64,000 bases of DNA from an uncultured Maribacter sp. (lineage in GTDB: Bacteria; Bacteroidota; Bacteroidia; Flavobacteriales; Flavobacteriaceae): contig CANNFY010000001.1 in the NCBI GenBank assembly GCA_947504045.1, positions 1,426,001 to 1,490,000 on the forward strand. Direction: 5' to 3'. The notes under the pieces were generated by a model that made no database searches, had not been told where the DNA came from, and saw only the letters and a program-made list of their open reading frames with translations. Of this stretch, positions 1 through 64,000 are shown piece by piece (position 1 is the first letter of the stretch; every line of letters begins with the position of its first letter). Both the position numbers and the translations under genes were made by a program.

Positions 1-658
1 AGTTATAATCTATACAGTTAAGGCTTTCTATTTTTGATTTTTCATTATAGTTAAAAGATTCCATCTCACAGTAGTTAATAATGTTTGCGCCATAACTTGC
101 TGCTTTTTTTAATATTTCGATAGTTAATCTTGCATCATCTGTACGGTATTCTGCATAAAAACCACTTCCTAAAACGGTGTCTTTGTTTAATAAGGGTTCT
201 TTTTCTAGGGTCTTTTTTTTGTTGAGCATTTTCCGTTTGTCTTTCCCTTTAACATTAGCTAAAAAATCATAAACCATAAGACCAATAGATGTCATAAGCT
301 TACCATAAGTGCCATTTTTTATTAATGGGAGCAACATTTTTTCAGGAAGTACTAAATGTGGGGCTAATTTATGTACAATTGCGCGTTCTGAACCGGATTC
401 TCTTACCAGCCCCACTTCAAATTGTTTTAAATATCTTAAACCACCGTGTATTAATTTAGTAGACTTACTACTGGTTCCAGATGCAAAATCATTTTTTTCG
501 ATAAGACATACTTTTAAACCTCTTGATGCTGCATCTAATGCTATTCCAGCACCAGTAACTCCGCCTCCAATAATTGCTAAATCAAACTTTTGTATTTGTA
601 ATTCTTCTACTTGTTTTTTTCTATTTAAAACTGAAAATTTTATGTTTCCTTTAGCCAT
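1..658 (-). CDS. glpD: Glycerol-3-phosphate dehydrogenase (FAD-dependent), 5' part only
   Basis: The gene runs off the left edge; 219 codons from the start are visible. Reading the minus strand from 658 gives a protein whose residues ~25-45 form an FAD-binding Rossmann motif (DLAIIGGGVTGAG), followed by the GlpD-type stretch SGTSSKSTKLIHGGLRYL. This family oxidises sn-glycerol 3-phosphate to dihydroxyacetone phosphate and passes electrons to quinone at the inner membrane. The start ATG follows an AGAGGA sequence, one of the few Shine-Dalgarno-like sites here. It lies 50 nt downstream of the DUF255 gene and may be cotranscribed with it. The C-terminal half cannot be judged. Confidence 0.85.
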   Translation of the reverse strand, partial: MAKGNIKFSVLNRKKQVEELQIQKFDLAIIGGGVTGAGIALDAASRGLKVCLIEKNDFASGTSSKSTKLIHGGLRYLKQFEVGLVRESGSERAIVHKLAPHLVLPEKMLLPLIKNGTYGKLMTSIGLMVYDFLANVKGKDKRKMLNKKKTLEKEPLLNKDTVLGSGFYAEYRTDDARLTIEILKKAASYGANIINYCEMESFNYNEKSKIESLNCIDYN

Positions 659-708
659 TCCTCTTAATTTTTTTTCAGTTTTATCATTATTTAAAATAGT
701 AAGACGTT

Positions 709-2811
709 TTAAAAATTATTTAATTGTTTTAAAGCATCGTTTGTAGTTGCAACAGGAAGTTTGCATGCATTATCTCTGCATACATAAATGTAGGTTTCAT
801 TTGCTATAAAACGTCCTTCAAACAATGGAAGGTTACTATTTTTTGTGCTTCCAATTATTAAGGTGTTAGGAATATAATTTTTATGCAAATCTTCCGCTAG
901 TTTTTTAGCATTTTTACCAACAACAGCTATTTCGTAATAACTGTAAGTTATATTTAATAAAAGAGAATTCCATTTAGCGTAGCTAGAGGTATTAGGTGTA
1001 ATAAATGGCATCATTGCTGTTACCATAGATTTAGATTTTTCTAGTAGATATTTATCATAATTTAAATGTCCTAATCTAAAAAGGTTATGCGCCATAACAG
1101 AGTTAGGAGAAGGAATTACACCATCATTTGTTTTTATTATGTGGGATATTAAATCTTTATTTTCATTATAACGGTACATGCCAGAGGTGTCATCAGTAAA
1201 TTTTGCCATAGTTTTTTTGTTTAGTGTATTTGCAAAATCTAAATGATTAGTATCTAAAGAAACACTGTAAAGGTTTAAAGAGGCATCAATTAAAAAGGTA
1301 TAATCTTCTAAAAATCCTTTGTTATTCTTAGATTTTTCTTTGTAAGAATGTCTTAAATTAGAGTTATTTAGACTAAATTTTTTAAGATTGTCAAGCGTTT
1401 TTATTGCCTTTTCTAAATAAGAGTTTTCACCAAAAGCTTTATAGGCATCTACAAAGCCTGAAATTAATAAAGCATTCCATGAAGTAATAATTTTATCATC
1501 TAATCTTGGAGCAACTCTTTTTGTTCTTTCTTTTAAGAGCTTGTTCTTCCATAGTTTTTTTAACTCTTGCAACCTACTATTTGCAAGTTGATTTACTTCA
1601 CAAAATTGTGTGTCACTAACATTTCTATGTAAAACATAGTTTGTATGCTCCCAAATATTGTCAGGTGTAATTTTAAAATAATCTTTAAAAAGCGTAAAAT
1701 CTTCTTCAATTATATTATTTAATTCTTTTTGAGTCCAAACGTAATATTTTCCTTCTTTACCTTCGCTATCGGCATCAATAGCTGCATAATATCCTCCATT
1801 AGGGTTTTTCATTTCACGTTCTAAAAAGGCTATAGTATTGTATACAACTTCTTTATATATGGGCTCTTTAAATACACTATATGCTTTAGAGTAAACACTT
1901 ATAAGTTGTGCATTATCATATAACATTTTTTCAAAATGTGGAATTCTCCAATTAGGGTCTGTACTATACCTGTAAAACCCTCCGCCAACAAAATCATAAA
2001 TTCCTCCGTATGCTATTTTATTTAAAGTGTTTTTTATATGTTTTTTTGTTTCATTATCTCCACTTAATATGGCGTAGTCTAATAAAAAATTCAGATTACT
2101 TGGAAGCATAAATTTTTGTTGTCCATTATCTCCACCATTTTGCATGTCCCATTCTTTTTTCCAAGTATTTACACTTTTTAAAACAGCTTCTTTGGTTAAC
2201 AAATCATAATTTGTAGAGGGCGTTATAAGATTTACTTCTTGAATACCTTGGGCTACCATATCGGCATATTCATTAGCCTTTTTTGGGTCATTTTTATATA
2301 AGTCACTTATTTTTTCTAATACTTGTGTCCACTCTTCTTTAGAATGATAAGTGCCTCCATAAATTGGTTTTCCGTTTGGTAGTGTAATAACGTTTAAAGG
2401 CCATCCTCCGGTTCCTTTAATTAGCTGAAGAGCTGTCATGTATACTTGGTCAACGTCGGGTCTTTCTTCTCTATCTACTTTTATATTGATAAAATTGTCA
2501 TTCATTATTTTGGCAATTCCTTCATCTTTAAAGGATTCTTTTTCCATAACATGACACCAGTGGCATGAAGAATAACCAATACTAACTAAAACTAATTTAT
2601 TTTCTTTTTTAGCGTCTTCTAAAGCATTATTGCTCCACGCTCTCCAATTTACAGGGTTGTGAGCATGTTGTAATAAATAAGGGCTGGTTTCTTCAATTAA
2701 AGAGTTGGTAAATTTAGGTTCTTTTTTTGTCTTTATTTTATTTTCACAAGAGAGCATGTTAAAAACAAAAAAGCCAAAAAATATGATTTTAATAATAAAT
2801 TTTAGAGGCAT
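709..2811 (-). CDS. DUF255 thioredoxin-fold lipoprotein (YyaL/SPATA20 family)
   Basis: A 700-residue protein with a lipoprotein signal (hydrophobic segment ending NMLSC, Cys ~22). The N-terminal domain is thioredoxin-like and carries the family signature [10 protein letters not shown] near residue 85, then DREERPDVD and GGWPLNV. The rest is an alpha/alpha-barrel-like domain with GGFYRYSTD and [13 protein letters not shown] motifs typical of YyaL / spermatogenesis-associated protein 20. The reaction of this family is not established; a redox or sugar-related role is usually suggested. The length matches the family. It sits upstream of glpD on the same strand. No TAnnTTTG box was found before the start. 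Confidence 0.88.
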
Positions 2812-2915
2812 ATATGTATAGTCTAGAAAAGACTAAAATACAATATATATGTGGAAGAAAATGAGTCAAAAATAGTAGGGAAACAATTTTTTGTATTCGC
2901 TTTAATTTTATTTTT

Positions 2916-2955
2916 ACTGGGTTTACTTTACGTATAGTATTAAAGTAAACCCAGT
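2916..2955 (-). terminator. Rho-independent terminator of the RND efflux operon
   Basis: A perfect 15-bp inverted repeat (2916-2930 with 2941-2955, 10-nt loop). On the minus strand it is followed by a T-rich run at 2907-2915. It lies just past the stop of the TolC-like gene at 2962, so it ends the efflux operon. Confidence 0.85.
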
Positions 2956-2961
2956 TAAATT

Positions 2962-4374
2962 TTAATTCATCCAACCACCACCAAGGGCGCGGTACAATTC
3001 TATAATAGCTTGCAACTCATCTTTTTTATCTTCTACACCATCTAACTGTGCGGATAATAAACTGTTTTTAGTAGTTAATACATCGGTATAATTGGTGCTA
3101 GATGAATATTCCAATAAGGCTTCGGTAAACTCTACAGATTTTTCAAGGGCAGCTATTTGATGTCCCCTAGACTCCTGCTTTTCCTTAGTCTTGTTATAGG
3201 AATACAGGGCGTTCGAAATTTCGGACCCGGCATTTAACCATGCTGCTTTATAATCATAAAACGACTGTTGTTGAACCGATTTGTTGATTTTCAGTCTTGC
3301 TTTATTTTCTCCGTTAGCAAAAATAGGCTGTGTTAAGCCGCCTATTAGATTATAGAAAATGGAGTTGTCGAAAAAATTGGATAAATCTAAGGAAGATAAA
3401 CCTCCACTTGCCGTAATGGTCAAGGATGGATAAAAATAGGTCTTTGCCAGATTTACATCTTCAAAAGCACTTCTGAAAGCCATTTCCGCTTCTTGTATGT
3501 CCGGTCTGTTTCTTAATAGTGAAGACGGAATTCCTATTTTTAAATCATCGTAAGCAGTTTGTTCTTTTAAAGATGTTCTTTCTATATTGCCAGGTAATCT
3601 GCCCAATAAAATAGCCAATGCATTTTCCTGTTCTAAAATGGATATTTCAATATCTGGTATAGAGGTTTCTATTTCATATCTACTGGCTTCACTTTGTACC
3701 ACTGCGGCACCATCAACCACAGCCGATTCTTTTAAATACTTCATGGTTTCTTGATCGCCAATCCTGTTTTCCAAAGTTTTTTTAGTGATCTCTAGTTGCT
3801 CATCTAAAGACAGTAAATTATAATATGCGGTGGCAATATCAGAAATTAATTGTGTTTGTACCGCTTTGGTTGCTGCTTCGGTCTCTAAAAATGAAGCCAA
3901 AACAGCCCGTTTATTACTGCGTAACTTACCCCAAACATCTAACTCCCAACTACTACTTAGTTGCCCTATATAAGAGGTGGTGTTTAAATTAATTCCTGTT
4001 ACACCTCCTAAATTTAGGGAGGACTCCGATGTTTTAGATCGCGTAACACTGGCGCTTCCTTCTAAACTAGGTAACACCGCTAATTTCGCTTCAACCAAAC
4101 TGGCTTTTGCCTGATTTATGTTTTCTATTGCTACTTTTAAATCGAGATTGTTTTGCAAACCTTCTTCTATCAAATTTTGCAATACACTGTCGGAAATTAT
4201 TTCTTTCCAAGGCATCGTTGCCATGGATGTTGTATCATTAACCAAGGTATCTCTGTATTGTTCTGCAAATTCACTATCTGGCGTGGTATATCTTTTATTG
4301 ATTACCCCACAAGAATTCATCAGTAAAACAAGTACAGCGATAGGAATGATGTATGTTATAGTATTAGATTTCAT
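2962..4374 (-). CDS. TolC/OprM-type outer-membrane efflux lipoprotein
   Basis: A 470-residue protein with a lipoprotein signal peptide (LLMNSCG, Cys ~22). It contains two outer membrane efflux protein repeats, with the coiled-coil-rich pattern and the RPDIQEAEMAFRSA motif of the NodT/OprM family. It should form the trimeric outer-membrane channel of the RND pump encoded immediately upstream (13-nt gap to the AcrB-like gene). It is the last gene of the adaptor-pump-channel operon and is followed by a strong terminator. Substrates cannot be read from the sequence. Confidence 0.92.
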   Translation of the reverse strand: MKSNTITYIIPIAVLVLLMNSCGVINKRYTTPDSEFAEQYRDTLVNDTTSMATMPWKEIISDSVLQNLIEEGLQNNLDLKVAIENINQAKASLVEAKLAVLPSLEGSASVTRSKTSESSLNLGGVTGINLNTTSYIGQLSSSWELDVWGKLRSNKRAVLASFLETEAATKAVQTQLISDIATAYYNLLSLDEQLEITKKTLENRIGDQETMKYLKESAVVDGAAVVQSEASRYEIETSIPDIEISILEQENALAILLGRLPGNIERTSLKEQTAYDDLKIGIPSSLLRNRPDIQEAEMAFRSAFEDVNLAKTYFYPSLTITASGGLSSLDLSNFFDNSIFYNLIGGLTQPIFANGENKARLKINKSVQQQSFYDYKAAWLNAGSEISNALYSYNKTKEKQESRGHQIAALEKSVEFTEALLEYSSSTNYTDVLTTKNSLLSAQLDGVEDKKDELQAIIELYRALGGGWMN

Positions 4375-4387
4375 ATCTGTATTCGTT

Positions 4388-7300
4388 TTAATTTAATTGT
4401 TCTTTTTTAGTATCAATATCATCTTCATCTCCCCAATCGTGATTGGTGTCACCTACTATTCTTTCTTGAAGGTTCTGGAATATGATAAACAATACCGGTA
4501 TTACCATTACACCTAATAGGGTACCAACTAACATACCGCCAATGGCTCCTGTACCAATAGCTCTGTTTCCAACAGCACCAGCACCAGTTGATATCATTAA
4601 AGGAAATAGTCCGAAAATAAAGGCAAACGATGTCATTAAAATTGGTCTAAAACGTGCTATGGCTCCATCTAATGCCGACTGCAGTATTGTTTCTCCTTCT
4701 CGTCTTCGCTGTATGGCAAACTCCACAATTAAAATGGCATTTTTAGCCAGCAACCCAATCAGCATCACCAAGGTAATCTGTATATAAATGTTGTTACTAA
4801 TACCAAATAAGTTTGCAAAGATTAATACTCCGGAAAGTCCAGCTGGTACCGATAATAAAACGGCAATAGGAAGTATAAAGCTCTCGTACTGTGCGCACAA
4901 TAGGAAATACACGAATATGAAGCACAGCATAAAAATATAAACGGTTTGGCTACCTGCGGAAATCTCTTCTCTGGTAATTCCAGAATATTCATATCCGTAC
5001 CCTGTCGGTAAGGTTTCTGCCGCTACTTCTTCAATAGCGTTAATAGCATCACCAGAACTATAACCTGAGTTGGGAGCTCCACTTATTTTTGCCGCTGTAA
5101 ATAGATTAAAACGCGTTAAACTTTGTGGGCCATAAACCCTTTTTAAGGTTACAAATTCGGTAATAGGTGCCATAACACCGTTGCCATTTTTAACTTTTAT
5201 AGCATTTAAACTCTCAAGGTTGGCTCTAAAGTTTGGTTCGCCTTGATAATACACACGATATTGCTTTCCAAATTTATTGAAATTAGAAGCATACACACCA
5301 CTTAAATAGCCTTGCATTACACTTAAAACACCTTCTACATCTAAACCTGCAAGCTTGGTTTTAGCAACATCTACCACCACTTCATATTGTGGAAAAGTTG
5401 GATCAAACGTTGTACTGGCATATTGTATTTCTGGTCGTTGACTTAATGCTTCAATAAAATCTTGACTTACATCATAAAGGGCATCAACGGTACCACCGCT
5501 TTGGTCTTGTAATTGCACTTCAAAACCGTTACTTAAACCAAACCCTGTAACCGTTGGCGGAGCAAAAAATATCATATTAGCATCTTTTATAGATGCCGTT
5601 CTTGCGAACAACTGACCAATGATTTCTTGTACACTTTGTCCCTCTCCACTACGCTCATCCCAAGGTTTCAGTTTTAAAATGAACATACCATAATTAGACC
5701 CTGTTCCACTTATAAATCCACGACCGGTAGATCTTAAATAGGCGTTTACTTCTGGGATATCTTCAATAATTTTTTGTAGTTCATCTAAAACTTCATCGGT
5801 TCTTTCCATAGAAGATGCAGCAGGTAAACTAACATCGGCAAAAACAATACCTTGATCTTCATCGGGTACAAAGCCTGTGGCTGTTGTATTCATTAGATAC
5901 ATAAATACACCAATAAATATAACGATGACCCCAATGGCAATAGCTTTTTTACGAATTAAAAAATTAAGCGCATTCTTATATTTTGAGGTTGTTTTCTCAA
6001 ACCCTACGTTAAAAGCAACATAAAAGCGTTGTACAAAACTTTTTGATTTATGCTCTTCGTGTGGTTTTAACAATAAGGCACATAATGCCGGACTCAATGT
6101 CAATGCATTTACAGCTGATAATATAATGGCAATGGCTAGCGTAATACCAAATTGTTGGTAAAACACTCCAGATGATCCACTAATAAATGTTACAGGAATA
6201 AATACGGCAGACATCACCAAGGTGATAGAAATAATAGCCCCAGAAATCTCGCTCATGGCATCTAAACTCGCCTTTCGGGCAGATGTATAACCCGAATCCA
6301 GTTTGGCGTGTACTGCCTCTACTACCACAATGGCATCATCTACCACAATGCCAATAGCAAGCATTAAAGCAAATAGCGTTAACAGGTTAATGGTAAACCC
6401 AAATAAACTTAGGAAAAAGAAGGTTCCTACAATAGCCACAGGTACAGATATGGCAGGTATTAATGTAGAACGCCAATCTTGCAAGAAGATAAATACTACA
6501 ATGAAAACCAATAAAAATGCTTCGATTAAAGTACTGATCACTTTTTCAATAGATGCATCTAAAAAGTCATTGGCATTTACCATTTCTGTGTAGGTTAACC
6601 CTTCAGGAAAGTTTTTAGAAGCTTCTTCTAAGGTTGCGATAGATTGCGCAACTACCTCTTGGGCATTTGAACCTGCAGATTGTGCAATGGCAACACCCGT
6701 ACCAGGCTGACTTTTAATGGTGGTTATTGTGCTATAGGATTGTGAACCTAATTCTACTCTAGCTACATCTTTTAAACGTAGAATACGCCCATCGTCCGTA
6801 GTTTTGATGATGATATCTTCAAATTCTTCGGCGTTTTGTAATTTACCTTTGTATTTTAAGGTATATTGATATGCTTGCGCCCCTTGTAAACCTAATTCTC
6901 CTGGTGCAGCTTCTAAGTTTTGATCATCAAGCGCTGTGGTAATATCAGAAGGAATTAACCCGTAATTCGCCATGATATTCGCCTTTAGCCAAATACGCAT
7001 ACTATACTCTCTAGAACTAAATGCCGATGCACTACCAACACCATCTATCCTTTTTAAAACAGGTATTAAATTAATTTCAGCGTAATTCTGAATAAATTCC
7101 TCGTCATATCTGCCATCTTCACTATACAACCCAAAAATAAATACATTACTACTTTGCTGTTTTTGTGTAGTAACACCCGATTGCGTAACCTCTGAAGGCA
7201 ATAAGTTCGACGCTGTAGATACACTATTTTGAACATTTACTGCAGCGATATCAGGATCGGTACCTAATTCAAAATAAACAGTTATACTAGCCGAACCACT

Positions 7301-7549
7301 AGTTGCTGTAGAGGTCATGTAGGTCATGCCTTCAACACCATTAATTGCTTCTTCTAATGGAACAATAACACTATTTAATACAGCTTCTGCATTTGCACCG
7401 TCATAAGTAGCAGAAACTTGTACTGTAGGTGGTGCAATATCTGGGTACTGTGATATGGGTAATGTGGTTATTCCTATAATTCCTAAAATCAAAATGATGA
7501 TAGAAATTACCGCCGAAAGAACCGGTCGTTTTATAAATTTATTAAACAT
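4388..7549 (-). CDS. RND efflux pump permease, HAE1 (AcrB/MexB) family
   Basis: 1053 residues, the usual length for the hydrophobe/amphiphile efflux-1 family. It starts MFNKFIKRPVLSAVISI. Two six-helix halves each carry a large periplasmic loop, and the paired aspartates of the proton relay are present in GIVVDDAIVVVEA. The matching lysine is in GLLAKNAILIVEFA of the second half. It exports drugs or other amphiphiles across the inner membrane using the proton gradient, together with the adaptor (15 nt upstream) and the channel (downstream). The C-terminal tail is acidic. It reads as complete, without frameshift. Confidence 0.95.
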   Translation of the reverse strand: MFNKFIKRPVLSAVISIIILILGIIGITTLPISQYPDIAPPTVQVSATYDGANAEAVLNSVIVPLEEAINGVEGMTYMTSTATSGSASITVYFELGTDPDIAAVNVQNSVSTASNLLPSEVTQSGVTTQKQQSSNVFIFGLYSEDGRYDEEFIQNYAEINLIPVLKRIDGVGSASAFSSREYSMRIWLKANIMANYGLIPSDITTALDDQNLEAAPGELGLQGAQAYQYTLKYKGKLQNAEEFEDIIIKTTDDGRILRLKDVARVELGSQSYSTITTIKSQPGTGVAIAQSAGSNAQEVVAQSIATLEEASKNFPEGLTYTEMVNANDFLDASIEKVISTLIEAFLLVFIVVFIFLQDWRSTLIPAISVPVAIVGTFFFLSLFGFTINLLTLFALMLAIGIVVDDAIVVVEAVHAKLDSGYTSARKASLDAMSEISGAIISITLVMSAVFIPVTFISGSSGVFYQQFGITLAIAIILSAVNALTLSPALCALLLKPHEEHKSKSFVQRFYVAFNVGFEKTTSKYKNALNFLIRKKAIAIGVIVIFIGVFMYLMNTTATGFVPDEDQGIVFADVSLPAASSMERTDEVLDELQKIIEDIPEVNAYLRSTGRGFISGTGSNYGMFILKLKPWDERSGEGQSVQEIIGQLFARTASIKDANMIFFAPPTVTGFGLSNGFEVQLQDQSGGTVDALYDVSQDFIEALSQRPEIQYASTTFDPTFPQYEVVVDVAKTKLAGLDVEGVLSVMQGYLSGVYASNFNKFGKQYRVYYQGEPNFRANLESLNAIKVKNGNGVMAPITEFVTLKRVYGPQSLTRFNLFTAAKISGAPNSGYSSGDAINAIEEVAAETLPTGYGYEYSGITREEISAGSQTVYIFMLCFIFVYFLLCAQYESFILPIAVLLSVPAGLSGVLIFANLFGISNNIYIQITLVMLIGLLAKNAILIVEFAIQRRREGETILQSALDGAIARFRPILMTSFAFIFGLFPLMISTGAGAVGNRAIGTGAIGGMLVGTLLGVMVIPVLFIIFQNLQERIVGDTNHDWGDEDDIDTKKEQLN

Positions 7550-7564
7550 AATTTCTACTATTTA

Positions 7565-8734
7565 TTAATTGGTAGTTGTAACTTTTTCAGTGATTTGCTG
7601 TAAAGCCTTTATCTCACTTTCGTTCACTTGAACTGGTTTTATTTCTTTACCACTAGATAAACCTGAAATGCCTTCAAGAACTACTTGATCACCAGCTTTA
7701 AGTCCATCAGTAACAATATACGCCTGACCCGAATTTGTAGCAGTTACGGTAATTTTAGTAGATTGTACTTGCGATTGTTCGTTTACCAAATACACATAGA
7801 TACCACCTTGAATTTCGTAGGTAGCCGATTGTGGAATGAGAAAGGCATCTTTAATAGTTCTTGGAATTTGTATGGTGGCACTATTCCCTGTTCTCAGTAA
7901 ATTATCTGGATTGTCAAAAATAGCACGCACATTAAATGAACCTGTTTCTTCGTCTACTTGACCACTTACTGTTTGTATTTTTCCTTTTTGGTCAAAAGCG
8001 GTATAATCTGGAAGTAACAGAGACACTTCATCAAGATTTTTTAGCAAGCCCACTTTTGCAAATTCCAAGTAAGTTTTTTCATTGATTGAAAAATATGCAT
8101 ATACCTGTTTAATGTTAGATACTGTAGTTAAAGGTTCAGAGATACTGCTATTTACCAAACTTCCTAATTTATAAGGTAAAGAACCAATATAGCCCGAAAC
8201 CGGAGCGGTAATTCTAGTGTAGTTATAATTGGTCTGTGCGTTAGAATAATTGGCTTGCGCCTGTTCTAAAGCTGCATTTGCCGCAGTTAGGGAGTTCTCG
8301 GCAGAGGTTAGCTCAAACTTACTAATGATTTCTCTTTCCACTAAAGGCTTTGCTTTTTCCACATCAACCTGAGCAGAACTAACATCTGCTTTTGCACTGC
8401 TAATCGCGGCCTTTGTACTTAAAAGATCTTGCTGATATTCCGGTGCATTCAATGAGAAAAGGAGTTGTCCTTTTTTTACATATTCGCCTTCATCTACATG
8501 TACCTTTTCTATAAAACCTTCTATCTTAGGGTAAATCTCTATGTTCTCTGTACCTTCAATAGTTACTGGAAATTCTCTGAATATTTCTATGTCTTTTGAA
8601 GAAACGGTAAGTACTTCGTAATCGGCTACGGTATTTCTCTGTTCAGGCTTTTTTTCACTGTTGCATGATGCAAATAATATGGCTAGGAACAAGCCATAGC
8701 AATAGGTTTTTAAGTTGATATCTTTAGTTTTCAT
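7565..8734 (-). CDS. RND efflux periplasmic adaptor subunit (MFP)
   Basis: A 389-residue membrane fusion protein. The signal peptide ends in a lipobox (ILFASC, Cys ~24), so it is probably anchored as a lipoprotein. The lipoyl/barrel-sandwich half motif KVHVDEGEYVKKGQLLFSL and the hairpin partner ITAPVSGYIGSLPYKLG flank an Ala-rich alpha-hairpin (roughly residues 105-165). It bridges the AcrB-like pump and the TolC-like channel and is the first gene of the three-gene pump block. The MATE gene lies 52 nt upstream on the same strand. Confidence 0.93.
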   Translation of the reverse strand: MKTKDINLKTYCYGLFLAILFASCNSEKKPEQRNTVADYEVLTVSSKDIEIFREFPVTIEGTENIEIYPKIEGFIEKVHVDEGEYVKKGQLLFSLNAPEYQQDLLSTKAAISSAKADVSSAQVDVEKAKPLVEREIISKFELTSAENSLTAANAALEQAQANYSNAQTNYNYTRITAPVSGYIGSLPYKLGSLVNSSISEPLTTVSNIKQVYAYFSINEKTYLEFAKVGLLKNLDEVSLLLPDYTAFDQKGKIQTVSGQVDEETGSFNVRAIFDNPDNLLRTGNSATIQIPRTIKDAFLIPQSATYEIQGGIYVYLVNEQSQVQSTKITVTATNSGQAYIVTDGLKAGDQVVLEGISGLSSGKEIKPVQVNESEIKALQQITEKVTTTN

Positions 8735-8786
8735 TTATATAATATTTACGGGTTGTATGGAAGTAATTATGATTTACGGTTAAAAT

Positions 8787-10232
8787 TTATTCAGTTAATA
8801 ATGAGGTTGTAGTGGATACTCTTAATTTGTGAATCGAGTATATTCTAACGAATACAAATGAGGTTAAAGCGGCTAAACAATCGCTTACTACAAAAGCGAC
8901 CCATATACCGACCAAACCATAATAAGCATTTAATGCATACGCTATAGGGACAAATAGTACAGGGCGTAACAATGCTGATATGGTTGCAATTTTGTTTTGT
9001 TGCAGCGCTTGAAAGTAACGCGTCATTACAATCTGCACCATGTAAAACGGAATCGATAAGGCGAATATCCGTATAGCTATCTTAGTGATTTTCTTGATGT
9101 TATCCTCATCACCAATAAAAATATCGATTAATTGTGAAGGAAACAATTCTAATATAACAACACCAATGAACGCAACCAAACTCACCCCGACAACCGCATA
9201 TTTAAACGTCTTTAACGCACGGTCGTAACGTTTTGCCCCAAAATTATAACTAATTACAGGTTGCATACCATCACCTGTACCCAGTGCGGTCATCATAAAA
9301 AATACATTGATGCCAAAAATGATTCCCATAGCGGCGACTCCGTCCGTTCCTCCAGAAGTAAGTAATAATTTGTTGGCGAATATATTTTGAAAGCTAATAG
9401 CAATGTCCATCACAAAAGGCGCAAAACCAACCGAAAGAATGGGTAGCACAATGTGCTTTTTAAGTCTTATTTTTCTCCAAACAATAGGAACAATACTTTT
9501 TCCTCTTACATAGTACCCTATTAAAAATAGCGCATTAACCGCTTGTGCAATTATGGTTGCAAGTGCGGCTCCACTTATACCTAAGTTGTATATTTTCATA
9601 AAAATATAATCTAGGCTAACATTAATTAGACAAGACAATAGGATAAGTTTTGCAGGAAAACTTGGATTACCTTCTGCTCTACAGGTAAATTCCAAGGCAA
9701 GGAAAAAACTTAGAGGAAAGCCATAAATGATAATCTGTAAATATTCTGCAGAGAGGTCTAAAAGTGAACCTTCTGCACCAAAGGCTTGCAATAGTGGTTT
9801 GTAGAATAACAAGCCCAAGGTAGTAAAGACTACAATAGCTACTAACAGCCCTGCAATAACACTACCCAAGGCATCTTCGGCTTTTTCATGTTTTTTCTCC
9901 CCTAAATATTGCGCAATTAGTATTCCCGATCCGCTACCAAATAGCAATATAAATCCGAATTGAAATAATGTTACGGGAAAAGCCATAGTAACCGCAGATA
10001 AGCCATCGGCACCCACAAATTGCCCTACAAATATGCGGTCTACAAAGTTATAAAGCGCATTAATAAGCAATCCTAAAACAGCTGGCCCTACAAAGGCCAA
10101 AAGTAGTTTGCATATAGAGTCGTTCTTCCAGGAATGTTTTTCCTTAATGGTTTCTCCATTGTTAGAAACTACATTTTTCTTAGGTTTTAAGAATTGAAAT
10201 ACATTGTTAAATATGTCCTTCAAATTTTTCAT
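8787..10232 (-). CDS. MATE family multidrug exporter
   Basis: A 481-residue polytopic protein with about 12 membrane segments and a hydrophilic N-terminal extension of ~45 residues. It matches the MATE pattern (LNALYNFVDRIFVGQ-type N-terminal repeat, second repeat with GTGDGMQPVISYNFGAKRYDRAL). MATE proteins export cationic drugs in exchange for Na+ or H+. It is probably the first gene of a MATE-adaptor-RND-TolC transcription unit driven by the promoter at 10259-10266. It is divergent from an AraC-type regulator, which is the likely controller. Confidence 0.92.
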   Translation of the reverse strand: MKNLKDIFNNVFQFLKPKKNVVSNNGETIKEKHSWKNDSICKLLLAFVGPAVLGLLINALYNFVDRIFVGQFVGADGLSAVTMAFPVTLFQFGFILLFGSGSGILIAQYLGEKKHEKAEDALGSVIAGLLVAIVVFTTLGLLFYKPLLQAFGAEGSLLDLSAEYLQIIIYGFPLSFFLALEFTCRAEGNPSFPAKLILLSCLINVSLDYIFMKIYNLGISGAALATIIAQAVNALFLIGYYVRGKSIVPIVWRKIRLKKHIVLPILSVGFAPFVMDIAISFQNIFANKLLLTSGGTDGVAAMGIIFGINVFFMMTALGTGDGMQPVISYNFGAKRYDRALKTFKYAVVGVSLVAFIGVVILELFPSQLIDIFIGDEDNIKKITKIAIRIFALSIPFYMVQIVMTRYFQALQQNKIATISALLRPVLFVPIAYALNAYYGLVGIWVAFVVSDCLAALTSFVFVRIYSIHKLRVSTTTSLLTE

Positions 10233-10258
10233 TTACTGAATTACTCATGTATGTAATG

Positions 10259-10266
10259 CAAAAGTA
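10259..10266 (-). promoter_or_regulatory. -7 box for the MATE/RND efflux operon
   Basis: TACTTTTG on the minus strand is an exact match to the Bacteroidota -7 consensus TAnnTTTG, 26 nt before the MATE start codon. It lies in the 129-nt region shared with the divergent AraC gene. The -33 element is not clear. Confidence 0.55.
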
Positions 10267-10361
10267 TCAGGATTTAAAACAGAAATATGAATTACAATTT
10301 GTGAAAAAAAGATTATAATTTAGGTTTTTGTATTTTTAGAATTGTTTATAAAGAATCACCA

Positions 10362-11255
10362 ATGAAAATATTTAAGGATATCAACTCATATTTCTTAAAC
10401 CGAACACAACCTGCAAATGATTATGGCAACAGTTTTTTTATTAGAAGGATAGAAAAAGGACCAAAACATGAAGAACCCGATGAGGAATTCATGGTGCCCC
10501 ATAAACGCGATTTTTTTGAAATAGCTATTTTACAAAAAAGTGATACCAATATTCAAATTGGCAATCAAACCCTTCATCATCTAAAGAATAGTCTAGCCAT
10601 TGTTTCTCCTTTTCAGGTGATAAATTATGGTAAAACACCACCCAAGGACGATTATGGTTATATCATTTACTTCAACGCGTCTATCTTTACTAGTTTAAAT
10701 CAGTCGTATGGGTTGCAGAACGAGTTTCCGTTTTTTAAGATACATACTATTCCCATCTATCAGATAACAGAAGAGGATTTTAAGGGCATATTGCCTATTG
10801 CGCGAGAATTATATGATGAATCTAGGAGTACTGCCTTGCATAATCAGGAGATAGTAAGATCCCTTCTTTTAATTTTATTGTATAAAGTAAAACGTGCAAC
10901 CCAAAACAATAAAGGTATTATTACTACCAATAGGTTTGATAGTATCATGTCTAAATTTGAACAACAGATTCTTAAGGGGAATAATACGTTTTATTCGGTA
11001 AATGAATATGCTTCTCAAATGAATATAAGCCCCATTTATCTTACCGAGTGTGTTAAGAATGCAACAGGTAAGAGTGCTCAAAAAGTACTTATCGATTATA
11101 AAATGCTATATGCAAAGACACTACTGCATCAAATGGACAAATCTGTGGCTGAGGTTGCTTACGAGTTAGACTTTAATGAAGTTGCCAATTTTAATCAGTT
11201 TTTTAAACGTAATGCTGGGGTTACGGCTACACAGTTTCGTAATAGAACAGATTAA
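10362..11255 (+). CDS. AraC family transcriptional regulator, divergent from efflux genes
   Basis: 297 residues. The C-terminal ~100 residues hold the two helix-turn-helix units of AraC regulators (YASQMNISPIYLTECVKNAT, then VAEVAYELDFNEVANFNQFF). The N-terminal ~180 residues look like a cupin-type sensing domain. It is transcribed away from the MATE/RND operon across a 129-nt intergenic region, the usual arrangement for a local efflux regulator. The inducer is unknown. The start ATG is the first in frame. Confidence 0.88.
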   Translation: MKIFKDINSYFLNRTQPANDYGNSFFIRRIEKGPKHEEPDEEFMVPHKRDFFEIAILQKSDTNIQIGNQTLHHLKNSLAIVSPFQVINYGKTPPKDDYGYIIYFNASIFTSLNQSYGLQNEFPFFKIHTIPIYQITEEDFKGILPIARELYDESRSTALHNQEIVRSLLLILLYKVKRATQNNKGIITTNRFDSIMSKFEQQILKGNNTFYSVNEYASQMNISPIYLTECVKNATGKSAQKVLIDYKMLYAKTLLHQMDKSVAEVAYELDFNEVANFNQFFKRNAGVTATQFRNRTD

Positions 11256-11286
11256 AAGTATGTAAATTTTTTTATGTTTTTATAAC

Positions 11287-11313
11287 GCGAACTGGATTTG
11301 AAACCGTGATCTT
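11287..11313 (-). pseudogene. Possible relic of a tRNA 3' half
   Basis: This 27-nt stretch matches the T-arm and acceptor end of the tRNA at 11459-11531 at about 21 positions with one 2-nt gap, in the same orientation. No anticodon or D-arm can be recognised next to it, so it is not a functional tRNA. The rest of 11256-11416 holds nothing I can identify. Chance similarity is possible. Confidence 0.3.
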
Positions 11314-11416
11314 AAAGTAACTAGTTTAACAGTACCCAGTATTATAAGCATACAATTACCTCCTTTTTAGTAAAGGTAGAGGTTATTAAAATTACGATTT
11401 GTTTTTGGTAAAGTGT

Positions 11417-11445
11417 AAAAAAAAACCTTCACAAAAATGTGAAGG
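11417..11445 (-). terminator. Terminator downstream of tRNA-fMet
   Basis: A perfect 8-bp stem (11426-11433 with 11438-11445) has an AAAA loop and is followed on the minus strand by nine T residues. It lies 13 nt beyond the 3' end of the tRNA. Confidence 0.85.
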
Positions 11446-11458
11446 CTTAGTAAATTAG

Positions 11459-11531
<73 letters not shown>

Positions 11532-11605
11532 ATATAAATTCCGAAAATCACCAACTTTGCTTTTAAGCATTCAGTTCATAATGCTGACTGATTTATTTCG
11601 GACTG

Positions 11606-11613
11606 CAAATATA
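11606..11613 (-). promoter_or_regulatory. -7 box for the tRNA-fMet gene
   Basis: TATATTTG on the minus strand fits TAnnTTTG, about 75 nt upstream of the mature tRNA 5' end. No other minus-strand gene lies between. Confidence 0.6.
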
Positions 11614-11715
11614 CAAAGCTTTTTCTGTACTATCAAAATAAAAAGACATATTTATTTAATGCCTTTCCGTTATAAAATTACTAAATTACTCTCTTTTATA
11701 CCTTATTCTTCATAC

Positions 11716-13074
11716 ATGGATGTTTTAAATGATTTATTGTCTTCTATATTGCCATATACAGAGTGGCCAATGTTTATTCTTTTAATAGGAGGAGGGCTTT
11801 TTCTTTTTTTTTATTCAAGGCTTGTTCCTCTTCGGTTTTTTGGTCATGCAATAGCTATAACAGCAGGAAAATATGACGATAAAAATGCAAAAGGAGATGT
11901 TAGTTCTTTTCAAGCATTATCTGCTGCAGTAGCAGCAACAGTTGGTTTAGGAAATATTTCTGGAGTAGCAATAGCTATTCATGATGGTGGCCCTGGTGTT
12001 GTATTCTGGATTTGGGTTACTGCAATTCTTGGAATGGGAATAAAGTTTTATTCCTGTAGCTTATCTATAATGTTTAGGGGTAAAGATTCTGAAGGTAAAT
12101 TACAAGGTGGCCCTATGTATTACATAACAGAAGGTTTAGGTAAAAAAGCAAAGCCATTAGCGGTGTTTTTTGCTATTTGTGGTTTGTTTGGCTTCTTAGG
12201 TGTATTTACAGCAAACCAGTTTACAGAAACTTTTATGAGTGTTATAAAACCTTCAGAAACATTATTTGCAATGGAAGAAGAAAGTTGGAAATGGACAATA
12301 GGTATTTTTCTAGCAGTAATAACTTCGTTTGTAATTTTTGGCGGACTTACTAAAATAGCCAAAGTAGCCTCTGCAGTGGTACCATTTATGGTATTTGTGT
12401 ATTTGGTAGCTGTTGTAGTAGTTATGGTTTTAAATTCAAGCCAAATACTACCATCTTTAAAACTAATATTTACAGAAGCTTGGAATTTTAAAACTGTAGT
12501 TACGGGCGGTTTTTGGGGCTTAGTTATTATAGGTGTTCGTAGAGCAATGTTTTCTAACGAAGCCGGTTTAGGTAGCGCACCAATGTATCATGGGCAATCT
12601 AAAACAGACAATCCTATTAAAGAAGGTTTGGTTGCAATGTTGGGTCCTTTTATAGATACTATTTTGGTTTGTACTTTTACTGCGATTGTTATTATTTTAA
12701 GTGGTGCTTATTTAGAAGATATGAGTGGTATTGTAATGACTTTAGAAGCATTTAGACGTACTCTTTTTGGATATGGAGACGATTTATTAATGATAATTGT
12801 TTCCGCTTTTGCACTTTCTACATTATTTACATACTCCTATTATGGCGTAAAATCGCTTTCTTTTTTAACAAATGCACGAATAGGTAAATTATATAATATC
12901 TACTTTGTTATAATGATTATTTTTGCCGCTGTAGCATCTTTAGATTTGGTTAAAAATTTAATAGACCTTTCTTATGCATTAATGGTTATACCAAATATGA
13001 TTGCGGTATTATTATTAGCACCAAAAGTAAACAAAGCTGCAAAAGCATATTTTAAAAAGTTAAGAAATGACTAA
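11716..13074 (+). CDS. Alanine/glycine:cation symporter (AGCS family)
   Basis: I place the start at the ATG beginning MDVLNDLLSS (452 residues, the normal family length). The open frame extends upstream to 11557, but that extension has no family character. The protein is highly hydrophobic with ~10-11 membrane segments and the AGCS signature AAVAATVGLGNISGVAIAI. A second conserved block is RRAMFSNEAGLGSAPMYHG. It imports alanine or glycine with Na+ or H+. The stop overlaps the start of era by 8 nt, suggesting coupled translation. Confidence 0.9.
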   Translation: MDVLNDLLSSILPYTEWPMFILLIGGGLFLFFYSRLVPLRFFGHAIAITAGKYDDKNAKGDVSSFQALSAAVAATVGLGNISGVAIAIHDGGPGVVFWIWVTAILGMGIKFYSCSLSIMFRGKDSEGKLQGGPMYYITEGLGKKAKPLAVFFAICGLFGFLGVFTANQFTETFMSVIKPSETLFAMEEESWKWTIGIFLAVITSFVIFGGLTKIAKVASAVVPFMVFVYLVAVVVVMVLNSSQILPSLKLIFTEAWNFKTVVTGGFWGLVIIGVRRAMFSNEAGLGSAPMYHGQSKTDNPIKEGLVAMLGPFIDTILVCTFTAIVIILSGAYLEDMSGIVMTLEAFRRTLFGYGDDLLMIIVSAFALSTLFTYSYYGVKSLSFLTNARIGKLYNIYFVIMIIFAAVASLDLVKNLIDLSYALMVIPNMIAVLLLAPKVNKAAKAYFKKLRND

Positions 13075-13954
13075 ACATAAAGCCGGATTTGTAAATATTA
13101 TAGGTAATCCTAACGTTGGAAAATCTACGTTAATGAATGCTTTTGTAGGAGAAAAATTATCTATAATTACATCTAAAGCGCAAACCACAAGACACCGAAT
13201 TTTAGGAATTGTAAACGGCGATGATTTTCAAGTTATTCTTTCGGATACTCCAGGTATTATAAAACCAGCATATGAGTTGCAAACCTCTATGATGGATTTT
13301 GTAAAATCTGCCTTTGAAGATGCTGACGTTCTAATATACATGGTAGAAATTGGAGAAAAAGCACTAAAAGACGAAAAGTTTTTTGATAAAATAAAAAACT
13401 CCAAAATACCCGTATTACTTCTTTTAAATAAGATAGATGTTACCCAACAAGAGGTTATAGAAGAGCAAGTGCAGTATTGGCAAGAGCAATTACCAACCGT
13501 AGAAATACACTTAATATCGGCGCTTCAAAACTTTAATATTACGGGGGTTTTTGAACGTATTGTAGAATTATTGCCAGATTCACCTGCTTATTACCCTAAG
13601 GACCAACTTACAGATAAACCAGAACGTTTTTTTGTAAACGAGACAATTAGAGAAAAAATATTACTACACTATAAAAAAGAAATTCCGTATTCTGTAGAAA
13701 TAGAGACCGAAGAATTTTTTGAAGATGAAGATATTATTCGCATGCGTGCCGTAATTATGGTAGAGCGCGACTCTCAAAAAGGAATAATTATAGGGCATAA
13801 AGGTGCGGCATTAAAAAGAGTAGGGGTAGAGTCTCGTAAAGATTTAGAAAAATTCTTTGGAAAGCAAGTACACTTAGAGCTGTATGTTAAGGTAAATAAA
13901 AATTGGCGTAGCGATTCTCGTCAGCTGAAACGTTTTGGTTACAATAAGAAGTAA
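13067..13954 (+). CDS. era: GTPase Era
   Basis: 295 residues. The N-terminal G domain has GNPNVGKST (P-loop), DTPG and NKID. The C-terminal KH domain includes the conserved VIMVERDSQKGIIIGHKG stretch. Era binds the 3' end of 16S rRNA during assembly of the 30S subunit. Length and motifs are complete. It overlaps the upstream symporter gene by 8 nt. Confidence 0.97.
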   Translation: MTKHKAGFVNIIGNPNVGKSTLMNAFVGEKLSIITSKAQTTRHRILGIVNGDDFQVILSDTPGIIKPAYELQTSMMDFVKSAFEDADVLIYMVEIGEKALKDEKFFDKIKNSKIPVLLLLNKIDVTQQEVIEEQVQYWQEQLPTVEIHLISALQNFNITGVFERIVELLPDSPAYYPKDQLTDKPERFFVNETIREKILLHYKKEIPYSVEIETEEFFEDEDIIRMRAVIMVERDSQKGIIIGHKGAALKRVGVESRKDLEKFFGKQVHLELYVKVNKNWRSDSRQLKRFGYNKK

Positions 13955-14043
13955 TTTTTAACTATAGAATATTGTTTTCTTTACTTTAGGATTAAAGTGT
14001 TTTTTCATTTTTGTTGACACAAAATAATCAACAAAACACCAAA

Positions 14044-15570
14044 ATGAAAAACACACTTATTCTAGTAAGCGCTTTAGCTTTATTATTTACTTCTTGTAAT
14101 TATAATGACGATAATACAGATTTAAGTAATGATGATGATATTAATGTATCCGATTTAACCTTTACAAAATTAAGTACATCTATTAACGGTACTGGAGACG
14201 AAGGTTTTGCAGAAATTAGTGCTTACGATGCAACTTCAAAAAAACTATTTGTAGTAAATCCAAATGAGCAAGAAATTTCTGTTTGGGATATAGCAAGCCC
14301 ATCTTCACCTATAAAACTAACTTCTATCCCTTTGGCAGGAATACCTAATAGTGTTGCAGCAAAAGATGGCGTATTAGCTGTAGCTGTAGAAAGTGACCCA
14401 AAACAATTAAATGGTCAAATAGTTACTTTTAACACCGATACTCAAGAACAACAAAATTCTTATAACGTAGGAGCATTGCCAGATATGTTAACTTTTAGCC
14501 CAAATGGTACATATCTTATTTCTGCAAACGAAGGAGAACCTAATGATGATTATACTGTAGACCCAGAAGGTTCTATTTCTGTAGTAAATATAGAAGAAAA
14601 TGAGGTTAATACCTTGTATTTTGGAGCATATAACGGACAAACAATTGGAAACGATTTTCGTGTTTTTGGACCATCTGCTACATTCAGCGAAGATGTTGAA
14701 CCAGAATATGTTGCAGTTTCCGAAGATAGTAAGTATGCATATGTTACACTACAAGAAAATAATGGTATTGCAGTTGTAGATTTACAGACTATGGCAATAA
14801 CCAATGTTTATGGCTTAGGTGTAAAAGATTTTTCTTTGCCAGAAAACACTATGGATGCTAGTAATAGAGATGATGTAATTGGTAATTTTAAAAATTGGCC
14901 AGTTTTAAGTTACTATATGCCAGATGCAATTTCATATGCTAAAATAGATGGTTCAGAATATATTATTACTGCCAATGAAGGAGATTCTAGAGATTATGAT
15001 GGGTATTCTGAAGAAGAAAGAGTAGAAGATATTGATTTAGATATAACTGCTTTTCCAAACGCAGAAGAATTACAATCAGAAGAAAACTTAGGTCGTTTAA
15101 AAATAACAACTGCTAATGGTGATATAGATGGTGATGGCGATTACGATAAAATATATGGTTACGGAGGTCGCTCTTTTACTATTTGGAATACTTCTGGTAC
15201 TTTAATTTATGATAGCGGAGATCAAATAGGAAAGAAAACTTTTGAATTAAGCCCAGAACTTTTTAATAATGATGAAGGAGAAGCAGATGGCCGTAGTGAT
15301 GATAAAGGGGCAGAGCCAGAGGCTGTTACTACTCTTAAAATAGGAAATAGTACGTTGCTTTTTGTTGGTTTAGAAAGAACAGGTGGCGTATTAGTTTATG
15401 ATATTTCTAACCCTATAAGTCCTGTGTTTGTAGATTGGCTTTTAAATACAGAAGATGTTGCTCCAGAAGGTTTAATTGTTATTCCTAGTGCTGAGAGTCC
15501 AACAGGAGAAAATCTTTTAGTTGTAACAAATGAAATTTCTAATACAATAACTATTTACGAGATTAAGTAA
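14044..15570 (+). CDS. Choice-of-anchor I type beta-propeller lipoprotein
   Basis: The start is set at MKNTLILVSALALLFTSC, which gives a clean lipoprotein signal (Cys ~18). The open frame reaches back to a TTG at 14011, which is unlikely to be used. The 508-residue product resembles the choice-of-anchor I family, with repeats such as SPNGTYLISANEGEPNDDY, PEYVAVSEDSKYAYVTLQ and EYIITANEGDSRDYDG. These proteins are secreted beta-propellers, sometimes annotated as phytase- or phosphatase-like, without proven enzymatic activity. It is cell-surface or periplasmic. A strong terminator follows. Confidence 0.8.
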   Translation: MKNTLILVSALALLFTSCNYNDDNTDLSNDDDINVSDLTFTKLSTSINGTGDEGFAEISAYDATSKKLFVVNPNEQEISVWDIASPSSPIKLTSIPLAGIPNSVAAKDGVLAVAVESDPKQLNGQIVTFNTDTQEQQNSYNVGALPDMLTFSPNGTYLISANEGEPNDDYTVDPEGSISVVNIEENEVNTLYFGAYNGQTIGNDFRVFGPSATFSEDVEPEYVAVSEDSKYAYVTLQENNGIAVVDLQTMAITNVYGLGVKDFSLPENTMDASNRDDVIGNFKNWPVLSYYMPDAISYAKIDGSEYIITANEGDSRDYDGYSEEERVEDIDLDITAFPNAEELQSEENLGRLKITTANGDIDGDGDYDKIYGYGGRSFTIWNTSGTLIYDSGDQIGKKTFELSPELFNNDEGEADGRSDDKGAEPEAVTTLKIGNSTLLFVGLERTGGVLVYDISNPISPVFVDWLLNTEDVAPEGLIVIPSAESPTGENLLVVTNEISNTITIYEIK

Positions 15571-15597
15571 TAGTTTAAAAAGTTACATTTTTTTGAG

Positions 15598-15638
15598 CTT
15601 TGGGTTTATATTTTTAATGTAAACCCAAAGTTTTTTTT
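15598..15638 (+). terminator. Terminator of the propeller lipoprotein gene
   Basis: A perfect 11-bp stem, CTTTGGGTTTA with TAAACCCAAAG (15598-15608 with 15620-15630), is followed by eight T residues. Confidence 0.9.
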
Positions 15639-15688
15639 ATAAATGTTTAGAGTTCTCTTATTCTTAGCTATTATTTAAGTATTAGCAC

Positions 15689-15696
15689 TACCTTTG
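15689..15696 (+). promoter_or_regulatory. -7 box for der
   Basis: TACCTTTG is an exact match to TAnnTTTG and ends 18 nt before the der start codon. Confidence 0.65.
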
Positions 15697-15714
15697 TTGC
15701 TTTAATTTAATATT

Positions 15715-17019
15715 ATGAGTGCTATTGTTGCTATTGTTGGAAGACCAAATGTTGGAAAATCTACATTTTTTAATCGTTTAATACAAAGAAGAGAAGCTAT
15801 TGTAGATGCTGTTAGTGGCGTTACCAGAGATCGCCATTATGGAAAAAGTGATTGGAATGGAAAAGAGTTTTCTTTAATTGATACTGGAGGTTATGTAGTT
15901 GGTAGCGATGATATATTTGAACAAGAAATAGATAAGCAAGTAGAGCTAGCAATAGAAGAAGCCGATGCTATTATATTTATGGTAGATGTTGAGTCTGGAA
16001 TAACAGGTATGGATGAGGATGTCTCTAAATTACTTAGAAGAGTAAATAAACCAGTTTTTTTAGCAGTAAATAAGGTAGATAATGCTATGCGAGCAGAAGA
16101 TGCTGTAGAGTTTTATAATCTAGGATTAGGAGATTTTTATACACTTTCTAGTATAAATGGAAGTGGTTCTGGAGAATTGTTAGACGCTATAGTAAAAGTG
16201 CTTCCAGACGTAGAAGAAGAAGTTAGTGATCTTCCAAGGTTTGCTGTTGTTGGTAGACCAAATGCAGGAAAATCATCATTTATAAATGCATTAATAGGAG
16301 AAGACCGCTATATAGTTACAGATATTGCAGGAACAACAAGAGATAGTATAGATACTAAGTACAACCGTTTTGGGTTCGAGTTTAATTTAGTAGATACTGC
16401 GGGTATTCGTAGAAAAGCAAAAGTAAAAGAAGATTTAGAATTCTATTCCGTTATGCGCTCTGTGCGTGCTATAGAACATAGCGATGTTTGTTTGTTGTTA
16501 TTAGATGCTACTCGAGGTTTTGACGGGCAAGTAGAAAACATTTTTTGGTTAGCACAACGTAATAATAAAGGAATTGTAATACTAGTAAATAAATGGGATT
16601 TAGTAGAAGATAAAGAGACGAATACTATAAAACATTATACAAACAAAATAAAACAAGCAATTGAGCCATTTACAGATGTTCCAATTTTATTTATATCAGT
16701 CTTAACAAAACAACGTATTTTTAAAGCTATAGAAACTGCTGTTGAGGTATATAAAAACAGAAATGTAAAAATACCTACTCGTAAGTTTAATGACACTATG
16801 TTGCCAATTATAGAAAATTACCCACCACCAGCATATAAGGGCAAGTTTGTAAAAATTAAGTTTTGTATGCAATTACCAACACCTTACCCGCAATTTGCAT
16901 TCTTCTGTAATTTACCACAATATGTACGTGAGCCTTATAAACGTTATTTAGAGAATAAATTAAGAGAAAATTTTAATTTTTCTGGGGTTCCTATTAGTGT
17001 ATTTATGCGTAAGAAGTAA
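15715..17019 (+). CDS. der: Ribosome biogenesis GTPase Der (EngA)
   Basis: 434 residues with two tandem G domains, the hallmark of Der. Domain 1 has [18 protein letters not shown] and NKVD; domain 2 (from ~residue 177) has [18 protein letters not shown] and NKWD. A C-terminal KH-like domain ends in a basic tail. It acts in maturation of the 50S subunit. It has its own promoter box and is flanked upstream by a terminator. Confidence 0.97.
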
Positions 17020-17173
17020 GACATTTCAAACAAAGATAATTTGTTTGTTATACTAAGGTAATTTTTAATTTAATGGCTATAATAGAAAGCGTTTTTTAAA
17101 TGTTTTCGTTAAGATTTTTTTAGGTGTAGCTTAAGCTCATTATGTATTAGTAGTTTTTTGGATGTTAAATAGT

Positions 17174-17971
17174 TTACCATCCTCCAGAAGCACCTCCGCC
17201 ACCAAAGCCGCCGCCGCCGAAACCACCACCAAAGCCTCCGCCTCCACCGAAGCTTCCGCCACCAAACCCACCACCGCTTGAGGATCCACCACGTCCCATG
17301 TTGCTAAGGATAATAATATCTCTAAAGTCTAATCCAGAGCCGCGTTTTCCACCTCGGTTGTTACGGTTGTTTCCTCCTGTCCTATTCCAAAGAATAATTA
17401 TAATAATAAGAAAGATAATAAAGGGTAAAAAGGCTTCAAAAGGTAAACTATCATTAAAAGTTCTGTCTTCGGTAAATTCTCCATTTAAAACTTTTATAAT
17501 GGCAGTAGTACCATTATTTAAACCGCCATAATAATCGTTTTGCTTAAACTTTGGAATAATAACAGTTTCTATAATTCTACGAGACATGGCATCGGTTAAA
17601 GAGCCTTCTACGCCATAGCCAGTATTTATTGCAATTTTACGGTCGTCCCTTGCAAGTAAAACTAATACGCCATTATCTTTTCCTTTTTGGCCAATACCCC
17701 ATTTTTGTCCCCAATTTGCTCCTAAATAAGTTATGTTTTCCCCTTCTGTTGTGCCAATAATAGCTACAACAATTTGGGTAGATGTACTATCTGCGTATTG
17801 GGTTAGTTTTCTGGTAAGCGCCTGGTTTTGCGATTTAGAAAGTAAGCCAACATAATCATATACGCTAGTTTGATTTTGCTTTCCAGGTTTTTCTGGAATA
17901 GTAAATTGTGCTTGAGAAACTGTCCAGAAGCATAAAAAAAGAAGAAGAAAATTACCCTTTAGATATTTCAT
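17174..17971 (-). CDS. TPM domain membrane protein with Gly-rich tail
   Basis: 265 residues: signal peptide (cleaved after VSQAQ), TPM domain at ~residues 35-160, one membrane helix at ~177-195 (LPFIIFLIIIIILW), then a Gly/Ser/Phe-rich tail of ~45 residues that is almost pure GGGFGGG. The TPM fold is found in YgcG-type proteins and in the plant thylakoid factor TLP18.3; some members have phosphatase activity. It overlaps the next TPM gene by 20 nt and is the last gene of an M23-MerR-LemA-TPM-TPM string. LemA and TPM genes are often neighbours. Confidence 0.88.
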   Translation of the reverse strand: MKYLKGNFLLLFLCFWTVSQAQFTIPEKPGKQNQTSVYDYVGLLSKSQNQALTRKLTQYADSTSTQIVVAIIGTTEGENITYLGANWGQKWGIGQKGKDNGVLVLLARDDRKIAINTGYGVEGSLTDAMSRRIIETVIIPKFKQNDYYGGLNNGTTAIIKVLNGEFTEDRTFNDSLPFEAFLPFIIFLIIIIILWNRTGGNNRNNRGGKRGSGLDFRDIIILSNMGRGGSSSGGGFGGGSFGGGGGFGGGFGGGGFGGGGASGGW

Positions 17972-18389
17972 TACTTAATTCATTAGTGTCACCATGTAGC
18001 CACGGAAAATGTTCTTCTAGTTCTTTGCCAGCTGTTAAAACACCATTAATAATTCCTTCTTTAAAATTGCCTGCAACAAAATCTTTACGAATAATTTCTT
18101 TAGTGGTATCCCAAAAGTTAGGAGGAACTACTTTGTCTATTCCTTTGTCGCCGTAAATAGCAAATTTTCGATCATTTACTGCAATATATATAAGTACTCC
18201 ATTTTCCTCTTTGGTATTATCCATTTTAAGAAAATGAAAAACTTCTTTAGCTCTATCTAATAAATTTAGTCGAGTGTGCGCTTCTATGTGTACACGAATT
18301 TCACCAGAAGTATTTTTTTCTGCTTTAAGAATGGCGTTTACAATTTCTTGCTCTTCTTCAGCGGTTAAAAAGTCCTCAACTTTAGACAT
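17952..18389 (-). CDS. TPM domain protein, short form without signal peptide
   Basis: 145 residues, essentially only a TPM domain: EIRVHIEAHTR, NGVLIYIAVNDRKFAIYGDKGID and the KDFVAGNFKEGI stretch. It lacks a signal peptide and membrane helix, unlike the downstream paralogue. It begins 3 nt after the LemA stop and overlaps the long TPM gene by 20 nt, so the three are translated as a unit. Confidence 0.88.
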   Translation of the reverse strand: MSKVEDFLTAEEEQEIVNAILKAEKNTSGEIRVHIEAHTRLNLLDRAKEVFHFLKMDNTKEENGVLIYIAVNDRKFAIYGDKGIDKVVPPNFWDTTKEIIRKDFVAGNFKEGIINGVLTAGKELEEHFPWLHGDTNELSNEISKG

Positions 18390-18392
18390 ATT

Positions 18393-18992
18393 CTATTTAA
18401 AATCAAAATTTACATCAGGAGCAGCTTCCGAACCAGGTTCTGCTTTAAAGTATGCTAACTCATCAAAATTAAAAATACCAGCTAAAATAGAGCCAGGAAA
18501 TTTTTTAATAAGAACGTTGTATGGTTCTACTGTGGCATTAAAGCGATCTCTAGCAACATTAATTCTATTTTCAGTTCCTTCTAATTGCGATTGTAGTTCT
18601 AAAAAATTTTGGTTTGCCTTTAAATCTGGGTAACGTTCTACTGTAACTAATAAGCTTTTTAATGCGCCACTTAAGCCACCTTGTACTTTGTTAAACTGTG
18701 CAAGTTGTTCTGGAGTAATATTTGTTGGGTCTATAGATATTGAAGTTGCTTTTGCTCTAGCCTCAATAACATCAGTTAATGTACCACGTTCAAAATCTGC
18801 AGCACCTTGTACAGTTTTTACCAAATTGCCAATAAGGTCATTTCTTCTTTGATAAGCACTTTCTACGTTTGCCCAAGTTTTTGTAGAGGTTTCTTTTAAT
18901 TGTACTGCAGTATTATTAAATCCTACAGCCCATTGGTAAATTCCAAAAGCTATTACGCCAAGTACTATTAAAGCAATTAATCCTTTTTTCAT
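18393..18992 (-). CDS. LemA family membrane protein
   Basis: 199 residues: an N-terminal membrane anchor (residues ~4-24), then a mostly helical LemA domain with the signature WANVESAYQRRNDLIGNLV. The sequence LVTVERYPDLKANQNFLELQ is also a family hallmark. LemA is a membrane protein of unknown biochemical role, frequently encoded with TPM proteins as here. It lies 18 nt after the MerR gene. Confidence 0.93.
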   Translation of the reverse strand: MKKGLIALIVLGVIAFGIYQWAVGFNNTAVQLKETSTKTWANVESAYQRRNDLIGNLVKTVQGAADFERGTLTDVIEARAKATSISIDPTNITPEQLAQFNKVQGGLSGALKSLLVTVERYPDLKANQNFLELQSQLEGTENRINVARDRFNATVEPYNVLIKKFPGSILAGIFNFDELAYFKAEPGSEAAPDVNFDFK

Positions 18993-19010
18993 GATGGTGT
19001 TATTTAGTGT

Positions 19011-19340
19011 TTATAGGTTATTTTTTATTTTTAAGAGTTCCATTTTTACTTTTTCTAATTTTTGAATAATATCAAAATTGGATAGGGTTTTATGGCGTTC
19101 TTCTTTTAAATGTATTTTTGCGCCTTCTAAAGTAAAGCCGCGTTCTTTTACAAGGTGGTATATTAATTTAAGATTGGTAATATCTTGAGGTGTAAATTTA
19201 CGATTGCCTTTTGCATTCTTTTTAGGTTTTAGAACATCAAATTCTTTTTCCCAAAAACGAATTAAAGAGGTGTTTACGTTAAAAGCCTTGGCAACTTCGC
19301 CAATGCCATAATATCTTTTTTCAGGTAACTCTATATGCAT
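19011..19340 (-). CDS. MerR family transcriptional regulator
   Basis: 109 residues: an N-terminal MerR winged helix (YYGIGEVAKAFNVNTSLIRFWEKE) followed by a short helical dimerisation segment. It has no cysteine-containing effector domain, so it is not a metal sensor. The start overlaps the M23 stop by one nucleotide (TAATG). Short MerR proteins next to an M23 peptidase gene are common in Flavobacteriaceae; the targets are unknown. Confidence 0.9.
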   Translation of the reverse strand: MHIELPEKRYYGIGEVAKAFNVNTSLIRFWEKEFDVLKPKKNAKGNRKFTPQDITNLKLIYHLVKERGFTLEGAKIHLKEERHKTLSNFDIIQKLEKVKMELLKIKNNL

Positions 19341-20317
19341 TAATCTAGAGATTGGTTTTCTTGATTAGCAAATTTTAACATATTTTCAAATTCTATAGGA
19401 GATAAACTTCCATAGTAAAAGTTAATAGGATTTATACGGTCCTTTTCTTTCCAAACTTCATAATGTAAATGCGGTGCTTCGGAACGTCCAGTACTGCCTA
19501 CAAAACCTATAAGGTCTCCACGTTTTACTTTTTGTCCTTTTTTTACATTGTATTGGCTTAAATGTGCATACAAACTAAGGTAACCATACCCATGGTCTAT
19601 ACGTATGTGTTTGCCATAACCAGAAGAGTTGTTGTCTGCTCGTACTATTTTACCATCTCCAGAGGCATAAATAGGAGTGCCTTTAGGTGCGGTAAAATCC
19701 ATACCGTAATGCATTTTTCTTGCTTTTGTAAATGGGTCGGAACGCCAGCCATAACCAGAAGCCATTCTTGTAAGGTCTTCATTATTTATAGGTTGTATGG
19801 CAGGAATAGCAAGAAGAAGTTTTTCTTTCTCTTCCGCAAGAATAGTAATTTCATCTAAAGATTTAGATTGAATTGCCATTTGTTTTTTTATAACATCTAA
19901 TCGTTTAGTGGTTGCAATAACCATTTCAGAATTATTAAAACCTTCTAAAGATTTATACCTGTTAACTCCACCAAAACCAGCTCGTCTTTGTTCTTCAGGA
20001 ATAGGGTTTGCTTCAAAATATAATCTGTAAATATTATTATCTCTATCTTCAATATTTGCTAAAACCTCTTCAATTTGTTCCATTTTTTTATCTAGTAACT
20101 CAAATTGAAGCTCATAGTTTCTTACTTCTCTTTGTAAAGATAATTCTCTAGGAGTATTAATTAAATTAGTGTTTAAAAGAAAAATTAACCCTATAAAACC
20201 AAATAGGAGAGACCCTAAAAAAAACAATCCAATGTTTCTATACCGCTTAGATTTTTTAGGTTCAATCTTACGGTAAGATAAAGTATCTGGATCGTAATAA
20301 TATTTTACTTTAGACAT
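19340..20317 (-). CDS. M23 family peptidoglycan endopeptidase, membrane-anchored
   Basis: 325 residues. A cytoplasmic N-terminus is followed by one membrane helix (~residues 28-50) and a coiled coil (~60-90). The LytM/M23 domain at ~185-300 keeps the zinc ligands in HYGMDFTAPKGTPIYA and YAHLSQYNVKKGQKVKRG, and the catalytic HLHYEVW. It should cleave peptide cross-links in the wall or act as a divisome-associated activator. It is the first gene of a five-gene operon and divergent from alaS. Confidence 0.93.
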   Translation of the reverse strand: MSKVKYYYDPDTLSYRKIEPKKSKRYRNIGLFFLGSLLFGFIGLIFLLNTNLINTPRELSLQREVRNYELQFELLDKKMEQIEEVLANIEDRDNNIYRLYFEANPIPEEQRRAGFGGVNRYKSLEGFNNSEMVIATTKRLDVIKKQMAIQSKSLDEITILAEEKEKLLLAIPAIQPINNEDLTRMASGYGWRSDPFTKARKMHYGMDFTAPKGTPIYASGDGKIVRADNNSSGYGKHIRIDHGYGYLSLYAHLSQYNVKKGQKVKRGDLIGFVGSTGRSEAPHLHYEVWKEKDRINPINFYYGSLSPIEFENMLKFANQENQSLD

Positions 20318-20332
20318 GAATAGATTTTATCC

Positions 20333-20355
20333 TATTTTTGTATCACAAAAATAGC
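20333..20355. promoter_or_regulatory. Face-to-face -7 boxes between M23 operon and alaS
   Basis: A perfect 9-bp inverted repeat, CTATTTTTG-TATCA-CAAAAATAG. Each arm contains TATTTTTG, an exact TAnnTTTG box: 20334-20341 on the plus strand (leader to alaS ~75 nt) and 20347-20354 on the minus strand (leader to the M23 gene ~23 nt). The two predicted transcripts would start inside each other's promoter. Confidence 0.5.
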
Positions 20356-20421
20356 AGAACAAACAAATATAAAAATTGTTTTGCAGAAACCATTATTTTT
20401 TAAGAAACCTTACCATTTTAG

Positions 20422-23037
20422 ATGAATTCCAAGGAAGTTAGAAGTCAGTTTTTAAATTTTTTTAAAGAAAAGAACCACAAAATAGTTGCATCTGCACCAA
20501 TGGTCATTAAAGATGACCCTACGTTATTATTTACCAATGCTGGTATGAACCAGTTTAAAGAATATTTTTTAGGTAATAACATTGCGCAATATTCTCGTGT
20601 TTCAGATACCCAAAAATGTTTACGTGTTAGTGGTAAGCATAACGATTTGGAAGAGGTAGGTAAAGATACGTACCACCATACCATGTTTGAAATGTTGGGT
20701 AACTGGAGTTTTGGAGATTACTTTAAAAAAGAAGCAATAGAATGGGCATGGGAGCTTTTAACAGATGTTTTAAAGATAGATAAAGATTGCCTTTATGTAT
20801 CTGTTTTTGAAGGTAGTTCCGATGCCGATAATTTAGAAATGGATGTAGAAGCCTATAATTTATGGAAGGCTATTGTTCCAGAAGACCGAATTATAAAAGG
20901 GAATAAGAAAGATAATTTTTGGGAAATGGGAGAGCAAGGGCCTTGTGGACCATGTTCTGAAATACATGTAGATATACGTTCTGCAGAAGAAAAAGCAAAA
21001 GTTTCTGGAGCAAGTTTAGTAAATGAAGATCACCCTCAGGTTGTAGAAATATGGAATTTGGTATTTATGCAGTATAACCGAAAGGCAAATGGCGTTTTAG
21101 AACCATTACCATCTAAACATGTAGATACCGGAATGGGGTTTGAACGTTTGTGTATGGTTTTACAAAACGTAAAATCTAATTATGATACGGATGTTTTTAC
21201 ACCTATAATTAGAGAAATAGAAACTATTACCAATTCTAAATACGGGAAAAAAGAAGAAATAGATATTGCAATACGTGTAATAGCAGACCATATTAGGGCA
21301 GTATCTTTTTCTATTGCAGATGGCCAATTGCCTAGTAATACAGGTGCAGGCTATGTAATACGAAGAATATTAAGAAGAGCAGTGCGTTATGGTTTTACTT
21401 TTTTAGAAACCAAAGAGCCTTTTATGTATCGTTTAGTAAAAGTGCTTACGAATACTATGGGAAGCGCTTTTCCAGAACTAAAAGAACAAAACCAATTAAT
21501 TGAAAATGTTATTAAAGAAGAAGAACATTCTTTCTTAAAAACCTTAGATCAAGGTTTAGTGTTATTAGATAATGTTATTGCTAATACCAAAGGAAAAGAA
21601 GTAGATGGCGCAAAAGCATTTGAATTGTATGATACGTATGGCTTTCCAATAGATCTTACCGCCTTAATACTTAGTGAAAGAAATTATACTTTAGATGAAG
21701 CAGGTTTTGAAAAAGCAATGCAAGCACAAAAAAACCGATCTAAGTCTGCATCTGAAATTTCTAAAGAAGACTGGACTGTTTTAAGCACAGACTCTGAACA
21801 AGAATTTGTAGGTTATGATAGGTTAGAGGCCAATGTAAAGCTGGTTAAATATAGAAAAATAACGTCTAAAAAAGACGGCGAACTATATCAAATGGTGTTT
21901 AATTTAACTCCTTTTTATGCAGAAGGTGGTGGCCAAGTAGGAGATAAGGGGTATTTAGAGACTCCAAACGGAGATGTGGTTTATATTATAGATACCAAGA
22001 GGGAGAATAATGAAATTGTTCATTTCTCTAAAAATTTACCTAAAAAACTAGAAGAAACTTTAAAAGCAGTTGTAGATGGTAAACAGCGCCAAAGAACAGA
22101 GGCAAACCATACCGCTACGCATTTACTGCACCAGGCTTTAAGAGAGGTTTTAGGAACCCATGTAGAGCAAAAAGGTTCTTCGGTACATTCTAAATATTTA
22201 CGATTTGATTTTTCACACTTTTCTAAATTAACAACAGAAGAACTACAAGAGGTAGAAAATTTTGTAAATGCTAGAATAGAAGGAAAACTACCTTTACAAG
22301 AAAATAGATCTGTGCCAATGGAACAAGCATTACAAGAAGGCGCTATGGCTTTATTTGGTGAAAAGTATGGTGATGCAGTTCGTACTATACGTTTTGGTCA
22401 ATCTATAGAGCTTTGCGGAGGTACGCATGTTAAAAACACAGGAGATATTTGGCATTTTAAAATAAAGAGTGAAGGTGCTGTGGCGTCAGGTATACGTAGA
22501 ATAGAAGCCATTACTTTTGATGGAGTTAAAGATTTTTATTTTGATAATAACAGAACACTGTTTGAAATTAAAGATTTATTAAATAATGCAAAAGATCCTG
22601 TTAAAGCAGTTTCAGCATTGCAAGAGGAAAACAGTATTCTAAAAAAACAAATAGCAGAGCTTTTAAAAGATAAAGCTAAGAACCTTAAAGGAGATTTGTT
22701 AGGAAGTGTAGAAGAAGTAAATGGAATACAATTTTTAGCAAAAAAGATAGATTTAGATGCAGCAGGAATAAAAGACCTTTCTTTTGAAATGGGCCAAAAT
22801 AAAGATAATTTGTTTTTACTATTTGGAACAGAACAAAAAGGTAAAGCTTTGTTATCTTGTTATATTTCTAAAGAATTGGCAGCTTCTAAAAATTTAAATG
22901 CCGGAACCATTGTTCGCGAGCTTGGTAAGTTTATACAAGGTGGCGGAGGAGGTCAAGCCTTTTTTGCTACGGCAGGTGGTAAAAACCCTGCAGGTATAGA
23001 AGAAGCTTTAAGTAAGGCAAAAGATTATATTTTATAG
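20422..23037 (+). CDS. alaS: Alanine-tRNA ligase
   Basis: 871 residues, normal length. It has the class II catalytic core at the N-terminus ([16 protein letters not shown]), the editing domain with the zinc-binding [15 protein letters not shown] and [11 protein letters not shown], and a C-terminal DHHA1 domain ending [16 protein letters not shown]. It charges tRNA-Ala and hydrolyses mischarged Ser/Gly. GSCFA and DUF4230 genes follow closely and are probably cotranscribed. Confidence 0.98.
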
Positions 23038-23043
23038 TTCGGC

Positions 23044-23994
23044 ATGAAACTGCAAACCCAAATTCCTTTACAAGAGGAAAAGCACCAAATAGACTATAGT
23101 AGTAAGTTACTATTGTTGGGCTCTTGTTTTGTAGAGAATATTGGAGAAAAATTAGAGTATTATAAATTCCAAACGATTCAAAACCCGTTTGGAATTTTAT
23201 TTCATCCTTTGGCTTTAGAAAACTTAATTACTAGAGCTATTGAAGCAAAAAAATATACTAAAAGTGCTATTTTTTTACACGAAGAAAATTGGCATTGTTA
23301 TGATGCACATTCTGAGCTAAGCTCTCCAACACCAGAAGAATTACTTGAAAAACTAAATAATGGGTTACAAATTACTAGGGCGCAAATAATAAATGCATCT
23401 CATATAGTAATTACGTTAGGAACCGCTTGGGTTTATACTTTTTTAAAAGAAGCTAAAGTTGTAGCTAACTGCCATAAAGTTTCGCAAAAGCAATTTTCTA
23501 AAAGATTAGTATCTGTACAAGAAATTAAGGATAGTTTAGAGCGTATTCAACATCAAATTAAATCTGTAAATAAAAATGCTAACATACTGTTTACGGTATC
23601 TCCTGTTCGTCATTTAAAAGACGGGTTTATAGAAAATCAGCAGAGTAAAGCACACCTTATTACCGCAATACATAGTGTGGTTAAAGAGAATAATACATTT
23701 TATTTTCCATCCTACGAACTTATGATGGATGAGTTGCGCGATTATCGTTTTTATAAAGAAGATATGATACACCCTAATAGAACAGCAGTGGATTATATTT
23801 GGGAAAAATTTTCTTTTGTTTGGATTAATAAAGACGTGCAAAAAGTAATGGATAAAGTTGCTGTTGTACAAAAAGGATTGGCTCACAGACCATTTAATAA
23901 ACAATCTGAAAAACATAAAGCATTTTTAAAAATGCTTGAAAAGAAAAAATTGTATCTTGAAGAAACGTATTCCTTTATGAAATTTACCGTATGA
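23044..23994 (+). CDS. GSCFA domain protein
   Basis: 316 residues. The name-giving motif is seen as LLLGSCFVENIGEKL near residue 25, followed by NPFGILFHPLAL and the conserved RFYKEDMIHPN near the C-terminal third. The fold is related to SGNH/GDSL esterases: Ser in GSCFVEN, Asn in NPFG and Asp/His in DMIHP are candidates for the catalytic set. No signal peptide is visible. The substrate is unknown. It starts 6 nt after alaS and overlaps the next gene by 4 nt. Confidence 0.9.
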   Translation: MKLQTQIPLQEEKHQIDYSSKLLLLGSCFVENIGEKLEYYKFQTIQNPFGILFHPLALENLITRAIEAKKYTKSAIFLHEENWHCYDAHSELSSPTPEELLEKLNNGLQITRAQIINASHIVITLGTAWVYTFLKEAKVVANCHKVSQKQFSKRLVSVQEIKDSLERIQHQIKSVNKNANILFTVSPVRHLKDGFIENQQSKAHLITAIHSVVKENNTFYFPSYELMMDELRDYRFYKEDMIHPNRTAVDYIWEKFSFVWINKDVQKVMDKVAVVQKGLAHRPFNKQSEKHKAFLKMLEKKKLYLEETYSFMKFTV

Positions 23995-24605
23995 AAAGAG
24001 TTTTAATAGGTGCATTACTTACGCTTGCTGTAGTTCTTGTTTTTCGTTTTTTCTCTGAAGAAAAAAAAGAAAAAGCAATTTTACAGGAAAACTCGATGCT
24101 TATACAGCAGCAAATAAAAAATGTATCTAAACTAATAGTTGCCGAAGGGCATTTTGCTGAGGTTTATAATTATAAAGATTCTCAAGAGCTTTTTGGGCCT
24201 TTTCTTACAGCAAATAAAAAAGCTTTAGTGGTAGTTAATGCAGAAGTTACAGTTGGGTATGATTTAAGTAGACTTACTTTTGAGGTAGATGAAGAGGCTA
24301 AAATAGTATACATAAAAGAAATACCAGAACCGGAGATTAAAATAAATCCAGATTTTGAATATTATGATGTTTCTGCAGATTATCTAAACCCATTTAAAGC
24401 AGAAGATTATAATAGAATTAAGAAAAATATACGTGCCTCTTTATTAAAAAAAGTAGAGGCATCCTCTTTAAAAAGTAATGCAAAAAATAGATTGCTAAGT
24501 GAGCTTTCTAAGTTTTACGTGCTAACCAATTCTATGGGGTGGACATTACAGCATAATCAAGAAGTTATTCAAGAAAATACATTAGAGAAAATTATAATTG
24601 AATAA
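23991..24605 (+). CDS. DUF4230 membrane-anchored protein
   Basis: 204 residues: an N-terminal membrane helix (~4-20), then a domain with KLIVAEGHFAEVYNYKD and VVNAEVTVGYDLSRLTFEVD, typical of DUF4230. The function is unknown. ATGA overlap with the GSCFA gene indicates an operon, and a bidirectional terminator follows directly. Confidence 0.88.
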   Translation: MKRVLIGALLTLAVVLVFRFFSEEKKEKAILQENSMLIQQQIKNVSKLIVAEGHFAEVYNYKDSQELFGPFLTANKKALVVVNAEVTVGYDLSRLTFEVDEEAKIVYIKEIPEPEIKINPDFEYYDVSADYLNPFKAEDYNRIKKNIRASLLKKVEASSLKSNAKNRLLSELSKFYVLTNSMGWTLQHNQEVIQENTLEKIIIE

Positions 24606-24640
24606 AAAAAGAGGTTGTTTTTTTAACAACCTCTTTTTTT
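24604..24640. terminator. Bidirectional terminator between DUF4230 and DUF4136 genes
   Basis: The stem GAGGTTGTT (24611-24619) with AACAACCTC (24625-24633) is flanked by a run of A on the left and of T on the right, so it can end transcription from both sides. It sits exactly between two convergent genes. Confidence 0.9.
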
Positions 24641-25204
24641 TTATTTAGCAGCCATGGCTTGTGGTGGGTATGCTTTTAATATTTCGCCTACAAATTCTCG
24701 TATACGTTCTTCTTTCTTTTCCATATTTCTAGAATTAGAAAGTGTTCCAATACCTTTTCCTTGCCAAACCAATTCTTTGCTCTTGGCATCAATTAAATCT
24801 ATATAAAGAGAGCCTTGTGTTCTGGTGCTAACTTGAGTGCCATTATTCCAGCCTGGGCCACCCCAATAGTAAGGGCTCCATCCCCAACCAAAGCCACCGC
24901 CCCATAAGTTGTTGTAAATATCAACTTGTTCTTTTTCTTTAGTAAAAATACTAACTAAAACATCTGGTGTGTTAGATTTTGTAAAACCTCTTGTTGCCAT
25001 TTCAGCATCAATAGCTCGTAAAATTCTTTTTTTGTCTAAATCAGAAATTTGCGCTTTATCTATACCTGTTTTATAAAAGGCATAGGTGTTATACGTGTTA
25101 AAATTTGCGTCTTTATCATAATCGGAAAGTACTTTTACCGAAGTACAAGAACTTAAAACAAACAAAAACAGTAGAGGGAGTGCTAGTAATTGTAATTTTT
25201 TCAT
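24641..25204 (-). CDS. DUF4136 lipoprotein
   Basis: The start is placed at MKKLQLLALPLLFLFVLSSC (187 residues), which gives a proper lipoprotein signal with Cys ~20; the frame is open further upstream. The domain starts with VKVLSDYDKDANFNTYNTYA and ends with EEERIREFVGEI-like helices, as in DUF4136 proteins. A Gly/Trp/Tyr-rich loop (WGGGFGWGWSPYYWGGPGW) is typical. Location is the periplasmic or outer-membrane face. The function is unknown. Confidence 0.88.
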   Translation of the reverse strand: MKKLQLLALPLLFLFVLSSCTSVKVLSDYDKDANFNTYNTYAFYKTGIDKAQISDLDKKRILRAIDAEMATRGFTKSNTPDVLVSIFTKEKEQVDIYNNLWGGGFGWGWSPYYWGGPGWNNGTQVSTRTQGSLYIDLIDAKSKELVWQGKGIGTLSNSRNMEKKEERIREFVGEILKAYPPQAMAAK

Positions 25205-25280
25205 ATCAACTATATTTTTGGAATTAAAATAGAAATCTTTTGTGTAAAACATCTCAAAAATCGTGCCGAAGAAAGGAACT

Positions 25281-25457
<177 letters not shown>

Positions 25458-25602
25458 CTAGTAATTGCTATAAAATTACGTATTCTTTGTTTATAACAGG
25501 CTTTATTTACAGTAAAACACCTTAATAATTGGAGTTTTAGCAGTTTAATCGTATTTGTTAGTATGTAAATCTAGGAAGTTTTTAAGATTAAGAAATTACA
25601 AT

Positions 25603-25610
25603 TATCTTTG
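25603..25610 (+). promoter_or_regulatory. -7 box for the HEKIH protein operon
   Basis: TATCTTTG fits TAnnTTTG and ends 26 nt before the start codon at 25637. The rest of 25440-25602 shows nothing I can identify. Confidence 0.55.
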
Positions 25611-25636
25611 AAGGTAAGCGTTTGTAAAATGCATTT

Positions 25637-25969
25637 ATGATATTAATATTCAAACATTTCTTCTATAAAAATTATGTAGGCTTGTCTTTATGGCCTTTTA
25701 TAATCTTAAAGGATAATACCCTAAAAGAAGATATTGTTCTTATTAATCATGAAAAAATTCATCTTAAGCAACAGCAAGAATTACTTATTATTCCTTTCTA
25801 TATTTGGTATATAGCAGAGTGGCTTTTACGGAGCATTTTTTATTTAGATACCTACAAAGCGTATCAGAATATTAGTTTCGAACGCGAAGCGTATTATAAC
25901 GAGAATAATTTAGATTATTTAAATCAAAGAAAATTCTTCAGCTTTATTAAATATCTTTGGCGTAATTAA
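25637..25969 (+). CDS. Small membrane protein with HExxH-like motif
   Basis: 110 residues. It contains INHEKIHLKQQQELL (a zincin-like HEKIH at ~44-48), then an amphipathic/membrane stretch (IIPFYIWYIAEWLL) and a downstream FEREAY that could supply a glutamate ligand. This arrangement recalls a minimal gluzincin or M56-like metallopeptidase core, but the protein is far shorter than known peptidases. I do not assign a function. It starts the string leading to the desulfhydrase-like gene (11-nt gap). Confidence 0.7.
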   Translation: MILIFKHFFYKNYVGLSLWPFIILKDNTLKEDIVLINHEKIHLKQQQELLIIPFYIWYIAEWLLRSIFYLDTYKAYQNISFEREAYYNENNLDYLNQRKFFSFIKYLWRN

Positions 25970-25980
25970 ACAAGAGTTTA

Positions 25981-26886
25981 GTGCAAACGCAAAATCAGAA
26001 AGTAGATCTTCCAATACTTAAAGAAAAGCAAATTTCGTTATATATTAAGCGAGAAGATTTAATACATCCACTAATTTCTGGTAATAAATACCGTAAATTA
26101 AAATATAATATTTTAACGGCTAAAGAAAATCACCAAAATACGTTATTAACATTTGGTGGGGCGTACTCTAACCATATTGCGGCAACTGCATTTGCAGGTA
26201 AAAAGCATGGTATAAAAACTATTGGAATAATTAGAGGAGAGGAGCTAAAAGAGAAATGGCAAAATAATGCAACATTATGTCTGGCAAAAGAGCATGGCAT
26301 GCATTTTAAATTTATTTCTAGACAAGCGTATAAAACAAAAGACACTCCAGAGTTTGTAAAAAAATTAAAAGCAGAATTTAAAGATTTTTATTTGCTGCCA
26401 GAAGGTGGCAGTAATTCTTTAGCAGTACAGGGGTGTGAAGAAATTTTAACTTCAAAAGACAGTGTTTTTAATGTAATTACTTCTGCCGTTGGTACAGGTG
26501 GTACTATTGCCGGTATTATAAATTCTACCATTACTACCCAAAAAGTAATCGGTTTTCCTGCATTAAAGGGTAATTTTTTACAAGAAGATATTCGTAAATT
26601 TGTAACCAAAATAAATTGGGAACTTCAAAATAAGTATCATTTTGGTGGATATGGAAAAGTTTCTCCAGAATTAATAAAGTTTATAAACACCTTTAAAAAA
26701 GAAACAAACATTCCGTTAGATCCAATATATACAGGCAAAATGGTTTATGGTTTAATAGATATGATAAATGAGGATTTTTTTAAACCAGGAACAAAAATTT
26801 TAGCAATACACACAGGAGGTTTACAAGGTATTAAAGGAATGAATGCAGTATTAAAAAAGAAAAATCAATTAGAAATAGTAGAATGA
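25981..26886 (+). CDS. PLP-dependent ACC deaminase / D-cysteine desulfhydrase family
   Basis: 301 residues, starting from GTG. The PLP lysine is expected in SGNKYRKLKYN near residue 37; GGAYSNHIAATAFAGKKHG and AVGTGGTIAGI are the phosphate-binding and structural motifs of this fold-type II family. Members deaminate 1-aminocyclopropane-1-carboxylate or break down D-cysteine; the sequence alone does not separate the two, and in Flavobacteriaceae true ACC deaminase activity is unlikely. The stop overlaps the next start by 4 nt. Confidence 0.85.
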   Translation: MQTQNQKVDLPILKEKQISLYIKREDLIHPLISGNKYRKLKYNILTAKENHQNTLLTFGGAYSNHIAATAFAGKKHGIKTIGIIRGEELKEKWQNNATLCLAKEHGMHFKFISRQAYKTKDTPEFVKKLKAEFKDFYLLPEGGSNSLAVQGCEEILTSKDSVFNVITSAVGTGGTIAGIINSTITTQKVIGFPALKGNFLQEDIRKFVTKINWELQNKYHFGGYGKVSPELIKFINTFKKETNIPLDPIYTGKMVYGLIDMINEDFFKPGTKILAIHTGGLQGIKGMNAVLKKKNQLEIVE

Positions 26887-27701
26887 AAAAATATAGTTTC
26901 TTTTTTTGTATATTTTTTTTAGTAATCGGTTGTAAATCTAAAAAAACAACGATTCATTCTGGAAAATTAAGAACAAAAAATGTAGTTTCTCATAAAAAGA
27001 AAGAAGCGGTAAAGCCTAATAAAGAGGAGCCAAAAAAAACGGAGAAATTTGTCAGCTTTAAATTTAATTCCGCAGAAGAGTATATTAATACCTTCTCAGA
27101 AATTGCACAAATAGAAATGTTGGCTTATGGCATTCCTGCAAGTATAACCTTAGCGCAAGGGTTATTAGAAAGCGGTTATGGTAAAGGAGAATTAGCCATG
27201 AAAACCAATAACCATTTTGGAATAAAATGCCACACTGGTTGGGAAGGCGATTATGATTTTCATGATGATGATGAAAAAGGAGAATGTTTTAGAAAATATA
27301 ACCATCCAAGATACTCTTATAGGGATCATAGTATTTTTTTAACAACAAGGTCTAGATATGCTTTTTTGTTTGACTATCACCATAAAGATTATAAATCTTG
27401 GGCTAAGGGATTACGAAAAGCAGGGTATGCAACAGATAAAAAATATCCTCAAAAACTTATTTATTTAATTGATAAATACCAGCTTTATAACTATGATTCT
27501 CCTTCTAAGAACTCCGAAGTAAAGCAGAAAAGAAATTCAAATACAATATCAAAAAGAAGTAAAAAAAGACATATTGTTCAAAAAGGAGACACCTTATATT
27601 CTATATCTAAAAAGTATTACATTTCTGTTGAAGATTTAATGCGAATAAACAAAATGAAAAATACGAACCTAGCTATAGGTCAGGAACTTGTTGTAAAATA
27701 A
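26883..27701 (+). CDS. Glucosaminidase lipoprotein with LysM domain
   Basis: 272 residues: lipoprotein signal (FFLVIGC, Cys ~17), a basic linker, a GH73-type glucosaminidase domain (~60-195) with SITLAQGLLESGYGKGELA including the catalytic Glu, and NNHFGIKCH. A C-terminal LysM repeat (~225-271) carries IVQKGDTLYSISKKYY. It should hydrolyse glycan strands of peptidoglycan from the outer-membrane side of the periplasm. It is translationally coupled to the gene before it. Confidence 0.92.
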   Translation: MKKYSFFFCIFFLVIGCKSKKTTIHSGKLRTKNVVSHKKKEAVKPNKEEPKKTEKFVSFKFNSAEEYINTFSEIAQIEMLAYGIPASITLAQGLLESGYGKGELAMKTNNHFGIKCHTGWEGDYDFHDDDEKGECFRKYNHPRYSYRDHSIFLTTRSRYAFLFDYHHKDYKSWAKGLRKAGYATDKKYPQKLIYLIDKYQLYNYDSPSKNSEVKQKRNSNTISKRSKKRHIVQKGDTLYSISKKYYISVEDLMRINKMKNTNLAIGQELVVK

Positions 27702-27719
27702 TATAGTAATTAAGAAAAA

Positions 27720-28997
27720 ATGATTTATAAGAGAAGTAGTGCCTTATTTAATGATGCAAAAAAATATATTCCAGGAGGTGTAAACTCTCCGGTACGTGCT
27801 TTTAAAGCAGTTGGTGGTGATCCAATTTTTGTAAAAGAAGCTAAAGGCGCATATTTATATGACGAGGATGGTAATAAACTTATAGATTATATAGCCTCTT
27901 GGGGACCTTTAATTTTAGGACATGCCCATGAGCCAGTATTAAATGCAATAATAGACAAAGCAAAAAAAGGAACCTCTTTTGGTATGCCTACAGAAATAGA
28001 GACCGATTTGGCAAAGCTAGCCGTTTCTATGGTTCCAAATATAGATAAAATACGTTTTGTTAATAGTGGAACCGAAGCTTGTATGAGTGCGGTACGTTTA
28101 GCTAGAGGGTATACCGGAAAAGACAAAATCATAAAATTTGCAGGCTGCTATCATGGGCATTCCGATTCTTTTTTAATACAAGCAGGTAGTGGCGCAGTAA
28201 CTTTTGGTAGTCCTAATAGCCCAGGTGTTACTCAAGGAACAGCAAAAGATACGTTACTTGCAAATTATAATGATTTAGCTAGCGTAAAAGCTTTAACAAA
28301 TGCTAATGCTGGCGAAATTGCAGCAATTATTATAGAGCCTATAGCAGGTAATATGGGATGTATAATTCCTACTCCAGAATTTATTAAAGGGTTAAGAGAA
28401 CTTTGTACTCAAGAAGGTATTTTGTTAATTTTTGATGAGGTTATGACGGGGTTTCGTTTAGGTGCTGGTGGAGCACAAGAAGCCTTAGGTATAAATGCTG
28501 ATATTGTTACTTTTGGTAAAGTAATAGGAGGCGGTTTACCAGTAGGAGCTTTTGCTGCTCGTAATGAAATTATGAGTTATTTGGCTCCAGAAGGTCCAGT
28601 TTATCAGGCAGGTACACTTAGTGGAAATCCATTAGCAATGAGTGCTGGTTTGGCAATGCTTACCGAATTAAATACTAAACCACAAGTTTTTAAAAGTCTT
28701 GCAGAAAAAACAGAATATTTACACAAAGGTTTTGATGCCGTTTTAAAAACTAAAAACATTCCTTATCAAATAAACCGTTATGGTAGTATGATTTCGGTTC
28801 ATTTTACAGATACTCCAGTAGTTGATTTTGCTTCTTCAGCAAAAGGAAATAACGATACTTTTAAGAAATATTTTCATGGCATGTTAGAACAAGGTATTTA
28901 TTTACCACCTTCTGCTTTTGAAAGTTATTTTTTAAATGATGCGTTGTCTTATGACGATTTAGATAAAACTATAAATGCTCTAAAAAAAGTGTTTTAA
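27720..28997 (+). CDS. hemL: Glutamate-1-semialdehyde 2,1-aminomutase
   Basis: 425 residues. The PLP-binding lysine is in [15 protein letters not shown]. Other family marks are [16 protein letters not shown] at the N-terminus, [18 protein letters not shown] and CYHGHSD. It makes 5-aminolevulinate from glutamate semialdehyde in tetrapyrrole synthesis. It lies 18 nt after the glucosaminidase gene and is probably the last gene of that operon. Confidence 0.97.
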
Positions 28998-29101
28998 TAA
29001 AATTAACTAACATTCTAATACATATTTTTAATTTCCATTTTTGCCTACTTATTTAGAAAACTGGTAAAGTTATTCTAAAGGATAAGTTAGAATTTTGTGG
29101 A

Positions 29102-30241
29102 ATGGAAAAAATATCAAACTTCGGAATTTTTACGCTACTATTTGTTAGTAGTTTAACTATAATGGTTGGTACTGTAATAGCGCCATCCCTTTCAGGAATT
29201 GTAGAACATAAAAACTTAGGATTTTCTCCTAGTTGGTTAATTACATTGCCATCTTTAGGAGTAGTTGTTTTTGCACCACTAATAGGTAAGCTCTTAAATA
29301 AATTAGGAACTATTAAACTATTAAGTATAGGTTTAATACCATATGGAGTATTAGGTGTAGTTGGAGCGTTTATTACTAACGACTATGTGTTAATTTTAGA
29401 TAGGTTTTTATTGGGTGGTGCTACTGTGGCAGTGCAAGTATCTGTAACTGCGTATATAGCAGAATTTTTTACCGGAGAAGCAAGAATAAAAATGATTGCT
29501 TGGCAAGGTATGGCTATAGAGTTAGGTGGTGTTGTTTTTTTGGCGCTAGGAGGTGTGTTAGGAGAAATTAATTGGCAATTTCCATTTTATATTTACCTTA
29601 TTGCTTTAGCTTGTTTAATATTGGTACTAAAAACCCTACCAAAACCCAAAGTTAGCGTACAAGCTAAAGAAGTTTCTTCTAGCTCGGCTGTTAATAATTC
29701 AAAAGTAAAATTAATATTTATAGCTTCTTTATTAGCTATGATGTTGTTTTTTGTTGGATTTGTTACGTTGCCTATATACTTGCCACAATCTTATGGTTTT
29801 AGCGAGTCTGATACAGGGTATCTTATGGCATTTATATCTGTTATGGCTATTATTACAGCAAGTCAAATGCCTAAAATGGTAAAGTTATTAGGAGTAGGTA
29901 AAACAGTGTCTTTAGGTTTTTTATTTTTTATGCTTGGATATTTGGTTTTAGCATTTACATTAAGTTTATCGTTTTTAATAGTTACAGTTATTTTTATAGG
30001 TATAGGGTTTGGATTTACCATTCCTTTATTAAATCATATGATGTTAGAAGTAAGCACTCCCAAAAACCAAGGGAAAAACTTAGGTCTATATTCTATGGGA
30101 GTTTTTGGCGGCCAATTTTTGTCCACATTTATAGAATATATTTCTAATAATTATATGATAATTTACGGTATTTCTGCGGGCTTAGCTTTAGTTATTAGCG
30201 GTTTGCTTTATTTTAAGTTTCAAAAAATGTCTAATTCTTAA
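29102..30241 (+). CDS. MFS transporter
   Basis: 379 residues with about 12 membrane helices. The first half contains FAPLIGKLLNKLGTIKLLSIG, the conserved loop 2-3 region, and LLGGATVAVQVSVTAYIAEFF resembling the drug/H+ antiporter motif of helix 4-5. It is a sugar- or drug-efflux-type major facilitator; the substrate is unknown. It is followed 41 nt later by an AraC regulator with its own promoter, which may control it. Confidence 0.87.
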   Translation: MEKISNFGIFTLLFVSSLTIMVGTVIAPSLSGIVEHKNLGFSPSWLITLPSLGVVVFAPLIGKLLNKLGTIKLLSIGLIPYGVLGVVGAFITNDYVLILDRFLLGGATVAVQVSVTAYIAEFFTGEARIKMIAWQGMAIELGGVVFLALGGVLGEINWQFPFYIYLIALACLILVLKTLPKPKVSVQAKEVSSSSAVNNSKVKLIFIASLLAMMLFFVGFVTLPIYLPQSYGFSESDTGYLMAFISVMAIITASQMPKMVKLLGVGKTVSLGFLFFMLGYLVLAFTLSLSFLIVTVIFIGIGFGFTIPLLNHMMLEVSTPKNQGKNLGLYSMGVFGGQFLSTFIEYISNNYMIIYGISAGLALVISGLLYFKFQKMSNS

Positions 30242-30254
30242 TTCTATTTCTTCT

Positions 30255-30281
30255 TACTTTTGAGAAAATACCTCAAAAGTA
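30255..30281. promoter_or_regulatory. Promoter/palindrome directly before AraC gene
   Basis: TACTTTTG (30255-30262) fits TAnnTTTG. It is the left arm of a perfect 10-bp inverted repeat, TACTTTTGAG-7 nt-CTCAAAAGTA, whose right arm ends 1 nt before the start codon at 30283. A protein bound to the palindrome would cover the promoter, so autoregulation is plausible. Confidence 0.5.
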
Positions 30282-30282
30282 T

Positions 30283-31050
30283 ATGCACAAAAATAATTGG
30301 AAAAATAAAATTCAGATTAATACTGCATTTAAAAGTAATAGCCAGTTACTTTCAGAAAATTCTATGGGAATTTATTTCGAATTTAATTCCCAATCTACGT
30401 TAAATGTACATTTTAAACCTTTAAATGAAGTTTTTAAGGTAGATGTTTTTAATGTTGAAGAAGGTGTTTTAATAAATTTTGAAAGAGACCTTATAGATGA
30501 GGATGATATAGAATATGCTTTAGATGTAATGTCTTTATTTAATAAATATCCGCAACTTTATATTTTAGAAGAAAAAAAAGCTACTCAAATAAAGCAATTA
30601 ATTGGTTTTGTTAAAGAGGAGTTTACTAGTAAAGAAGGTTCTTATATAATGATAAAAACCTTACTTAAGGTTCTGCTACTACATTTAATACGTTACCAAA
30701 ATAATGGCTTTTTAGAGCAGGAACTTAATCAAAAAAGAGTTTTTCAGTTTTTAGAACTAATGGAGACTAATTTTTTAAAAGAAACCAACCCAATTTTTTA
30801 TTCCAATACACTAGGAATAAGTACCAAAAGATTAAACCAAATTTTAAAGGAAAAGCTAAATGCTACTGCAAAACAAATAATACAACAACGTCAAATTACA
30901 GAGGCAAAGCGTAAACTTATTAGGGGTGAAATAACTACCAAAGAAATAGCATTTGATTTAGGTTTTGATTCTATGAGTAGTTTTTCAAGGTTTTTTAAAA
31001 AAAATGTAGGTGTTAGTCCTTCTGATTTTAAAAAGGATAATTTAGATTAA
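30283..31050 (+). CDS. AraC family transcriptional regulator
   Basis: 255 residues. The C-terminal ~95 residues contain both AraC helix-turn-helix units (NTLGISTKRLNQILKEKL, then TTKEIAFDLGFDSMSSFSRF). The N-terminal 150 residues have no recognised ligand-binding signature. It lies downstream of an MFS gene on the same strand and is the likely local regulator. Start choice is supported by the promoter palindrome immediately upstream. Confidence 0.87.
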   Translation: MHKNNWKNKIQINTAFKSNSQLLSENSMGIYFEFNSQSTLNVHFKPLNEVFKVDVFNVEEGVLINFERDLIDEDDIEYALDVMSLFNKYPQLYILEEKKATQIKQLIGFVKEEFTSKEGSYIMIKTLLKVLLLHLIRYQNNGFLEQELNQKRVFQFLELMETNFLKETNPIFYSNTLGISTKRLNQILKEKLNATAKQIIQQRQITEAKRKLIRGEITTKEIAFDLGFDSMSSFSRFFKKNVGVSPSDFKKDNLD

Positions 31051-31072
31051 GAAAAACACATAGAAATTACAA

Positions 31073-32914
31073 TTATATTTTTTCAACAAATTTTAAGAAT
31101 GTTTTTTTATGAAGGTTAAGGTTTATTTTAGGAGAAAGTGAAACACGTACTATATAATCTTTATCTCCTTCTTTAGTGGTTCCTTGTGTAGATGTTGCAG
31201 GTATAGTCCAATAACACCCACTTAGTTGGCCGTAGCTTACACAAAATTTACTTTCATCAGGAATTTCAGTAATCATTAAAGAGATTAATTTTAAATTTAA
31301 TTCTCTTTTATAGGTTTCTTTTTCTTCAGCGGTATTTCCTTTTGTTGGTAGATCTAAAGAAAATACAGATGGTGTAAAGCCTTTTTGCGCTAATTCTTCA
31401 GAAACAAAATTTATTTTTGCTTCAGGTAAAGCGCTTTTTATAAAGGAAACAAATTCGCGTGTATTTAAATAAGCATCATTAATACGTTGTAGCATAGAAG
31501 GTAATTGCTTTGCTAATATTTTTATTTGAAAAGCAGTAGCCTCGTTATCACATATTTTTAAGTGAGTTTCTATTTTATTAAGCAAATGCACTGCTTTTTT
31601 ATTAGCTACACAATAGCCTGCAGTACATAATCCTCCACTCGGAAATTTTGATGCGCTAGTAAAAGATATAGTTTTAATAGGGGACAGTATTTCGTTTTCA
31701 CTAGAAAAATTAATATTAGGACAAAATGTTTGGTCCAAAATAAAAACTGGGCTAATAGCTATTTTATCTTTATTTGTTTTACGCTCTTTTATTAATACGT
31801 CTTTTAAATTTTTAAGGTTAGGAACTTCAACTCTAGGGTTTGTAGGTATTTCTGCAATTATATACGGCACAGCATCTTCTTTAGCTATTTTATCTAATAC
31901 AGTATTAATACTTTTTACCATATTATTATCGCCATCCACAGGTAAATCTACTATGGTTACATTAGTAATAGATGCTGCAATACGTCTTGCTTGGTCATTT
32001 GTTCCTCCATAACAATTTGGAGGCACAATAATTTTAATAGCTTTTCCTTTATTATTTTCTATAGCATCATCAATAAGACCCATTAAAATAGCGTACTGTA
32101 TAGAAAGTCCGCTAGAGGCAATTAAAGGTTTTGTATTGGTTTTTGTATAGCTTTTGATTGCATCAAGTACTGTTTTTGTGTTGTTTTTACTACTAATTGT
32201 ATCTGCGCTAGTAGTTTGTTTAGTTAATAATTTTAATAAGGTGAGCGAGTTTGCAGGAGTCATTGCAATAGTTTCTCTTCTGCGCACATGTTGTATGTCA
32301 GAAATATAACTTTCCTCAGTATTATTTACAATTAAAACACTACCAACTTCTTTATATATAGAAATATAAAAGTTTATCTTAGAGGTTGTTGGTACTGTAA
32401 TATTTATTTCCTTTTCTTGAGATATAAAAATAGTGCTGCCATTAAACTCAGGAATGTTATTTACATCAGCAATTTTTTTTAAGGTAAAGTTATAACCATA
32501 TACTTTTTTAAGTATAGTATCATTAAAATGTGGTGGTAACACATCAGAATATAAGATTAGCGTATCTTTTTTTAAGGCTAAATTTTTTCTTAAAATAGCT
32601 AAAATTGGCATTGTATTAGAGTCAAAACTTATTACATTTTCAGCTTTTATATTATTTGTTTCAGCAATTACCCATTCTAAAATACAAGATAGCGGGTGTC
32701 CTAATCTAATATAATCGTATGCGGTTGGTAATTTACTTAGTGCAATTGGGTCTGCACTTTTTGTTGCATAAAGAGCTTTAAAAGCATTTAAAAATTGGGT
32801 TTTAGCTAGGCTCTCATTATAAATATCTAGTCTATGTGTAGTTAGTTTTAACCAACTAGAGGGCATGTTATTTAAAACCTCTTTACTATAATTTAGTATT
32901 TGACTAGTATTCAT
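31073..32914 (-). CDS. Large PLP-dependent enzyme, Cys/Met metabolism-like
   Basis: 613 residues. The C-terminal ~370 residues look like a fold-type I PLP enzyme: GLSIQYAILMGLIDDA-type small-domain start, EIPTNPRVEVPNL, DQTFCPNINF (cofactor Asp) and SFTSASKFPSGG (Schiff-base Lys). This pattern is closest to cystathionine gamma-synthase/lyase relatives. About 220 N-terminal residues have no clear domain and make it much longer than the ~390 residues usual for that family. The substrate is unknown. Monocistronic as far as can be seen. Confidence 0.7.
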   Translation of the reverse strand: MNTSQILNYSKEVLNNMPSSWLKLTTHRLDIYNESLAKTQFLNAFKALYATKSADPIALSKLPTAYDYIRLGHPLSCILEWVIAETNNIKAENVISFDSNTMPILAILRKNLALKKDTLILYSDVLPPHFNDTILKKVYGYNFTLKKIADVNNIPEFNGSTIFISQEKEINITVPTTSKINFYISIYKEVGSVLIVNNTEESYISDIQHVRRRETIAMTPANSLTLLKLLTKQTTSADTISSKNNTKTVLDAIKSYTKTNTKPLIASSGLSIQYAILMGLIDDAIENNKGKAIKIIVPPNCYGGTNDQARRIAASITNVTIVDLPVDGDNNMVKSINTVLDKIAKEDAVPYIIAEIPTNPRVEVPNLKNLKDVLIKERKTNKDKIAISPVFILDQTFCPNINFSSENEILSPIKTISFTSASKFPSGGLCTAGYCVANKKAVHLLNKIETHLKICDNEATAFQIKILAKQLPSMLQRINDAYLNTREFVSFIKSALPEAKINFVSEELAQKGFTPSVFSLDLPTKGNTAEEKETYKRELNLKLISLMITEIPDESKFCVSYGQLSGCYWTIPATSTQGTTKEGDKDYIVRVSLSPKINLNLHKKTFLKFVEKI

Positions 32915-33036
32915 ATTATATTTTTTTTTAAAACGAAGTAATATACACTAAATAGATTCTTTTAAAAAAAGAAACCTCTATTTAAGACTTAAAAATTAAA
33001 AATGAATTTAAGTACTATTGTTGCGGTGCGTTACAA

Positions 33037-33849
33037 CTATTTAGATAGGAACTTTAGTATTTCTTCGGAAAAGTTTTCTTGTTTATATGTATTGTTATGG
33101 TTTCCTGTAACAATAACCAATTTACTATTTGGTAATTGGGCTTTAAAATCTTTTGGGTTGCCATTGTCTTTATCTTGGTTACCACAAATTACTAATGTTT
33201 TAATTTTAATATTTTGCAACTCTTTTAAAGAGGTAATAGGTTGGTAATCTTGCAGGTAACCTAGAACCTTAATATTCGCATTAATAGACTTAGCATAGTC
33301 TATAGCGCCTTTGGTTATTTCATCAGGTTTTTTTCTACCAGTAAAAGCATCTGCAAAAGCAATTCTTCTATCCCAATCTGGTTTTGTAAAATCAAGTCCC
33401 ATTCCTCCAAATACTGCTTTAGAAATACGTTTTTCTTGTGTAAGCAATTTTGCTAAAACAATGGATCCTCGAGAATATCCTATAGCTATATATTTTTTTA
33501 ATTTTAAATGATTGGCTAATGCAATTAGATCTTTTACTTCTGCATTATTTTTATATCGTTCTTTATTTTTTGGGATATCAGATTTGCCATTACCTCTTAA
33601 ATCTGGTATAATTACGCGGTAGCCTTTATCTAACAGGCTTTTTTTTAAAGCAGTTTTATTCCAAGAACTGCCATTTGAAATAAAGCCATGTAGTAATAAA
33701 ACGGTTTCTCCTTTACCTTCAACGGTAAAAGCAATTTTTGTTTTATCAAAAGAGTAAAAAAAAGATTCTGAACTGGTTGTGTTAATTGTTTTACAACCTG
33801 TAAAACATATTCCAAGTATAGAAAGTAATATTATTTTTATAAAATTCAT
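33037..33849 (-). CDS. Alpha/beta hydrolase lipoprotein
   Basis: 270 residues with a lipoprotein signal (LGICFTGC, Cys ~19). The alpha/beta hydrolase core has the oxyanion HGF (LLLHGFISNGSSW), DLRGNGKSD, nucleophile serine in IGYSRGSI, an acid in CGNQDKDNG and catalytic His in TGNHNNT. The substrate is unknown, probably a small ester. No partner gene is evident: the neighbours are a PLP enzyme and an alginate-lyase-like gene with ~120-150-nt gaps. Confidence 0.88.
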   Translation of the reverse strand: MNFIKIILLSILGICFTGCKTINTTSSESFFYSFDKTKIAFTVEGKGETVLLLHGFISNGSSWNKTALKKSLLDKGYRVIIPDLRGNGKSDIPKNKERYKNNAEVKDLIALANHLKLKKYIAIGYSRGSIVLAKLLTQEKRISKAVFGGMGLDFTKPDWDRRIAFADAFTGRKKPDEITKGAIDYAKSINANIKVLGYLQDYQPITSLKELQNIKIKTLVICGNQDKDNGNPKDFKAQLPNSKLVIVTGNHNNTYKQENFSEEILKFLSK

Positions 33850-33996
33850 TTTAAGCCTAAAAACGGTTCTAACTATAATTTGTTATAGATAGTTAAATAT
33901 TAAAATATACTGTTTTGGATTAACAGTCTACAATTATATTATAATAAAATTAAAACGTATAAATATGTTGTTGTTTTATACGGTTTAGTTTTAAAA

Positions 33997-35058
33997 TTAC
34001 TCAATGCTTGGAGCGGTACTTCCTCCTACAGTGGCTTTTTTAAACCATACTTCTGCATAACATCCATTTTCATATTGTTTGGCTATATCGCCATTATAAG
34101 TATCAGAACCAGTACTCCAAACTATGTTATCTTCTGGATTTTTGCCATTAGTTTGGTTGTATGCGCCTTGTTTAAAATACTGTATTTCACCAGCATAAGC
34201 ATTTTCTCGTTCTACACCATCACGATCTATGGCAGCATATAATGTTCTTATTTGTTGTGGTATATCAGCAGGTGTTGCAAAGTCTGTTTTTAATAAGTTT
34301 TTTGTAAACTTTATAGTCTCATGCCCATCACTAGTAAAGGTAAGATACATTATGCCTTTATGTACATTTACTTCATAACTAAATTCTTCTCCTAATTCAA
34401 TTCCTTTTTCTGGTTCTTCTGGGTAAGTGGTAGGACTAGATCCAACAACAGACATGTTATTACCCCAAACAGCTGTAGAAAAATCCCATCTTTTATTGTT
34501 ATCTCCTTTGGTGTTTATTTCGTAATTCCAAAAAACAGAACCTTTTTTATGTCCAGGAAATTTTTTGTAAAATATTTTTAAAGGTTCATTTTCGTGTCCT
34601 TCATCGCTATGTATTTGCCCAACAACTACGGAGTAAGAAGCTGCTACTCTAGCATCTCCAGAAGTAGAAACATGTTTTACTTTTAATGTGCCAGTTAATT
34701 TTCCTCCTGTTTCTGGTATCCAATGCTTTTTTTCTCCTAGCTCTGTTCTGGTATTGCTTGATGTTCTAGAAGTTACTCCAGAATTTGGCGTTTTATAAAC
34801 TACCCAATTGGTTTCGTTTTCTGTAGCAACATAAAAGAAATCTTTATCTTCATAGTTTTCCAAATTTTCTGTACGCACACCGTTTCCTAAAAGTATTCTC
34901 CACTTATCCATAAATGGAATAACATCACTAGGGTAAATAGTGGTTTCAGCTTTAGTAGTTGTGTTGGCTTTTTTTTTAGTTGTATTTCCGCAACTACTTA
35001 GGGTTAATAGCGTAATAAACACTAGAAAAGACTGTATTGTAGGTGTAATAAGTTTCAT
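33997..35058 (-). CDS. Polysaccharide lyase family 7, probable alginate lyase lipoprotein
   Basis: The start is set at MKLITPTIQSFLVF (353 residues) to give a lipoprotein signal with lipobox TLSSC. The three PL7 blocks are visible: SNTRTELGE (R-T-E-L, substrate binding), VVVGQIHSDE (Q-I-H with the catalytic His), and YFKQGAYNQ near the C-terminus (catalytic Tyr, family pattern YFKAGxYxQ). PL7 enzymes cleave alginate by beta-elimination; a membrane-anchored form suggests action on oligosaccharides at the cell surface. No SusC/SusD pair or other alginate genes lie within the window. Confidence 0.88.
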   Translation of the reverse strand: MKLITPTIQSFLVFITLLTLSSCGNTTKKKANTTTKAETTIYPSDVIPFMDKWRILLGNGVRTENLENYEDKDFFYVATENETNWVVYKTPNSGVTSRTSSNTRTELGEKKHWIPETGGKLTGTLKVKHVSTSGDARVAASYSVVVGQIHSDEGHENEPLKIFYKKFPGHKKGSVFWNYEINTKGDNNKRWDFSTAVWGNNMSVVGSSPTTYPEEPEKGIELGEEFSYEVNVHKGIMYLTFTSDGHETIKFTKNLLKTDFATPADIPQQIRTLYAAIDRDGVERENAYAGEIQYFKQGAYNQTNGKNPEDNIVWSTGSDTYNGDIAKQYENGCYAEVWFKKATVGGSTAPSIE

Positions 35059-35232
35059 GTTTAAGTTATTGGTTTTTGGTGTATAGTTTTTACCATTTTT
35101 GGTATACAACTATAAACATACGCAAGTTTTTTAATTCGGTATATGTTTATTTGTGCCATTACCTATAAATAAGATGTAATACCAATTTTTTAAAACCTTG
35201 AGTTAGGTTTTATGTAATGTAGTTTTAGAATT

Positions 35233-36144
35233 TTATTCTTTAGCTAAACTAACTCTAGTTTTTGGTAAACTTTCTGGATATTTTTCTTGAATAAATTGAA
35301 TCATTTTTTCTCGAATGTAAACTCGCAAATCCCAAGCTGTTGGCGAATTTTTTGCACTAACAAGTATTCTTATCTCAATAGTAGTTTCTTTAGTATCGGT
35401 TACTTGAAGCACATTAACTTTTTTATCCCACAACTCTGAGCTATTTAAAAGTCTAGTTAGTTCGTTTCGTAAATCATCAAAAGAAATAGTATAGTCTGTA
35501 TATAAAAAAATACTACCTACAATATCTGCATTTGTACGTGTCCAATTTTGAAAAGGTTTTTCTAAAAAGTAGGTGGATGGTAGTACTAAACGCCTTTTAT
35601 CCCATAGTCTAACTACAACATAGGTTAAATTTATTTCTTCTATCCAGCCCCATTCATTTTCTACCAATACAGCATCGTCTATTCTAAATGGTTGGGTAAT
35701 TGCAATTTGTATACCGGCTAGTAGTGCGCCAACTACTTTCTGCGCAGAAAGACCAATTATAATACCTGCTACTCCTGCCGAAGCAAATATTCCTATACCT
35801 ATTTCTCTAATACTATCAAAAGATAATAGAATAAGACCTACAGCAGTAAGTATTATAATAAAAACAATTACTTTTTCGAAGATATTAATTTGGGTGTGTA
35901 ATTTTCTAGATAAAAGATTATCCTCTTTAGAAATATCATACCTTTTTAAAACTCTGCGTTTGGTTTTTTTAATTAAAATTATAAGTAGTACCGAAAAACA
36001 TGCTATTATAATATTTTGCTTTTGAGAAATTAAAACGGAAAGATCTAATCCAGATAATTTGGAAAAAGAGTTTAGGATAGGTTCAATGGTAAATATTATA
36101 ACTACTAAAAATAGAATTAAAACTATATTGTAAATTCTTTTCAT
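35233..36144 (-). CDS. MscS-type mechanosensitive channel
   Basis: 303 residues: four predicted membrane helices, the pore-lining helix region (IGIGIFASAGVAGIIIGLSAQ) with regular Gly/Ala spacing, then the MscS beta domain (FRIDDAVLVENEWGWIEEINL, NWTRTNADIVGSIF). It should act as an osmotic release channel of the inner membrane. The gene is separated by 153 nt from the small membrane protein gene upstream. Nothing notable was seen in the flanking gaps (35059-35232 and 36145-36297). Confidence 0.9.
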   Translation of the reverse strand: MKRIYNIVLILFLVVIIFTIEPILNSFSKLSGLDLSVLISQKQNIIIACFSVLLIILIKKTKRRVLKRYDISKEDNLLSRKLHTQINIFEKVIVFIIILTAVGLILLSFDSIREIGIGIFASAGVAGIIIGLSAQKVVGALLAGIQIAITQPFRIDDAVLVENEWGWIEEINLTYVVVRLWDKRRLVLPSTYFLEKPFQNWTRTNADIVGSIFLYTDYTISFDDLRNELTRLLNSSELWDKKVNVLQVTDTKETTIEIRILVSAKNSPTAWDLRVYIREKMIQFIQEKYPESLPKTRVSLAKE

Positions 36145-36297
36145 AGTATAATGTATTTAAATTAGAGCAAAAACCTAAAAGGTTTAATAAATTAACACGA
36201 GTACTTATTGTAAATAAAATTAGTATTTTTCTTACAATTGTAATAGCCCAATTTAAAATTTATATTTTTCTAACCATTTCATCATTAGGTTTGGCAG

Positions 36298-36795
36298 CTA
36301 TTTTTCTATTTCTAATAATTGTTTATTATAGACTTCAATTCTTGCATGGGCATTACCGTCAACTAATAAGATAATAATTAGCATAGTAATAGTTGTTATG
36401 CTAATAGCACGCCAAGTGGGAGAATTTATAAATAATAGTACTAAAGCGGCAACACAAATTAGAATAGGAATTACCTTGAATACAACGGTATATTCTTTTA
36501 AAGTACTTTCGGTACGTTCAATTTCAGAAGTAATAAAAGAAGCAGCATCGGCGTTAAAGTCTTTTTCAAATTGGGTTATTCTAGATTTATTTGTATAAAA
36601 TAATCCAAGACCTATAGTTAAAAGTAGTACTCCTGCTACTATAGTTGGAATAATGTATGCCTTTGCTAAATCTGTTTTACCTAATTGCCAAAAACCTGCA
36701 CTTGCAATTAAAAATAGTATGGCAAAAAGAATAAAAAATCGTGTGGAGAAGACTTCGGCTTTTGCCCATTCTGTGGCTAATTTAAGTGTTTCCAT
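36298..36795 (-). CDS. Small four-helix membrane protein
   Basis: 165 residues with four hydrophobic segments (about 20-37, 46-66, 103-123, 129-147) and a short charged loop in the middle. I do not recognise the family. It begins 4 nt after the AraC gene and so belongs to the SDR-AraC operon. It could be a regulatory target or an accessory of that pair. Confidence 0.75.
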   Translation of the reverse strand: METLKLATEWAKAEVFSTRFFILFAILFLIASAGFWQLGKTDLAKAYIIPTIVAGVLLLTIGLGLFYTNKSRITQFEKDFNADAASFITSEIERTESTLKEYTVVFKVIPILICVAALVLLFINSPTWRAISITTITMLIIILLVDGNAHARIEVYNKQLLEIEK

Positions 36796-36799
36796 AGTT

Positions 36800-37711
36800 T
36801 TAATTTAATTTATAGTTATCTCGGTATTCTTTTGGACTTATACCTTCTTTCTTTTTAAATAATCTTGAAAAATAAGGAGGGTATTCAAACCCTAATTCAT
36901 ACGCTACTTCAGAAATAGTTTTATTCGGTTGTAATAAAATATTTTTGGCTTGATCTATAAGTTGTAAATGTAAATGCTCGGTAGTGGTTTTACCGGTTTC
37001 TTTTTTTAGTGTATCGCTTAAGTAACGTTGAGATACCAACATTTTATTAGCAATATGTTCTATGTTAGGAATACCTTTTTCTTGTAATTGTCCCGTTTCA
37101 AAATATTCGGTTATATACTGATTAAATTTATCTAACAAATTGTTAGAAAGTTCTTTTCTATTTAAAAATTGTCTTTCATAAAAACGATTCGCATATTTAA
37201 GCAACGTATCTAAATGCGAAATAATAATTTCTTTGCTAAAGGCGTCTTGGTTGTTTTGGTATTCAAATTCAATATTTTCAACTATCGCTTCTATCTGTTT
37301 TTCTTCCTTTGGTGAAAGGTGTAAAGCTTCATTAACCGAATAAGAAAAGAAACTGTATTTTTTTATTTGTTTAGATATTTCGGTTCCTATTAAAAAATCT
37401 TTATGAAAATTAATAGAAAATCCTTTTTGTTCAAAAACAATACTATTATCCCATTGTAAGACTTGCCTTGGAGCAATAAAAATTAAAGCCCCGTTTGTAA
37501 AATCATATTTTGTTCGGCCGTAGTTTAAATTTCCTGTCACATATTTTTTAAAACTAATGGAATAACAATCATTAGTTATTGGTGGAGAACTTTCTCTGGG
37601 GCATGGTAAATAACCATTGCCTTTAGAATTAAACACGCTTAACATAGGGTGTTCAGGTCTGGGTAGGCCTAAGTAATCTAAATAGGATGATAATGTTTTA
37701 AAATGTTGCAT
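36800..37711 (-). CDS. AraC family transcriptional regulator (with SDR gene)
   Basis: 303 residues with a C-terminal AraC DNA-binding domain: IANKMLVSQRYLSDTLKKET, and then TISEVAYELGFEYPPYFSRL and FKKKEGISPKEYR. The N-terminal ~180 residues are likely a cupin-type effector domain. It lies 9 nt behind an SDR gene and 4 nt before a small membrane protein gene, so the three are cotranscribed. AraC-SDR pairs of this type are frequent and often autoregulated. Confidence 0.88.
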   Translation of the reverse strand: MQHFKTLSSYLDYLGLPRPEHPMLSVFNSKGNGYLPCPRESSPPITNDCYSISFKKYVTGNLNYGRTKYDFTNGALIFIAPRQVLQWDNSIVFEQKGFSINFHKDFLIGTEISKQIKKYSFFSYSVNEALHLSPKEEKQIEAIVENIEFEYQNNQDAFSKEIIISHLDTLLKYANRFYERQFLNRKELSNNLLDKFNQYITEYFETGQLQEKGIPNIEHIANKMLVSQRYLSDTLKKETGKTTTEHLHLQLIDQAKNILLQPNKTISEVAYELGFEYPPYFSRLFKKKEGISPKEYRDNYKLN

Positions 37712-37720
37712 ATTACAAAT

Positions 37721-38671
37721 TTAGATATTCCATTTTATACCTGTTTCTTTTTCAGAAAGTTCCCAAAGTCTTTTAGCTATAGTTTTATTTTTTGCATGGG
37801 GTTCTATTTTATGTTCCCCAACTGGGCCTGTCCAATTATTTCTTCCTGTAGGGCCATAAAAACCACTTTGGTCTAAATTTGGTTCTGTTGCACACATTAA
37901 TTGTGGGTACGCACCTTTTTCTGCAGATTGTACTAATGGAGACAATTTCATTATTTGCCATATAAAACGTGTTATTAAACTTCCACTAGTTTTAATTAAT
38001 GATGTGCTTGATGCTCCAGGGTGGCAAGCATATATTTTTACATCGGTTTCACCAGCATTATTTAATCTATCTTGTAGCTCATAAACACACATAATTTGGG
38101 CTAGTTTACTTTGGCTGTATACACCGTTAGGACTATAATTTTTATCCCAATTCATATCATTAAACTGTATAGTTTTAATGCCTAAATTATACCCCATACT
38201 GCCAACAACAACTATTCGTCCTTTTGATTCTTTAATTCTTGGATAAAGAAGCGCTTGTAATAAAAAGTTTCCGTAATGGTTTACTCCAAGTTGGCTTTCA
38301 AAACCATCAACAGTAAAAGTTTGTTTTGGTACCTGTGCTATTGCGGCATTACAAATTAAGCTATTAATTTGAGGTACAGTTTTTAGAACTTCTTGTGCTG
38401 CTTTTTTTACAGAGGCAAGTTCTGCTAAATCCATTTGTATAGAGGTTACCTCTATAGCATTACCAAGTTCTTGTTTTAATGTAGTTATAGTGTTTGCTGC
38501 TTTTTTTAAATTTCTATTAAGCATAATAACTTTTGCTCCTTTAGATAATAATATTTTTGCAGCTTCAAACCCTGTACCACTTGTAGTACCTGTTATAACG
38601 TATGTTTTACCTTTTACGTTTTTAATTCTATCAGGTGTCCATCCTTTTTTGCCAAATTGAGATGCTTTCAT
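37721..38671 (-). CDS. Short-chain dehydrogenase/reductase
   Basis: 316 residues, classical SDR layout. The dinucleotide motif is VITGTTSGTGFEAAKI (TGxxxGxG), then CNAAIA (variant of NNAG) and active-site YSQSKLAQ (YxxxK). The C-terminal third resembles the light-dependent protochlorophyllide reductase-like / WW-domain oxidoreductase-like SDR subgroup (GFYGPTGRNNWTGPVGEH). The substrate is unknown. First gene of the SDR-AraC-membrane protein operon. Confidence 0.9.
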   Translation of the reverse strand: MKASQFGKKGWTPDRIKNVKGKTYVITGTTSGTGFEAAKILLSKGAKVIMLNRNLKKAANTITTLKQELGNAIEVTSIQMDLAELASVKKAAQEVLKTVPQINSLICNAAIAQVPKQTFTVDGFESQLGVNHYGNFLLQALLYPRIKESKGRIVVVGSMGYNLGIKTIQFNDMNWDKNYSPNGVYSQSKLAQIMCVYELQDRLNNAGETDVKIYACHPGASSTSLIKTSGSLITRFIWQIMKLSPLVQSAEKGAYPQLMCATEPNLDQSGFYGPTGRNNWTGPVGEHKIEPHAKNKTIAKRLWELSEKETGIKWNI

Positions 38672-38780
38672 TTTTGCCTATTTTTTATGATTTAAAGAAT
38701 AGAGCAAAGGTCGTACGCATTTGGCCTTAAGTAGTTATACAAATTTTCGAATGTTGTATACTTTTTGGTTTATAATAAAA

Positions 38781-38811
38781 AAAGCCGTGTTCTATAAAAG
38801 AACACGGCTTT
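38781..38811 (-). terminator. Terminator of the Spy-like gene
   Basis: A perfect 13-bp stem (38781-38793 with 38799-38811) has a 5-nt loop and is followed on the minus strand by a T-rich run. Confidence 0.88.
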
Positions 38812-38846
38812 ACATTCAACAATAAAAAACGTAATTAAAATTTGTA

Positions 38847-39320
38847 TTAACCTTCTTGCGTGCGGTTATGTTTTTTTCCATTTCTTTTTTTACCATCCTT
38901 ATCTTTACCATGGCCTCTGTGTTTGTTCATCTTTTGCCATTTTGCAAACTGCTCTTCAGACAAAATGTTTTTCATTTTAGTTCTTTGCGCAATTTTATGG
39001 TCTAACATTTCATTTTGCATCGTAAAACGCTCTTCGGCAGTTGGTTTTTTAGCTTCCCCATCTTTACGTTTTGCTTTGCGTTCTTCCATCTTTGCTTTAC
39101 GTGCCTTTGCATTTTCAAGGGCTAAGGCTTTTACGCTATTTTGCTGTGCTGTTGTAAGATCAAGTGCAAGCGTCATTTTTTTGGTTTGCAAAGTAGCTAC
39201 TTGCTCAGGGGTAAAATCTCGCATAGCGTTATGTTTACCTTTTCTTTCTTTACCATCTGGCCTTTGAGCCATAGCAGTAATACCAACTAATAATAACAGT
39301 GTTATAAATATTTTTTTCAT
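38847..39320 (-). CDS. Secreted Spy/LTXXQ-like basic protein
   Basis: 157 residues: signal peptide cleaved after ITAMAQ, then a very basic helical protein. Two LTxxQ-like motifs are visible (LTTAQQNSVKALALEN and LSEEQFAKWQKM), matching Spy/CpxP-type periplasmic chaperones, and a His/Lys/Gly-rich tail follows. It is probably an envelope-stress or metal-related periplasmic protein. Its own terminator follows. Confidence 0.8.
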   Translation of the reverse strand: MKKIFITLLLLVGITAMAQRPDGKERKGKHNAMRDFTPEQVATLQTKKMTLALDLTTAQQNSVKALALENAKARKAKMEERKAKRKDGEAKKPTAEERFTMQNEMLDHKIAQRTKMKNILSEEQFAKWQKMNKHRGHGKDKDGKKRNGKKHNRTQEG

Positions 39321-39424
39321 GTTTTATTTTTTTAAAGATTATACTACTAAGACCGCATTCTTTAAAAAAGGTTTAACTATAGTTGTTACTTTAGGAGTTT
39401 TTTAACAGGTTTTGTATGAAAATA

Positions 39425-39458
39425 AAAAAAGGCACAGAGTTGTCTCTGCGCCTTTTTT
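39425..39458 (-). terminator. Terminator of the small MTYK protein gene
   Basis: The stem AAAAAAGGCACAGAG with CTCTGCGCCTTTTTT (one mismatch, TTGT loop) has A and T runs on its two sides. It lies just beyond the stop at 39481. Confidence 0.8.
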
Positions 39459-39480
39459 AGTAGGTTAATTTGGGGTAGTC

Positions 39481-39657
39481 TTATTTTTTATAAATATCTA
39501 CAGCTGTTGTAGTAGATATAGTGTTGCTAGAGTTGGTTTGTATAAGCTCAGCTGTTTCTGTATACGTATTATTAGTTTCTTTTTCTGTAATATGGTATGT
39601 AAATGCAATTGCTACAAATGCTACTAAATACGCTAAACTTTTTATTTTATATGTCAT
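39481..39657 (-). CDS. Small membrane-anchored protein, MTYK paralogue 1
   Basis: 58 residues: MTYKIKSLAYLVAFVAIAFT (membrane anchor or signal anchor), then a Thr/Asn-rich polar tail. It shares the start MTYKxKSL, the size and layout, and 9 of the 10 bases directly before the ATG with the gene at 39966-40148, so the two are paralogues. It has its own promoter box and terminator. No family is recognised; the tail probably lies outside the inner membrane. Confidence 0.65.
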   Translation of the reverse strand: MTYKIKSLAYLVAFVAIAFTYHITEKETNNTYTETAELIQTNSSNTISTTTAVDIYKK

Positions 39658-39684
39658 GATTTGGGGTTTTTGTTATTTCTTCTC

Positions 39685-39692
39685 CAAAGGTA
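39685..39692 (-). promoter_or_regulatory. -7 box for MTYK paralogue 1
   Basis: TACCTTTG on the minus strand fits TAnnTTTG and lies 27 nt before the start codon at 39657, supporting expression of this short gene. Confidence 0.6.
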
Positions 39693-39905
39693 TGACGCAT
39701 CTTAGTACTAAAAAGTGCTTTGTTGCCAAATGCGATTATTTAGATGTGAAAAGATATAAATGTGTGGTAAAAGCGTTTTTTTAATCGGATAATTTTGCCG
39801 TTTATCTATTGCTATAGGTATTTTGCATTTTATCGATGTTTTTGGCAAGTATTTTTTGTGTTAAAAAAAGGGGCCTATATATTAAGGTAGGTTTTTTATA
39901 AAAAA

Positions 39906-39940
39906 AAGATGTTAAGGTAGTGTTTGTACCTTAACATCTT
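39906..39940 (-). terminator. Terminator of MTYK paralogue 2
   Basis: A perfect 14-bp stem (39906-39919 with 39927-39940), 7-nt loop, followed on the minus strand by T residues (A run 39899-39905 on plus). The rest of 39693-39905 shows nothing recognisable. Confidence 0.85.
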
Positions 39941-39965
39941 AATTAGGTGCCAAGCAGTTTAAGTT

Positions 39966-40148
39966 TTATTCTTTATCCTCTAACTTTATTTCCGCTGTGG
40001 TTGTTGTATCTGAAGCATCAATTACTTTTTTTGCTTTTACAACATACGTTTCTTTTTTTACTTCTAATGAAGTGTCTGTTACATAGTATATAATTGCCGA
40101 AGCAATAAATACACTAAAGTAAATTAAACTCTTTGTTTTATAGGTCAT
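39966..40148 (-). CDS. Small membrane-anchored protein, MTYK paralogue 2
   Basis: 60 residues: MTYKTKSLIYFSVFIASAII membrane segment, then a polar tail with Lys and Thr clusters (TYVVKAKKVIDASDTTTT). It is a paralogue of the 58-residue protein 300 nt downstream. Both follow the leader CCCAAATC-ATG. No TAnnTTTG box was found before this copy. The function is unknown. Confidence 0.65.
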   Translation of the reverse strand: MTYKTKSLIYFSVFIASAIIYYVTDTSLEVKKETYVVKAKKVIDASDTTTTAEIKLEDKE

Positions 40149-40371
40149 GATTTGGGAGCATTTAATTTCTTATACATATAAAGAAGAAATTAATCTCTTT
40201 TTAAAATGTAATAGAATACCGTAATAAAGTAATAACGGTTTTTAGGATCTTGCTAGTATACCGTTTATCGAAAGCTTATATTTTTTTTAAAACAGGTGTA
40301 ACATTTCTAAAAAATGTGCGTCTTATATACAAAGAGTTATCATTTTTAAATTCTTTGAATTAGCTAAATGT

Positions 40372-40402
40372 AAAGCCCAAAGTTTTCTTTGGGCTTTTCT
40401 TT
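40372..40402 (+). terminator. Orphan terminator inside a 546-nt gene-free stretch
   Basis: AAAGCCCAAAG-TTTT-CTTTGGGCTTT is a perfect 11-bp stem followed by a T-rich tail on the plus strand. The nearest plus-strand gene upstream ends at 31050, so it could end an unannotated RNA. Elsewhere in 40149-40662 I see only short meaningless frames and AT-rich sequence. Confidence 0.6.
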
Positions 40403-40662
40403 TGAAATTAATTGTAGATTAAAAGAACACTTTATAGGATATATTGCTAGGTTAATGTTAAGAGTGGCAAAAAAGTGTTAAAAAGGCGAAATTTTTTGTC
40501 ATAAAAATTCGCAGCAAAAAATGCGTAAGTGTTAATATTATAAAATTCAAATTATCATATTCATAATTTTACAAGAAGACTTTTGTTAAAGTGTGTTTTT
40601 TAGCCTGTAAATGAGAATGTTAAGAAAACATTATGTGCAATAATAACTATAAAATGTGGTTT

Positions 40663-40670
40663 TACCTTTG
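40663..40670 (+). promoter_or_regulatory. -7 box that decides the start of the acidic repeat protein
   Basis: TACCTTTG fits TAnnTTTG, 24 nt before the ATG at 40695. It lies inside the upstream extension of the open frame (which reaches to 40656), so the extension cannot be translated from this promoter. Confidence 0.65.
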
Positions 40671-40694
40671 CACAGAATTTTAACCTGTAAAGTT

Positions 40695-41051
40695 ATGAGT
40701 TACAAAAGATTAAGTTTATTAGTTGCCCTAGTAGTGGCAGTATGTCAAGGAGTTTTTGCAAACAATACTCCTAAGAGCATAGAAGATTTTGATATTAATA
40801 CAATTGAATATATTGAAGAAGAGGTAGAAATAGATCTTGGTTTTAATACAGCAGATTATTTACCAGAAGATTTTGATGCTAATACCTTCTATTTTGATAT
40901 TAACAGTGTGGTTTATATAAACGATACTTTAGAAGAAGAAGATTTTTCAGCGTATTTGCCAGAAGGTTTTAATGCTTATGCATATGCGAAAGATGTACAA
41001 AGTATTAATTATATTGATATTGCTGATACAATAATAGTAGATATAAAGTAA
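40695..41051 (+). CDS. Secreted acidic protein with internal 32-residue repeat
   Basis: The start at MSYKRLSLLVALVVAVCQG gives a signal peptide cleaved after VFA (118 residues in all). The mature part is very acidic and Tyr-rich and holds two imperfect repeats of 22 residues spaced by 32: DYLPEDFDANTFYFDINSV (54-72 and on) and AYLPEGFNAYAYAKDVQSI (86-104 and on). A partial third copy, DINTIEYI, lies at 33-40. No known domain. It is probably a small secreted or surface protein, possibly cation-binding (inference from charge). Confidence 0.8.
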   Translation: MSYKRLSLLVALVVAVCQGVFANNTPKSIEDFDINTIEYIEEEVEIDLGFNTADYLPEDFDANTFYFDINSVVYINDTLEEEDFSAYLPEGFNAYAYAKDVQSINYIDIADTIIVDIK

Positions 41052-41119
41052 TAGCGTATATAATAGTATAGATTATAAGATCTACTTAGTAAAATAAAAA
41101 ATAAGTTGTTAATTAGTAG

Positions 41120-41147
41120 CCCCTGTGAAAGCAGGGGTTTTCTTTTT
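41120..41147 (+). terminator. Terminator of the acidic repeat protein gene
   Basis: The stem CCCCTG with CAGGGG (41120-41125 with 41132-41137) is followed by TTTTCTTTTTT. It touches the stop codon of the convergent transporter gene. Confidence 0.8.
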
Positions 41148-42577
41148 TAGAATATTAGCGGAATAATAAATTGAAACATAATAATTAATAATAAAACTGC
41201 AATTATGTTTAGTACTATTCCTGCTCGAGCCATTTGGTGCACTTTTATATAACCGCTTGCAAATACTATAGCATTTGGCGGTGTTGCCATAGGTAACATA
41301 AAGGCACAACTACTTGCCATTGTAACTGGTATAAGTAAATATAATACTGGAATTTCTAAACCTATAGCAATACCCGCAACTACAGGGGCTAAAAGAGCAA
41401 CTAAAGCAACATTGCTCATAAGCTCTGTCATAAATAACATTAAAAAAATAAGTAAAGCAGCCGTAAAAAAAATACTAATATTACTTGCGGCTATACTATT
41501 GGCAACTACATCTACAATGCCACTAACAGACATGCCTTTGGCTAAAGCCAAACCACCACCAAATAATACCAAAATTCCCCAAGCAAGTTTGCTTGTATCT
41601 TGCCATTTAATAATATAATCTTCTTTTTTTAAATTATATGGGACGGTAAATAAAGTAATAGCGGCTATCATACTAATTATAGTATCGGACAAACCTAGTT
41701 TAGGAAAAATACTATTTATTAGGGTTCTAAATATCCATAAGAAAACAGTAATTCCAAAAATGACTAAAACCATTTTTTCTTTTCCACTAATTGGCCCTAA
41801 TTTTTTTAGCTCTTCATCTATAACACTTTTAGAGGCTTTAAATTTTAAATTTTTGTTAGGAAACATCCATTTTACAAGAACGAAATAAACTATTGTTATC
41901 ATGGTAGCAGAAAAAGGAACGCCAATTACCATCCATTTTAAAAAAGATATTTCAATATTATATTCATTTTCTAATAAGCCAATCATTATAGAGTTTGGTG
42001 GTGTACCTATAACAGTTGCTATGCCACCTGCATTTGCAGAAAACGCTATTCCTAACATTACACTAAGCGCAAAATTTTGGTCTTTTTTTGTAAAACCGTC
42101 CGCATCATTAATTAGAAGAGCAATTACAGACATGGCAATAGGTAGCATAACTACGGTACTTGCAGTATTACTGATCCACATACTTAAAGTGGCTGTAGCT
42201 AACATAAAACCAAGTATTACTTTGTTAGGAGTAGTGCCAGTTATATGTATAATATTTAAAGCTATTCGTTTATGTAGGTTTACTTTTTCTAGCGCAAGTG
42301 CCATTATAAATCCTCCAAAAAACAAATAAACAATTGGGCTGCCATAATTTGCTCCAACATCTAAAATGGGCATTACTTTAGTTAAAGGAAATAAGACTAA
42401 AGGTAACAATGCGGTAACCGAAATAGAAACCGCTTCTGTAATCCACCATACAACCATCCATATAGCTATAGCAATTACGGCATCTCCTTTGTCGGATAGT
42501 ATATGAAAAGGTAAGTTAATACCAATTAAAAATAGTATTGGACCTAGAAAAAGGCCAATTTTTTTACTGAGGCTCAT
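41147..42577 (-). CDS. DASS/SLC13 family sodium-coupled anion transporter
   Basis: 476 residues, ~12 membrane segments. The two SNT-like signatures of the family are visible: WISNTASTVVMLPIAMSVIA and, in the second half, SSCAFMLPMATPPNAIVFAS; GGIATVIGTPPNSI is also typical. It imports di- or tricarboxylates, or sulfate/phosphate, with sodium; the substrate is not decided by sequence alone. It lies 57 nt downstream of the AbiH gene on the same strand. Confidence 0.9.
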   Translation of the reverse strand: MSLSKKIGLFLGPILFLIGINLPFHILSDKGDAVIAIAIWMVVWWITEAVSISVTALLPLVLFPLTKVMPILDVGANYGSPIVYLFFGGFIMALALEKVNLHKRIALNIIHITGTTPNKVILGFMLATATLSMWISNTASTVVMLPIAMSVIALLINDADGFTKKDQNFALSVMLGIAFSANAGGIATVIGTPPNSIMIGLLENEYNIEISFLKWMVIGVPFSATMITIVYFVLVKWMFPNKNLKFKASKSVIDEELKKLGPISGKEKMVLVIFGITVFLWIFRTLINSIFPKLGLSDTIISMIAAITLFTVPYNLKKEDYIIKWQDTSKLAWGILVLFGGGLALAKGMSVSGIVDVVANSIAASNISIFFTAALLIFLMLFMTELMSNVALVALLAPVVAGIAIGLEIPVLYLLIPVTMASSCAFMLPMATPPNAIVFASGYIKVHQMARAGIVLNIIAVLLLIIMFQFIIPLIF

Positions 42578-42634
42578 TTGGTTGGTTTATTGCCTCTAAG
42601 CTATGATTTTTGTTGGATAAAAAAAAGGAGTGGA

Positions 42635-43639
42635 TTAATCGAGAACTTTTTTTGCTTGTGGTATTATTTTGAATTCTTTAAAGTTATTGAGTTTTTTATT
42701 TAAAAGTGTTAAATTAATAATTCTACTCAAATTGTTTCTAAGATTTTCGAGACCTTTTTTGTTTTTATGATGGAATAATTGAATTTTATTTAAATTGACA
42801 TGTTCAAATATTTCTTTAAGTAAAGTTTTGTCAGATAAGCCTAACGAATGTCCAATAGAAAATATCTCAAAATTTCCTTTATCTAGATATTCAAATATAT
42901 TGTCGTACGAATCCCAATTTTTATATTTGTGTTGTTTTAGATTTTCTAAGAAAGAATTGTTATTCTTTGAGAGTATTTCTAAATATTTTGAATCTGTACT
43001 ATCTCCATATCCAAATATTAATGGATTTTCTTCGGAATATAACTCTCCATTAATGTGAACTATACTTTTATCCTCAATTTCATTTAAAATATCTAAATAC
43101 ATCCTAGCAATAGGAGTATAGTTAAAATTGATTAAATATAATGACTCTGGATTTCCAGACTTTAATATTTCTTTTATTTCAGGAATAAGATTAATTTCTT
43201 TGTTTTCGAATCTAGAATTTAAATATTTTTCTAGAAATTTAGTAATAGTTGCAAAATCAGAATTTGTTTCTTCTAATAAATCTCCATTATATTTAGAACT
43301 ATTTAAGCATTGGCATAATTCTTCATAATATAGTGTTTCAATATCAAACCAGTTTGCTTCAAAAAACCTAAGCATAATTTTTAAAAGCAGTTTGTTCTTA
43401 AAAAAAATTTTATTAGATAAATTATACTCTTTTTCGGTAGCTATATCGCCAAAATTATTTTTTATGTACTCATAAGTTGAGTTTTCGCTATACAAATATC
43501 CAGCATCGAATAATTCTTTTCTAATACTTTTACTGCCATTAATTGATTCTAGAATTAGATATTGTATAAAATCATAATAGGAGGTTTTGATGCCATGCGC
43601 GATATCAAAACCATTCCCGATTATAACAACTCTTCTCAT
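42635..43639 (-). CDS. AbiH family abortive-infection-type protein
   Basis: 334 residues. The N-terminus VVIIGNGFDIAHGIKTSYYDF is the hallmark of AbiH proteins (phage abortive infection, first known from lactococcal plasmids). Further support comes from LYLINFNYTPIARMYLDIL, HINGELYSEENPLIFGYGDS and the late FSIGHSLGLSDKTLLKEIF motif. The mechanism is unknown; the N-terminus resembles a nucleotide-binding loop. No partner toxin or antitoxin is visible. It starts only 3 nt after the lysS stop and has more AT-rich codon use than lysS by eye, suggesting insertion behind lysS. Confidence 0.88.
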   Translation of the reverse strand: MRRVVIIGNGFDIAHGIKTSYYDFIQYLILESINGSKSIRKELFDAGYLYSENSTYEYIKNNFGDIATEKEYNLSNKIFFKNKLLLKIMLRFFEANWFDIETLYYEELCQCLNSSKYNGDLLEETNSDFATITKFLEKYLNSRFENKEINLIPEIKEILKSGNPESLYLINFNYTPIARMYLDILNEIEDKSIVHINGELYSEENPLIFGYGDSTDSKYLEILSKNNNSFLENLKQHKYKNWDSYDNIFEYLDKGNFEIFSIGHSLGLSDKTLLKEIFEHVNLNKIQLFHHKNKKGLENLRNNLSRIINLTLLNKKLNNFKEFKIIPQAKKVLD

Positions 43640-43642
43640 CTA

Positions 43643-45334
43643 TTATGCCTCTAGTATCACAACCAAAGTATTCCCTTCTTTAACAACTTTAGCTAAACCA
43701 TTTTTTGTAAGCCCTTTAATACCTTTGTCCCAAGCTTTGTTACTTAGGTTTGCAGCAGATTTTAAATCTGCTAATGGCATTTGTTTTTCCTTTTTAAGGA
43801 TTTCGAAAATAATTTTTTCGTTATCGCTTAATTCTACTGCTTTTTTCTCTGGTCGCATTTGCGGGAAGAATAATACTTCTTGTATAGAAGAATTATTAGT
43901 CATTAACATTACCAAGCGATCTATACCAATACCGATACCAGAAGTAGGAGGCATACCATATTCTAAGGCACGTAAAAAATCTTGGTCTATAAACATAGCC
44001 TCATCGTCTCCTTTTTCGGATAACCTTAGTTGTTCTTCAAAACGCTCGCGTTGATCAATAGGGTCGTTTAACTCTGAATAGCAATTGGCTAATTCTTTAC
44101 CATTTACCATAAGCTCAAAACGCTCTGTTAATGCAGGGTTGTCTCTATGCTCTTTAGTTAACGGACTCATCTCTTTAGGATAGTCTGTTATAAAAGTTGG
44201 TTGTATATAGTGGTGTTCACATTTTTCACCAAAAATTTCATCAATTAATTTTCCAACTCCCATAGAGTCGTCTACCTCTAAATCTAACTTTCTGGCAACT
44301 TCTATTAATTGTTTTTGATCCATACCCGCTACATCAAAACCAGTATGTGTTTTTATACCTTCTAAAATTGGAACTCTAGCATAAGGTGCTTTAAATTCTA
44401 TCTCATTTTCCCCTACAGTTACTTTACTAGTTCCGTTAGAGTCTATTGCAATTTTTTCTAATAGTTCCTCCGTAGTATTCATCATCCAATGGTAATCTTT
44501 GTAGGCTACATACAATTCCATTACTGTAAACTCTGGATTGTGGGTACGATCCATACCCTCGTTTCTAAAATCTTTCGAAAACTCATATACACCATCAAAA
44601 CCACCAACAATAAGTCTTTTTAAATACAGCTCATTTGCTATTCTTAAATATAATGGAATGTTTAAAGCATTATGGTGCGTTAAGAACGGGCGTGCAGACG
44701 CACCACCAGGAATTGGCTGTAATATTGGCGTTTCAACTTCTAAATAACCACGGTCATTATAAAACTGACGAATAGTATTCGTTATTTTGGTACGCTTTAC
44801 AAAGGTTTCTTTTACCGACGGATTTACAATTAAATCTACATAACGTTGTCTGTAACGTAATTCAGGATCATTAAATTCATCATAAACATTACCTTCGGCA
44901 TCTTTTTTAGGTAAAGGTAATGGTCTTAAGGTTTTACATAGAATAGTAAAGTTTTTTACCATTACAGTTTTTTCGCCAACTTGGGTGGTAAAAAGTTCTC
45001 CTTCTATACCAATAATATCTCCTATATCTAAAAGTTTTTTGTAAACTTCATTATAGTGTGTTTTATCTTCTCCAGTACAAATTTCATCACGGTTAAAGTA
45101 AACCTGTATACGGCCTTCGCTATCCTGTAATTCGGCAAAAGAAGCTTTTCCTTGTATTCTTCTGGACATTAATCTACCAGAAATAACAACTTTTTTTCCT
45201 TCTTCATAATTTTCCTTACTACTTTTTGATGTAGCATTTACAGGGTATAATGCTGCTGGGTAAGGGTCTATTCCTAAGTCTCTTAAACGAGCTAGTTTAT
45301 CACGTCTTATTACTTCTTGTTCTGAAAGTTGCAT
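43643..45334 (-). CDS. lysS: Lysine-tRNA ligase (class II) with C-terminal extension
   Basis: 563 residues. It has an N-terminal OB-fold anticodon-binding domain (VVISGRLMSRRIQGKASFAE) and a class II core with motif 2 (FRNEGMDRTHNPEFTVMELY) and motif 3 (GIGIGIDRLVMLM). Bacterial LysS is usually ~500 residues; here ~65 extra residues follow FFPQMRP and look like a small winged helix (IIFEILKKEKQMPLADLK onward). The extension seems ordinary for Bacteroidota. It is driven by the TATATTTG box 20 nt upstream. Confidence 0.97.
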   Translation of the reverse strand: MQLSEQEVIRRDKLARLRDLGIDPYPAALYPVNATSKSSKENYEEGKKVVISGRLMSRRIQGKASFAELQDSEGRIQVYFNRDEICTGEDKTHYNEVYKKLLDIGDIIGIEGELFTTQVGEKTVMVKNFTILCKTLRPLPLPKKDAEGNVYDEFNDPELRYRQRYVDLIVNPSVKETFVKRTKITNTIRQFYNDRGYLEVETPILQPIPGGASARPFLTHHNALNIPLYLRIANELYLKRLIVGGFDGVYEFSKDFRNEGMDRTHNPEFTVMELYVAYKDYHWMMNTTEELLEKIAIDSNGTSKVTVGENEIEFKAPYARVPILEGIKTHTGFDVAGMDQKQLIEVARKLDLEVDDSMGVGKLIDEIFGEKCEHHYIQPTFITDYPKEMSPLTKEHRDNPALTERFELMVNGKELANCYSELNDPIDQRERFEEQLRLSEKGDDEAMFIDQDFLRALEYGMPPTSGIGIGIDRLVMLMTNNSSIQEVLFFPQMRPEKKAVELSDNEKIIFEILKKEKQMPLADLKSAANLSNKAWDKGIKGLTKNGLAKVVKEGNTLVVILEA

Positions 45335-45353
45335 ATCTAAATAATTAAGGCTG

Positions 45354-45361
45354 CAAATATA
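45354..45361 (-). promoter_or_regulatory. -7 box for lysS
   Basis: TATATTTG on the minus strand fits TAnnTTTG, 20 nt before the lysS start codon. The transcript probably also covers the AbiH gene. Confidence 0.6.
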
Positions 45362-45495
45362 GGTAGTATAAGCTAATCTATCAATTTTGCAAAAAGAGAA
45401 TGTTGTTAGAAAGTGTATAACTTATTTACTAATTGTAACAAATTTTAAAAATAATCGTCAAATAGGTACATCAATCCCATTAAATTAAATTTAAA

Positions 45496-45651
45496 ATGAG
45501 TTTTTTTAGAGTATTATTGGCCATATTTTTTCCTCCACTTTCGGTAATAGGAAGAGGGTGTGGTTCTTTTTTAATTGTTTTATTACTTACTTTTTGTGGC
45601 TGGGTACCTGGCGTAATTGCTGCTTTGGTAATTTTAAATAATCCAGAATAA
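45496..45651 (+). CDS. Pmp3/YqaE (UPF0057) small membrane protein
   Basis: 51 residues, too short for most ORF filters. Two membrane helices are joined by a turn: LLAIFFPPLSVIGRGCG, then FLIVLLLTFCGWVPGVIAAL, which matches the proteolipid Pmp3 pattern (PPL-V...G, LL-LGW-PG-IHA). Pmp3 proteins modulate membrane potential in yeast and plants; the bacterial role is unclear. It sits alone between lysS (divergent) and lipB. Confidence 0.9.
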   Translation: MSFFRVLLAIFFPPLSVIGRGCGSFLIVLLLTFCGWVPGVIAALVILNNPE

Positions 45652-45691
45652 AGCTATAGTTTAGTTTTACTACAGTTTCTATACAGCTTTG

Positions 45692-45699
45692 TATCTTTG
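45692..45699 (+). promoter_or_regulatory. -7 box for lipB, almost touching the start codon
   Basis: TATCTTTG fits TAnnTTTG and ends only 5 nt before the ATG at 45705, so transcription would begin at or next to the start codon. Confidence 0.5.
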
Positions 45700-45704
45700 C
45701 AGTA

Positions 45705-46406
45705 ATGAATAAGCAGGTTATTTTACAAGATTTAGGACGTAAGGATTATAAAGAGACTTGGGATTACCAAGAACAACTTTTTAAAAAAACGGTAGATTTA
45801 AAAGTTAAAAATAGAAGAGAGGATACACAATTACCAACCCCTAATCATTTTTTATTTGTAGAACACCCACATGTATATACTTTAGGCAAGAGTGGCGATT
45901 TATCTAATTTACTGGTAAATGAAGAGGAATTAAAAGAAAAAAACGCAACGTTTTATAAAATTAATCGAGGTGGGGATATAACTTACCATGGGCCAGGACA
46001 AATTGTAGGCTATCCTATTTTAGATTTAGATAATTTTTTTACAGACATACATAAGTATCTTCGTTTTTTAGAAGAAATGGTAATTTTAACCTTGCAAGAA
46101 TATGGGTTAAAAGCAGAACGATCTAAAGGCGAAACAGGAGTTTGGTTAGATGTAGGCACACCATTTGCGCGTAAAATTTGCGCTATGGGTGTTCGTGCAA
46201 GCCGTTGGGTAACTATGCACGGTTTTGCATTAAATGTAAATGCTAATTTGGGTTATTTTGATTTAATGATACCTTGTGGAATAAAAGACAAAGCAGTTAC
46301 TTCTTTAAATGTAGAGCTAGGAAGAGCGGAAATTCCGTTGGATGAAGTAAAAGAAAAATTATTAAAGCATTTTATAGTATTGTTTAAGGCCGAGATTATA
46401 AAATAA
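45705..46406 (+). CDS. lipB: Octanoyltransferase (lipoate biosynthesis)
   Basis: 233 residues. LipB signatures are GGDITYHGPGQIVGYPILDL and MGVRASRWVTMHGFALNV; the active-site Lys lies in FARKICAMGV and the Cys in MIPCGI. It moves octanoyl from acyl carrier protein to the E2 or GcvH subunits, the first step of lipoic acid formation. It is monocistronic, with a terminator directly behind. Confidence 0.96.
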   Translation: MNKQVILQDLGRKDYKETWDYQEQLFKKTVDLKVKNRREDTQLPTPNHFLFVEHPHVYTLGKSGDLSNLLVNEEELKEKNATFYKINRGGDITYHGPGQIVGYPILDLDNFFTDIHKYLRFLEEMVILTLQEYGLKAERSKGETGVWLDVGTPFARKICAMGVRASRWVTMHGFALNVNANLGYFDLMIPCGIKDKAVTSLNVELGRAEIPLDEVKEKLLKHFIVLFKAEIIK

Positions 46407-46447
46407 AAAATCAAAAACCGAGATTGTTTACCTCGGCTTTGATTTTT
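46405..46447. terminator. Terminator between lipB and collagen-like lipoprotein gene
   Basis: A hairpin with arms CCGAG (46418-46422) and CTCGG (46432-46436) is extended by AAATCAAA / TTTGATTT. A and T runs on the two sides suit two convergent genes. Confidence 0.8.
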
Positions 46448-46463
46448 ATGATATAAATTAATT

Positions 46464-47054
46464 TTAATAAGCTAATCCTAAATAGTCCATTACGTCTTTG
46501 TAATTGCTAACTTTAATACCACTTTTTGTCATATTTTCTAAAGAACGTGCATCGCTTTTAGCAGATAAATTAGAAGAGGCAATTAGTACATACCTAACTT
46601 CATGATTTGTTGGTGGCGTAGGCTGTGCTCCTATATCATTTACTATGGCAAATGAAATATATTCTCCAATTGACATTGCATCATGAATTTCATATCTACT
46701 TGCTAAGCTTATATATGGTACTGATGATGCAGCTGTGTTTGAGCCTGTAAATTTTACATAGCTTAATAGCGCATAAGAATCTATTACCTCTTGTGTAATA
46801 CTAGAATCAGAGATTTCAAATCTAGCTTCATTTACAGCATCCCAACTATTAGGAAAGTTAAGTGCTGTCCATGAAGATGCAATTACATTGGCATTCCCAT
46901 CTTCCCCATTTTCACCGTCTTGGCCAGCAATTCCTTGTTCTCCTTGTGCACCTGTAGCGCCATCCTCCCCATCTTCACCATCTTTACCGCAGGAGGTAAG
47001 TGTTAGGCATAAAGTAATTAAAACTAATCCAAGAAATTTCATTGTTGTTTTCAT
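46464..47054 (-). CDS. Collagen-like lipoprotein A
   Basis: 196 residues: lipoprotein signal ending LTLTSC (Cys ~22), then ~10 Gly-x-y triplets ([19 protein letters not shown]...) forming a short collagen-like stalk. A C-terminal globular part of ~135 residues follows (EARFEISDSSITQEVIDSYA). It is a paralogue of the protein at 47120-47731: both begin MKTTMK and share the stalk, the ...[19 protein letters not shown] stretch and a C-terminal [20 protein letters not shown]. It is surface-exposed or periplasmic. The upstream sigma element is degenerate in this copy. Confidence 0.85.
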   Translation of the reverse strand: MKTTMKFLGLVLITLCLTLTSCGKDGEDGEDGATGAQGEQGIAGQDGENGEDGNANVIASSWTALNFPNSWDAVNEARFEISDSSITQEVIDSYALLSYVKFTGSNTAASSVPYISLASRYEIHDAMSIGEYISFAIVNDIGAQPTPPTNHEVRYVLIASSNLSAKSDARSLENMTKSGIKVSNYKDVMDYLGLAY

Positions 47055-47084
47055 AATTAAAGTATTTAAAATTGTTATTTATTG

Positions 47085-47114
47085 TGTAATTTATGTTGGT
47101 GTAAAAAGATTAAC
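47085..47114 (-). promoter_or_regulatory. Degenerate copy of the ECF sigma promoter element
   Basis: The minus strand carries GTTAATC (47108-47114), one base off GTTAACC, about 55 nt before the start of lipoprotein A. At the 15-nt spacing the second element is poor (AAATTACA); a better one, CATAAATT, is present at 12 nt. It may be weak or inactive. Confidence 0.35.
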
Positions 47115-47119
47115 ATTAT

Positions 47120-47731
47120 CTAGTTTTTCAAATTAAAATGTTCCATAACTTGGTTATAATCTGAAGGGTCTACTCCTTTTTCGTAAAGTGCATCAAGAAT
47201 ATTATGGTTAGAAGATTTTCCTGTATTAGATGATGACATTAAAACCAAACGAAGTTCATCTAAATCTCCAGCACCTATTATGATTGGGTCACCATCTCTT
47301 AAAAAGTTCAATTTGAAGAAATAAGCGTTATTACCGTTTGATACATATTCGGTACCAATATCAATAAGAGCAAAACCATTAGTAAAAATCCGTTGATTGG
47401 GTACTTGGTACCATGTGTCAGCTACTCTTACATAAGCTAGTACTGCTCCATCTTCGACATAAGTTGCTGCAGTAGTACCGCTTAATTGATGGTTTGTTCC
47501 ACTTGCAGCTGTAATATCAAATTTAAAAGTAACAACATTTGCATTTCCATCTGTTCCTTGCTCACCTTGTATTCCTTGTTCACCCTGTATTCCTTGTTCA
47601 CCTTGTATGCCTTGTTCTCCTTGAAGTCCCATAGCACCATCCTCACCATCCTCTCCATCTTTACCACAAGAGGTAAATGTTAAGCTTATAGTCATAAAAG
47701 CTATTCCTATTAATTTCATTGTTGTTTTCAT
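47120..47731 (-). CDS. Collagen-like lipoprotein B
   Basis: 203 residues: lipobox SLTFTSC (Cys ~22), then a longer Gly-x-y stalk (residues 23-64) built from [10 protein letters not shown] and repeats of GEQGIQ, and a C-terminal globular part of ~135 residues. The C-terminal domain ([30 protein letters not shown]) is shared with lipoprotein A and has no known family name. It is probably an outer-membrane anchored stalk protein. It is preceded by a perfect ECF-type element. Confidence 0.87.
47549..47620 (-). repeat. 18-bp tandem repeat encoding GEQGIQ
   Basis: Three near-identical 18-bp units, each encoding GEQGIQ, are followed by a degenerate fourth (GEQGTD), inside the collagen-like stalk of lipoprotein B. 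Being a multiple of 3, changes in copy number keep the frame and alter stalk length. Confidence 0.85.
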
Positions 47732-47763
47732 AATTAATTTTTTTAATAGTGATTATTATTTCT

Positions 47764-47793
47764 CTTTAATGTTTACAGTATAAAAAGGTTAAC
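47764..47793 (-). promoter_or_regulatory. ECF sigma promoter element of lipoprotein B
   Basis: GTTAACC (47787-47793), 15 nt, CATTAAAG (47764-47771) on the minus strand. The start codon follows 32 nt later. It is a perfect match to the element before the sigma gene. Confidence 0.7.
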
Positions 47794-47800
47794 ATTGTGG

Positions 47801-47829
47801 AAAAAAAACCGAGACTTAATCTCGGTTTT
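47801..47829 (-). terminator. Terminator of the propeller lipoprotein gene
   Basis: AAAACCGAGA with TCTCGGTTTT (47805-47814 with 47820-47829), 5-nt loop, followed by T residues on the minus strand. It separates the gene at 47873 from the promoter of lipoprotein B. Confidence 0.85.
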
Positions 47830-47872
47830 AGGTAATTAAAATAAAATTGAGGTTTATTTTTAACGCATTAGC

Positions 47873-49057
47873 TTATGGATAAACCTTAGATGAGGTAAGT
47901 AATAAATTAGGATAGTTTATAGGATTTAATTCTTTCTCCCATATTAATGTCTTATCTTCTATATTGATTAAGGAAACATGCGATTTGTTATCAAATGGCA
48001 ATAATTTAAAAAAGAGAACATATTCATTAATAAAATAGAATTCGGTATCCGAGCTGCTCAGTAATTCGGAATTTTCAAGAGTGTAAGAGTCCAATTCTTC
48101 ACCAGAAGAGAGGTCTAAAGTTTTAATTTCAATATTTTCTGCTTCTTTATAATGTCTTATATAAACGGCATCATTATAAACATTTATACCTAATGGGAAG
48201 TCTTCCAAATAATCCTTTTGCCAATTAAGGGAGCCATTATTTTTATTAAGATTATAAATGGTTTTATCTCTGGAGTAAAAAAGGAATTGATTATCTACTT
48301 CAATACCTCCTAATAAATTTGGACCATCTGTTTCAAAAGTCCAATTAAAGTTTAGCTCATTGTCCATTGAAATTACATTATTATTCCAAGTCATTACATA
48401 AATAGAGGATGTACCTTGTTTTAATCTTCCTATTCGTTCGGTAAAAGGTAATCTATGGTCTATGCTACCTGTGTTTGCATTTATACTTAAAAGCTCTACG
48501 GTACTTGATCCTACCGCCAATTCTAGTATTATTTGACCTTCAAAAGAGGTTGTTTTTTTAATATTGTCTGTTAATTCTAAACTCCATTTAATAGCACTGG
48601 TGTCTATATCTAAGGCTTCTAAATAATAAGTAGATTCATAAGTATTTCTATCAACTATAGTATATCCAATAAAAACAGTATTTAGGTATACCTCAATGGT
48701 GTCTAGTAAATAATAAAGTTCGGGAGTAGCTGCATATTCTTTAGTCCAAATGTTATCTCCATCAAAATTCTCTTTTCTTATTAAAGTTTTGGTTTCTGAG
48801 TGAGAACCTTGGTAACAAATAAAGTCGTCATCAAATTCTATACATTCAAAGGTACCTAAAGCGGTAAAAGAATTTGTTTGTAAACCATCTTGTATGTTTA
48901 GTTCTGTAAACTCAGTTTCGTTTTGGATCCAAACGCTACCCTCAATAGCATTGGTAGCGTTTTGCATGAAATTAGAAGTAGAATCATCGTCTTTTTTACA
49001 ACTGAATAAAGCTGTAAAAATTAATAGACCAGTAAGAGTTTTTTTATAAAATTTCAT
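47873..49057 (-). CDS. Beta-propeller (PQQ-like) lipoprotein
   Basis: 394 residues with lipoprotein signal (LIFTALFSC, Cys ~20). The body is a series of beta-propeller-like blades, seen from repeated tryptophan strands: SAIKWSLELTDN, NLNKNNGSLNWQKDY, NIEDKTLIWEKEL. This is the PQQ-repeat pattern without evidence for cofactor binding. It is likely a surface or periplasmic binding or scaffolding protein. It has its own ECF-type promoter and its own terminator. Confidence 0.82.
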   Translation of the reverse strand: MKFYKKTLTGLLIFTALFSCKKDDDSTSNFMQNATNAIEGSVWIQNETEFTELNIQDGLQTNSFTALGTFECIEFDDDFICYQGSHSETKTLIRKENFDGDNIWTKEYAATPELYYLLDTIEVYLNTVFIGYTIVDRNTYESTYYLEALDIDTSAIKWSLELTDNIKKTTSFEGQIILELAVGSSTVELLSINANTGSIDHRLPFTERIGRLKQGTSSIYVMTWNNNVISMDNELNFNWTFETDGPNLLGGIEVDNQFLFYSRDKTIYNLNKNNGSLNWQKDYLEDFPLGINVYNDAVYIRHYKEAENIEIKTLDLSSGEELDSYTLENSELLSSSDTEFYFINEYVLFFKLLPFDNKSHVSLINIEDKTLIWEKELNPINYPNLLLTSSKVYP

Positions 49058-49077
49058 AATTTTTTTTAAAGATTTAT

Positions 49078-49107
49078 TTTTAATGTTTATGACATTAAAA
49101 GGTTAAC
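49078..49107 (-). promoter_or_regulatory. ECF sigma promoter element of the propeller lipoprotein
   Basis: GTTAACC (49101-49107), 15 nt, CATTAAAA (49078-49085) on the minus strand; start codon 20 nt further. Confidence 0.65.
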
Positions 49108-49116
49108 AAGAGAGAA

Positions 49117-49148
49117 TAAAAAAGGCTGAGATTATTGTATCTCAGCCT
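49117..49148 (-). terminator. Terminator of the kelch lipoprotein operon
   Basis: A perfect 10-bp stem AGGCTGAGAT with ATCTCAGCCT (49123-49132 with 49139-49148) is followed on the minus strand by a T run. It lies 39 nt past the stop at 49187. Confidence 0.85.
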
Positions 49149-49186
49149 AAAAAACTAACCAATTAATTAAATGAAAGAATGATTTT

Positions 49187-49729
49187 TTAAAACGTAATTA
49201 TTTCTGTAGAATGGTCTCCACTATAAATATTTAAAGCACCATAGGTAGCATTAGAGTCACCAGACTCTCCTCCAAAATCAGTAATCATAAAGAAAAATTG
49301 ATGACTTATATTGTCCCCTTCTATTACTATTTTTCCATTTAAAACAGCACCAGAAAGTGGGTTTGTTGGGTCTCCATACCAATTAATAGAAGAGCTTAGG
49401 GCACTCGTTGTAGTTTGTGTCCATGGACTTACAATTGGGTTAACAAACTCTACGTAATCATGAGCATATTGCCAATGTATTTGTTTAACACCTCCTTGGT
49501 CACTGCCAGAAAAAATAAAGTCGTAAGTAGTGTCTTGTCTTAAGTTTAATTGAATGTTGCCAAAATCGGAGTCTTGATTAAAAGTATGAATAAAGCCATC
49601 TCCAGAAATTTGAAAAGAAAATTCTGGAGACGTAGTATCAGAATCAGGAACATCTACGGTGCAGCTCTGAATAGCAATTAATAAAAATAAAATTGGTAAT
49701 TGTAAGAAGATTTTTTTAAGTGTTTTCAT
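49187..49729 (-). CDS. Lipoprotein of unknown family
   Basis: 180 residues: lipobox IAIQSC (Cys ~23), then a beta-rich domain with many aromatic residues (FIFSGSDQGGVKQIHWQYAH, HQFFFMITDFGGESGDS). I do not recognise the family. It is the last gene of the kelch - 118-aa - barrel - lipoprotein operon, 20 nt behind the barrel gene. Probably extracytoplasmic. Confidence 0.75.
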   Translation of the reverse strand: MKTLKKIFLQLPILFLLIAIQSCTVDVPDSDTTSPEFSFQISGDGFIHTFNQDSDFGNIQLNLRQDTTYDFIFSGSDQGGVKQIHWQYAHDYVEFVNPIVSPWTQTTTSALSSSINWYGDPTNPLSGAVLNGKIVIEGDNISHQFFFMITDFGGESGDSNATYGALNIYSGDHSTEIITF

Positions 49730-49749
49730 AATAGTTTATTTTTAATTAT

Positions 49750-50380
49750 TTAATGTTTTGGCCCTGGGAGTTTAAAGGTTATAGCTAATCCAAAAGAAAA
49801 AGGACTTATTTTATCATAATTATCCCTTTCTCCCATATAAATTAATCTAGAATTGCGGATACTAATATGTGGTTCCAAGGCTAGAAAGTGCCATAAATGA
49901 AAACCATACCCAACACTAAAATTGTATTTAGTTATGTTTGGATAGTCTACGTTAGGAAAAAATCCACCATCAGGAAATACACCAATTAAGCCAACATATG
50001 CATCTACAAAAAATTCATCATATATTTTGTATCTAGAAAATAAGCCAAATTGCATTTCTATGGTAGATTTATAATAGTCTTCTTGGTCTTCATCAGCATT
50101 ATGACGAGTAGAATCAATATCATAATAATTTACAGTGCTAAAACCAATTGCTATACCAGTGGTGATTTTTTCTCTAAAGAAAATGTGGCCAATTTTAAAC
50201 TGTACATCGTAATTAATAGGTTTAGAATTATAAAAGGAGAGCTCACTTTCTACGTTATTTTCACTAATATTTTGTCCCATAACGGTTAACCCAATACTTA
50301 GTTTCTTTTTTCTAGCTGCGGATTGACTAAAACCATATAAAGAACTAAACAGAAATAATAATAGGACATTTTTTTTTCAT
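49750..50380 (-). CDS. Outer-membrane beta-barrel protein, frameshifted just after its start
   Basis: The intact frame from 50280 to 49750 encodes 176 residues with barrel-like strands and aromatic ends (NYDVQFKIGHIFFREKITTGI, YKIYDEFFVDAYVGLIG, FSVGYGFHLWHFLALEPHI). The frame continues upstream without a stop through a signal-peptide-like sequence (FLFSSLYGFSQS) back to a run of nine A. The ATG at 50380, 6 nt after the upstream stop, is out of frame with it by one base: with eight A the protein would start MKKNVLLLFLFSSLYGFSQS. So as read the gene is off or mis-sequenced. The internal ATG at 50280 would skip export. Confidence 0.75.
50369..50377 (-). repeat. A9 homopolymer right after the start codon of the barrel gene
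   Basis: Nine A residues on the minus strand follow ATG directly. Nine gives ATG-AAA-AAA-AAA-TGT and stops after 11 codons; eight opens the full reading frame. It is a classic slipped-strand site. Confidence 0.85.
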
Positions 50381-50385
50381 GAATA

Positions 50386-50742
50386 TTATTCTTCAGAGTT
50401 GCTTTTAGCCATAGCATTTTGTATCATTTTATTAGCCCTTATTTTTAATTCTTCTTTTTTCGTGGGGTCTAAACTGGTGTCGTACAAATGGTATATTTCT
50501 TCCACTTGTTTTTTTAGTTCTGGAGAAATATTTAGCTTATCTAATAAGTCTAAATAGTTTGTAGCACCTTTTGCTGGGTTTTCTTCTTCTGTTGCCCCAC
50601 CAAGACTAAAAACAGAACCATAAACTTTAACCTGCTCATCTAATAAGTTTGTTTGTTTTGTGGTGTCTTGTGTAGTGTTTTGTCCGTAACAAGTTGTACA
50701 AAAACCTAATAGTAGAATACTTAATGTAGTAATTGCTTTCAT
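50386..50742 (-). CDS. Small secreted helical protein
   Basis: 118 residues: signal peptide cleaved after CYGQ, then a polar Thr/Gln-rich linker and a predicted helical part (residues ~60-115, LDLLDKLNISPELKKQVEEI and following). No family is recognised. It lies 13 nt behind the kelch gene and 5 nt before the ATG of the barrel gene, so the products may work together at the cell envelope. Confidence 0.75.
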   Translation of the reverse strand: MKAITTLSILLLGFCTTCYGQNTTQDTTKQTNLLDEQVKVYGSVFSLGGATEEENPAKGATNYLDLLDKLNISPELKKQVEEIYHLYDTSLDPTKKEELKIRANKMIQNAMAKSNSEE

Positions 50743-50755
50743 AATTTTTTATGGA

Positions 50756-51766
50756 TTAATTTATTTCTATTGTGGTAATTTCTCCTCTTAGCTCGGCCGT
50801 GCCTGTACCATCATTTTGGTATCCACCAAAGAGCCATAGTTTATCTAGATAATTAAGTATGGTATGAGAGTTAATACCTTCGTCACTTGGTCTTGTACCA
50901 GTATAAATTGTCCAATCGCTCATATTTTCGGAATACCAAATTTCACTGTTGTAGTCTATAGAGGCATCTTTACCACCAATAACCCAAACTTTGTTGTCAT
51001 AAACATTTACAGTATGTGCATTTCTTCCTGGAAAATGAATAAAGTTTACTTGTGTCCAAGAAGAACCATTAGTACTGGTCCAAATTTCATTTAGTTTGCG
51101 ACCAGAAATATCTTCTCCGCCAACAATGTACATGGCATTATTAAAAACTATTCCTTTTTGGCCTGATCTTCCAGAAAATGCATCTGGTGTTTCTTGTACC
51201 CAATCTGTACCATTAATAGTAGACCATACTTCGGTATTATTAGTTGTTAAATTACCAGCTATTACAAACATTTTATTATTGAAAACCAATGTTTCATGTT
51301 CCGGAATTAAACCAAAAGGAGCAGAGGCATGTACATTTGTCCAATTAATACCATCGGCAGATTTCCAAATATCTCCGTAGGCATTATCGGAAGCGTCCTC
51401 TCCACCAATTAAATAAAGCTCGTTGTTAAAAAGAGTTACGGTATGGTTTTTTCTAAAAGAAGATAAAGAGATAGGATTAGTGCCCGTTGTAATCCAATTA
51501 ATGCCATTATCACTAGACCATGCAAAATGACTATCTATTCCGCCGTAATCATTTACACCTCCATAAGACCAAATTTTACCATTGAATTCAATCATTGCAT
51601 TTTCTGCAAAATCGCCCATTTGGTCTTGTTTTGTTTTTATTTCAAATTTTAGTTCTATAGAATCAATACCCTTTAGAAGGTCATCTTCCTCTATTTCTTT
51701 CTCTTTATCACAAGAAATAAATGCCAAGGTTAAAAAGGTTATATATAGCATTTTAAATAATTTCAT
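50756..51766 (-). CDS. Kelch-repeat lipoprotein
   Basis: 336 residues: lipobox ALAFISC (Cys ~19), then five to six kelch-like blades, each ~45 residues with the pattern LFNNELYLIGGEDASDNAYG, VFNNAMYIVGGEDISGRKLN, VYDNKVWVIGGKDASIDYNS and a tryptophan strand (DIWKSADGINW). It forms a beta-propeller at the cell surface or in the periplasm. It is the first gene of a four-gene operon with an ECF-type promoter. Confidence 0.87.
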   Translation of the reverse strand: MKLFKMLYITFLTLAFISCDKEKEIEEDDLLKGIDSIELKFEIKTKQDQMGDFAENAMIEFNGKIWSYGGVNDYGGIDSHFAWSSDNGINWITTGTNPISLSSFRKNHTVTLFNNELYLIGGEDASDNAYGDIWKSADGINWTNVHASAPFGLIPEHETLVFNNKMFVIAGNLTTNNTEVWSTINGTDWVQETPDAFSGRSGQKGIVFNNAMYIVGGEDISGRKLNEIWTSTNGSSWTQVNFIHFPGRNAHTVNVYDNKVWVIGGKDASIDYNSEIWYSENMSDWTIYTGTRPSDEGINSHTILNYLDKLWLFGGYQNDGTGTAELRGEITTIEIN

Positions 51767-51792
51767 AATTGTAGTTTTTAAATGTTATTTCT

Positions 51793-51822
51793 CTTTTATG
51801 TTTTACTTTTTAAAAGGTTAAC
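51793..51822 (-). promoter_or_regulatory. ECF sigma promoter element of the kelch operon
   Basis: GTTAACC (51816-51822), 15 nt, CATAAAAG (51793-51800) on the minus strand; start codon 26 nt further. Confidence 0.65.
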
Positions 51823-51844
51823 ATGCAGTAGAAGTTTTTTAAAT

Positions 51845-51879
51845 AAAAACTGCCCAACTATAAAAGAAGGGCAGGTTTT
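51845..51879 (-). terminator. Terminator of the collagen-like propeller lipoprotein gene
   Basis: ACTGCCC and GGGCAGGT arms (one bulge, 13-nt loop) with an A run on the left, a T run when read on the minus strand. It lies 22 nt past the stop at 51901. Confidence 0.7.
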
Positions 51880-51900
51880 AAAATTTGGGTATTATTACTT

Positions 51901-53031
51901 TTATAAGGCTAAGTCTACTTTTATAAGTTTTTGAGTATCATAATCATTCCAATTTGTTGCAGCTAGCCAAAAATTAGTGCCGTCATAGGTAATGCCAGAT
52001 ACATTGTGCCCCCTTAATTCATAAGTTTCAATTGCTCTAAACTCAGGAGAAGTTTGGCATTTATGTACCCTAGTTCCTTCAGTAACATATAAGAAGCCAT
52101 CTCTATAATCTAAACCACTTGGTGAAAAATCTAGAGGTACAGATCCAAGAATTTCTCCGGGTGAAGCAGGTTCATGAGAAAAATAATGGTATAATGTGTC
52201 TTCACTATTACTAGATAACCATAATTCTCCGGGTGATTTAGAAGCAATACCTTTTATCCAAGAGCCTAAATTCTGGGAAGTATAGTTAAAAGTATTTGTT
52301 GCATAAATAAAAGAATGATAATTACTAGATCCATTATTACTCTGAAATAGTTGCCTATCAGGAGCATCAGACTTTTCAATTTCAACGGCATAGGCATCTA
52401 GTGTAGTTGGTATAATGCCTTCTACGCTAAAATTACTTGGGTTAATTTGTTCAATGTTTCTGTTACTATAATTATAGCCTAATAAATAAGTGCCATCAAA
52501 AGCAATATCAACTTCTCTACTCCAAGCAGTACTGCCTTCAACTAAAGTAGTAAGCTCTTTAATCCAATTAGAAGAGTTTGGTGCAGTAGTGGATCGTTGC
52601 ATTAGTATTGGGTCACTGTCAAAAGATCTTGTTAAGGTTAAAATATATTCGTTTACTTCGTAATTATTTATCCCATATATACCAATGCTACCATATAAAT
52701 CATTTGTTATAATTTGATTTACGGAAACGGTAACATTTGTTCTTTCTGTTCTTTTAAACCCTAGTTGATCTTCTGATAAAATTTCTAAGGTGTTATCTTC
52801 ATTTATATAAACATATTTTGCTACATCAGAACCTATTTCACTAATAACTTCCCATGTACCATAGGCAGCAGGGGTAATTGTTGTAGCATCCGCACCTGCG
52901 GGTCCTGTTTCGCCTTGTATTCCATGTGCTCCCATAACTCCATCTTCCCCATCTTCAGGTTTGCAAGATGCAATAAGTAAAAAAAGTATAGATAGGATGA
53001 GCATTGGTTTGTAATATTTCTTTTTCTTCAT
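51901..53031 (-). CDS. Lipoprotein with short collagen-like stalk and propeller-like domain
   Basis: 376 residues: lipobox LLIASC (Cys ~23), a Gly-x-y stretch (EDGEDGVMGAHGIQGETGPA), then ~320 residues with YVTN/SMP-30-like blades (TYLLGYNYSNRNIEQINPSN, SGLDYRDGFLYVTEGTRVHK, ISGITYDGTNFWLAATN-like end). It combines the stalk of lipoproteins A/B with the propeller type of the other regulon members. It is divergent from the sigma factor gene across 232 nt and carries an ECF-type promoter. Confidence 0.83.
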   Translation of the reverse strand: MKKKKYYKPMLILSILFLLIASCKPEDGEDGVMGAHGIQGETGPAGADATTITPAAYGTWEVISEIGSDVAKYVYINEDNTLEILSEDQLGFKRTERTNVTVSVNQIITNDLYGSIGIYGINNYEVNEYILTLTRSFDSDPILMQRSTTAPNSSNWIKELTTLVEGSTAWSREVDIAFDGTYLLGYNYSNRNIEQINPSNFSVEGIIPTTLDAYAVEIEKSDAPDRQLFQSNNGSSNYHSFIYATNTFNYTSQNLGSWIKGIASKSPGELWLSSNSEDTLYHYFSHEPASPGEILGSVPLDFSPSGLDYRDGFLYVTEGTRVHKCQTSPEFRAIETYELRGHNVSGITYDGTNFWLAATNWNDYDTQKLIKVDLAL

Positions 53032-53059
53032 AATAAGAGATTTAATTGTTTTTATTACC

Positions 53060-53089
53060 CTTTAATGAGCAAAGAAGTTAAAGGTTAAC
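53060..53089 (-). promoter_or_regulatory. ECF sigma promoter element of the stalk/propeller lipoprotein
   Basis: GTTAACC (53083-53089), 15 nt, CATTAAAG (53060-53067) on the minus strand; start codon 28 nt further. Nothing else is recognisable between it and the sigma promoter at 53235. Confidence 0.7.
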
Positions 53090-53234
53090 ATTCGCAATTT
53101 TTTTTAAGAAATAAAGCCATAAAATGGAAAAAATAAATAGGTAAGCTAAATCTTACAATCCTTGTATTTAGGCTAGTTTTCTTAAATTTAGCGTATTAAA
53201 AAAATGAAAAAGAGTAAATTTAGCACTAATGACT

Positions 53235-53264
53235 GTTAACCTAATGTTCCCCAATACATTAAAG
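53235..53264 (+). promoter_or_regulatory. ECF sigma promoter element before the sigma factor's own gene
   Basis: GTTAACC (53235-53241), 15 nt, CATTAAAG (53257-53264) on the plus strand, identical in both boxes to the elements at 47764 and 53060. It implies autoregulation. The second box overlaps the annotated GTG start. Confidence 0.7.
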
Positions 53265-53830
53265 TGAAAAATACAGCGGCAAATATTACATTAGAAGACT
53301 TAAGAAATGGCTCCGATGCTGTACTTAAAAAAGTATACGAGGAGAACAGAGAAAAGTTTTTAAATTATGCTAAACGCTATAACTTGTCTGAGGAGGAGAA
53401 TATAGATGTTTACCAAGATGCCTATGTGATTTTTTATAATAATGTAATGAGCGGAAAGATAGACAGTTTTACTAGTAGTATATCTACTTATCTGTTCAGT
53501 ATCGGAAAATATTTAATTTTTGATATTATGAGAAAGAACAAGAAAAAGGTTAGTGGCAATTTTGATTTATCTAGAGTAGGTGATGAAGATGAGCTAGTAA
53601 GCACTATGGAAATAGAACCTTCAGGTTTAACAGCCGAACAAGAATTATTACAAAAGCATTTTGCAACCTTAGGAGAAAAGTGTCAAAAACTTTTAAAGTT
53701 ATTTTATTATAGAGGATATACTATACAAGAGATTGTAATAGAAGGCGAATATAATAGTGAGAATGTGGTAAAGGCAGCAAAATCTCGATGTATGAAAACT
53801 TTAAAAGAACGTATAAAAGATAATATATAG
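53264..53830 (+). CDS. ECF-type RNA polymerase sigma factor
   Basis: 188 residues from a GTG start. Region 2 is visible at ~25-90 (NIDVYQDAYVIFYNNVMSGK; YLFSIGKYLIFDIMRKNKKK) and region 4 at ~130-185 (LGEKCQKLLKLFYYRGYTIQ, then ENVVKAAKSRCMKTLKERI), with no region 3. This is the extracytoplasmic-function layout. The next gene, 4 nt away, encodes a membrane protein likely to be its anti-sigma factor. The start is uncertain: GTG lies within the promoter's second box, so translation may be leaderless or begin further in, for example at ATT 53285. Confidence 0.9.
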   Translation: MKNTAANITLEDLRNGSDAVLKKVYEENREKFLNYAKRYNLSEEENIDVYQDAYVIFYNNVMSGKIDSFTSSISTYLFSIGKYLIFDIMRKNKKKVSGNFDLSRVGDEDELVSTMEIEPSGLTAEQELLQKHFATLGEKCQKLLKLFYYRGYTIQEIVIEGEYNSENVVKAAKSRCMKTLKERIKDNI

Positions 53831-53834
53831 TATC

Positions 53835-54563
53835 ATGGATAAAGAACAGTTACTATACCAGTATTTTTCAAATTCTTTAACTCCAGAGCAAGAGGTAGAG
53901 TTTAGTGCTTTATTATCTTCAGATACGGAATTTAAGGAACAATTTGATTTTGAGCAAAGTCTGCAAAAAGCTATTAAAGACAAGGAAGGCAAAGATTTAA
54001 AAGATAAACTACAAGGTTTTGAAGCTACTATTAAAAAAGATACGACCCCAGTTATTAAATTAAACTTTAGAAAATGGGCCATGGCAGCTTCCATAGCTTT
54101 AGTAATTGGAATTGGCTGGTTAACGTATACTAATATGGGTACAGATTATGAAACTTTGTACAATTCTAATTATGAACAATACCCTAATACAGTTTTTACA
54201 ATAACAAGAGGGGATACGACGGAATCTTTGGAACGGGAGGCTTTTACGGCATATGAGTTAGGAGATTTTGAAAAGGCAATTATGGAGTTTGATAAAATTC
54301 CTGTTTCTGATAGAAAAGATTTTGTGTCTTTTTATAAAGCGCAATCTTATTTAGGTTTAGGAAATAATAAAGAGGCAAAAAAACTTTTTATAAATATTAT
54401 TACTAATAACAAGCTTTTTGTTGCTGAGTCTCATTGGTATTTGGCTTTAACATACTTAAAATCTAACGAAATGCCATTAGCAAAAAAAGAGTTACAGCTT
54501 TTAGTAAAAAACTATGCTTATAAAAAGGATGCTGCAGAAGCTCTTCTTAAGGAATTAGATTAG
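53835..54563 (+). CDS. Putative anti-sigma factor: single-pass membrane protein with TPR-like repeats
   Basis: 242 residues: a cytoplasmic part (~1-80) with a helical start YQYFSNSLTPEQEVEFSALL that resembles anti-sigma N-terminal segments, one membrane helix at 81-99 (basic residues before it, so N-in/C-out), and a periplasmic part with TPR-like helices (~130-240: AYELGDFEKAIMEFDKI, ESHWYLALTYLKSNEMPLAK). The anti-sigma role is inferred from position and topology; no zinc-binding ZAS motif is present. The end overlaps the convergent CHAT gene by 17 nt. Confidence 0.72.
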   Translation: MDKEQLLYQYFSNSLTPEQEVEFSALLSSDTEFKEQFDFEQSLQKAIKDKEGKDLKDKLQGFEATIKKDTTPVIKLNFRKWAMAASIALVIGIGWLTYTNMGTDYETLYNSNYEQYPNTVFTITRGDTTESLEREAFTAYELGDFEKAIMEFDKIPVSDRKDFVSFYKAQSYLGLGNNKEAKKLFINIITNNKLFVAESHWYLALTYLKSNEMPLAKKELQLLVKNYAYKKDAAEALLKELD

Positions 54564-57309
54564 CTTTTTTAGTTCTATGTTTATATAAGAATACAAGAAT
54601 AATTAGAAACACTAAAGCAGGAGCTAAAACCCAAATCCAATTTATACCTGTGTCTAAAGGTTCGTAATTTCCAGATAATATAAATCCAGACCAATAATAA
54701 GGATGACTTAATGCATTGTCTTTATTTACCTTTAAGAAATTTACTTTTGCGGTTTGTAACGCAATATCTTTAGGGGTATTCTTAGCAAGAATGGTATAAT
54801 AATCTGCCATTAATTTAGCGGTAGAAGCATCGTTAACTTTCCATAATGTACTTGTTAAGCTTTTTGCTCCTGCATAGAAAAAGCCATGCGCTAAACCAAT
54901 AAAACCTTCCCCTCTTTTTAAATCTCCGATGGTAGTTTCACAAGCACTTAGCGTTACTAAATTAGCTTGTAATTTAAGGTTGTAAAGGTCTTTTATATAT
55001 AATAGATTTTCTTCTTTTTCTTTTGGAGAGAATGCTAAATACGAATATTCAGGAAGTTCATTATTAAAAGTGGCATGTGTTGCAAAATGTAAAATACCAA
55101 ATTCACCAACATTTTTATTGAAATTGGATAATGTAGCTTTCGGTCCAATCAGAGATTTTCCATCAAATAAAGTAGTTATGTTATTTACCTCTGTAGTGTT
55201 ATGCGGTAATGTGGTTAGTTTGTCTCTTGTTGTTGTTGGGTCTACAAATTCGCCATTAAAACTAGGAGCAAAGGCAAGAATTCTTTTTTTGCTAGTTTTG
55301 TTTTTCCATAATTTGGAAAGTAATGTAGCAGAATTTGAGTAACTAATAGAATATTTATGAATAAGAAATTTTTGCTCTTTTTTAGAATCTATTAATGTGC
55401 CAAAGGGGAGAAAATTTATTGGACCATCTGGAATAATTACAATTCTTTTTGTTTTAGAAATAATGGAAGAGGACACTATTTTTTGATAAAGAATATTAGA
55501 TAAATTATCTAAATCAGGACGATTAGAATTTGGGTCAGCTATTAAAGCATAATACTGTTTAAGTTGCTGTTCAATTTTCTTAGCATTATCAATTTTAATA
55601 AAACGTTGTTCATCTTGTCCAATAGAAATTACGTAAATAGCTTTATCTCCATAAAAATAACTAATTAGAGTTTGGTCTTTTGTTATCTCATTTGTTACAG
55701 ATGCTATATCAATAACATTACTTTTATAACGCAATTCATGATAATCTGGATAATTTTTAGATAAATAGTCTATTGTATTAGATTGCTCCTGTTTTAATTT
55801 AAATATTTTGTTATTTAGTTTTTCATCAGTGCTTTTGGCTACTTTTAACTCCTTTTCAATAGAAGTGATTTCTATACGTAACCTTCGTTCTTTTTCTAAA
55901 AGGGAATCTGGAACTGTAGAAAATTTATTAGCTTTAGATGCTTGTAAAGCATCTATAAGTAAAACCGATTTACTTTTTTCCATTAAAAAAAAGCTGCGTT
56001 CTATATATTTTTTATCCCCTGTTTTTTTATATAAATTATAATTAGCATTTAATGCATATTCAAATAAAGGGAAAGTATTTTCTACTAAATTTATTTTGTC
56101 AGTACTATACTGGTAGTCTGATTTAAAATTATCTAATGATTTAATGGCAGAATATGCTATAGTATTTGCATCTTCATATTTTTTAAGCTTATATAAAGAT
56201 TTAGTTTTTAGTGTAATTAACTCCAAATACATGGAGCCAAACTCCGTATTTATAGTTTCTAAGGCTATATTAATTAAATTAAGAGCGTCTTTGTGATTAT
56301 TATTTTCTGAATATAGCGCCTTTTCTTTATAGATATACGAGAGTGTATTTTTGTCGTATTTTTTTCTTGTTTTTTTATAAGAATTTAAGGCTTCATTTAT
56401 TTTAGAAATGGCAGTTAATGTGTTACCATTAGTTTGTTCTAGTTTACCCTGAGTAAGGTGCAATAAATATTCGAAATGTGGGCTTCTATAAATGTTTTTT
56501 TGCATTAAAGAAAGGTAGTGCAAAGAGCTATCTTGTTGTTCTAATAATAAATGATTTTTTGCTAGATTATTGGCTACTGTAATAATTCTATTGGGATTAT
56601 CATTTTTAATTAACGCATATTTTAATGTCTGTTTTAAATATAAATTTGCTTTTTTAATTTCGCCTTGTTTTTTTAATACATCTGCTAGTAAAGCATAATT
56701 TATATAAAGGTTACTTAAATCATCAGGAGTTATAATTTTAATTAAATGTATATTCTCTAAATAATAATCCTTAGATAGGTTGAGTTTTCCTTCTAAATCA
56801 TAGATTTTAGCTAAAAAACTAATAGAAACAGAAAATAAATAAAAATGGTCTTTTGTAAGATTCTCATAGGTAGAATTTTCATAAGAGTTGTAGATTGTTT
56901 TAAAAAAGGTTTTAGCTTTTTCAAAATCTCCTATTTTGAAATAATAATTTCCTTTATCATAATTTATAGAGTTTTGGTATAATAGGGGGTCTTCAATGGT
57001 ATCCCATATATTTGGTTCATTAGCGATTAAGGAATCTAATGTTTTGAGGTTAGAAGATGTTGTTTGTAAATCGTAAAAAGAACTTGCATTATGACTGGAA
57101 CTAATCAATGCTTCAAAAACAGTATTCCAATCTTGTTTTTTTAACGCAATATTTTCTATTTTTTTTAAATAGAAGTTTGCAGAATCGTTATTTACATAGA
57201 TATGCTTATAGGCTTCAGTATACAATTTTTCAACTTCCTCTTTATAAGTAGTTGATTGTTGTGCATGAACCAAAAAAGTAAAGGTTAATAAGAAAAAAAG
57301 AAGTTTCAT
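54547..57309 (-). CDS. TPR-CHAT caspase-like protease, periplasmic and membrane-tethered
   Basis: 920 residues: signal peptide (cleaved near VHAQ), many TPR-like helical repeats (~20-440), a coiled-coil region (~450-520), then a CHAT domain (~590-880). The peptidase pair is conserved: His ~745 in LHFATHAT and Cys ~790 in VTLSACETT, followed by GEGFIGLAHGFFYAGAKSL and STLWKV. A membrane helix (~891-909) and basic tail end the protein, so the protease should face the periplasm. It is the last gene of the OmpA operon and is convergent, with overlap, to the putative anti-sigma gene. The substrate is unknown. Confidence 0.9.
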   Translation of the reverse strand: MKLLFFLLTFTFLVHAQQSTTYKEEVEKLYTEAYKHIYVNNDSANFYLKKIENIALKKQDWNTVFEALISSSHNASSFYDLQTTSSNLKTLDSLIANEPNIWDTIEDPLLYQNSINYDKGNYYFKIGDFEKAKTFFKTIYNSYENSTYENLTKDHFYLFSVSISFLAKIYDLEGKLNLSKDYYLENIHLIKIITPDDLSNLYINYALLADVLKKQGEIKKANLYLKQTLKYALIKNDNPNRIITVANNLAKNHLLLEQQDSSLHYLSLMQKNIYRSPHFEYLLHLTQGKLEQTNGNTLTAISKINEALNSYKKTRKKYDKNTLSYIYKEKALYSENNNHKDALNLINIALETINTEFGSMYLELITLKTKSLYKLKKYEDANTIAYSAIKSLDNFKSDYQYSTDKINLVENTFPLFEYALNANYNLYKKTGDKKYIERSFFLMEKSKSVLLIDALQASKANKFSTVPDSLLEKERRLRIEITSIEKELKVAKSTDEKLNNKIFKLKQEQSNTIDYLSKNYPDYHELRYKSNVIDIASVTNEITKDQTLISYFYGDKAIYVISIGQDEQRFIKIDNAKKIEQQLKQYYALIADPNSNRPDLDNLSNILYQKIVSSSIISKTKRIVIIPDGPINFLPFGTLIDSKKEQKFLIHKYSISYSNSATLLSKLWKNKTSKKRILAFAPSFNGEFVDPTTTRDKLTTLPHNTTEVNNITTLFDGKSLIGPKATLSNFNKNVGEFGILHFATHATFNNELPEYSYLAFSPKEKEENLLYIKDLYNLKLQANLVTLSACETTIGDLKRGEGFIGLAHGFFYAGAKSLTSTLWKVNDASTAKLMADYYTILAKNTPKDIALQTAKVNFLKVNKDNALSHPYYWSGFILSGNYEPLDTGINWIWVLAPALVFLIILVFLYKHRTKKANLIP

Positions 57310-57315
57310 ATTAAA

Positions 57316-57338
57316 AGCCCTAAGGTATACTTAGGGCT
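57316..57338 (-). terminator. Hairpin between lipoprotein and CHAT gene (attenuator or processing site)
   Basis: A perfect 9-bp stem AGCCCTAAG with CTTAGGGCT, 5-nt loop, followed on the minus strand by TTTT, only 7 nt before the CHAT start codon. The T-tract is short, so it may be a partial terminator that lowers CHAT expression, or an mRNA stabiliser. Confidence 0.5.
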
Positions 57339-57365
57339 AATAAAGATATTGATTTTTAATGAATT

Positions 57366-57977
57366 TTATTTACCATAAACTATATAGCTTCTTTTATTCA
57401 ATCCGTCTTTTTCAATTACTTCTACAGCAATACTATATAGACCATCAAAAGAACTTATGTTTATTTTGCTAAATAATATTTCACCTCCAGTTTCTGGTAG
57501 TGGGCTAAGCTCATCAATAGTTCCACCACCTATTACTTTACCATTTTTATCTTGGAACTCAAGCGTTATTTTCTCTGCAAAATTATTTGTTAGAATATTT
57601 TCTAACAATGTAAAATCACAATTTAAAGGGGTAGGGCATGGTGGTTTTGGTCGCGGAATTCTAATTGCTAACTCATCAAAAGAAAAAATGTTTTCAATTT
57701 CTGAACTTAATTCATAACTTTCTTTTTTAGCAGCTGCTAATTGATCTAAGGTAGTTTGATCAGCTTGGTTATTAGCAACAATATCTTCTAATAATTGTAT
57801 TTCTACATCTAGTTTTTCAATTTCTTGCTCCAAATAAATTTCATATAAATGACCTTCATAAATGTAATTAGAATCGGTAAGTTCAACTTCTTCTATCCCT
57901 CCTCCAGAATATTCTTTTAAGCAAGACATCATTAGCAGTCCTGTAATACTTAATAGTAATAATACTTTTGTTTTCAT
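57366..57977 (-). CDS. Lipoprotein with coiled coil
   Basis: 203 residues: lipobox LLMMSC (Cys ~19), a Glu-rich coiled coil (~45-95, EIEKLDVEIQLLEDIVANNQ), a Pro-rich linker (IPRPKPPCPTP) and a beta-rich C-terminal domain. I do not recognise the family. It lies 25 nt after the TapB-like gene and 56 nt before the CHAT gene, all in the OmpA operon. Confidence 0.75.
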   Translation of the reverse strand: MKTKVLLLLSITGLLMMSCLKEYSGGGIEEVELTDSNYIYEGHLYEIYLEQEIEKLDVEIQLLEDIVANNQADQTTLDQLAAAKKESYELSSEIENIFSFDELAIRIPRPKPPCPTPLNCDFTLLENILTNNFAEKITLEFQDKNGKVIGGGTIDELSPLPETGGEILFSKINISSFDGLYSIAVEVIEKDGLNKRSYIVYGK

Positions 57978-58002
57978 TTTTAGTAGTTTTGGTTAATAAT
58001 TT

Positions 58003-58698
58003 TTATTTTAAAAACTTAGTAAGTTCAGTTCTACTTACTAAATCGCCATTCTTTTTATAAGTCTCATGTTTTACCATGCCAAGGCCTTCTGATAACCATA
58101 ATTTAGAGGACATTTCTAAAGTAGCTCCCATGGTTTTAGAAGTAGTATTCTCAGATATTACATAACAGGTAAATGTGCCAGCAACTGTAGTTACATTTTC
58201 TTTGTTTAGTACTTTACGATTAGTCATGTCTACAGCTATAGACATATCCATACCAGTCATATTCATATTTATCGTAACATTAGCGTCTTTAAGTTCTTTA
58301 CCAACTTGTAGGTTATTGGGTACTTCTATATCATTTCCTGAAATTTGCATTTTCATTCCCATACTTTCATATTGTTTCATCATAGCAGCTGGGAATAAAG
58401 ACTTATAGTCAATGCTTACCATATTATTTTCACAGGTATACGTATAACTAGTATTATAATTTTCTTTTCCTTTTTTATCGCTTAAAACTAAATTTAAAGT
58501 TGCTTTTGTAGCAGCACCTTCAGAGGAAACTGAAGAGATGTTGTAAGAGGTAATACCTTCTACTTTTCCTTTTTTATTGTAATTAGTATACTCAAAAGAT
58601 GAACCTTCTTTCATTGGGTAGTATTTACTACAACCATCTTGAGCAGTTATTCCTAAACTAAATAGGAAATAAAGTAAAAGGATTATTATATTTTTCAT
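58003..58698 (-). CDS. Secreted TapB/DUF3108-like protein
   Basis: 231 residues: signal peptide cleaved after GITAQ, then a beta-rich domain with YYPMKEGSSFEYTNYNKKGK at the start and KLWLSEGLGMVKHETYKKNG near the end. This 'string of beta strands reporting on a fixed compound' layout resembles TapB-like proteins in Bacteroidota. The function is unknown. It lies 21 nt behind the OmpA-like gene and 25 nt before the lipoprotein gene. Confidence 0.72.
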   Translation of the reverse strand: MKNIIILLLYFLFSLGITAQDGCSKYYPMKEGSSFEYTNYNKKGKVEGITSYNISSVSSEGAATKATLNLVLSDKKGKENYNTSYTYTCENNMVSIDYKSLFPAAMMKQYESMGMKMQISGNDIEVPNNLQVGKELKDANVTINMNMTGMDMSIAVDMTNRKVLNKENVTTVAGTFTCYVISENTTSKTMGATLEMSSKLWLSEGLGMVKHETYKKNGDLVSRTELTKFLK

Positions 58699-58719
58699 TT
58701 TGGTATGTTTAGTTGTTTA

Positions 58720-60033
58720 TTATTGTTTTATAAATTCAACTCTTCTGTTTTGAGCTTTGCCGCTTATAGTTTTATTATCCCCAACTGGTTCGGATGCTCC
58801 TTTTCCTTCTGTTGTTAATCTATTAGACGGTATGTTATAGATAGTAATAAGTGTGTTTTTTATAGCCTCTGCACGTTTTTTAGATAGTTTTAAGTTACCT
58901 TCTGCAATTCCATCAGAATCGGTATGGCCAACAATTTTTAGATTTAGGTTATTTTCTTGTGCCATTACCTGATATATTTGACGAATAATACCCATAGATT
59001 GAGGTTGTATAGTTGCAGAGCCACTATTAAATAAAATGCCATTGGTAGAAATTTTGCCATCTGCAATTAGTTTTCTTCTTAAATCTATACCGCCTTCAGA
59101 TATTTTTAAGTTTCTAATAAAAACCTTGTCTATCCCATCTCTTAAATTAAAAGGTGCAATTTTCATTGCCTTAATATCTGTGTTTGGAAGTAGTCTTGGA
59201 ATATCAACATATTTGGTTTCATTAATCCATAGGCGTACACGTTGTTTATTTATTGCCATAGAAATATGAGATTCTTTCTGTATGGTTTTACGAATATCTA
59301 CATCTAAAGAATTTCGCATGGTTCTTTTTCCATTGCTCCAAGATTCTATAATCATTCCTATGTCTATATATTGACACATAGGAATTTCAATAATTGCCGT
59401 ATTTTTTTTGGTGGTAAAACTATTATTGTCATCTAAATAAATACCAACGGTGGTGGAAGATGAGGTTTTCTTGTCTAATCCTGTAGTTAAAAAATCGAAC
59501 TCAATTGTAAATTCTTCTGGTAAGTCTGATGTGTCCGGAATATAGTAAGTGTCTCTGCCAGATTTTAATTCCATCCATTTTTCACGATTTTCTCCCATAG
59601 TAACTACTTCTCCACTACCATTGCTATTCCACTTTGATGGAAAATCGCCAGGAAAATCGTTAGACAGGTCATCAAATAATAAGATTTTGTCTCCAGGTAC
59701 AAAATCAAATTTTCTGTATACTTCTATAGAGGTATCAGCAGAAGGAGTTTGAGTACTAATTTCAGAAGAACCCTTAGAAGAAGTCGTTTTTTTGTTTGTT
59801 TTAGGTTGCTTTGGAGCTTTCTTTTTTTTTGTTCCAGGCTCAAAAATGCTATCTAATGCTTGGTCTGTTTTTTGTTCAGTTTCTTTCTCTATTCTTTTTT
59901 CTACAGCTCTTTCAGCTGCCTTCTCTGCTTTTTTACCTAGAGTTTTTAAAAATTGGCCATTAGCATTTAAAGAAAATAGACTAATACCCAAAAATGTAAA
60001 AATGAATTTTATTTTTTTTGATGATATTTTCAT
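58720..60033 (-). CDS. OmpA-family protein with N-terminal coiled coil
   Basis: 437 residues: signal peptide (cleaved after SLNANG), a Lys/Glu-rich helical segment (~28-65), a basic linker, a central beta-sandwich-like domain (~110-310), and a C-terminal OmpA peptidoglycan-binding domain (~330-437). The OmpA core is LKIVGHTDSDGIAEGNLKLS with RAEAIKNTLI and GKGASEPVGDN following. It should tie the envelope to peptidoglycan. First gene of the operon that ends with the CHAT protease, under an ECF-type promoter. Confidence 0.9.
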   Translation of the reverse strand: MKISSKKIKFIFTFLGISLFSLNANGQFLKTLGKKAEKAAERAVEKRIEKETEQKTDQALDSIFEPGTKKKKAPKQPKTNKKTTSSKGSSEISTQTPSADTSIEVYRKFDFVPGDKILLFDDLSNDFPGDFPSKWNSNGSGEVVTMGENREKWMELKSGRDTYYIPDTSDLPEEFTIEFDFLTTGLDKKTSSSTTVGIYLDDNNSFTTKKNTAIIEIPMCQYIDIGMIIESWSNGKRTMRNSLDVDIRKTIQKESHISMAINKQRVRLWINETKYVDIPRLLPNTDIKAMKIAPFNLRDGIDKVFIRNLKISEGGIDLRRKLIADGKISTNGILFNSGSATIQPQSMGIIRQIYQVMAQENNLNLKIVGHTDSDGIAEGNLKLSKKRAEAIKNTLITIYNIPSNRLTTEGKGASEPVGDNKTISGKAQNRRVEFIKQ

Positions 60034-60048
60034 TATAGTTGTTTGCCT

Positions 60049-60078
60049 ATTTTATGTAAGCAAATTACTAAGGTTAAC
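60049..60078 (-). promoter_or_regulatory. ECF sigma promoter element of the OmpA-CHAT operon
   Basis: GTTAACC (60072-60078), 15 nt, CATAAAAT (60049-60056) on the minus strand; start codon 15 nt further. It places the CHAT protease under the same control as the sigma factor. Confidence 0.65.
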
Positions 60079-60158
60079 ATCTTAAAAAATTTATTTTTTT
60101 ACATACGGATTATATCCCTGTGTTTTTGGTAGTATTACGAGTGTATTTGGTAAAATAT

Positions 60159-62618
60159 TTATTGCATTTTATAAACTACAATAGAATTGTCTTGGTCTTT
60201 AGTAACTATATCAGGTTTTTTGTCACCATCCATATCATTAAGGTCAATTGTACTTGTTCCAAATATTGGAAAACCTGGCTGAAGTTTAGCTTGGCTATCA
60301 AACAAATAAATATTTTGGTTTTGTATATCAGTAATGCTTATGTACATTTTATTGTTTACCAGAAAAATTTGAGGTTTATCATAAACACCTAAATCTAAGG
60401 TTACTTTTTTTCCTTTAATACTTAAAGTGTTATCATTCATATAAACTAAAGATCTAGATGTTGTTACTAAACCATGGTCTTTTACAAGCTCTAGTTTGGT
60501 TTTTGTGTCTTTCCCATTAACATCTATTTGGTGTAGTGTACCATCTACATCTGTACTATTAAATTTATCTTTATAAACATAAACTTCGTTGTCAGAAAAA
60601 TCTATTTTACTTTTTACAGATACTCGATCTTTTCCTACTCTATTTACAATTTTAAGTTTGCCACCTTCTAATTTAAAAACTAAATAATCTTTATTTTTTA
60701 TGATAAAGTGTTTAGGAGCATCAATAATAGTATTAGAAGCTTTTGTGTATTTAAAACCCTTTACAATTTTACCTTTAGAATTATACATAAATATTTGCTT
60801 ACCTTGGGTTACAATAAAGCGATATTCTTTTTTGTTCTCATAATCAAAAACAGCTAACGGATTTAAATTACCATCTTTAAAATTCATAGTAAAAGGAGCT
60901 ACTTCTTTACCGTTACGGTCTAAAATTAAAAACTGATTAGAAGTGGTAAAGGCTAGTTGTAAACGGCCATTTTTATATAAGTCTACCTGATGAATCTTAC
61001 CTTGTATAGCACTATGCAATTGTTTTTCCCATAAAATTTGACCAGTATTAGATATTAGATATAATATATTGTTTATGTCTTGAACAAGTATTTCTTTCTT
61101 TTTGGTGGTATGGTTGGTTACAAATTGAGGGTTTTTAGCTATTTCGTTTTCTAGCTGTAATGAAAATGCAGGAGTAACACTACTATTCTTTTTTTCTTTT
61201 ATAATAGGTGTAATGGTAAAGTTTGTATGATAAAAGTTCTTATCTGCTACGGTTTGTAATCCGAAAGCGTAATTAGAAATTTTTAGGTTTTTAAAATCTT
61301 TATAAAAAGAAGAAGAACAATGTTCTGCAATGGTATTTTTTATATTTTCAGCATTAGATATATATAAGGTAGTAGATTCTTCTGCCAAAGTGTTATATAT
61401 AGAGGTGTAAGTTGAGTTATTTAAATAGGTTGCATTATTCTTATAATTTTTAATTATGGTTTGTAGCGTATTTTTATTAGAAGAAAAGACAAAGGAGTTT
61501 TCTAATATAGTACAGTAAGAAGCCTTGTAATTGTTTATAATAGGATTAAAAAAAAGGTTTAATAGTTTAGATGTTTTTAGTTCTAAAATTTCGTTACCTT
61601 GATAGTCTATAGTTTCTTTTTTGTTAGCATTTAAAAAATCATAAATATTCTCAGAGCCATAGGTATTCAAAACAATAGCTTTTTCTCCTTTTAAATGTAT
61701 ATATCCAATTTCTTCTACAGTATTAAATAAAGAGTCTATAGAGGTAGAGTTTTCTAAAAATAGTTGTTGATTTTTAGAAAATTCAGAATAATCATCAAAG
61801 GTATACGATTGTATAGCACTAGCATTAATTGGCGCAAAAGATGCTATTGTATTTTTTAAAGCATTTGTATTTTTAAATAAATTTAAATACTTAGGAAGAG
61901 AATCGTTAATTAAGCTAATACCACTTATATGTAAACTTTTAGAGTCTAAAGAAATATCTGCGGATAACCAATCTGCGTAGTCAGAAGCATTAAAAGAAGA
62001 ATCCTCTTTAAGCACAGTAGATACTATAGAATTTACCTTGTTTAAATTTGCAATAACAATTGCAGATTTATTTTTATTAGGAACATTTTGTAAACGTTTA
62101 AGCACAGGGTCAATCTCCACATTATTTATTTTAGCTAAAACATTTTGTAATACTGCTTCAGAAGAACTTAAAATAGAGGTGTTATTTATATTAAGGGTAA
62201 AAAAAGTGGCATCCTTATATATATGCTTTTCAATAGTATGGTTTTTGTAAGTAATAGTATGAATAGAGTCTCTTGTTTGTGTATTTGTAAATAGGCTATC
62301 TTTTTGTTCTATTGTATAGGTAAACTCATGCTCTCCTGTTTCTAATTCAGTAAAGCTTAATATTCCTTTAGTATTATTGGTTACGTATTTTAAAGGCGTA
62401 AGTTTATGTGCAATTTTAGTATATGCTTTAGAAGATTTTATGTTAGAAATAAAGCCATTGGCATTTATTTGGTACTTTAAAGAATCTAAATTATTTGTTT
62501 TAATAATTAAAGAGGCATTGTCTGGCACATAATTAAGTAATGAATAAGAGTTGTTGGGTTCTTTATTGCAACTAATAAGAAGAATAAAAGTTAAAACAAG
62601 AAGAATATTAAATTTCAT
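60159..62618 (-). CDS. Large lipoprotein, DUF3352-like N-terminus and propeller C-terminus
   Basis: 819 residues: lipobox FILLISC (Cys ~17), a long region with the pattern of DUF3352-type proteins (LLNYVPDNASLIIKTNNLDS, repeated FT/SS alternation), and a C-terminal part (~510-819) of PQQ-like propeller blades (ILYLISNTGQILWEKQLHS, LYKNGRLQLAFTTSNQFLIL) ending in an FG-GAP-like LNDMDGDKKPDIVTKDQDNS. The function is unknown, likely periplasmic or surface. It lies 30 nt after rnhB, with a TAnnTTTG box in between. Confidence 0.78.
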   Translation of the reverse strand: MKFNILLVLTFILLISCNKEPNNSYSLLNYVPDNASLIIKTNNLDSLKYQINANGFISNIKSSKAYTKIAHKLTPLKYVTNNTKGILSFTELETGEHEFTYTIEQKDSLFTNTQTRDSIHTITYKNHTIEKHIYKDATFFTLNINNTSILSSSEAVLQNVLAKINNVEIDPVLKRLQNVPNKNKSAIVIANLNKVNSIVSTVLKEDSSFNASDYADWLSADISLDSKSLHISGISLINDSLPKYLNLFKNTNALKNTIASFAPINASAIQSYTFDDYSEFSKNQQLFLENSTSIDSLFNTVEEIGYIHLKGEKAIVLNTYGSENIYDFLNANKKETIDYQGNEILELKTSKLLNLFFNPIINNYKASYCTILENSFVFSSNKNTLQTIIKNYKNNATYLNNSTYTSIYNTLAEESTTLYISNAENIKNTIAEHCSSSFYKDFKNLKISNYAFGLQTVADKNFYHTNFTITPIIKEKKNSSVTPAFSLQLENEIAKNPQFVTNHTTKKKEILVQDINNILYLISNTGQILWEKQLHSAIQGKIHQVDLYKNGRLQLAFTTSNQFLILDRNGKEVAPFTMNFKDGNLNPLAVFDYENKKEYRFIVTQGKQIFMYNSKGKIVKGFKYTKASNTIIDAPKHFIIKNKDYLVFKLEGGKLKIVNRVGKDRVSVKSKIDFSDNEVYVYKDKFNSTDVDGTLHQIDVNGKDTKTKLELVKDHGLVTTSRSLVYMNDNTLSIKGKKVTLDLGVYDKPQIFLVNNKMYISITDIQNQNIYLFDSQAKLQPGFPIFGTSTIDLNDMDGDKKPDIVTKDQDNSIVVYKMQ

Positions 62619-62634
62619 AAATATTACTTTAAAA

Positions 62635-62642
62635 CAAAGTTA
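62635..62642 (-). promoter_or_regulatory. -7 box for the large lipoprotein gene
   Basis: TAACTTTG on the minus strand fits TAnnTTTG, 17 nt before the start codon at 62618 and just past the rnhB stop. Confidence 0.5.
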
Positions 62643-62648
62643 TAATTT

Positions 62649-63245
62649 TTAAACTTTTTTGGATTCTTGTTCAGGTAATTGCTTAAAACTTTTTCTATGG
62701 TATTTTGTTATGCCATATTTTCTAATAGCTTCTCTGTGCTCCTTTGTTGGGTATCCTTTGTTTTTTTTCCAATTGTACATAGGAAACTCTTCATGAATTT
62801 TATCCATATAATCATCTCTGTAAGTTTTAGCAAGAACAGATGCAGCAGCAATACGCATATATTTACTGTCTCCTTTTATAATACATTCATGTGTAAAATG
62901 TTTGTAGGGTTTAAACTTATTACCATCTACAATAATAAATTCAGATAATGTTTTTAATTGATTAATGGCTTCATGCATAGCTAGTATAGATGCATTTAAA
63001 ATATTTATTTCGTCAATTTTGTCCGGATATATATGAGCTACACCAAAAGAAACAGCCGTAGTTTCTATAATAGGACGCAATTTAATTCTCTTTAATTCCG
63101 ATAACTGTTTAGAGTCATTTAATATTAAATTAGTAAAACCATCAGGTAAAACTATAGCAGCGGCAGTTACAGGGCCAGCAAGGCAACCTCTTCCGGCTTC
63201 GTCGGTTCCTATTTCATCATGAAATTTATATATATTTGTTAGCAA
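62649..63245 (-). CDS. rnhB: Ribonuclease HII
   Basis: 198 residues. RNase HII motifs are [17 protein letters not shown] (catalytic Asp-Glu), FIIVDGNKF (Asp), and [20 protein letters not shown] (Asp in the DDYM region). It removes RNA from RNA-DNA hybrids and single ribonucleotides from DNA. It is divergent from the putative porin gene. Confidence 0.96.
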
Positions 63246-63369
63246 AAGAATTTATAAAATTTAGAATTACAGTACACTAAAGTACTAACAAGAGCTGAAT
63301 TTTATGATTTTAAGTCCAATATTTTTGATTTACATGAAAACTTTCACATTTCATTAGGAACAAAAAAAT

Positions 63370-63377
63370 TAACTTTG
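63370..63377 (+). promoter_or_regulatory. -7 box for the putative porin gene
   Basis: TAACTTTG fits TAnnTTTG, 17 nt before the ATG at 63395. Nothing else is recognisable between 63246 and 63369. Confidence 0.55.
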
Positions 63378-63394
63378 CTTCTGTAAGTTATACT

Positions 63395-64000
63395 ATGAAA
63401 TATTATTTCTCTTTCTTTTTAATTTGTTTTGCAACAATTGCTTTTGGACAAACAGATTCAATTTTACCAGCAAAACAAACAGATACAATTTCCAAAACAT
63501 TAAAACCAAGACCTAGAAAAGGAGAAGGTCCAAAAAAAGGAGATAGTGTTGTTGTAACAATTAAAGACTATAAGATTATAACCTACGCAAGAGACACTAC
63601 CTATTTAGATACTACATTAACAATTCAAAAAGAATTTAAATATAATTACATAAGAAAAGACGATTTTGAGTTAATGCCTTTTGCAAATGTTGGGCAGCCA
63701 TATTCAAAACTCGGAGTTACTTTTAACAACACAAGCTATTATCCAAAAATAGGAGCAAAAGCAAAGCATTTTAATTATGCAGAGGTAGAAGACATTAAAT
63801 ATTATAATGTAGCAACCCCAATGACAGAGCTTTTTTTTAAAACCACTTTTGAACAAGGGCAGTTATTAGATGCAATGTTAACATTTAATACCTCCAGAAG
63901 ACTTAATTTTTCATTAGGCTTTAAAGGCTTTCGTTCTTTAGGAAAATACCAAGATAATCAAGCAGAATCCGGGAATTTTAAAGCAACCGCAAACTACCTT
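63395..64000 (+). CDS. Putative porin, N-terminal part
   Basis: 202 codons are visible; the gene runs off the right edge. The product starts MKYYFSFFLICFATIAFG, a signal peptide cleaved near GQ, then a basic Pro-rich linker (KPRPRKGEGPKKGD) and beta-strand-rich sequence: FELMPFANVGQPYSKLGVTF, KAKHFNYAEVEDIKYYNVAT, MTELFFKTTFEQGQLLD. This is the Bacteroidota putative porin family (Porin_10 type), an outer-membrane barrel. The rest must be read in the adjacent sequence. Confidence 0.82.
   Translation, partial: MKYYFSFFLICFATIAFGQTDSILPAKQTDTISKTLKPRPRKGEGPKKGDSVVVTIKDYKIITYARDTTYLDTTLTIQKEFKYNYIRKDDFELMPFANVGQPYSKLGVTFNNTSYYPKIGAKAKHFNYAEVEDIKYYNVATPMTELFFKTTFEQGQLLDAMLTFNTSRRLNFSLGFKGFRSLGKYQDNQAESGNFKATANYL

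Follow-up and report, generated by a model that had tools for sequence, protein, structure and literature searches.

An ECF sigma factor gene in an uncultured Maribacter sp. bears a copy of its own ECF promoter on its start codon, and the same arrangement occurs in dozens of related species. From the sequences compared we lean towards the view that a flavobacterial ECF clade has kept this autogenous promoter fused to the start of the sigma gene, directly behind a housekeeping promoter, in dozens of genera and despite changes in promoter sequence. Once active, sigma would in this way change the transcript of its operon from one that makes sigma to one that does not, a built-in negative feedback exerted at a single site. 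The features of the locus are listed in Table 1, with positions counted within the 64,000-nucleotide stretch of contig CANNFY010000001.1 that was analysed, referred to below as the window.

Table 1. Genes and promoters of the sigma factor locus, with positions in the window.
Feature	Position	Strand	Evidence
ECF promoter of OmpA...CHAT run	60050..60078	-	exact motif; 16 nt ahead of ATG
OmpA-family protein, first gene of OmpA-DUF3108-lipoprotein-CHAT run	58720..60033	-	PF00691, E 3e-21
DUF3108-like protein, likely same operon	58003..58698	-	PF21347, E 9e-59
Lipoprotein-like gene upstream of CHAT, likely same operon	57366..57977	-	ORF table; homologues in 33/79 loci
TPR-CHAT putative protease, 920 aa	54547..57309	-	CHAT, E 1.5e-61; convergent with anti-sigma
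Putative anti-sigma, 242 aa: N-terminal helices, probable membrane segment, C-terminal TPR	53835..54563	+	homology, structure comparison
ECF sigma factor, 188 aa, GTG start	53264..53830	+	TIGR02937, Sigma70_r2
Own ECF promoter of sigma gene (P2)	53235..53263	+	exact motif; -10 box directly abuts GTG
Putative housekeeping promoter (P1), -7 box TAAATTTA	53215..53222	+	5/6 of TAnnTTTG
ECF promoter	53061..53089	-	exact motif; 29 nt ahead of ATG of 53031
Lipoprotein-like gene, short collagen-like stretch, divergent from sigma	51901..53031	-	ORF table
ECF promoter	51794..51822	-	exact motif; 27 nt ahead of ATG of 51766
Kelch-repeat lipoprotein-like gene	50756..51766	-	PF24681, E 8e-18
ECF promoter	49079..49107	-	exact motif; 21 nt ahead of ATG of 49057
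Possible beta-propeller (PQQ-like) lipoprotein	47873..49057	-	PF13360, E 5e-6, just under cut-off
ECF promoter	47765..47793	-	exact motif; 33 nt ahead of ATG of 47731
Collagen-like lipoprotein	47120..47731	-	collagen-like adhesin models, matches below cut-off
Second collagen-like lipoprotein	46464..47054	-	PF01391, E 1e-5, just under cut-off

Results

A promoter motif confined to the sigma locus

A pattern scan of the window recovered six exact copies of GTTAACC-N15-CATWAAA, five on the minus strand and one on the plus strand, just as a preliminary description of this DNA had listed them. Its estimate of 15-32 nt to most start codons holds for four sites (16, 21, 27 and 29 nt from the end of CATWAAA), while the remaining minus-strand site lies at 33 nt and the sigma gene copy at 0 nt. 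The seventh, degenerate copy that it had placed at 47085-47114 (minus strand, GTTAATCTTTTTACACCAACATAAATTACA) is not a site, as a 15-nt spacer leads to AAATTACA and not to the -10 box, with CATAAA found at N12. Mismatched copies were likewise rejected as further targets, their frequency being that of background in both window and whole genome; with up to three mismatches the window gives 35 matches against 37.75 expected, so the signal lies only in the exact copies.

The second collagen-like gene lies 65 nt behind the first with no separate promoter copy, and the two may form one transcript; the minus-strand genes at 50386-50742, 49750-50280 and 49187-49729, behind the kelch-repeat gene, may be cotranscribed with that gene. 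The product of 51901..53031 has no Pfam match.

The genome-wide search that had been proposed as a check found seven exact copies in 3,455,399 bases (backwards control, 1), six of them inside one 12.3-kb stretch and the seventh (L007) antisense within a 769-aa open frame. The variant pattern GTTAACCT-N14-YATWAAA has six exact matches genome-wide, all at the sigma locus; at up to two mismatches it has 125, against 145 for the backwards control, which is background.

Comparison with relatives, also proposed, showed that the motif is kept together with the sigma gene. Eleven of 149 genomes have a sigma orthologue (at least 49% identity), and these hold 57 motif copies (backwards control, 3), 53 of them near sigma. 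The other 138 genomes hold 6 copies (backwards control, 34), and a genome of the same genus that lacks the sigma gene holds none. Over 79 orthologous loci, six of which (L061-L066) correspond to same-genus genomes of the 149-genome set so that the two counts overlap, the spacer is 15 nt at 200 sites and 16 nt at 38, with 0-4 sites at each other length; the orthologues are related by descent, and these are not counts of independent events. One locus (L130) lies at a contig end, which cuts its sigma to 110 aa.

Among the 203 sites not belonging to sigma genes, 157 stand 14-36 nt ahead of an ATG ORF and 16 have no ATG ORF within 150 nt; the total includes two palindrome overlaps upstream of sigma (L115 and L121, plus strand) and a site that falls within a 908-aa open frame (L062, plus strand). 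The ORFs behind these sites mostly have hydrophobic N-termini (171 of 187 ORFs used, at a gap of 5-60 nt). In two diverged sub-clades the -35 boxes of own and target sites have changed together, mainly to GTTTAC, with exceptions.

ECF promoters typically combine an AAC-type -35 element with a short -10 element at a fixed spacing, and GTTAACC-N15/16-CATWAAA has all of these. Because the exact copies are bound to the locus, follow the sigma orthologue, keep a fixed spacer and precede genes with hydrophobic N-termini, we regard it as very likely, on this comparative evidence, that TGTTAACCTTT-N15/16-CATWAAA promoters form a dedicated regulon of the ECF sigma factor at 53264-53830 and serve the neighbouring lipoprotein, collagen-like, beta-propeller and OmpA...CHAT genes. 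The proposal of an ECF -35/-10 pair for a local regulon is thereby strengthened.

A promoter on the sigma start codon

The sigma protein matches TIGR02937 above cut-off over residues 21-183 (E 2e-14), in keeping with the roughly 190-residue build of ECF (group 4) sigma factors, which contain regions sigma2 and sigma4; Pfam recognizes region 2 only (Sigma70_r2, E 3.4e-5, at cut-off). Its start position lines up across orthologues, and codons 2-13 evolve as coding sequence. The copy reported to stand before the sigma gene itself is there and exact, and because it abuts the start codon it is unlikely to act as a usual autoregulatory promoter.

In 78 of 80 loci, picked by sigma homology and not by motif, the -10 box abuts or overlaps the sigma start codon, which lies at -1 to +2 from the end of YATWAA (called by script, up to two mismatches allowed). 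Only 1 of 187 target ORFs has its ATG within 2 nt of the box. Where the sigma gene's own spacer is 16 nt (12 of 78), the start codon shifts along with the -10 box. A transcript start at the usual distance would fall inside the ORF, so that the transcript would lack the sigma start codon. A occupies the expected start point (position 34) in 34 of 35 sigma sites, where this point is inside the ORF, and in 114 of 155 target sites; the logos were built from 35 of 57 sigma sites (6 with N16 and 16 near-copies excluded) and 155 of 203 other sites.

No ATG or GTG occupies a conserved place early in the sigma ORF, and the next in-frame one lies at a median of about codon 60, with a wide range from the second codon and a group near codons 20-24. 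TTG occurs at codons 13-24 in many loci. ATT is found at codon 8 in all seven genomes of the genus and is not kept in L016 and L017; as a point against the P2 mechanism proposed below, such codons could in principle start a shorter sigma.

Upstream of P2, a block with at least five of the six bases of TAnnTTTG ends 8-16 nt ahead of the -35 box in 72 of 78 sigma sites, compared with 34 of 201 other sites and a mean of 10 of 78 after shuffling; it is absent from the tested place in 6 of 78. These counts omit L112 and L115, whose abutting sites were read by eye. The block, taken as the putative promoter P1, is also visible in the sigma-site logo. By eye, no convincing -33 TTG box accompanies it in the window, and this, with a -7 box of five out of six and the 6 of 78 sites lacking the block, also weighs against the P2 mechanism.

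Recurrence in the wider clade

The start-codon layout recurs in part of a wider clade with altered boxes. A strict abutting pattern, composed after the wider-clade sequences had been viewed, was found in 20 of 46 further sigma genes and in 0 of 29 control ECFs; another 16 of the 46 have no site and 10 have the hexamer only. The wider set leaves out 15 genes of the window's own group, and the start rule left 1 of the 61 wider genes and 5 of the 29 controls without a start. This recount replaces hexamer-only labels on the tree, which overcount, since those for L186, L194, L197 and L199 resemble, by eye, the -35 box of the divergent gene. The tree is midpoint-rooted and carries a long-branch warning. 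In sub-clades B, C and D the junction appears with other -35 and -10 letters; in sub-clade C the sigma gene's own -35 box differs from most target -35 boxes, which, like the 16 genes without a site and the 10 with the hexamer only, speaks against the P2 mechanism. In a paralogous control ECF family, whose GGAGACC-N15-CATWAA sites share the spacer, the box-to-start gap is 15-17 nt in 12 of 13 cases.

Putative anti-sigma and CHAT genes

A homologue of the putative anti-sigma lies on the same strand as sigma in 78 of 79 loci, and a crude ORF rule puts its start -11 to +10 nt from the sigma stop. Such spacing could mean that its translation is coupled to that of sigma and that an mRNA lacking sigma would yield little of it, another observation against the P2 mechanism. 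Among the best structural matches listed, known structures cover its TPR part and none covers the N-terminus.

The CHAT gene is present in 77 of 79 loci, and H745 and C790 are found in 76 of 77 aligned proteins, the window's included. With a signal-peptide-like N-terminus and a C-terminal hydrophobic stretch, the protein looks exported and membrane-anchored; it has no PDB sequence match at E<=0.1. CHAT was rejected as a universal member of the regulon, as only 30 of 70 convergent loci have a promoter copy upstream on its strand within 9 kb (available flank in the other 40, 0.7 to 7.1 kb).

Discussion

In our proposal a TPR-containing anti-sigma in the membrane probably holds sigma, and sigma/anti-sigma mRNA would be made from P1. 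P2 sits between P1 and the start codon, which is in or right behind the P2 -10 box. When free sigma is plentiful, its holoenzyme would occupy P2 and physically exclude polymerase from P1. RNA from P2 would begin inside codons 2-3 and yield at most an mRNA without the sigma start codon, possibly still carrying anti-sigma, and sigma would limit its own synthesis. From this architecture we infer that P1 is active and becomes occluded, where the transcript starts, and that the feedback is negative, and we consider negative autoregulation through P2 the probable outcome.

The nearest competitor, a possibility we hold at rather less than even, has the same feedback sign by another route: P2 would chiefly make anti-sigma mRNA, with little occlusion of P1. 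It has a precedent in SigH-RshA of Corynebacterium glutamicum, where housekeeping promoters are described as making sigma plus anti-sigma and a sigma-dependent promoter, PrshA, as driving anti-sigma only (PMC3489674). That promoter is placed within the sigH coding region (PMC3489674), whereas P2 is at the sigma start codon, beside P1. The position of P2 and the near-constant anti-sigma homologue right behind sigma would suit such a promoter, but the two genes overlap or nearly adjoin, which suggests that their translation is coupled, and P1 and P2 are so close that exclusion seems unavoidable.

ECF sigmas are mostly described as positive autoregulators, and an ordinary regulon in which P2 does produce sigma, whether from a transcript start unusually near the box, as a leaderless mRNA or by internal initiation at TTG or ATT, is a less likely alternative. 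The TTG and ATT codons noted above would allow it, and leaderless mRNAs are reported for flavobacteria (5.5% in F. psychrophilum; PMC9723704). It would nevertheless require transcription to start inside or at the -10 box, given a start codon at -1, 0, +1 or +2 from the end of YATWAA; no internal start is at a place common to all loci, the ATT is not kept in L016 and L017, and the paralogous family, which shares this -10, retains its gap.

Flavobacterial start codons are preceded by an A-rich context, and the abutting start codon might reflect only this context and shared ancestry, with no regulatory meaning. The loci are indeed related, and translation initiation in the group is described as relying on signals other than Shine-Dalgarno (PMC9723704). 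We think this improbable, as spacer bases and flanks have diverged, yet both boxes and their junction have survived shifts of 1 nt, and the junction recurs with other box letters in sub-clades B, C and D. That the motif is instead the operator of another DNA-binding regulator, as the palindromic GTTAAC might allow, is highly implausible given two unlike boxes, a 15/16-nt spacing, a single orientation, a narrow gene distance, the tie between motif and sigma gene, and the same geometry with another -35 in the paralogous family.

The sigR' isoform of Streptomyces, which reportedly comes from the autoregulated sigR gene and amplifies the response, resembles the proposed negative autoregulation in being a second, autoregulated product of a sigma gene; here the product would lack the sigma start. 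Another parallel is HrpL of Pseudomonas syringae, for which an ECF holoenzyme at a target promoter beside the sigma gene is reported to repress the promoter that makes the sigma (PMC5376354), an arrangement that the architecture here would fit. In that account the holoenzyme acts at the hrpJ promoter, within a bidirectional region, on a promoter that depends on sigma-54 (PMC5376354), whereas P2 points the same way as the sigma gene and abuts or overlaps its start codon.

The locus also recalls the CASP/Craspase system of Csx29 (TPR-CHAT), Csx30 and CASP-sigma (PMC10028731) in joining a TPR-CHAT protein with a His-Cys dyad, a putative inhibitor and an ECF sigma, and cleavage of the anti-sigma may be considered by analogy. 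It differs in a CHAT protein that looks exported and membrane-anchored, and no protein named as a Cas7-11 effector or Csx30 was among those profile-scanned. Motif SM6 of Flavobacterium psychrophilum, described as ECF-type with CGT in the -10 region and serving several T9SS genes (PMC9723704), is a further case of ECF-type promoters in the host's family, and differs from the present motif in both its -10 letters and the genes it serves.

If the proposal is right, a conserved promoter from which its own sigma cannot be made would amount to negative feedback in compact form. The locus supplies a promoter and sigma ready to be paired, together with sub-clades whose -35 box has changed, and would tie TPR-CHAT proteins, along with collagen-like surface lipoproteins, to a sigma circuit of the envelope type in Bacteroidota.

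Motif copies and their targets

All six motif copies claimed in the preliminary description are present as exact GTTAACC-N15-CATWAAA, a -35 box and a -10 box, and the plus-strand copy, P2, ends at the start codon of the ECF sigma factor gene itself. The degenerate seventh copy claimed there is no site: GTTAATC followed by 15 nt gives AAATTACA, and CATAAA sits at N12. Allowing up to three mismatches gives 35 matches in the window against 37.75 expected, which is chance level, so only exact copies are informative.

Positions of motif copies and genes in the window
Feature	Position	Strand	Source
ORF starting MRRVVIIGNGFDIAHG	42635-43639		ORF table of window
GTTAACC-N15-CATWAAA, exact	47765-47793	-	motif search of window
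GTTAACC-N15-CATWAAA, exact	49079-49107	-	motif search of window
GTTAACC-N15-CATWAAA, exact	51794-51822	-	motif search of window
GTTAACC-N15-CATWAAA, exact	53061-53089	-	motif search of window
Putative P1 -7 box, TAAATTTA	53215-53222	+	TAnnTTTG match upstream of P2
GTTAACC-N15-CATWAAA, exact (P2)	53235-53263	+	motif search of window
ECF sigma factor gene (GTG start)	53264-53830	+	
Putative anti-sigma gene	53835-54563	+	
TPR-CHAT gene	54547-57309	-	
GTTAACC-N15-CATWAAA, exact	60050-60078	-	motif search of window

A genome-wide search, proposed earlier as a check, returned 7 exact copies in 3,455,399 bases (42 contigs), 6 of them in this locus, against 1 for the reversed motif, our estimate of chance. 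The sole outside copy (L007) is antisense within a 769-aa open frame. A variant that requires T at position 8 but allows Y as the first -10 base occurs exactly 6 times genome-wide, all in the locus; at up to two mismatches it occurs 125 times, versus 145 reversed.

The sigma factor has a match at E<=1e-10 in 32 of the 149 searched genomes, a set that includes the window's own, with identity of at least 49% in 11. These 11 carry 57 exact copies of GTTAACCT-N14-YATWAAA (4-8 per genome; 3 reversed), 53 of them within 25 kb of the sigma gene, and the remaining 138 genomes hold 6 in total (34 reversed). The sole genome of the same genus without the sigma factor (G006) has zero copies of this pattern. 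The four sigma-distant copies in sigma-positive genomes (L230, L231, L232, L233) are followed by ORFs at distances of 22, 26, 32 and 54 nt; three of these ORFs look lipoprotein-like, including one collagen-like. A similar lipoprotein target of such copies is common to G004 and G008; the collagen-like lipoprotein is in G045.

One scan with the window's sigma factor and eight orthologues as queries yielded 79 loci, nearly all from Flavobacteriaceae judging by record titles. Comparison with these loci (1.53 Mb), also suggested earlier, bears the spacing out: GTTAACC and YATWAAA are separated by 15 nt 200 times and by 16 nt 38 times, and by any other distance between 8 and 23 only 0-4 times each. 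Strict sites in the window and the 79 loci number 57 abutting the sigma start and 203 elsewhere; the latter have an ATG ORF within 150 nt in 187 cases, at 14-36 nt in 157. By crude rules, target ORFs at 5-60 nt (n=171) have a hydrophobic N-terminus in 166, a lipobox-like motif in 113 and a collagen-like stretch in 46; the counts for other ORFs of the same loci (n=1079) are 675, 242 and 48. Collagen-like (GXY) lipoproteins are common in the loci (46464-47731 in the window, and relatives), with the promoter directly upstream of 46 of 94 such ORFs. Targets in the window are genes for lipoprotein-like products (two collagen-like), a kelch protein, a possible PQQ-like propeller and an OmpA-DUF3108-lipoprotein-CHAT run, several of these domain matches falling below curated cut-offs. 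The ORF at 42635-43639 presumably resembles AbiH-type abortive infection proteins.

The site at the sigma start codon

Measured from the end of the best YATWAA box, 78 of 80 loci (the window plus 79) have a start codon in the sigma frame at -1 to +2: ATG at 0 in 37, GTG at +1 in 24, ATG at -1 in 12, and others in 5. In the two exceptions, L112 and L115, an abutting site is visible by eye with one or two changed letters. Over all 80 loci this site has no mismatch in 64, one in 10 and two in 6. Its spacer is 15 nt in 66 of the 78 and 16 nt in 12, and the start codon keeps its place relative to the -10 box, not the -35 box. Only 1 of 187 target ORFs starts as close to its -10 box (Fisher 4e-64 against sigma genes, which is no true probability because the loci are related).

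The start codon looks real, because orthologues align from it and because of how codons 2-13 vary: changes by codon position are 0.183, 0.099 and 0.255, the second lowest (98 overlapping pairs), with 169 synonymous versus 291 non-synonymous codon changes where 23 versus 85 are possible. The next in-frame ATG or GTG varies in place, with a median near codon 60; TTG is often nearer. ECF promoters start their transcript about 6 nt past the -10 box. If P2 keeps this distance, its transcript would begin in codon 2-3 of sigma. Bases past the -10 box follow the pattern at targets, with G at position 31 in 25/35 sigma and 82/155 target sites; A at position 34 appears in the logo in 34/35 versus 114/155.

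Restriction to one sigma clade

A search with a diverged sigma factor (L021) over 299 family genomes found matches in 93. From part of these matches we took 61 loci scoring at least 83 bits as the wider clade, 15 of them from the window's own group, and 29 lower-scoring loci as controls. Of the 60 wider-clade genes with a rule-defined start, 39 have a GTTWAC beginning 27-29 nt ahead of the start codon; in all 24 controls with a start, GTTWAC is absent within 80 nt of the start codon. For the 46 wider-clade genes that are not in the window's own group, a strict recount finds a -10-like box touching the start codon in 20, the hexamer only in 10, and neither in 16; the count of touching boxes in control ECF genes is 0/29.

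Among twelve 15-kb loci from three sub-clades, ten have GTTTAC-N16-YAYHA followed at once by ATG; L235 and L238 (the same loci as L140 and L143) miss that pattern, yet their own site is visible. Listed target sites in sub-clades B and D have GTTTAC in all but one, 19-44 nt before ORFs. Sub-clade C (L240-L244) has GTTGACC, GTTAACC or GTTTAC at targets and GTTTAC at own sites, a pattern that could mean the own site is maintained as distinct from targets, perhaps as a weaker one. A phylogenetic tree places the 65 clade members in a single group (99/96), and each of the 49 rows labelled embedded falls within it. That label was given in part for the hexamer by itself; none of the 30 rows outside carries it.

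A paralogous ECF family (L205-L228, 13 of the 29 controls) has GGAGACC-N15-CATWAA, with spacer and -10 box as in the motif, and an ATG 15-17 nt downstream in 12/13 and 7 nt in the remaining one; this is likely an autoregulatory promoter of ordinary layout. Because this family and the other controls lack the zero gap, we regard it as specific to this sigma clade rather than general among flavobacterial ECF genes.

Neighboring proteins, putative upstream promoter and proposed mechanism

The sigma factor is ECF-type (TIGR02937, E 2e-14). The 242-aa putative anti-sigma protein directly after it has N-terminal helices, a probable membrane segment (low model confidence) and TPR repeats; its best PDB match is the YbgF TPR domain (E 1.3e-3). 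The TPR-CHAT gene (CHAT, E 1.5e-61) is convergent with it, the two overlapping tail to tail by 17 bases (54547-54563). An anti-sigma homologue occurs in 78/79 loci and CHAT in 77/79, convergent in 70; both are present in each of the 69 loci that exceed 18 kb. CHAT His and Cys are kept in 76/77 aligned proteins, the remaining one being gapped, and the homologues have a hydrophobic N-terminus in 68/77 and a C-terminal hydrophobic stretch in 72/77. In CASP, a TPR-CHAT protease cuts the inhibitor of an ECF-like sigma factor (PMC10028731). An exported-looking TPR-CHAT protein next to a putative membrane TPR anti-sigma appears reminiscent of that system, and could act as site-1 protease.

In the sigma-site logo, the own site is preceded by an A-tract (-28 to -23) and by TTAAATTAGC (-20 to -11). 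The flavobacterial primary -7 box is TAnnTTTG, at -12 to -5 (PMC9723704). Matches of at least 5/6 ending 8-16 nt before the motif occur at 72/78 sigma sites and 34/201 other sites (shuffled mean 10/78), and AAAA at -33 to -20 at 67/78 versus 44/201. Transcripts from this putative housekeeping promoter, P1, would begin some 7-8 nt ahead of the P2 -35 box, and simultaneous occupancy of the two promoters is therefore improbable.

The titles and abstract openings that we searched in the open-licence literature mention neither this motif nor a sigma gene whose own promoter is fused to its start codon. The distance from sigma stop to anti-sigma start is -11 to +10 nt; this close junction disfavors efficient anti-sigma translation from a short mRNA, and we therefore place occlusion first. 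On the best reading, P1 would supply both sigma and anti-sigma, P2 bound by the sigma factor's own holoenzyme would shut out P1, and RNA from P2 would begin past the sigma start codon. HrpL (PMC5376354) and SigH-RshA (PMC3489674) offer precedents for such a mechanism.
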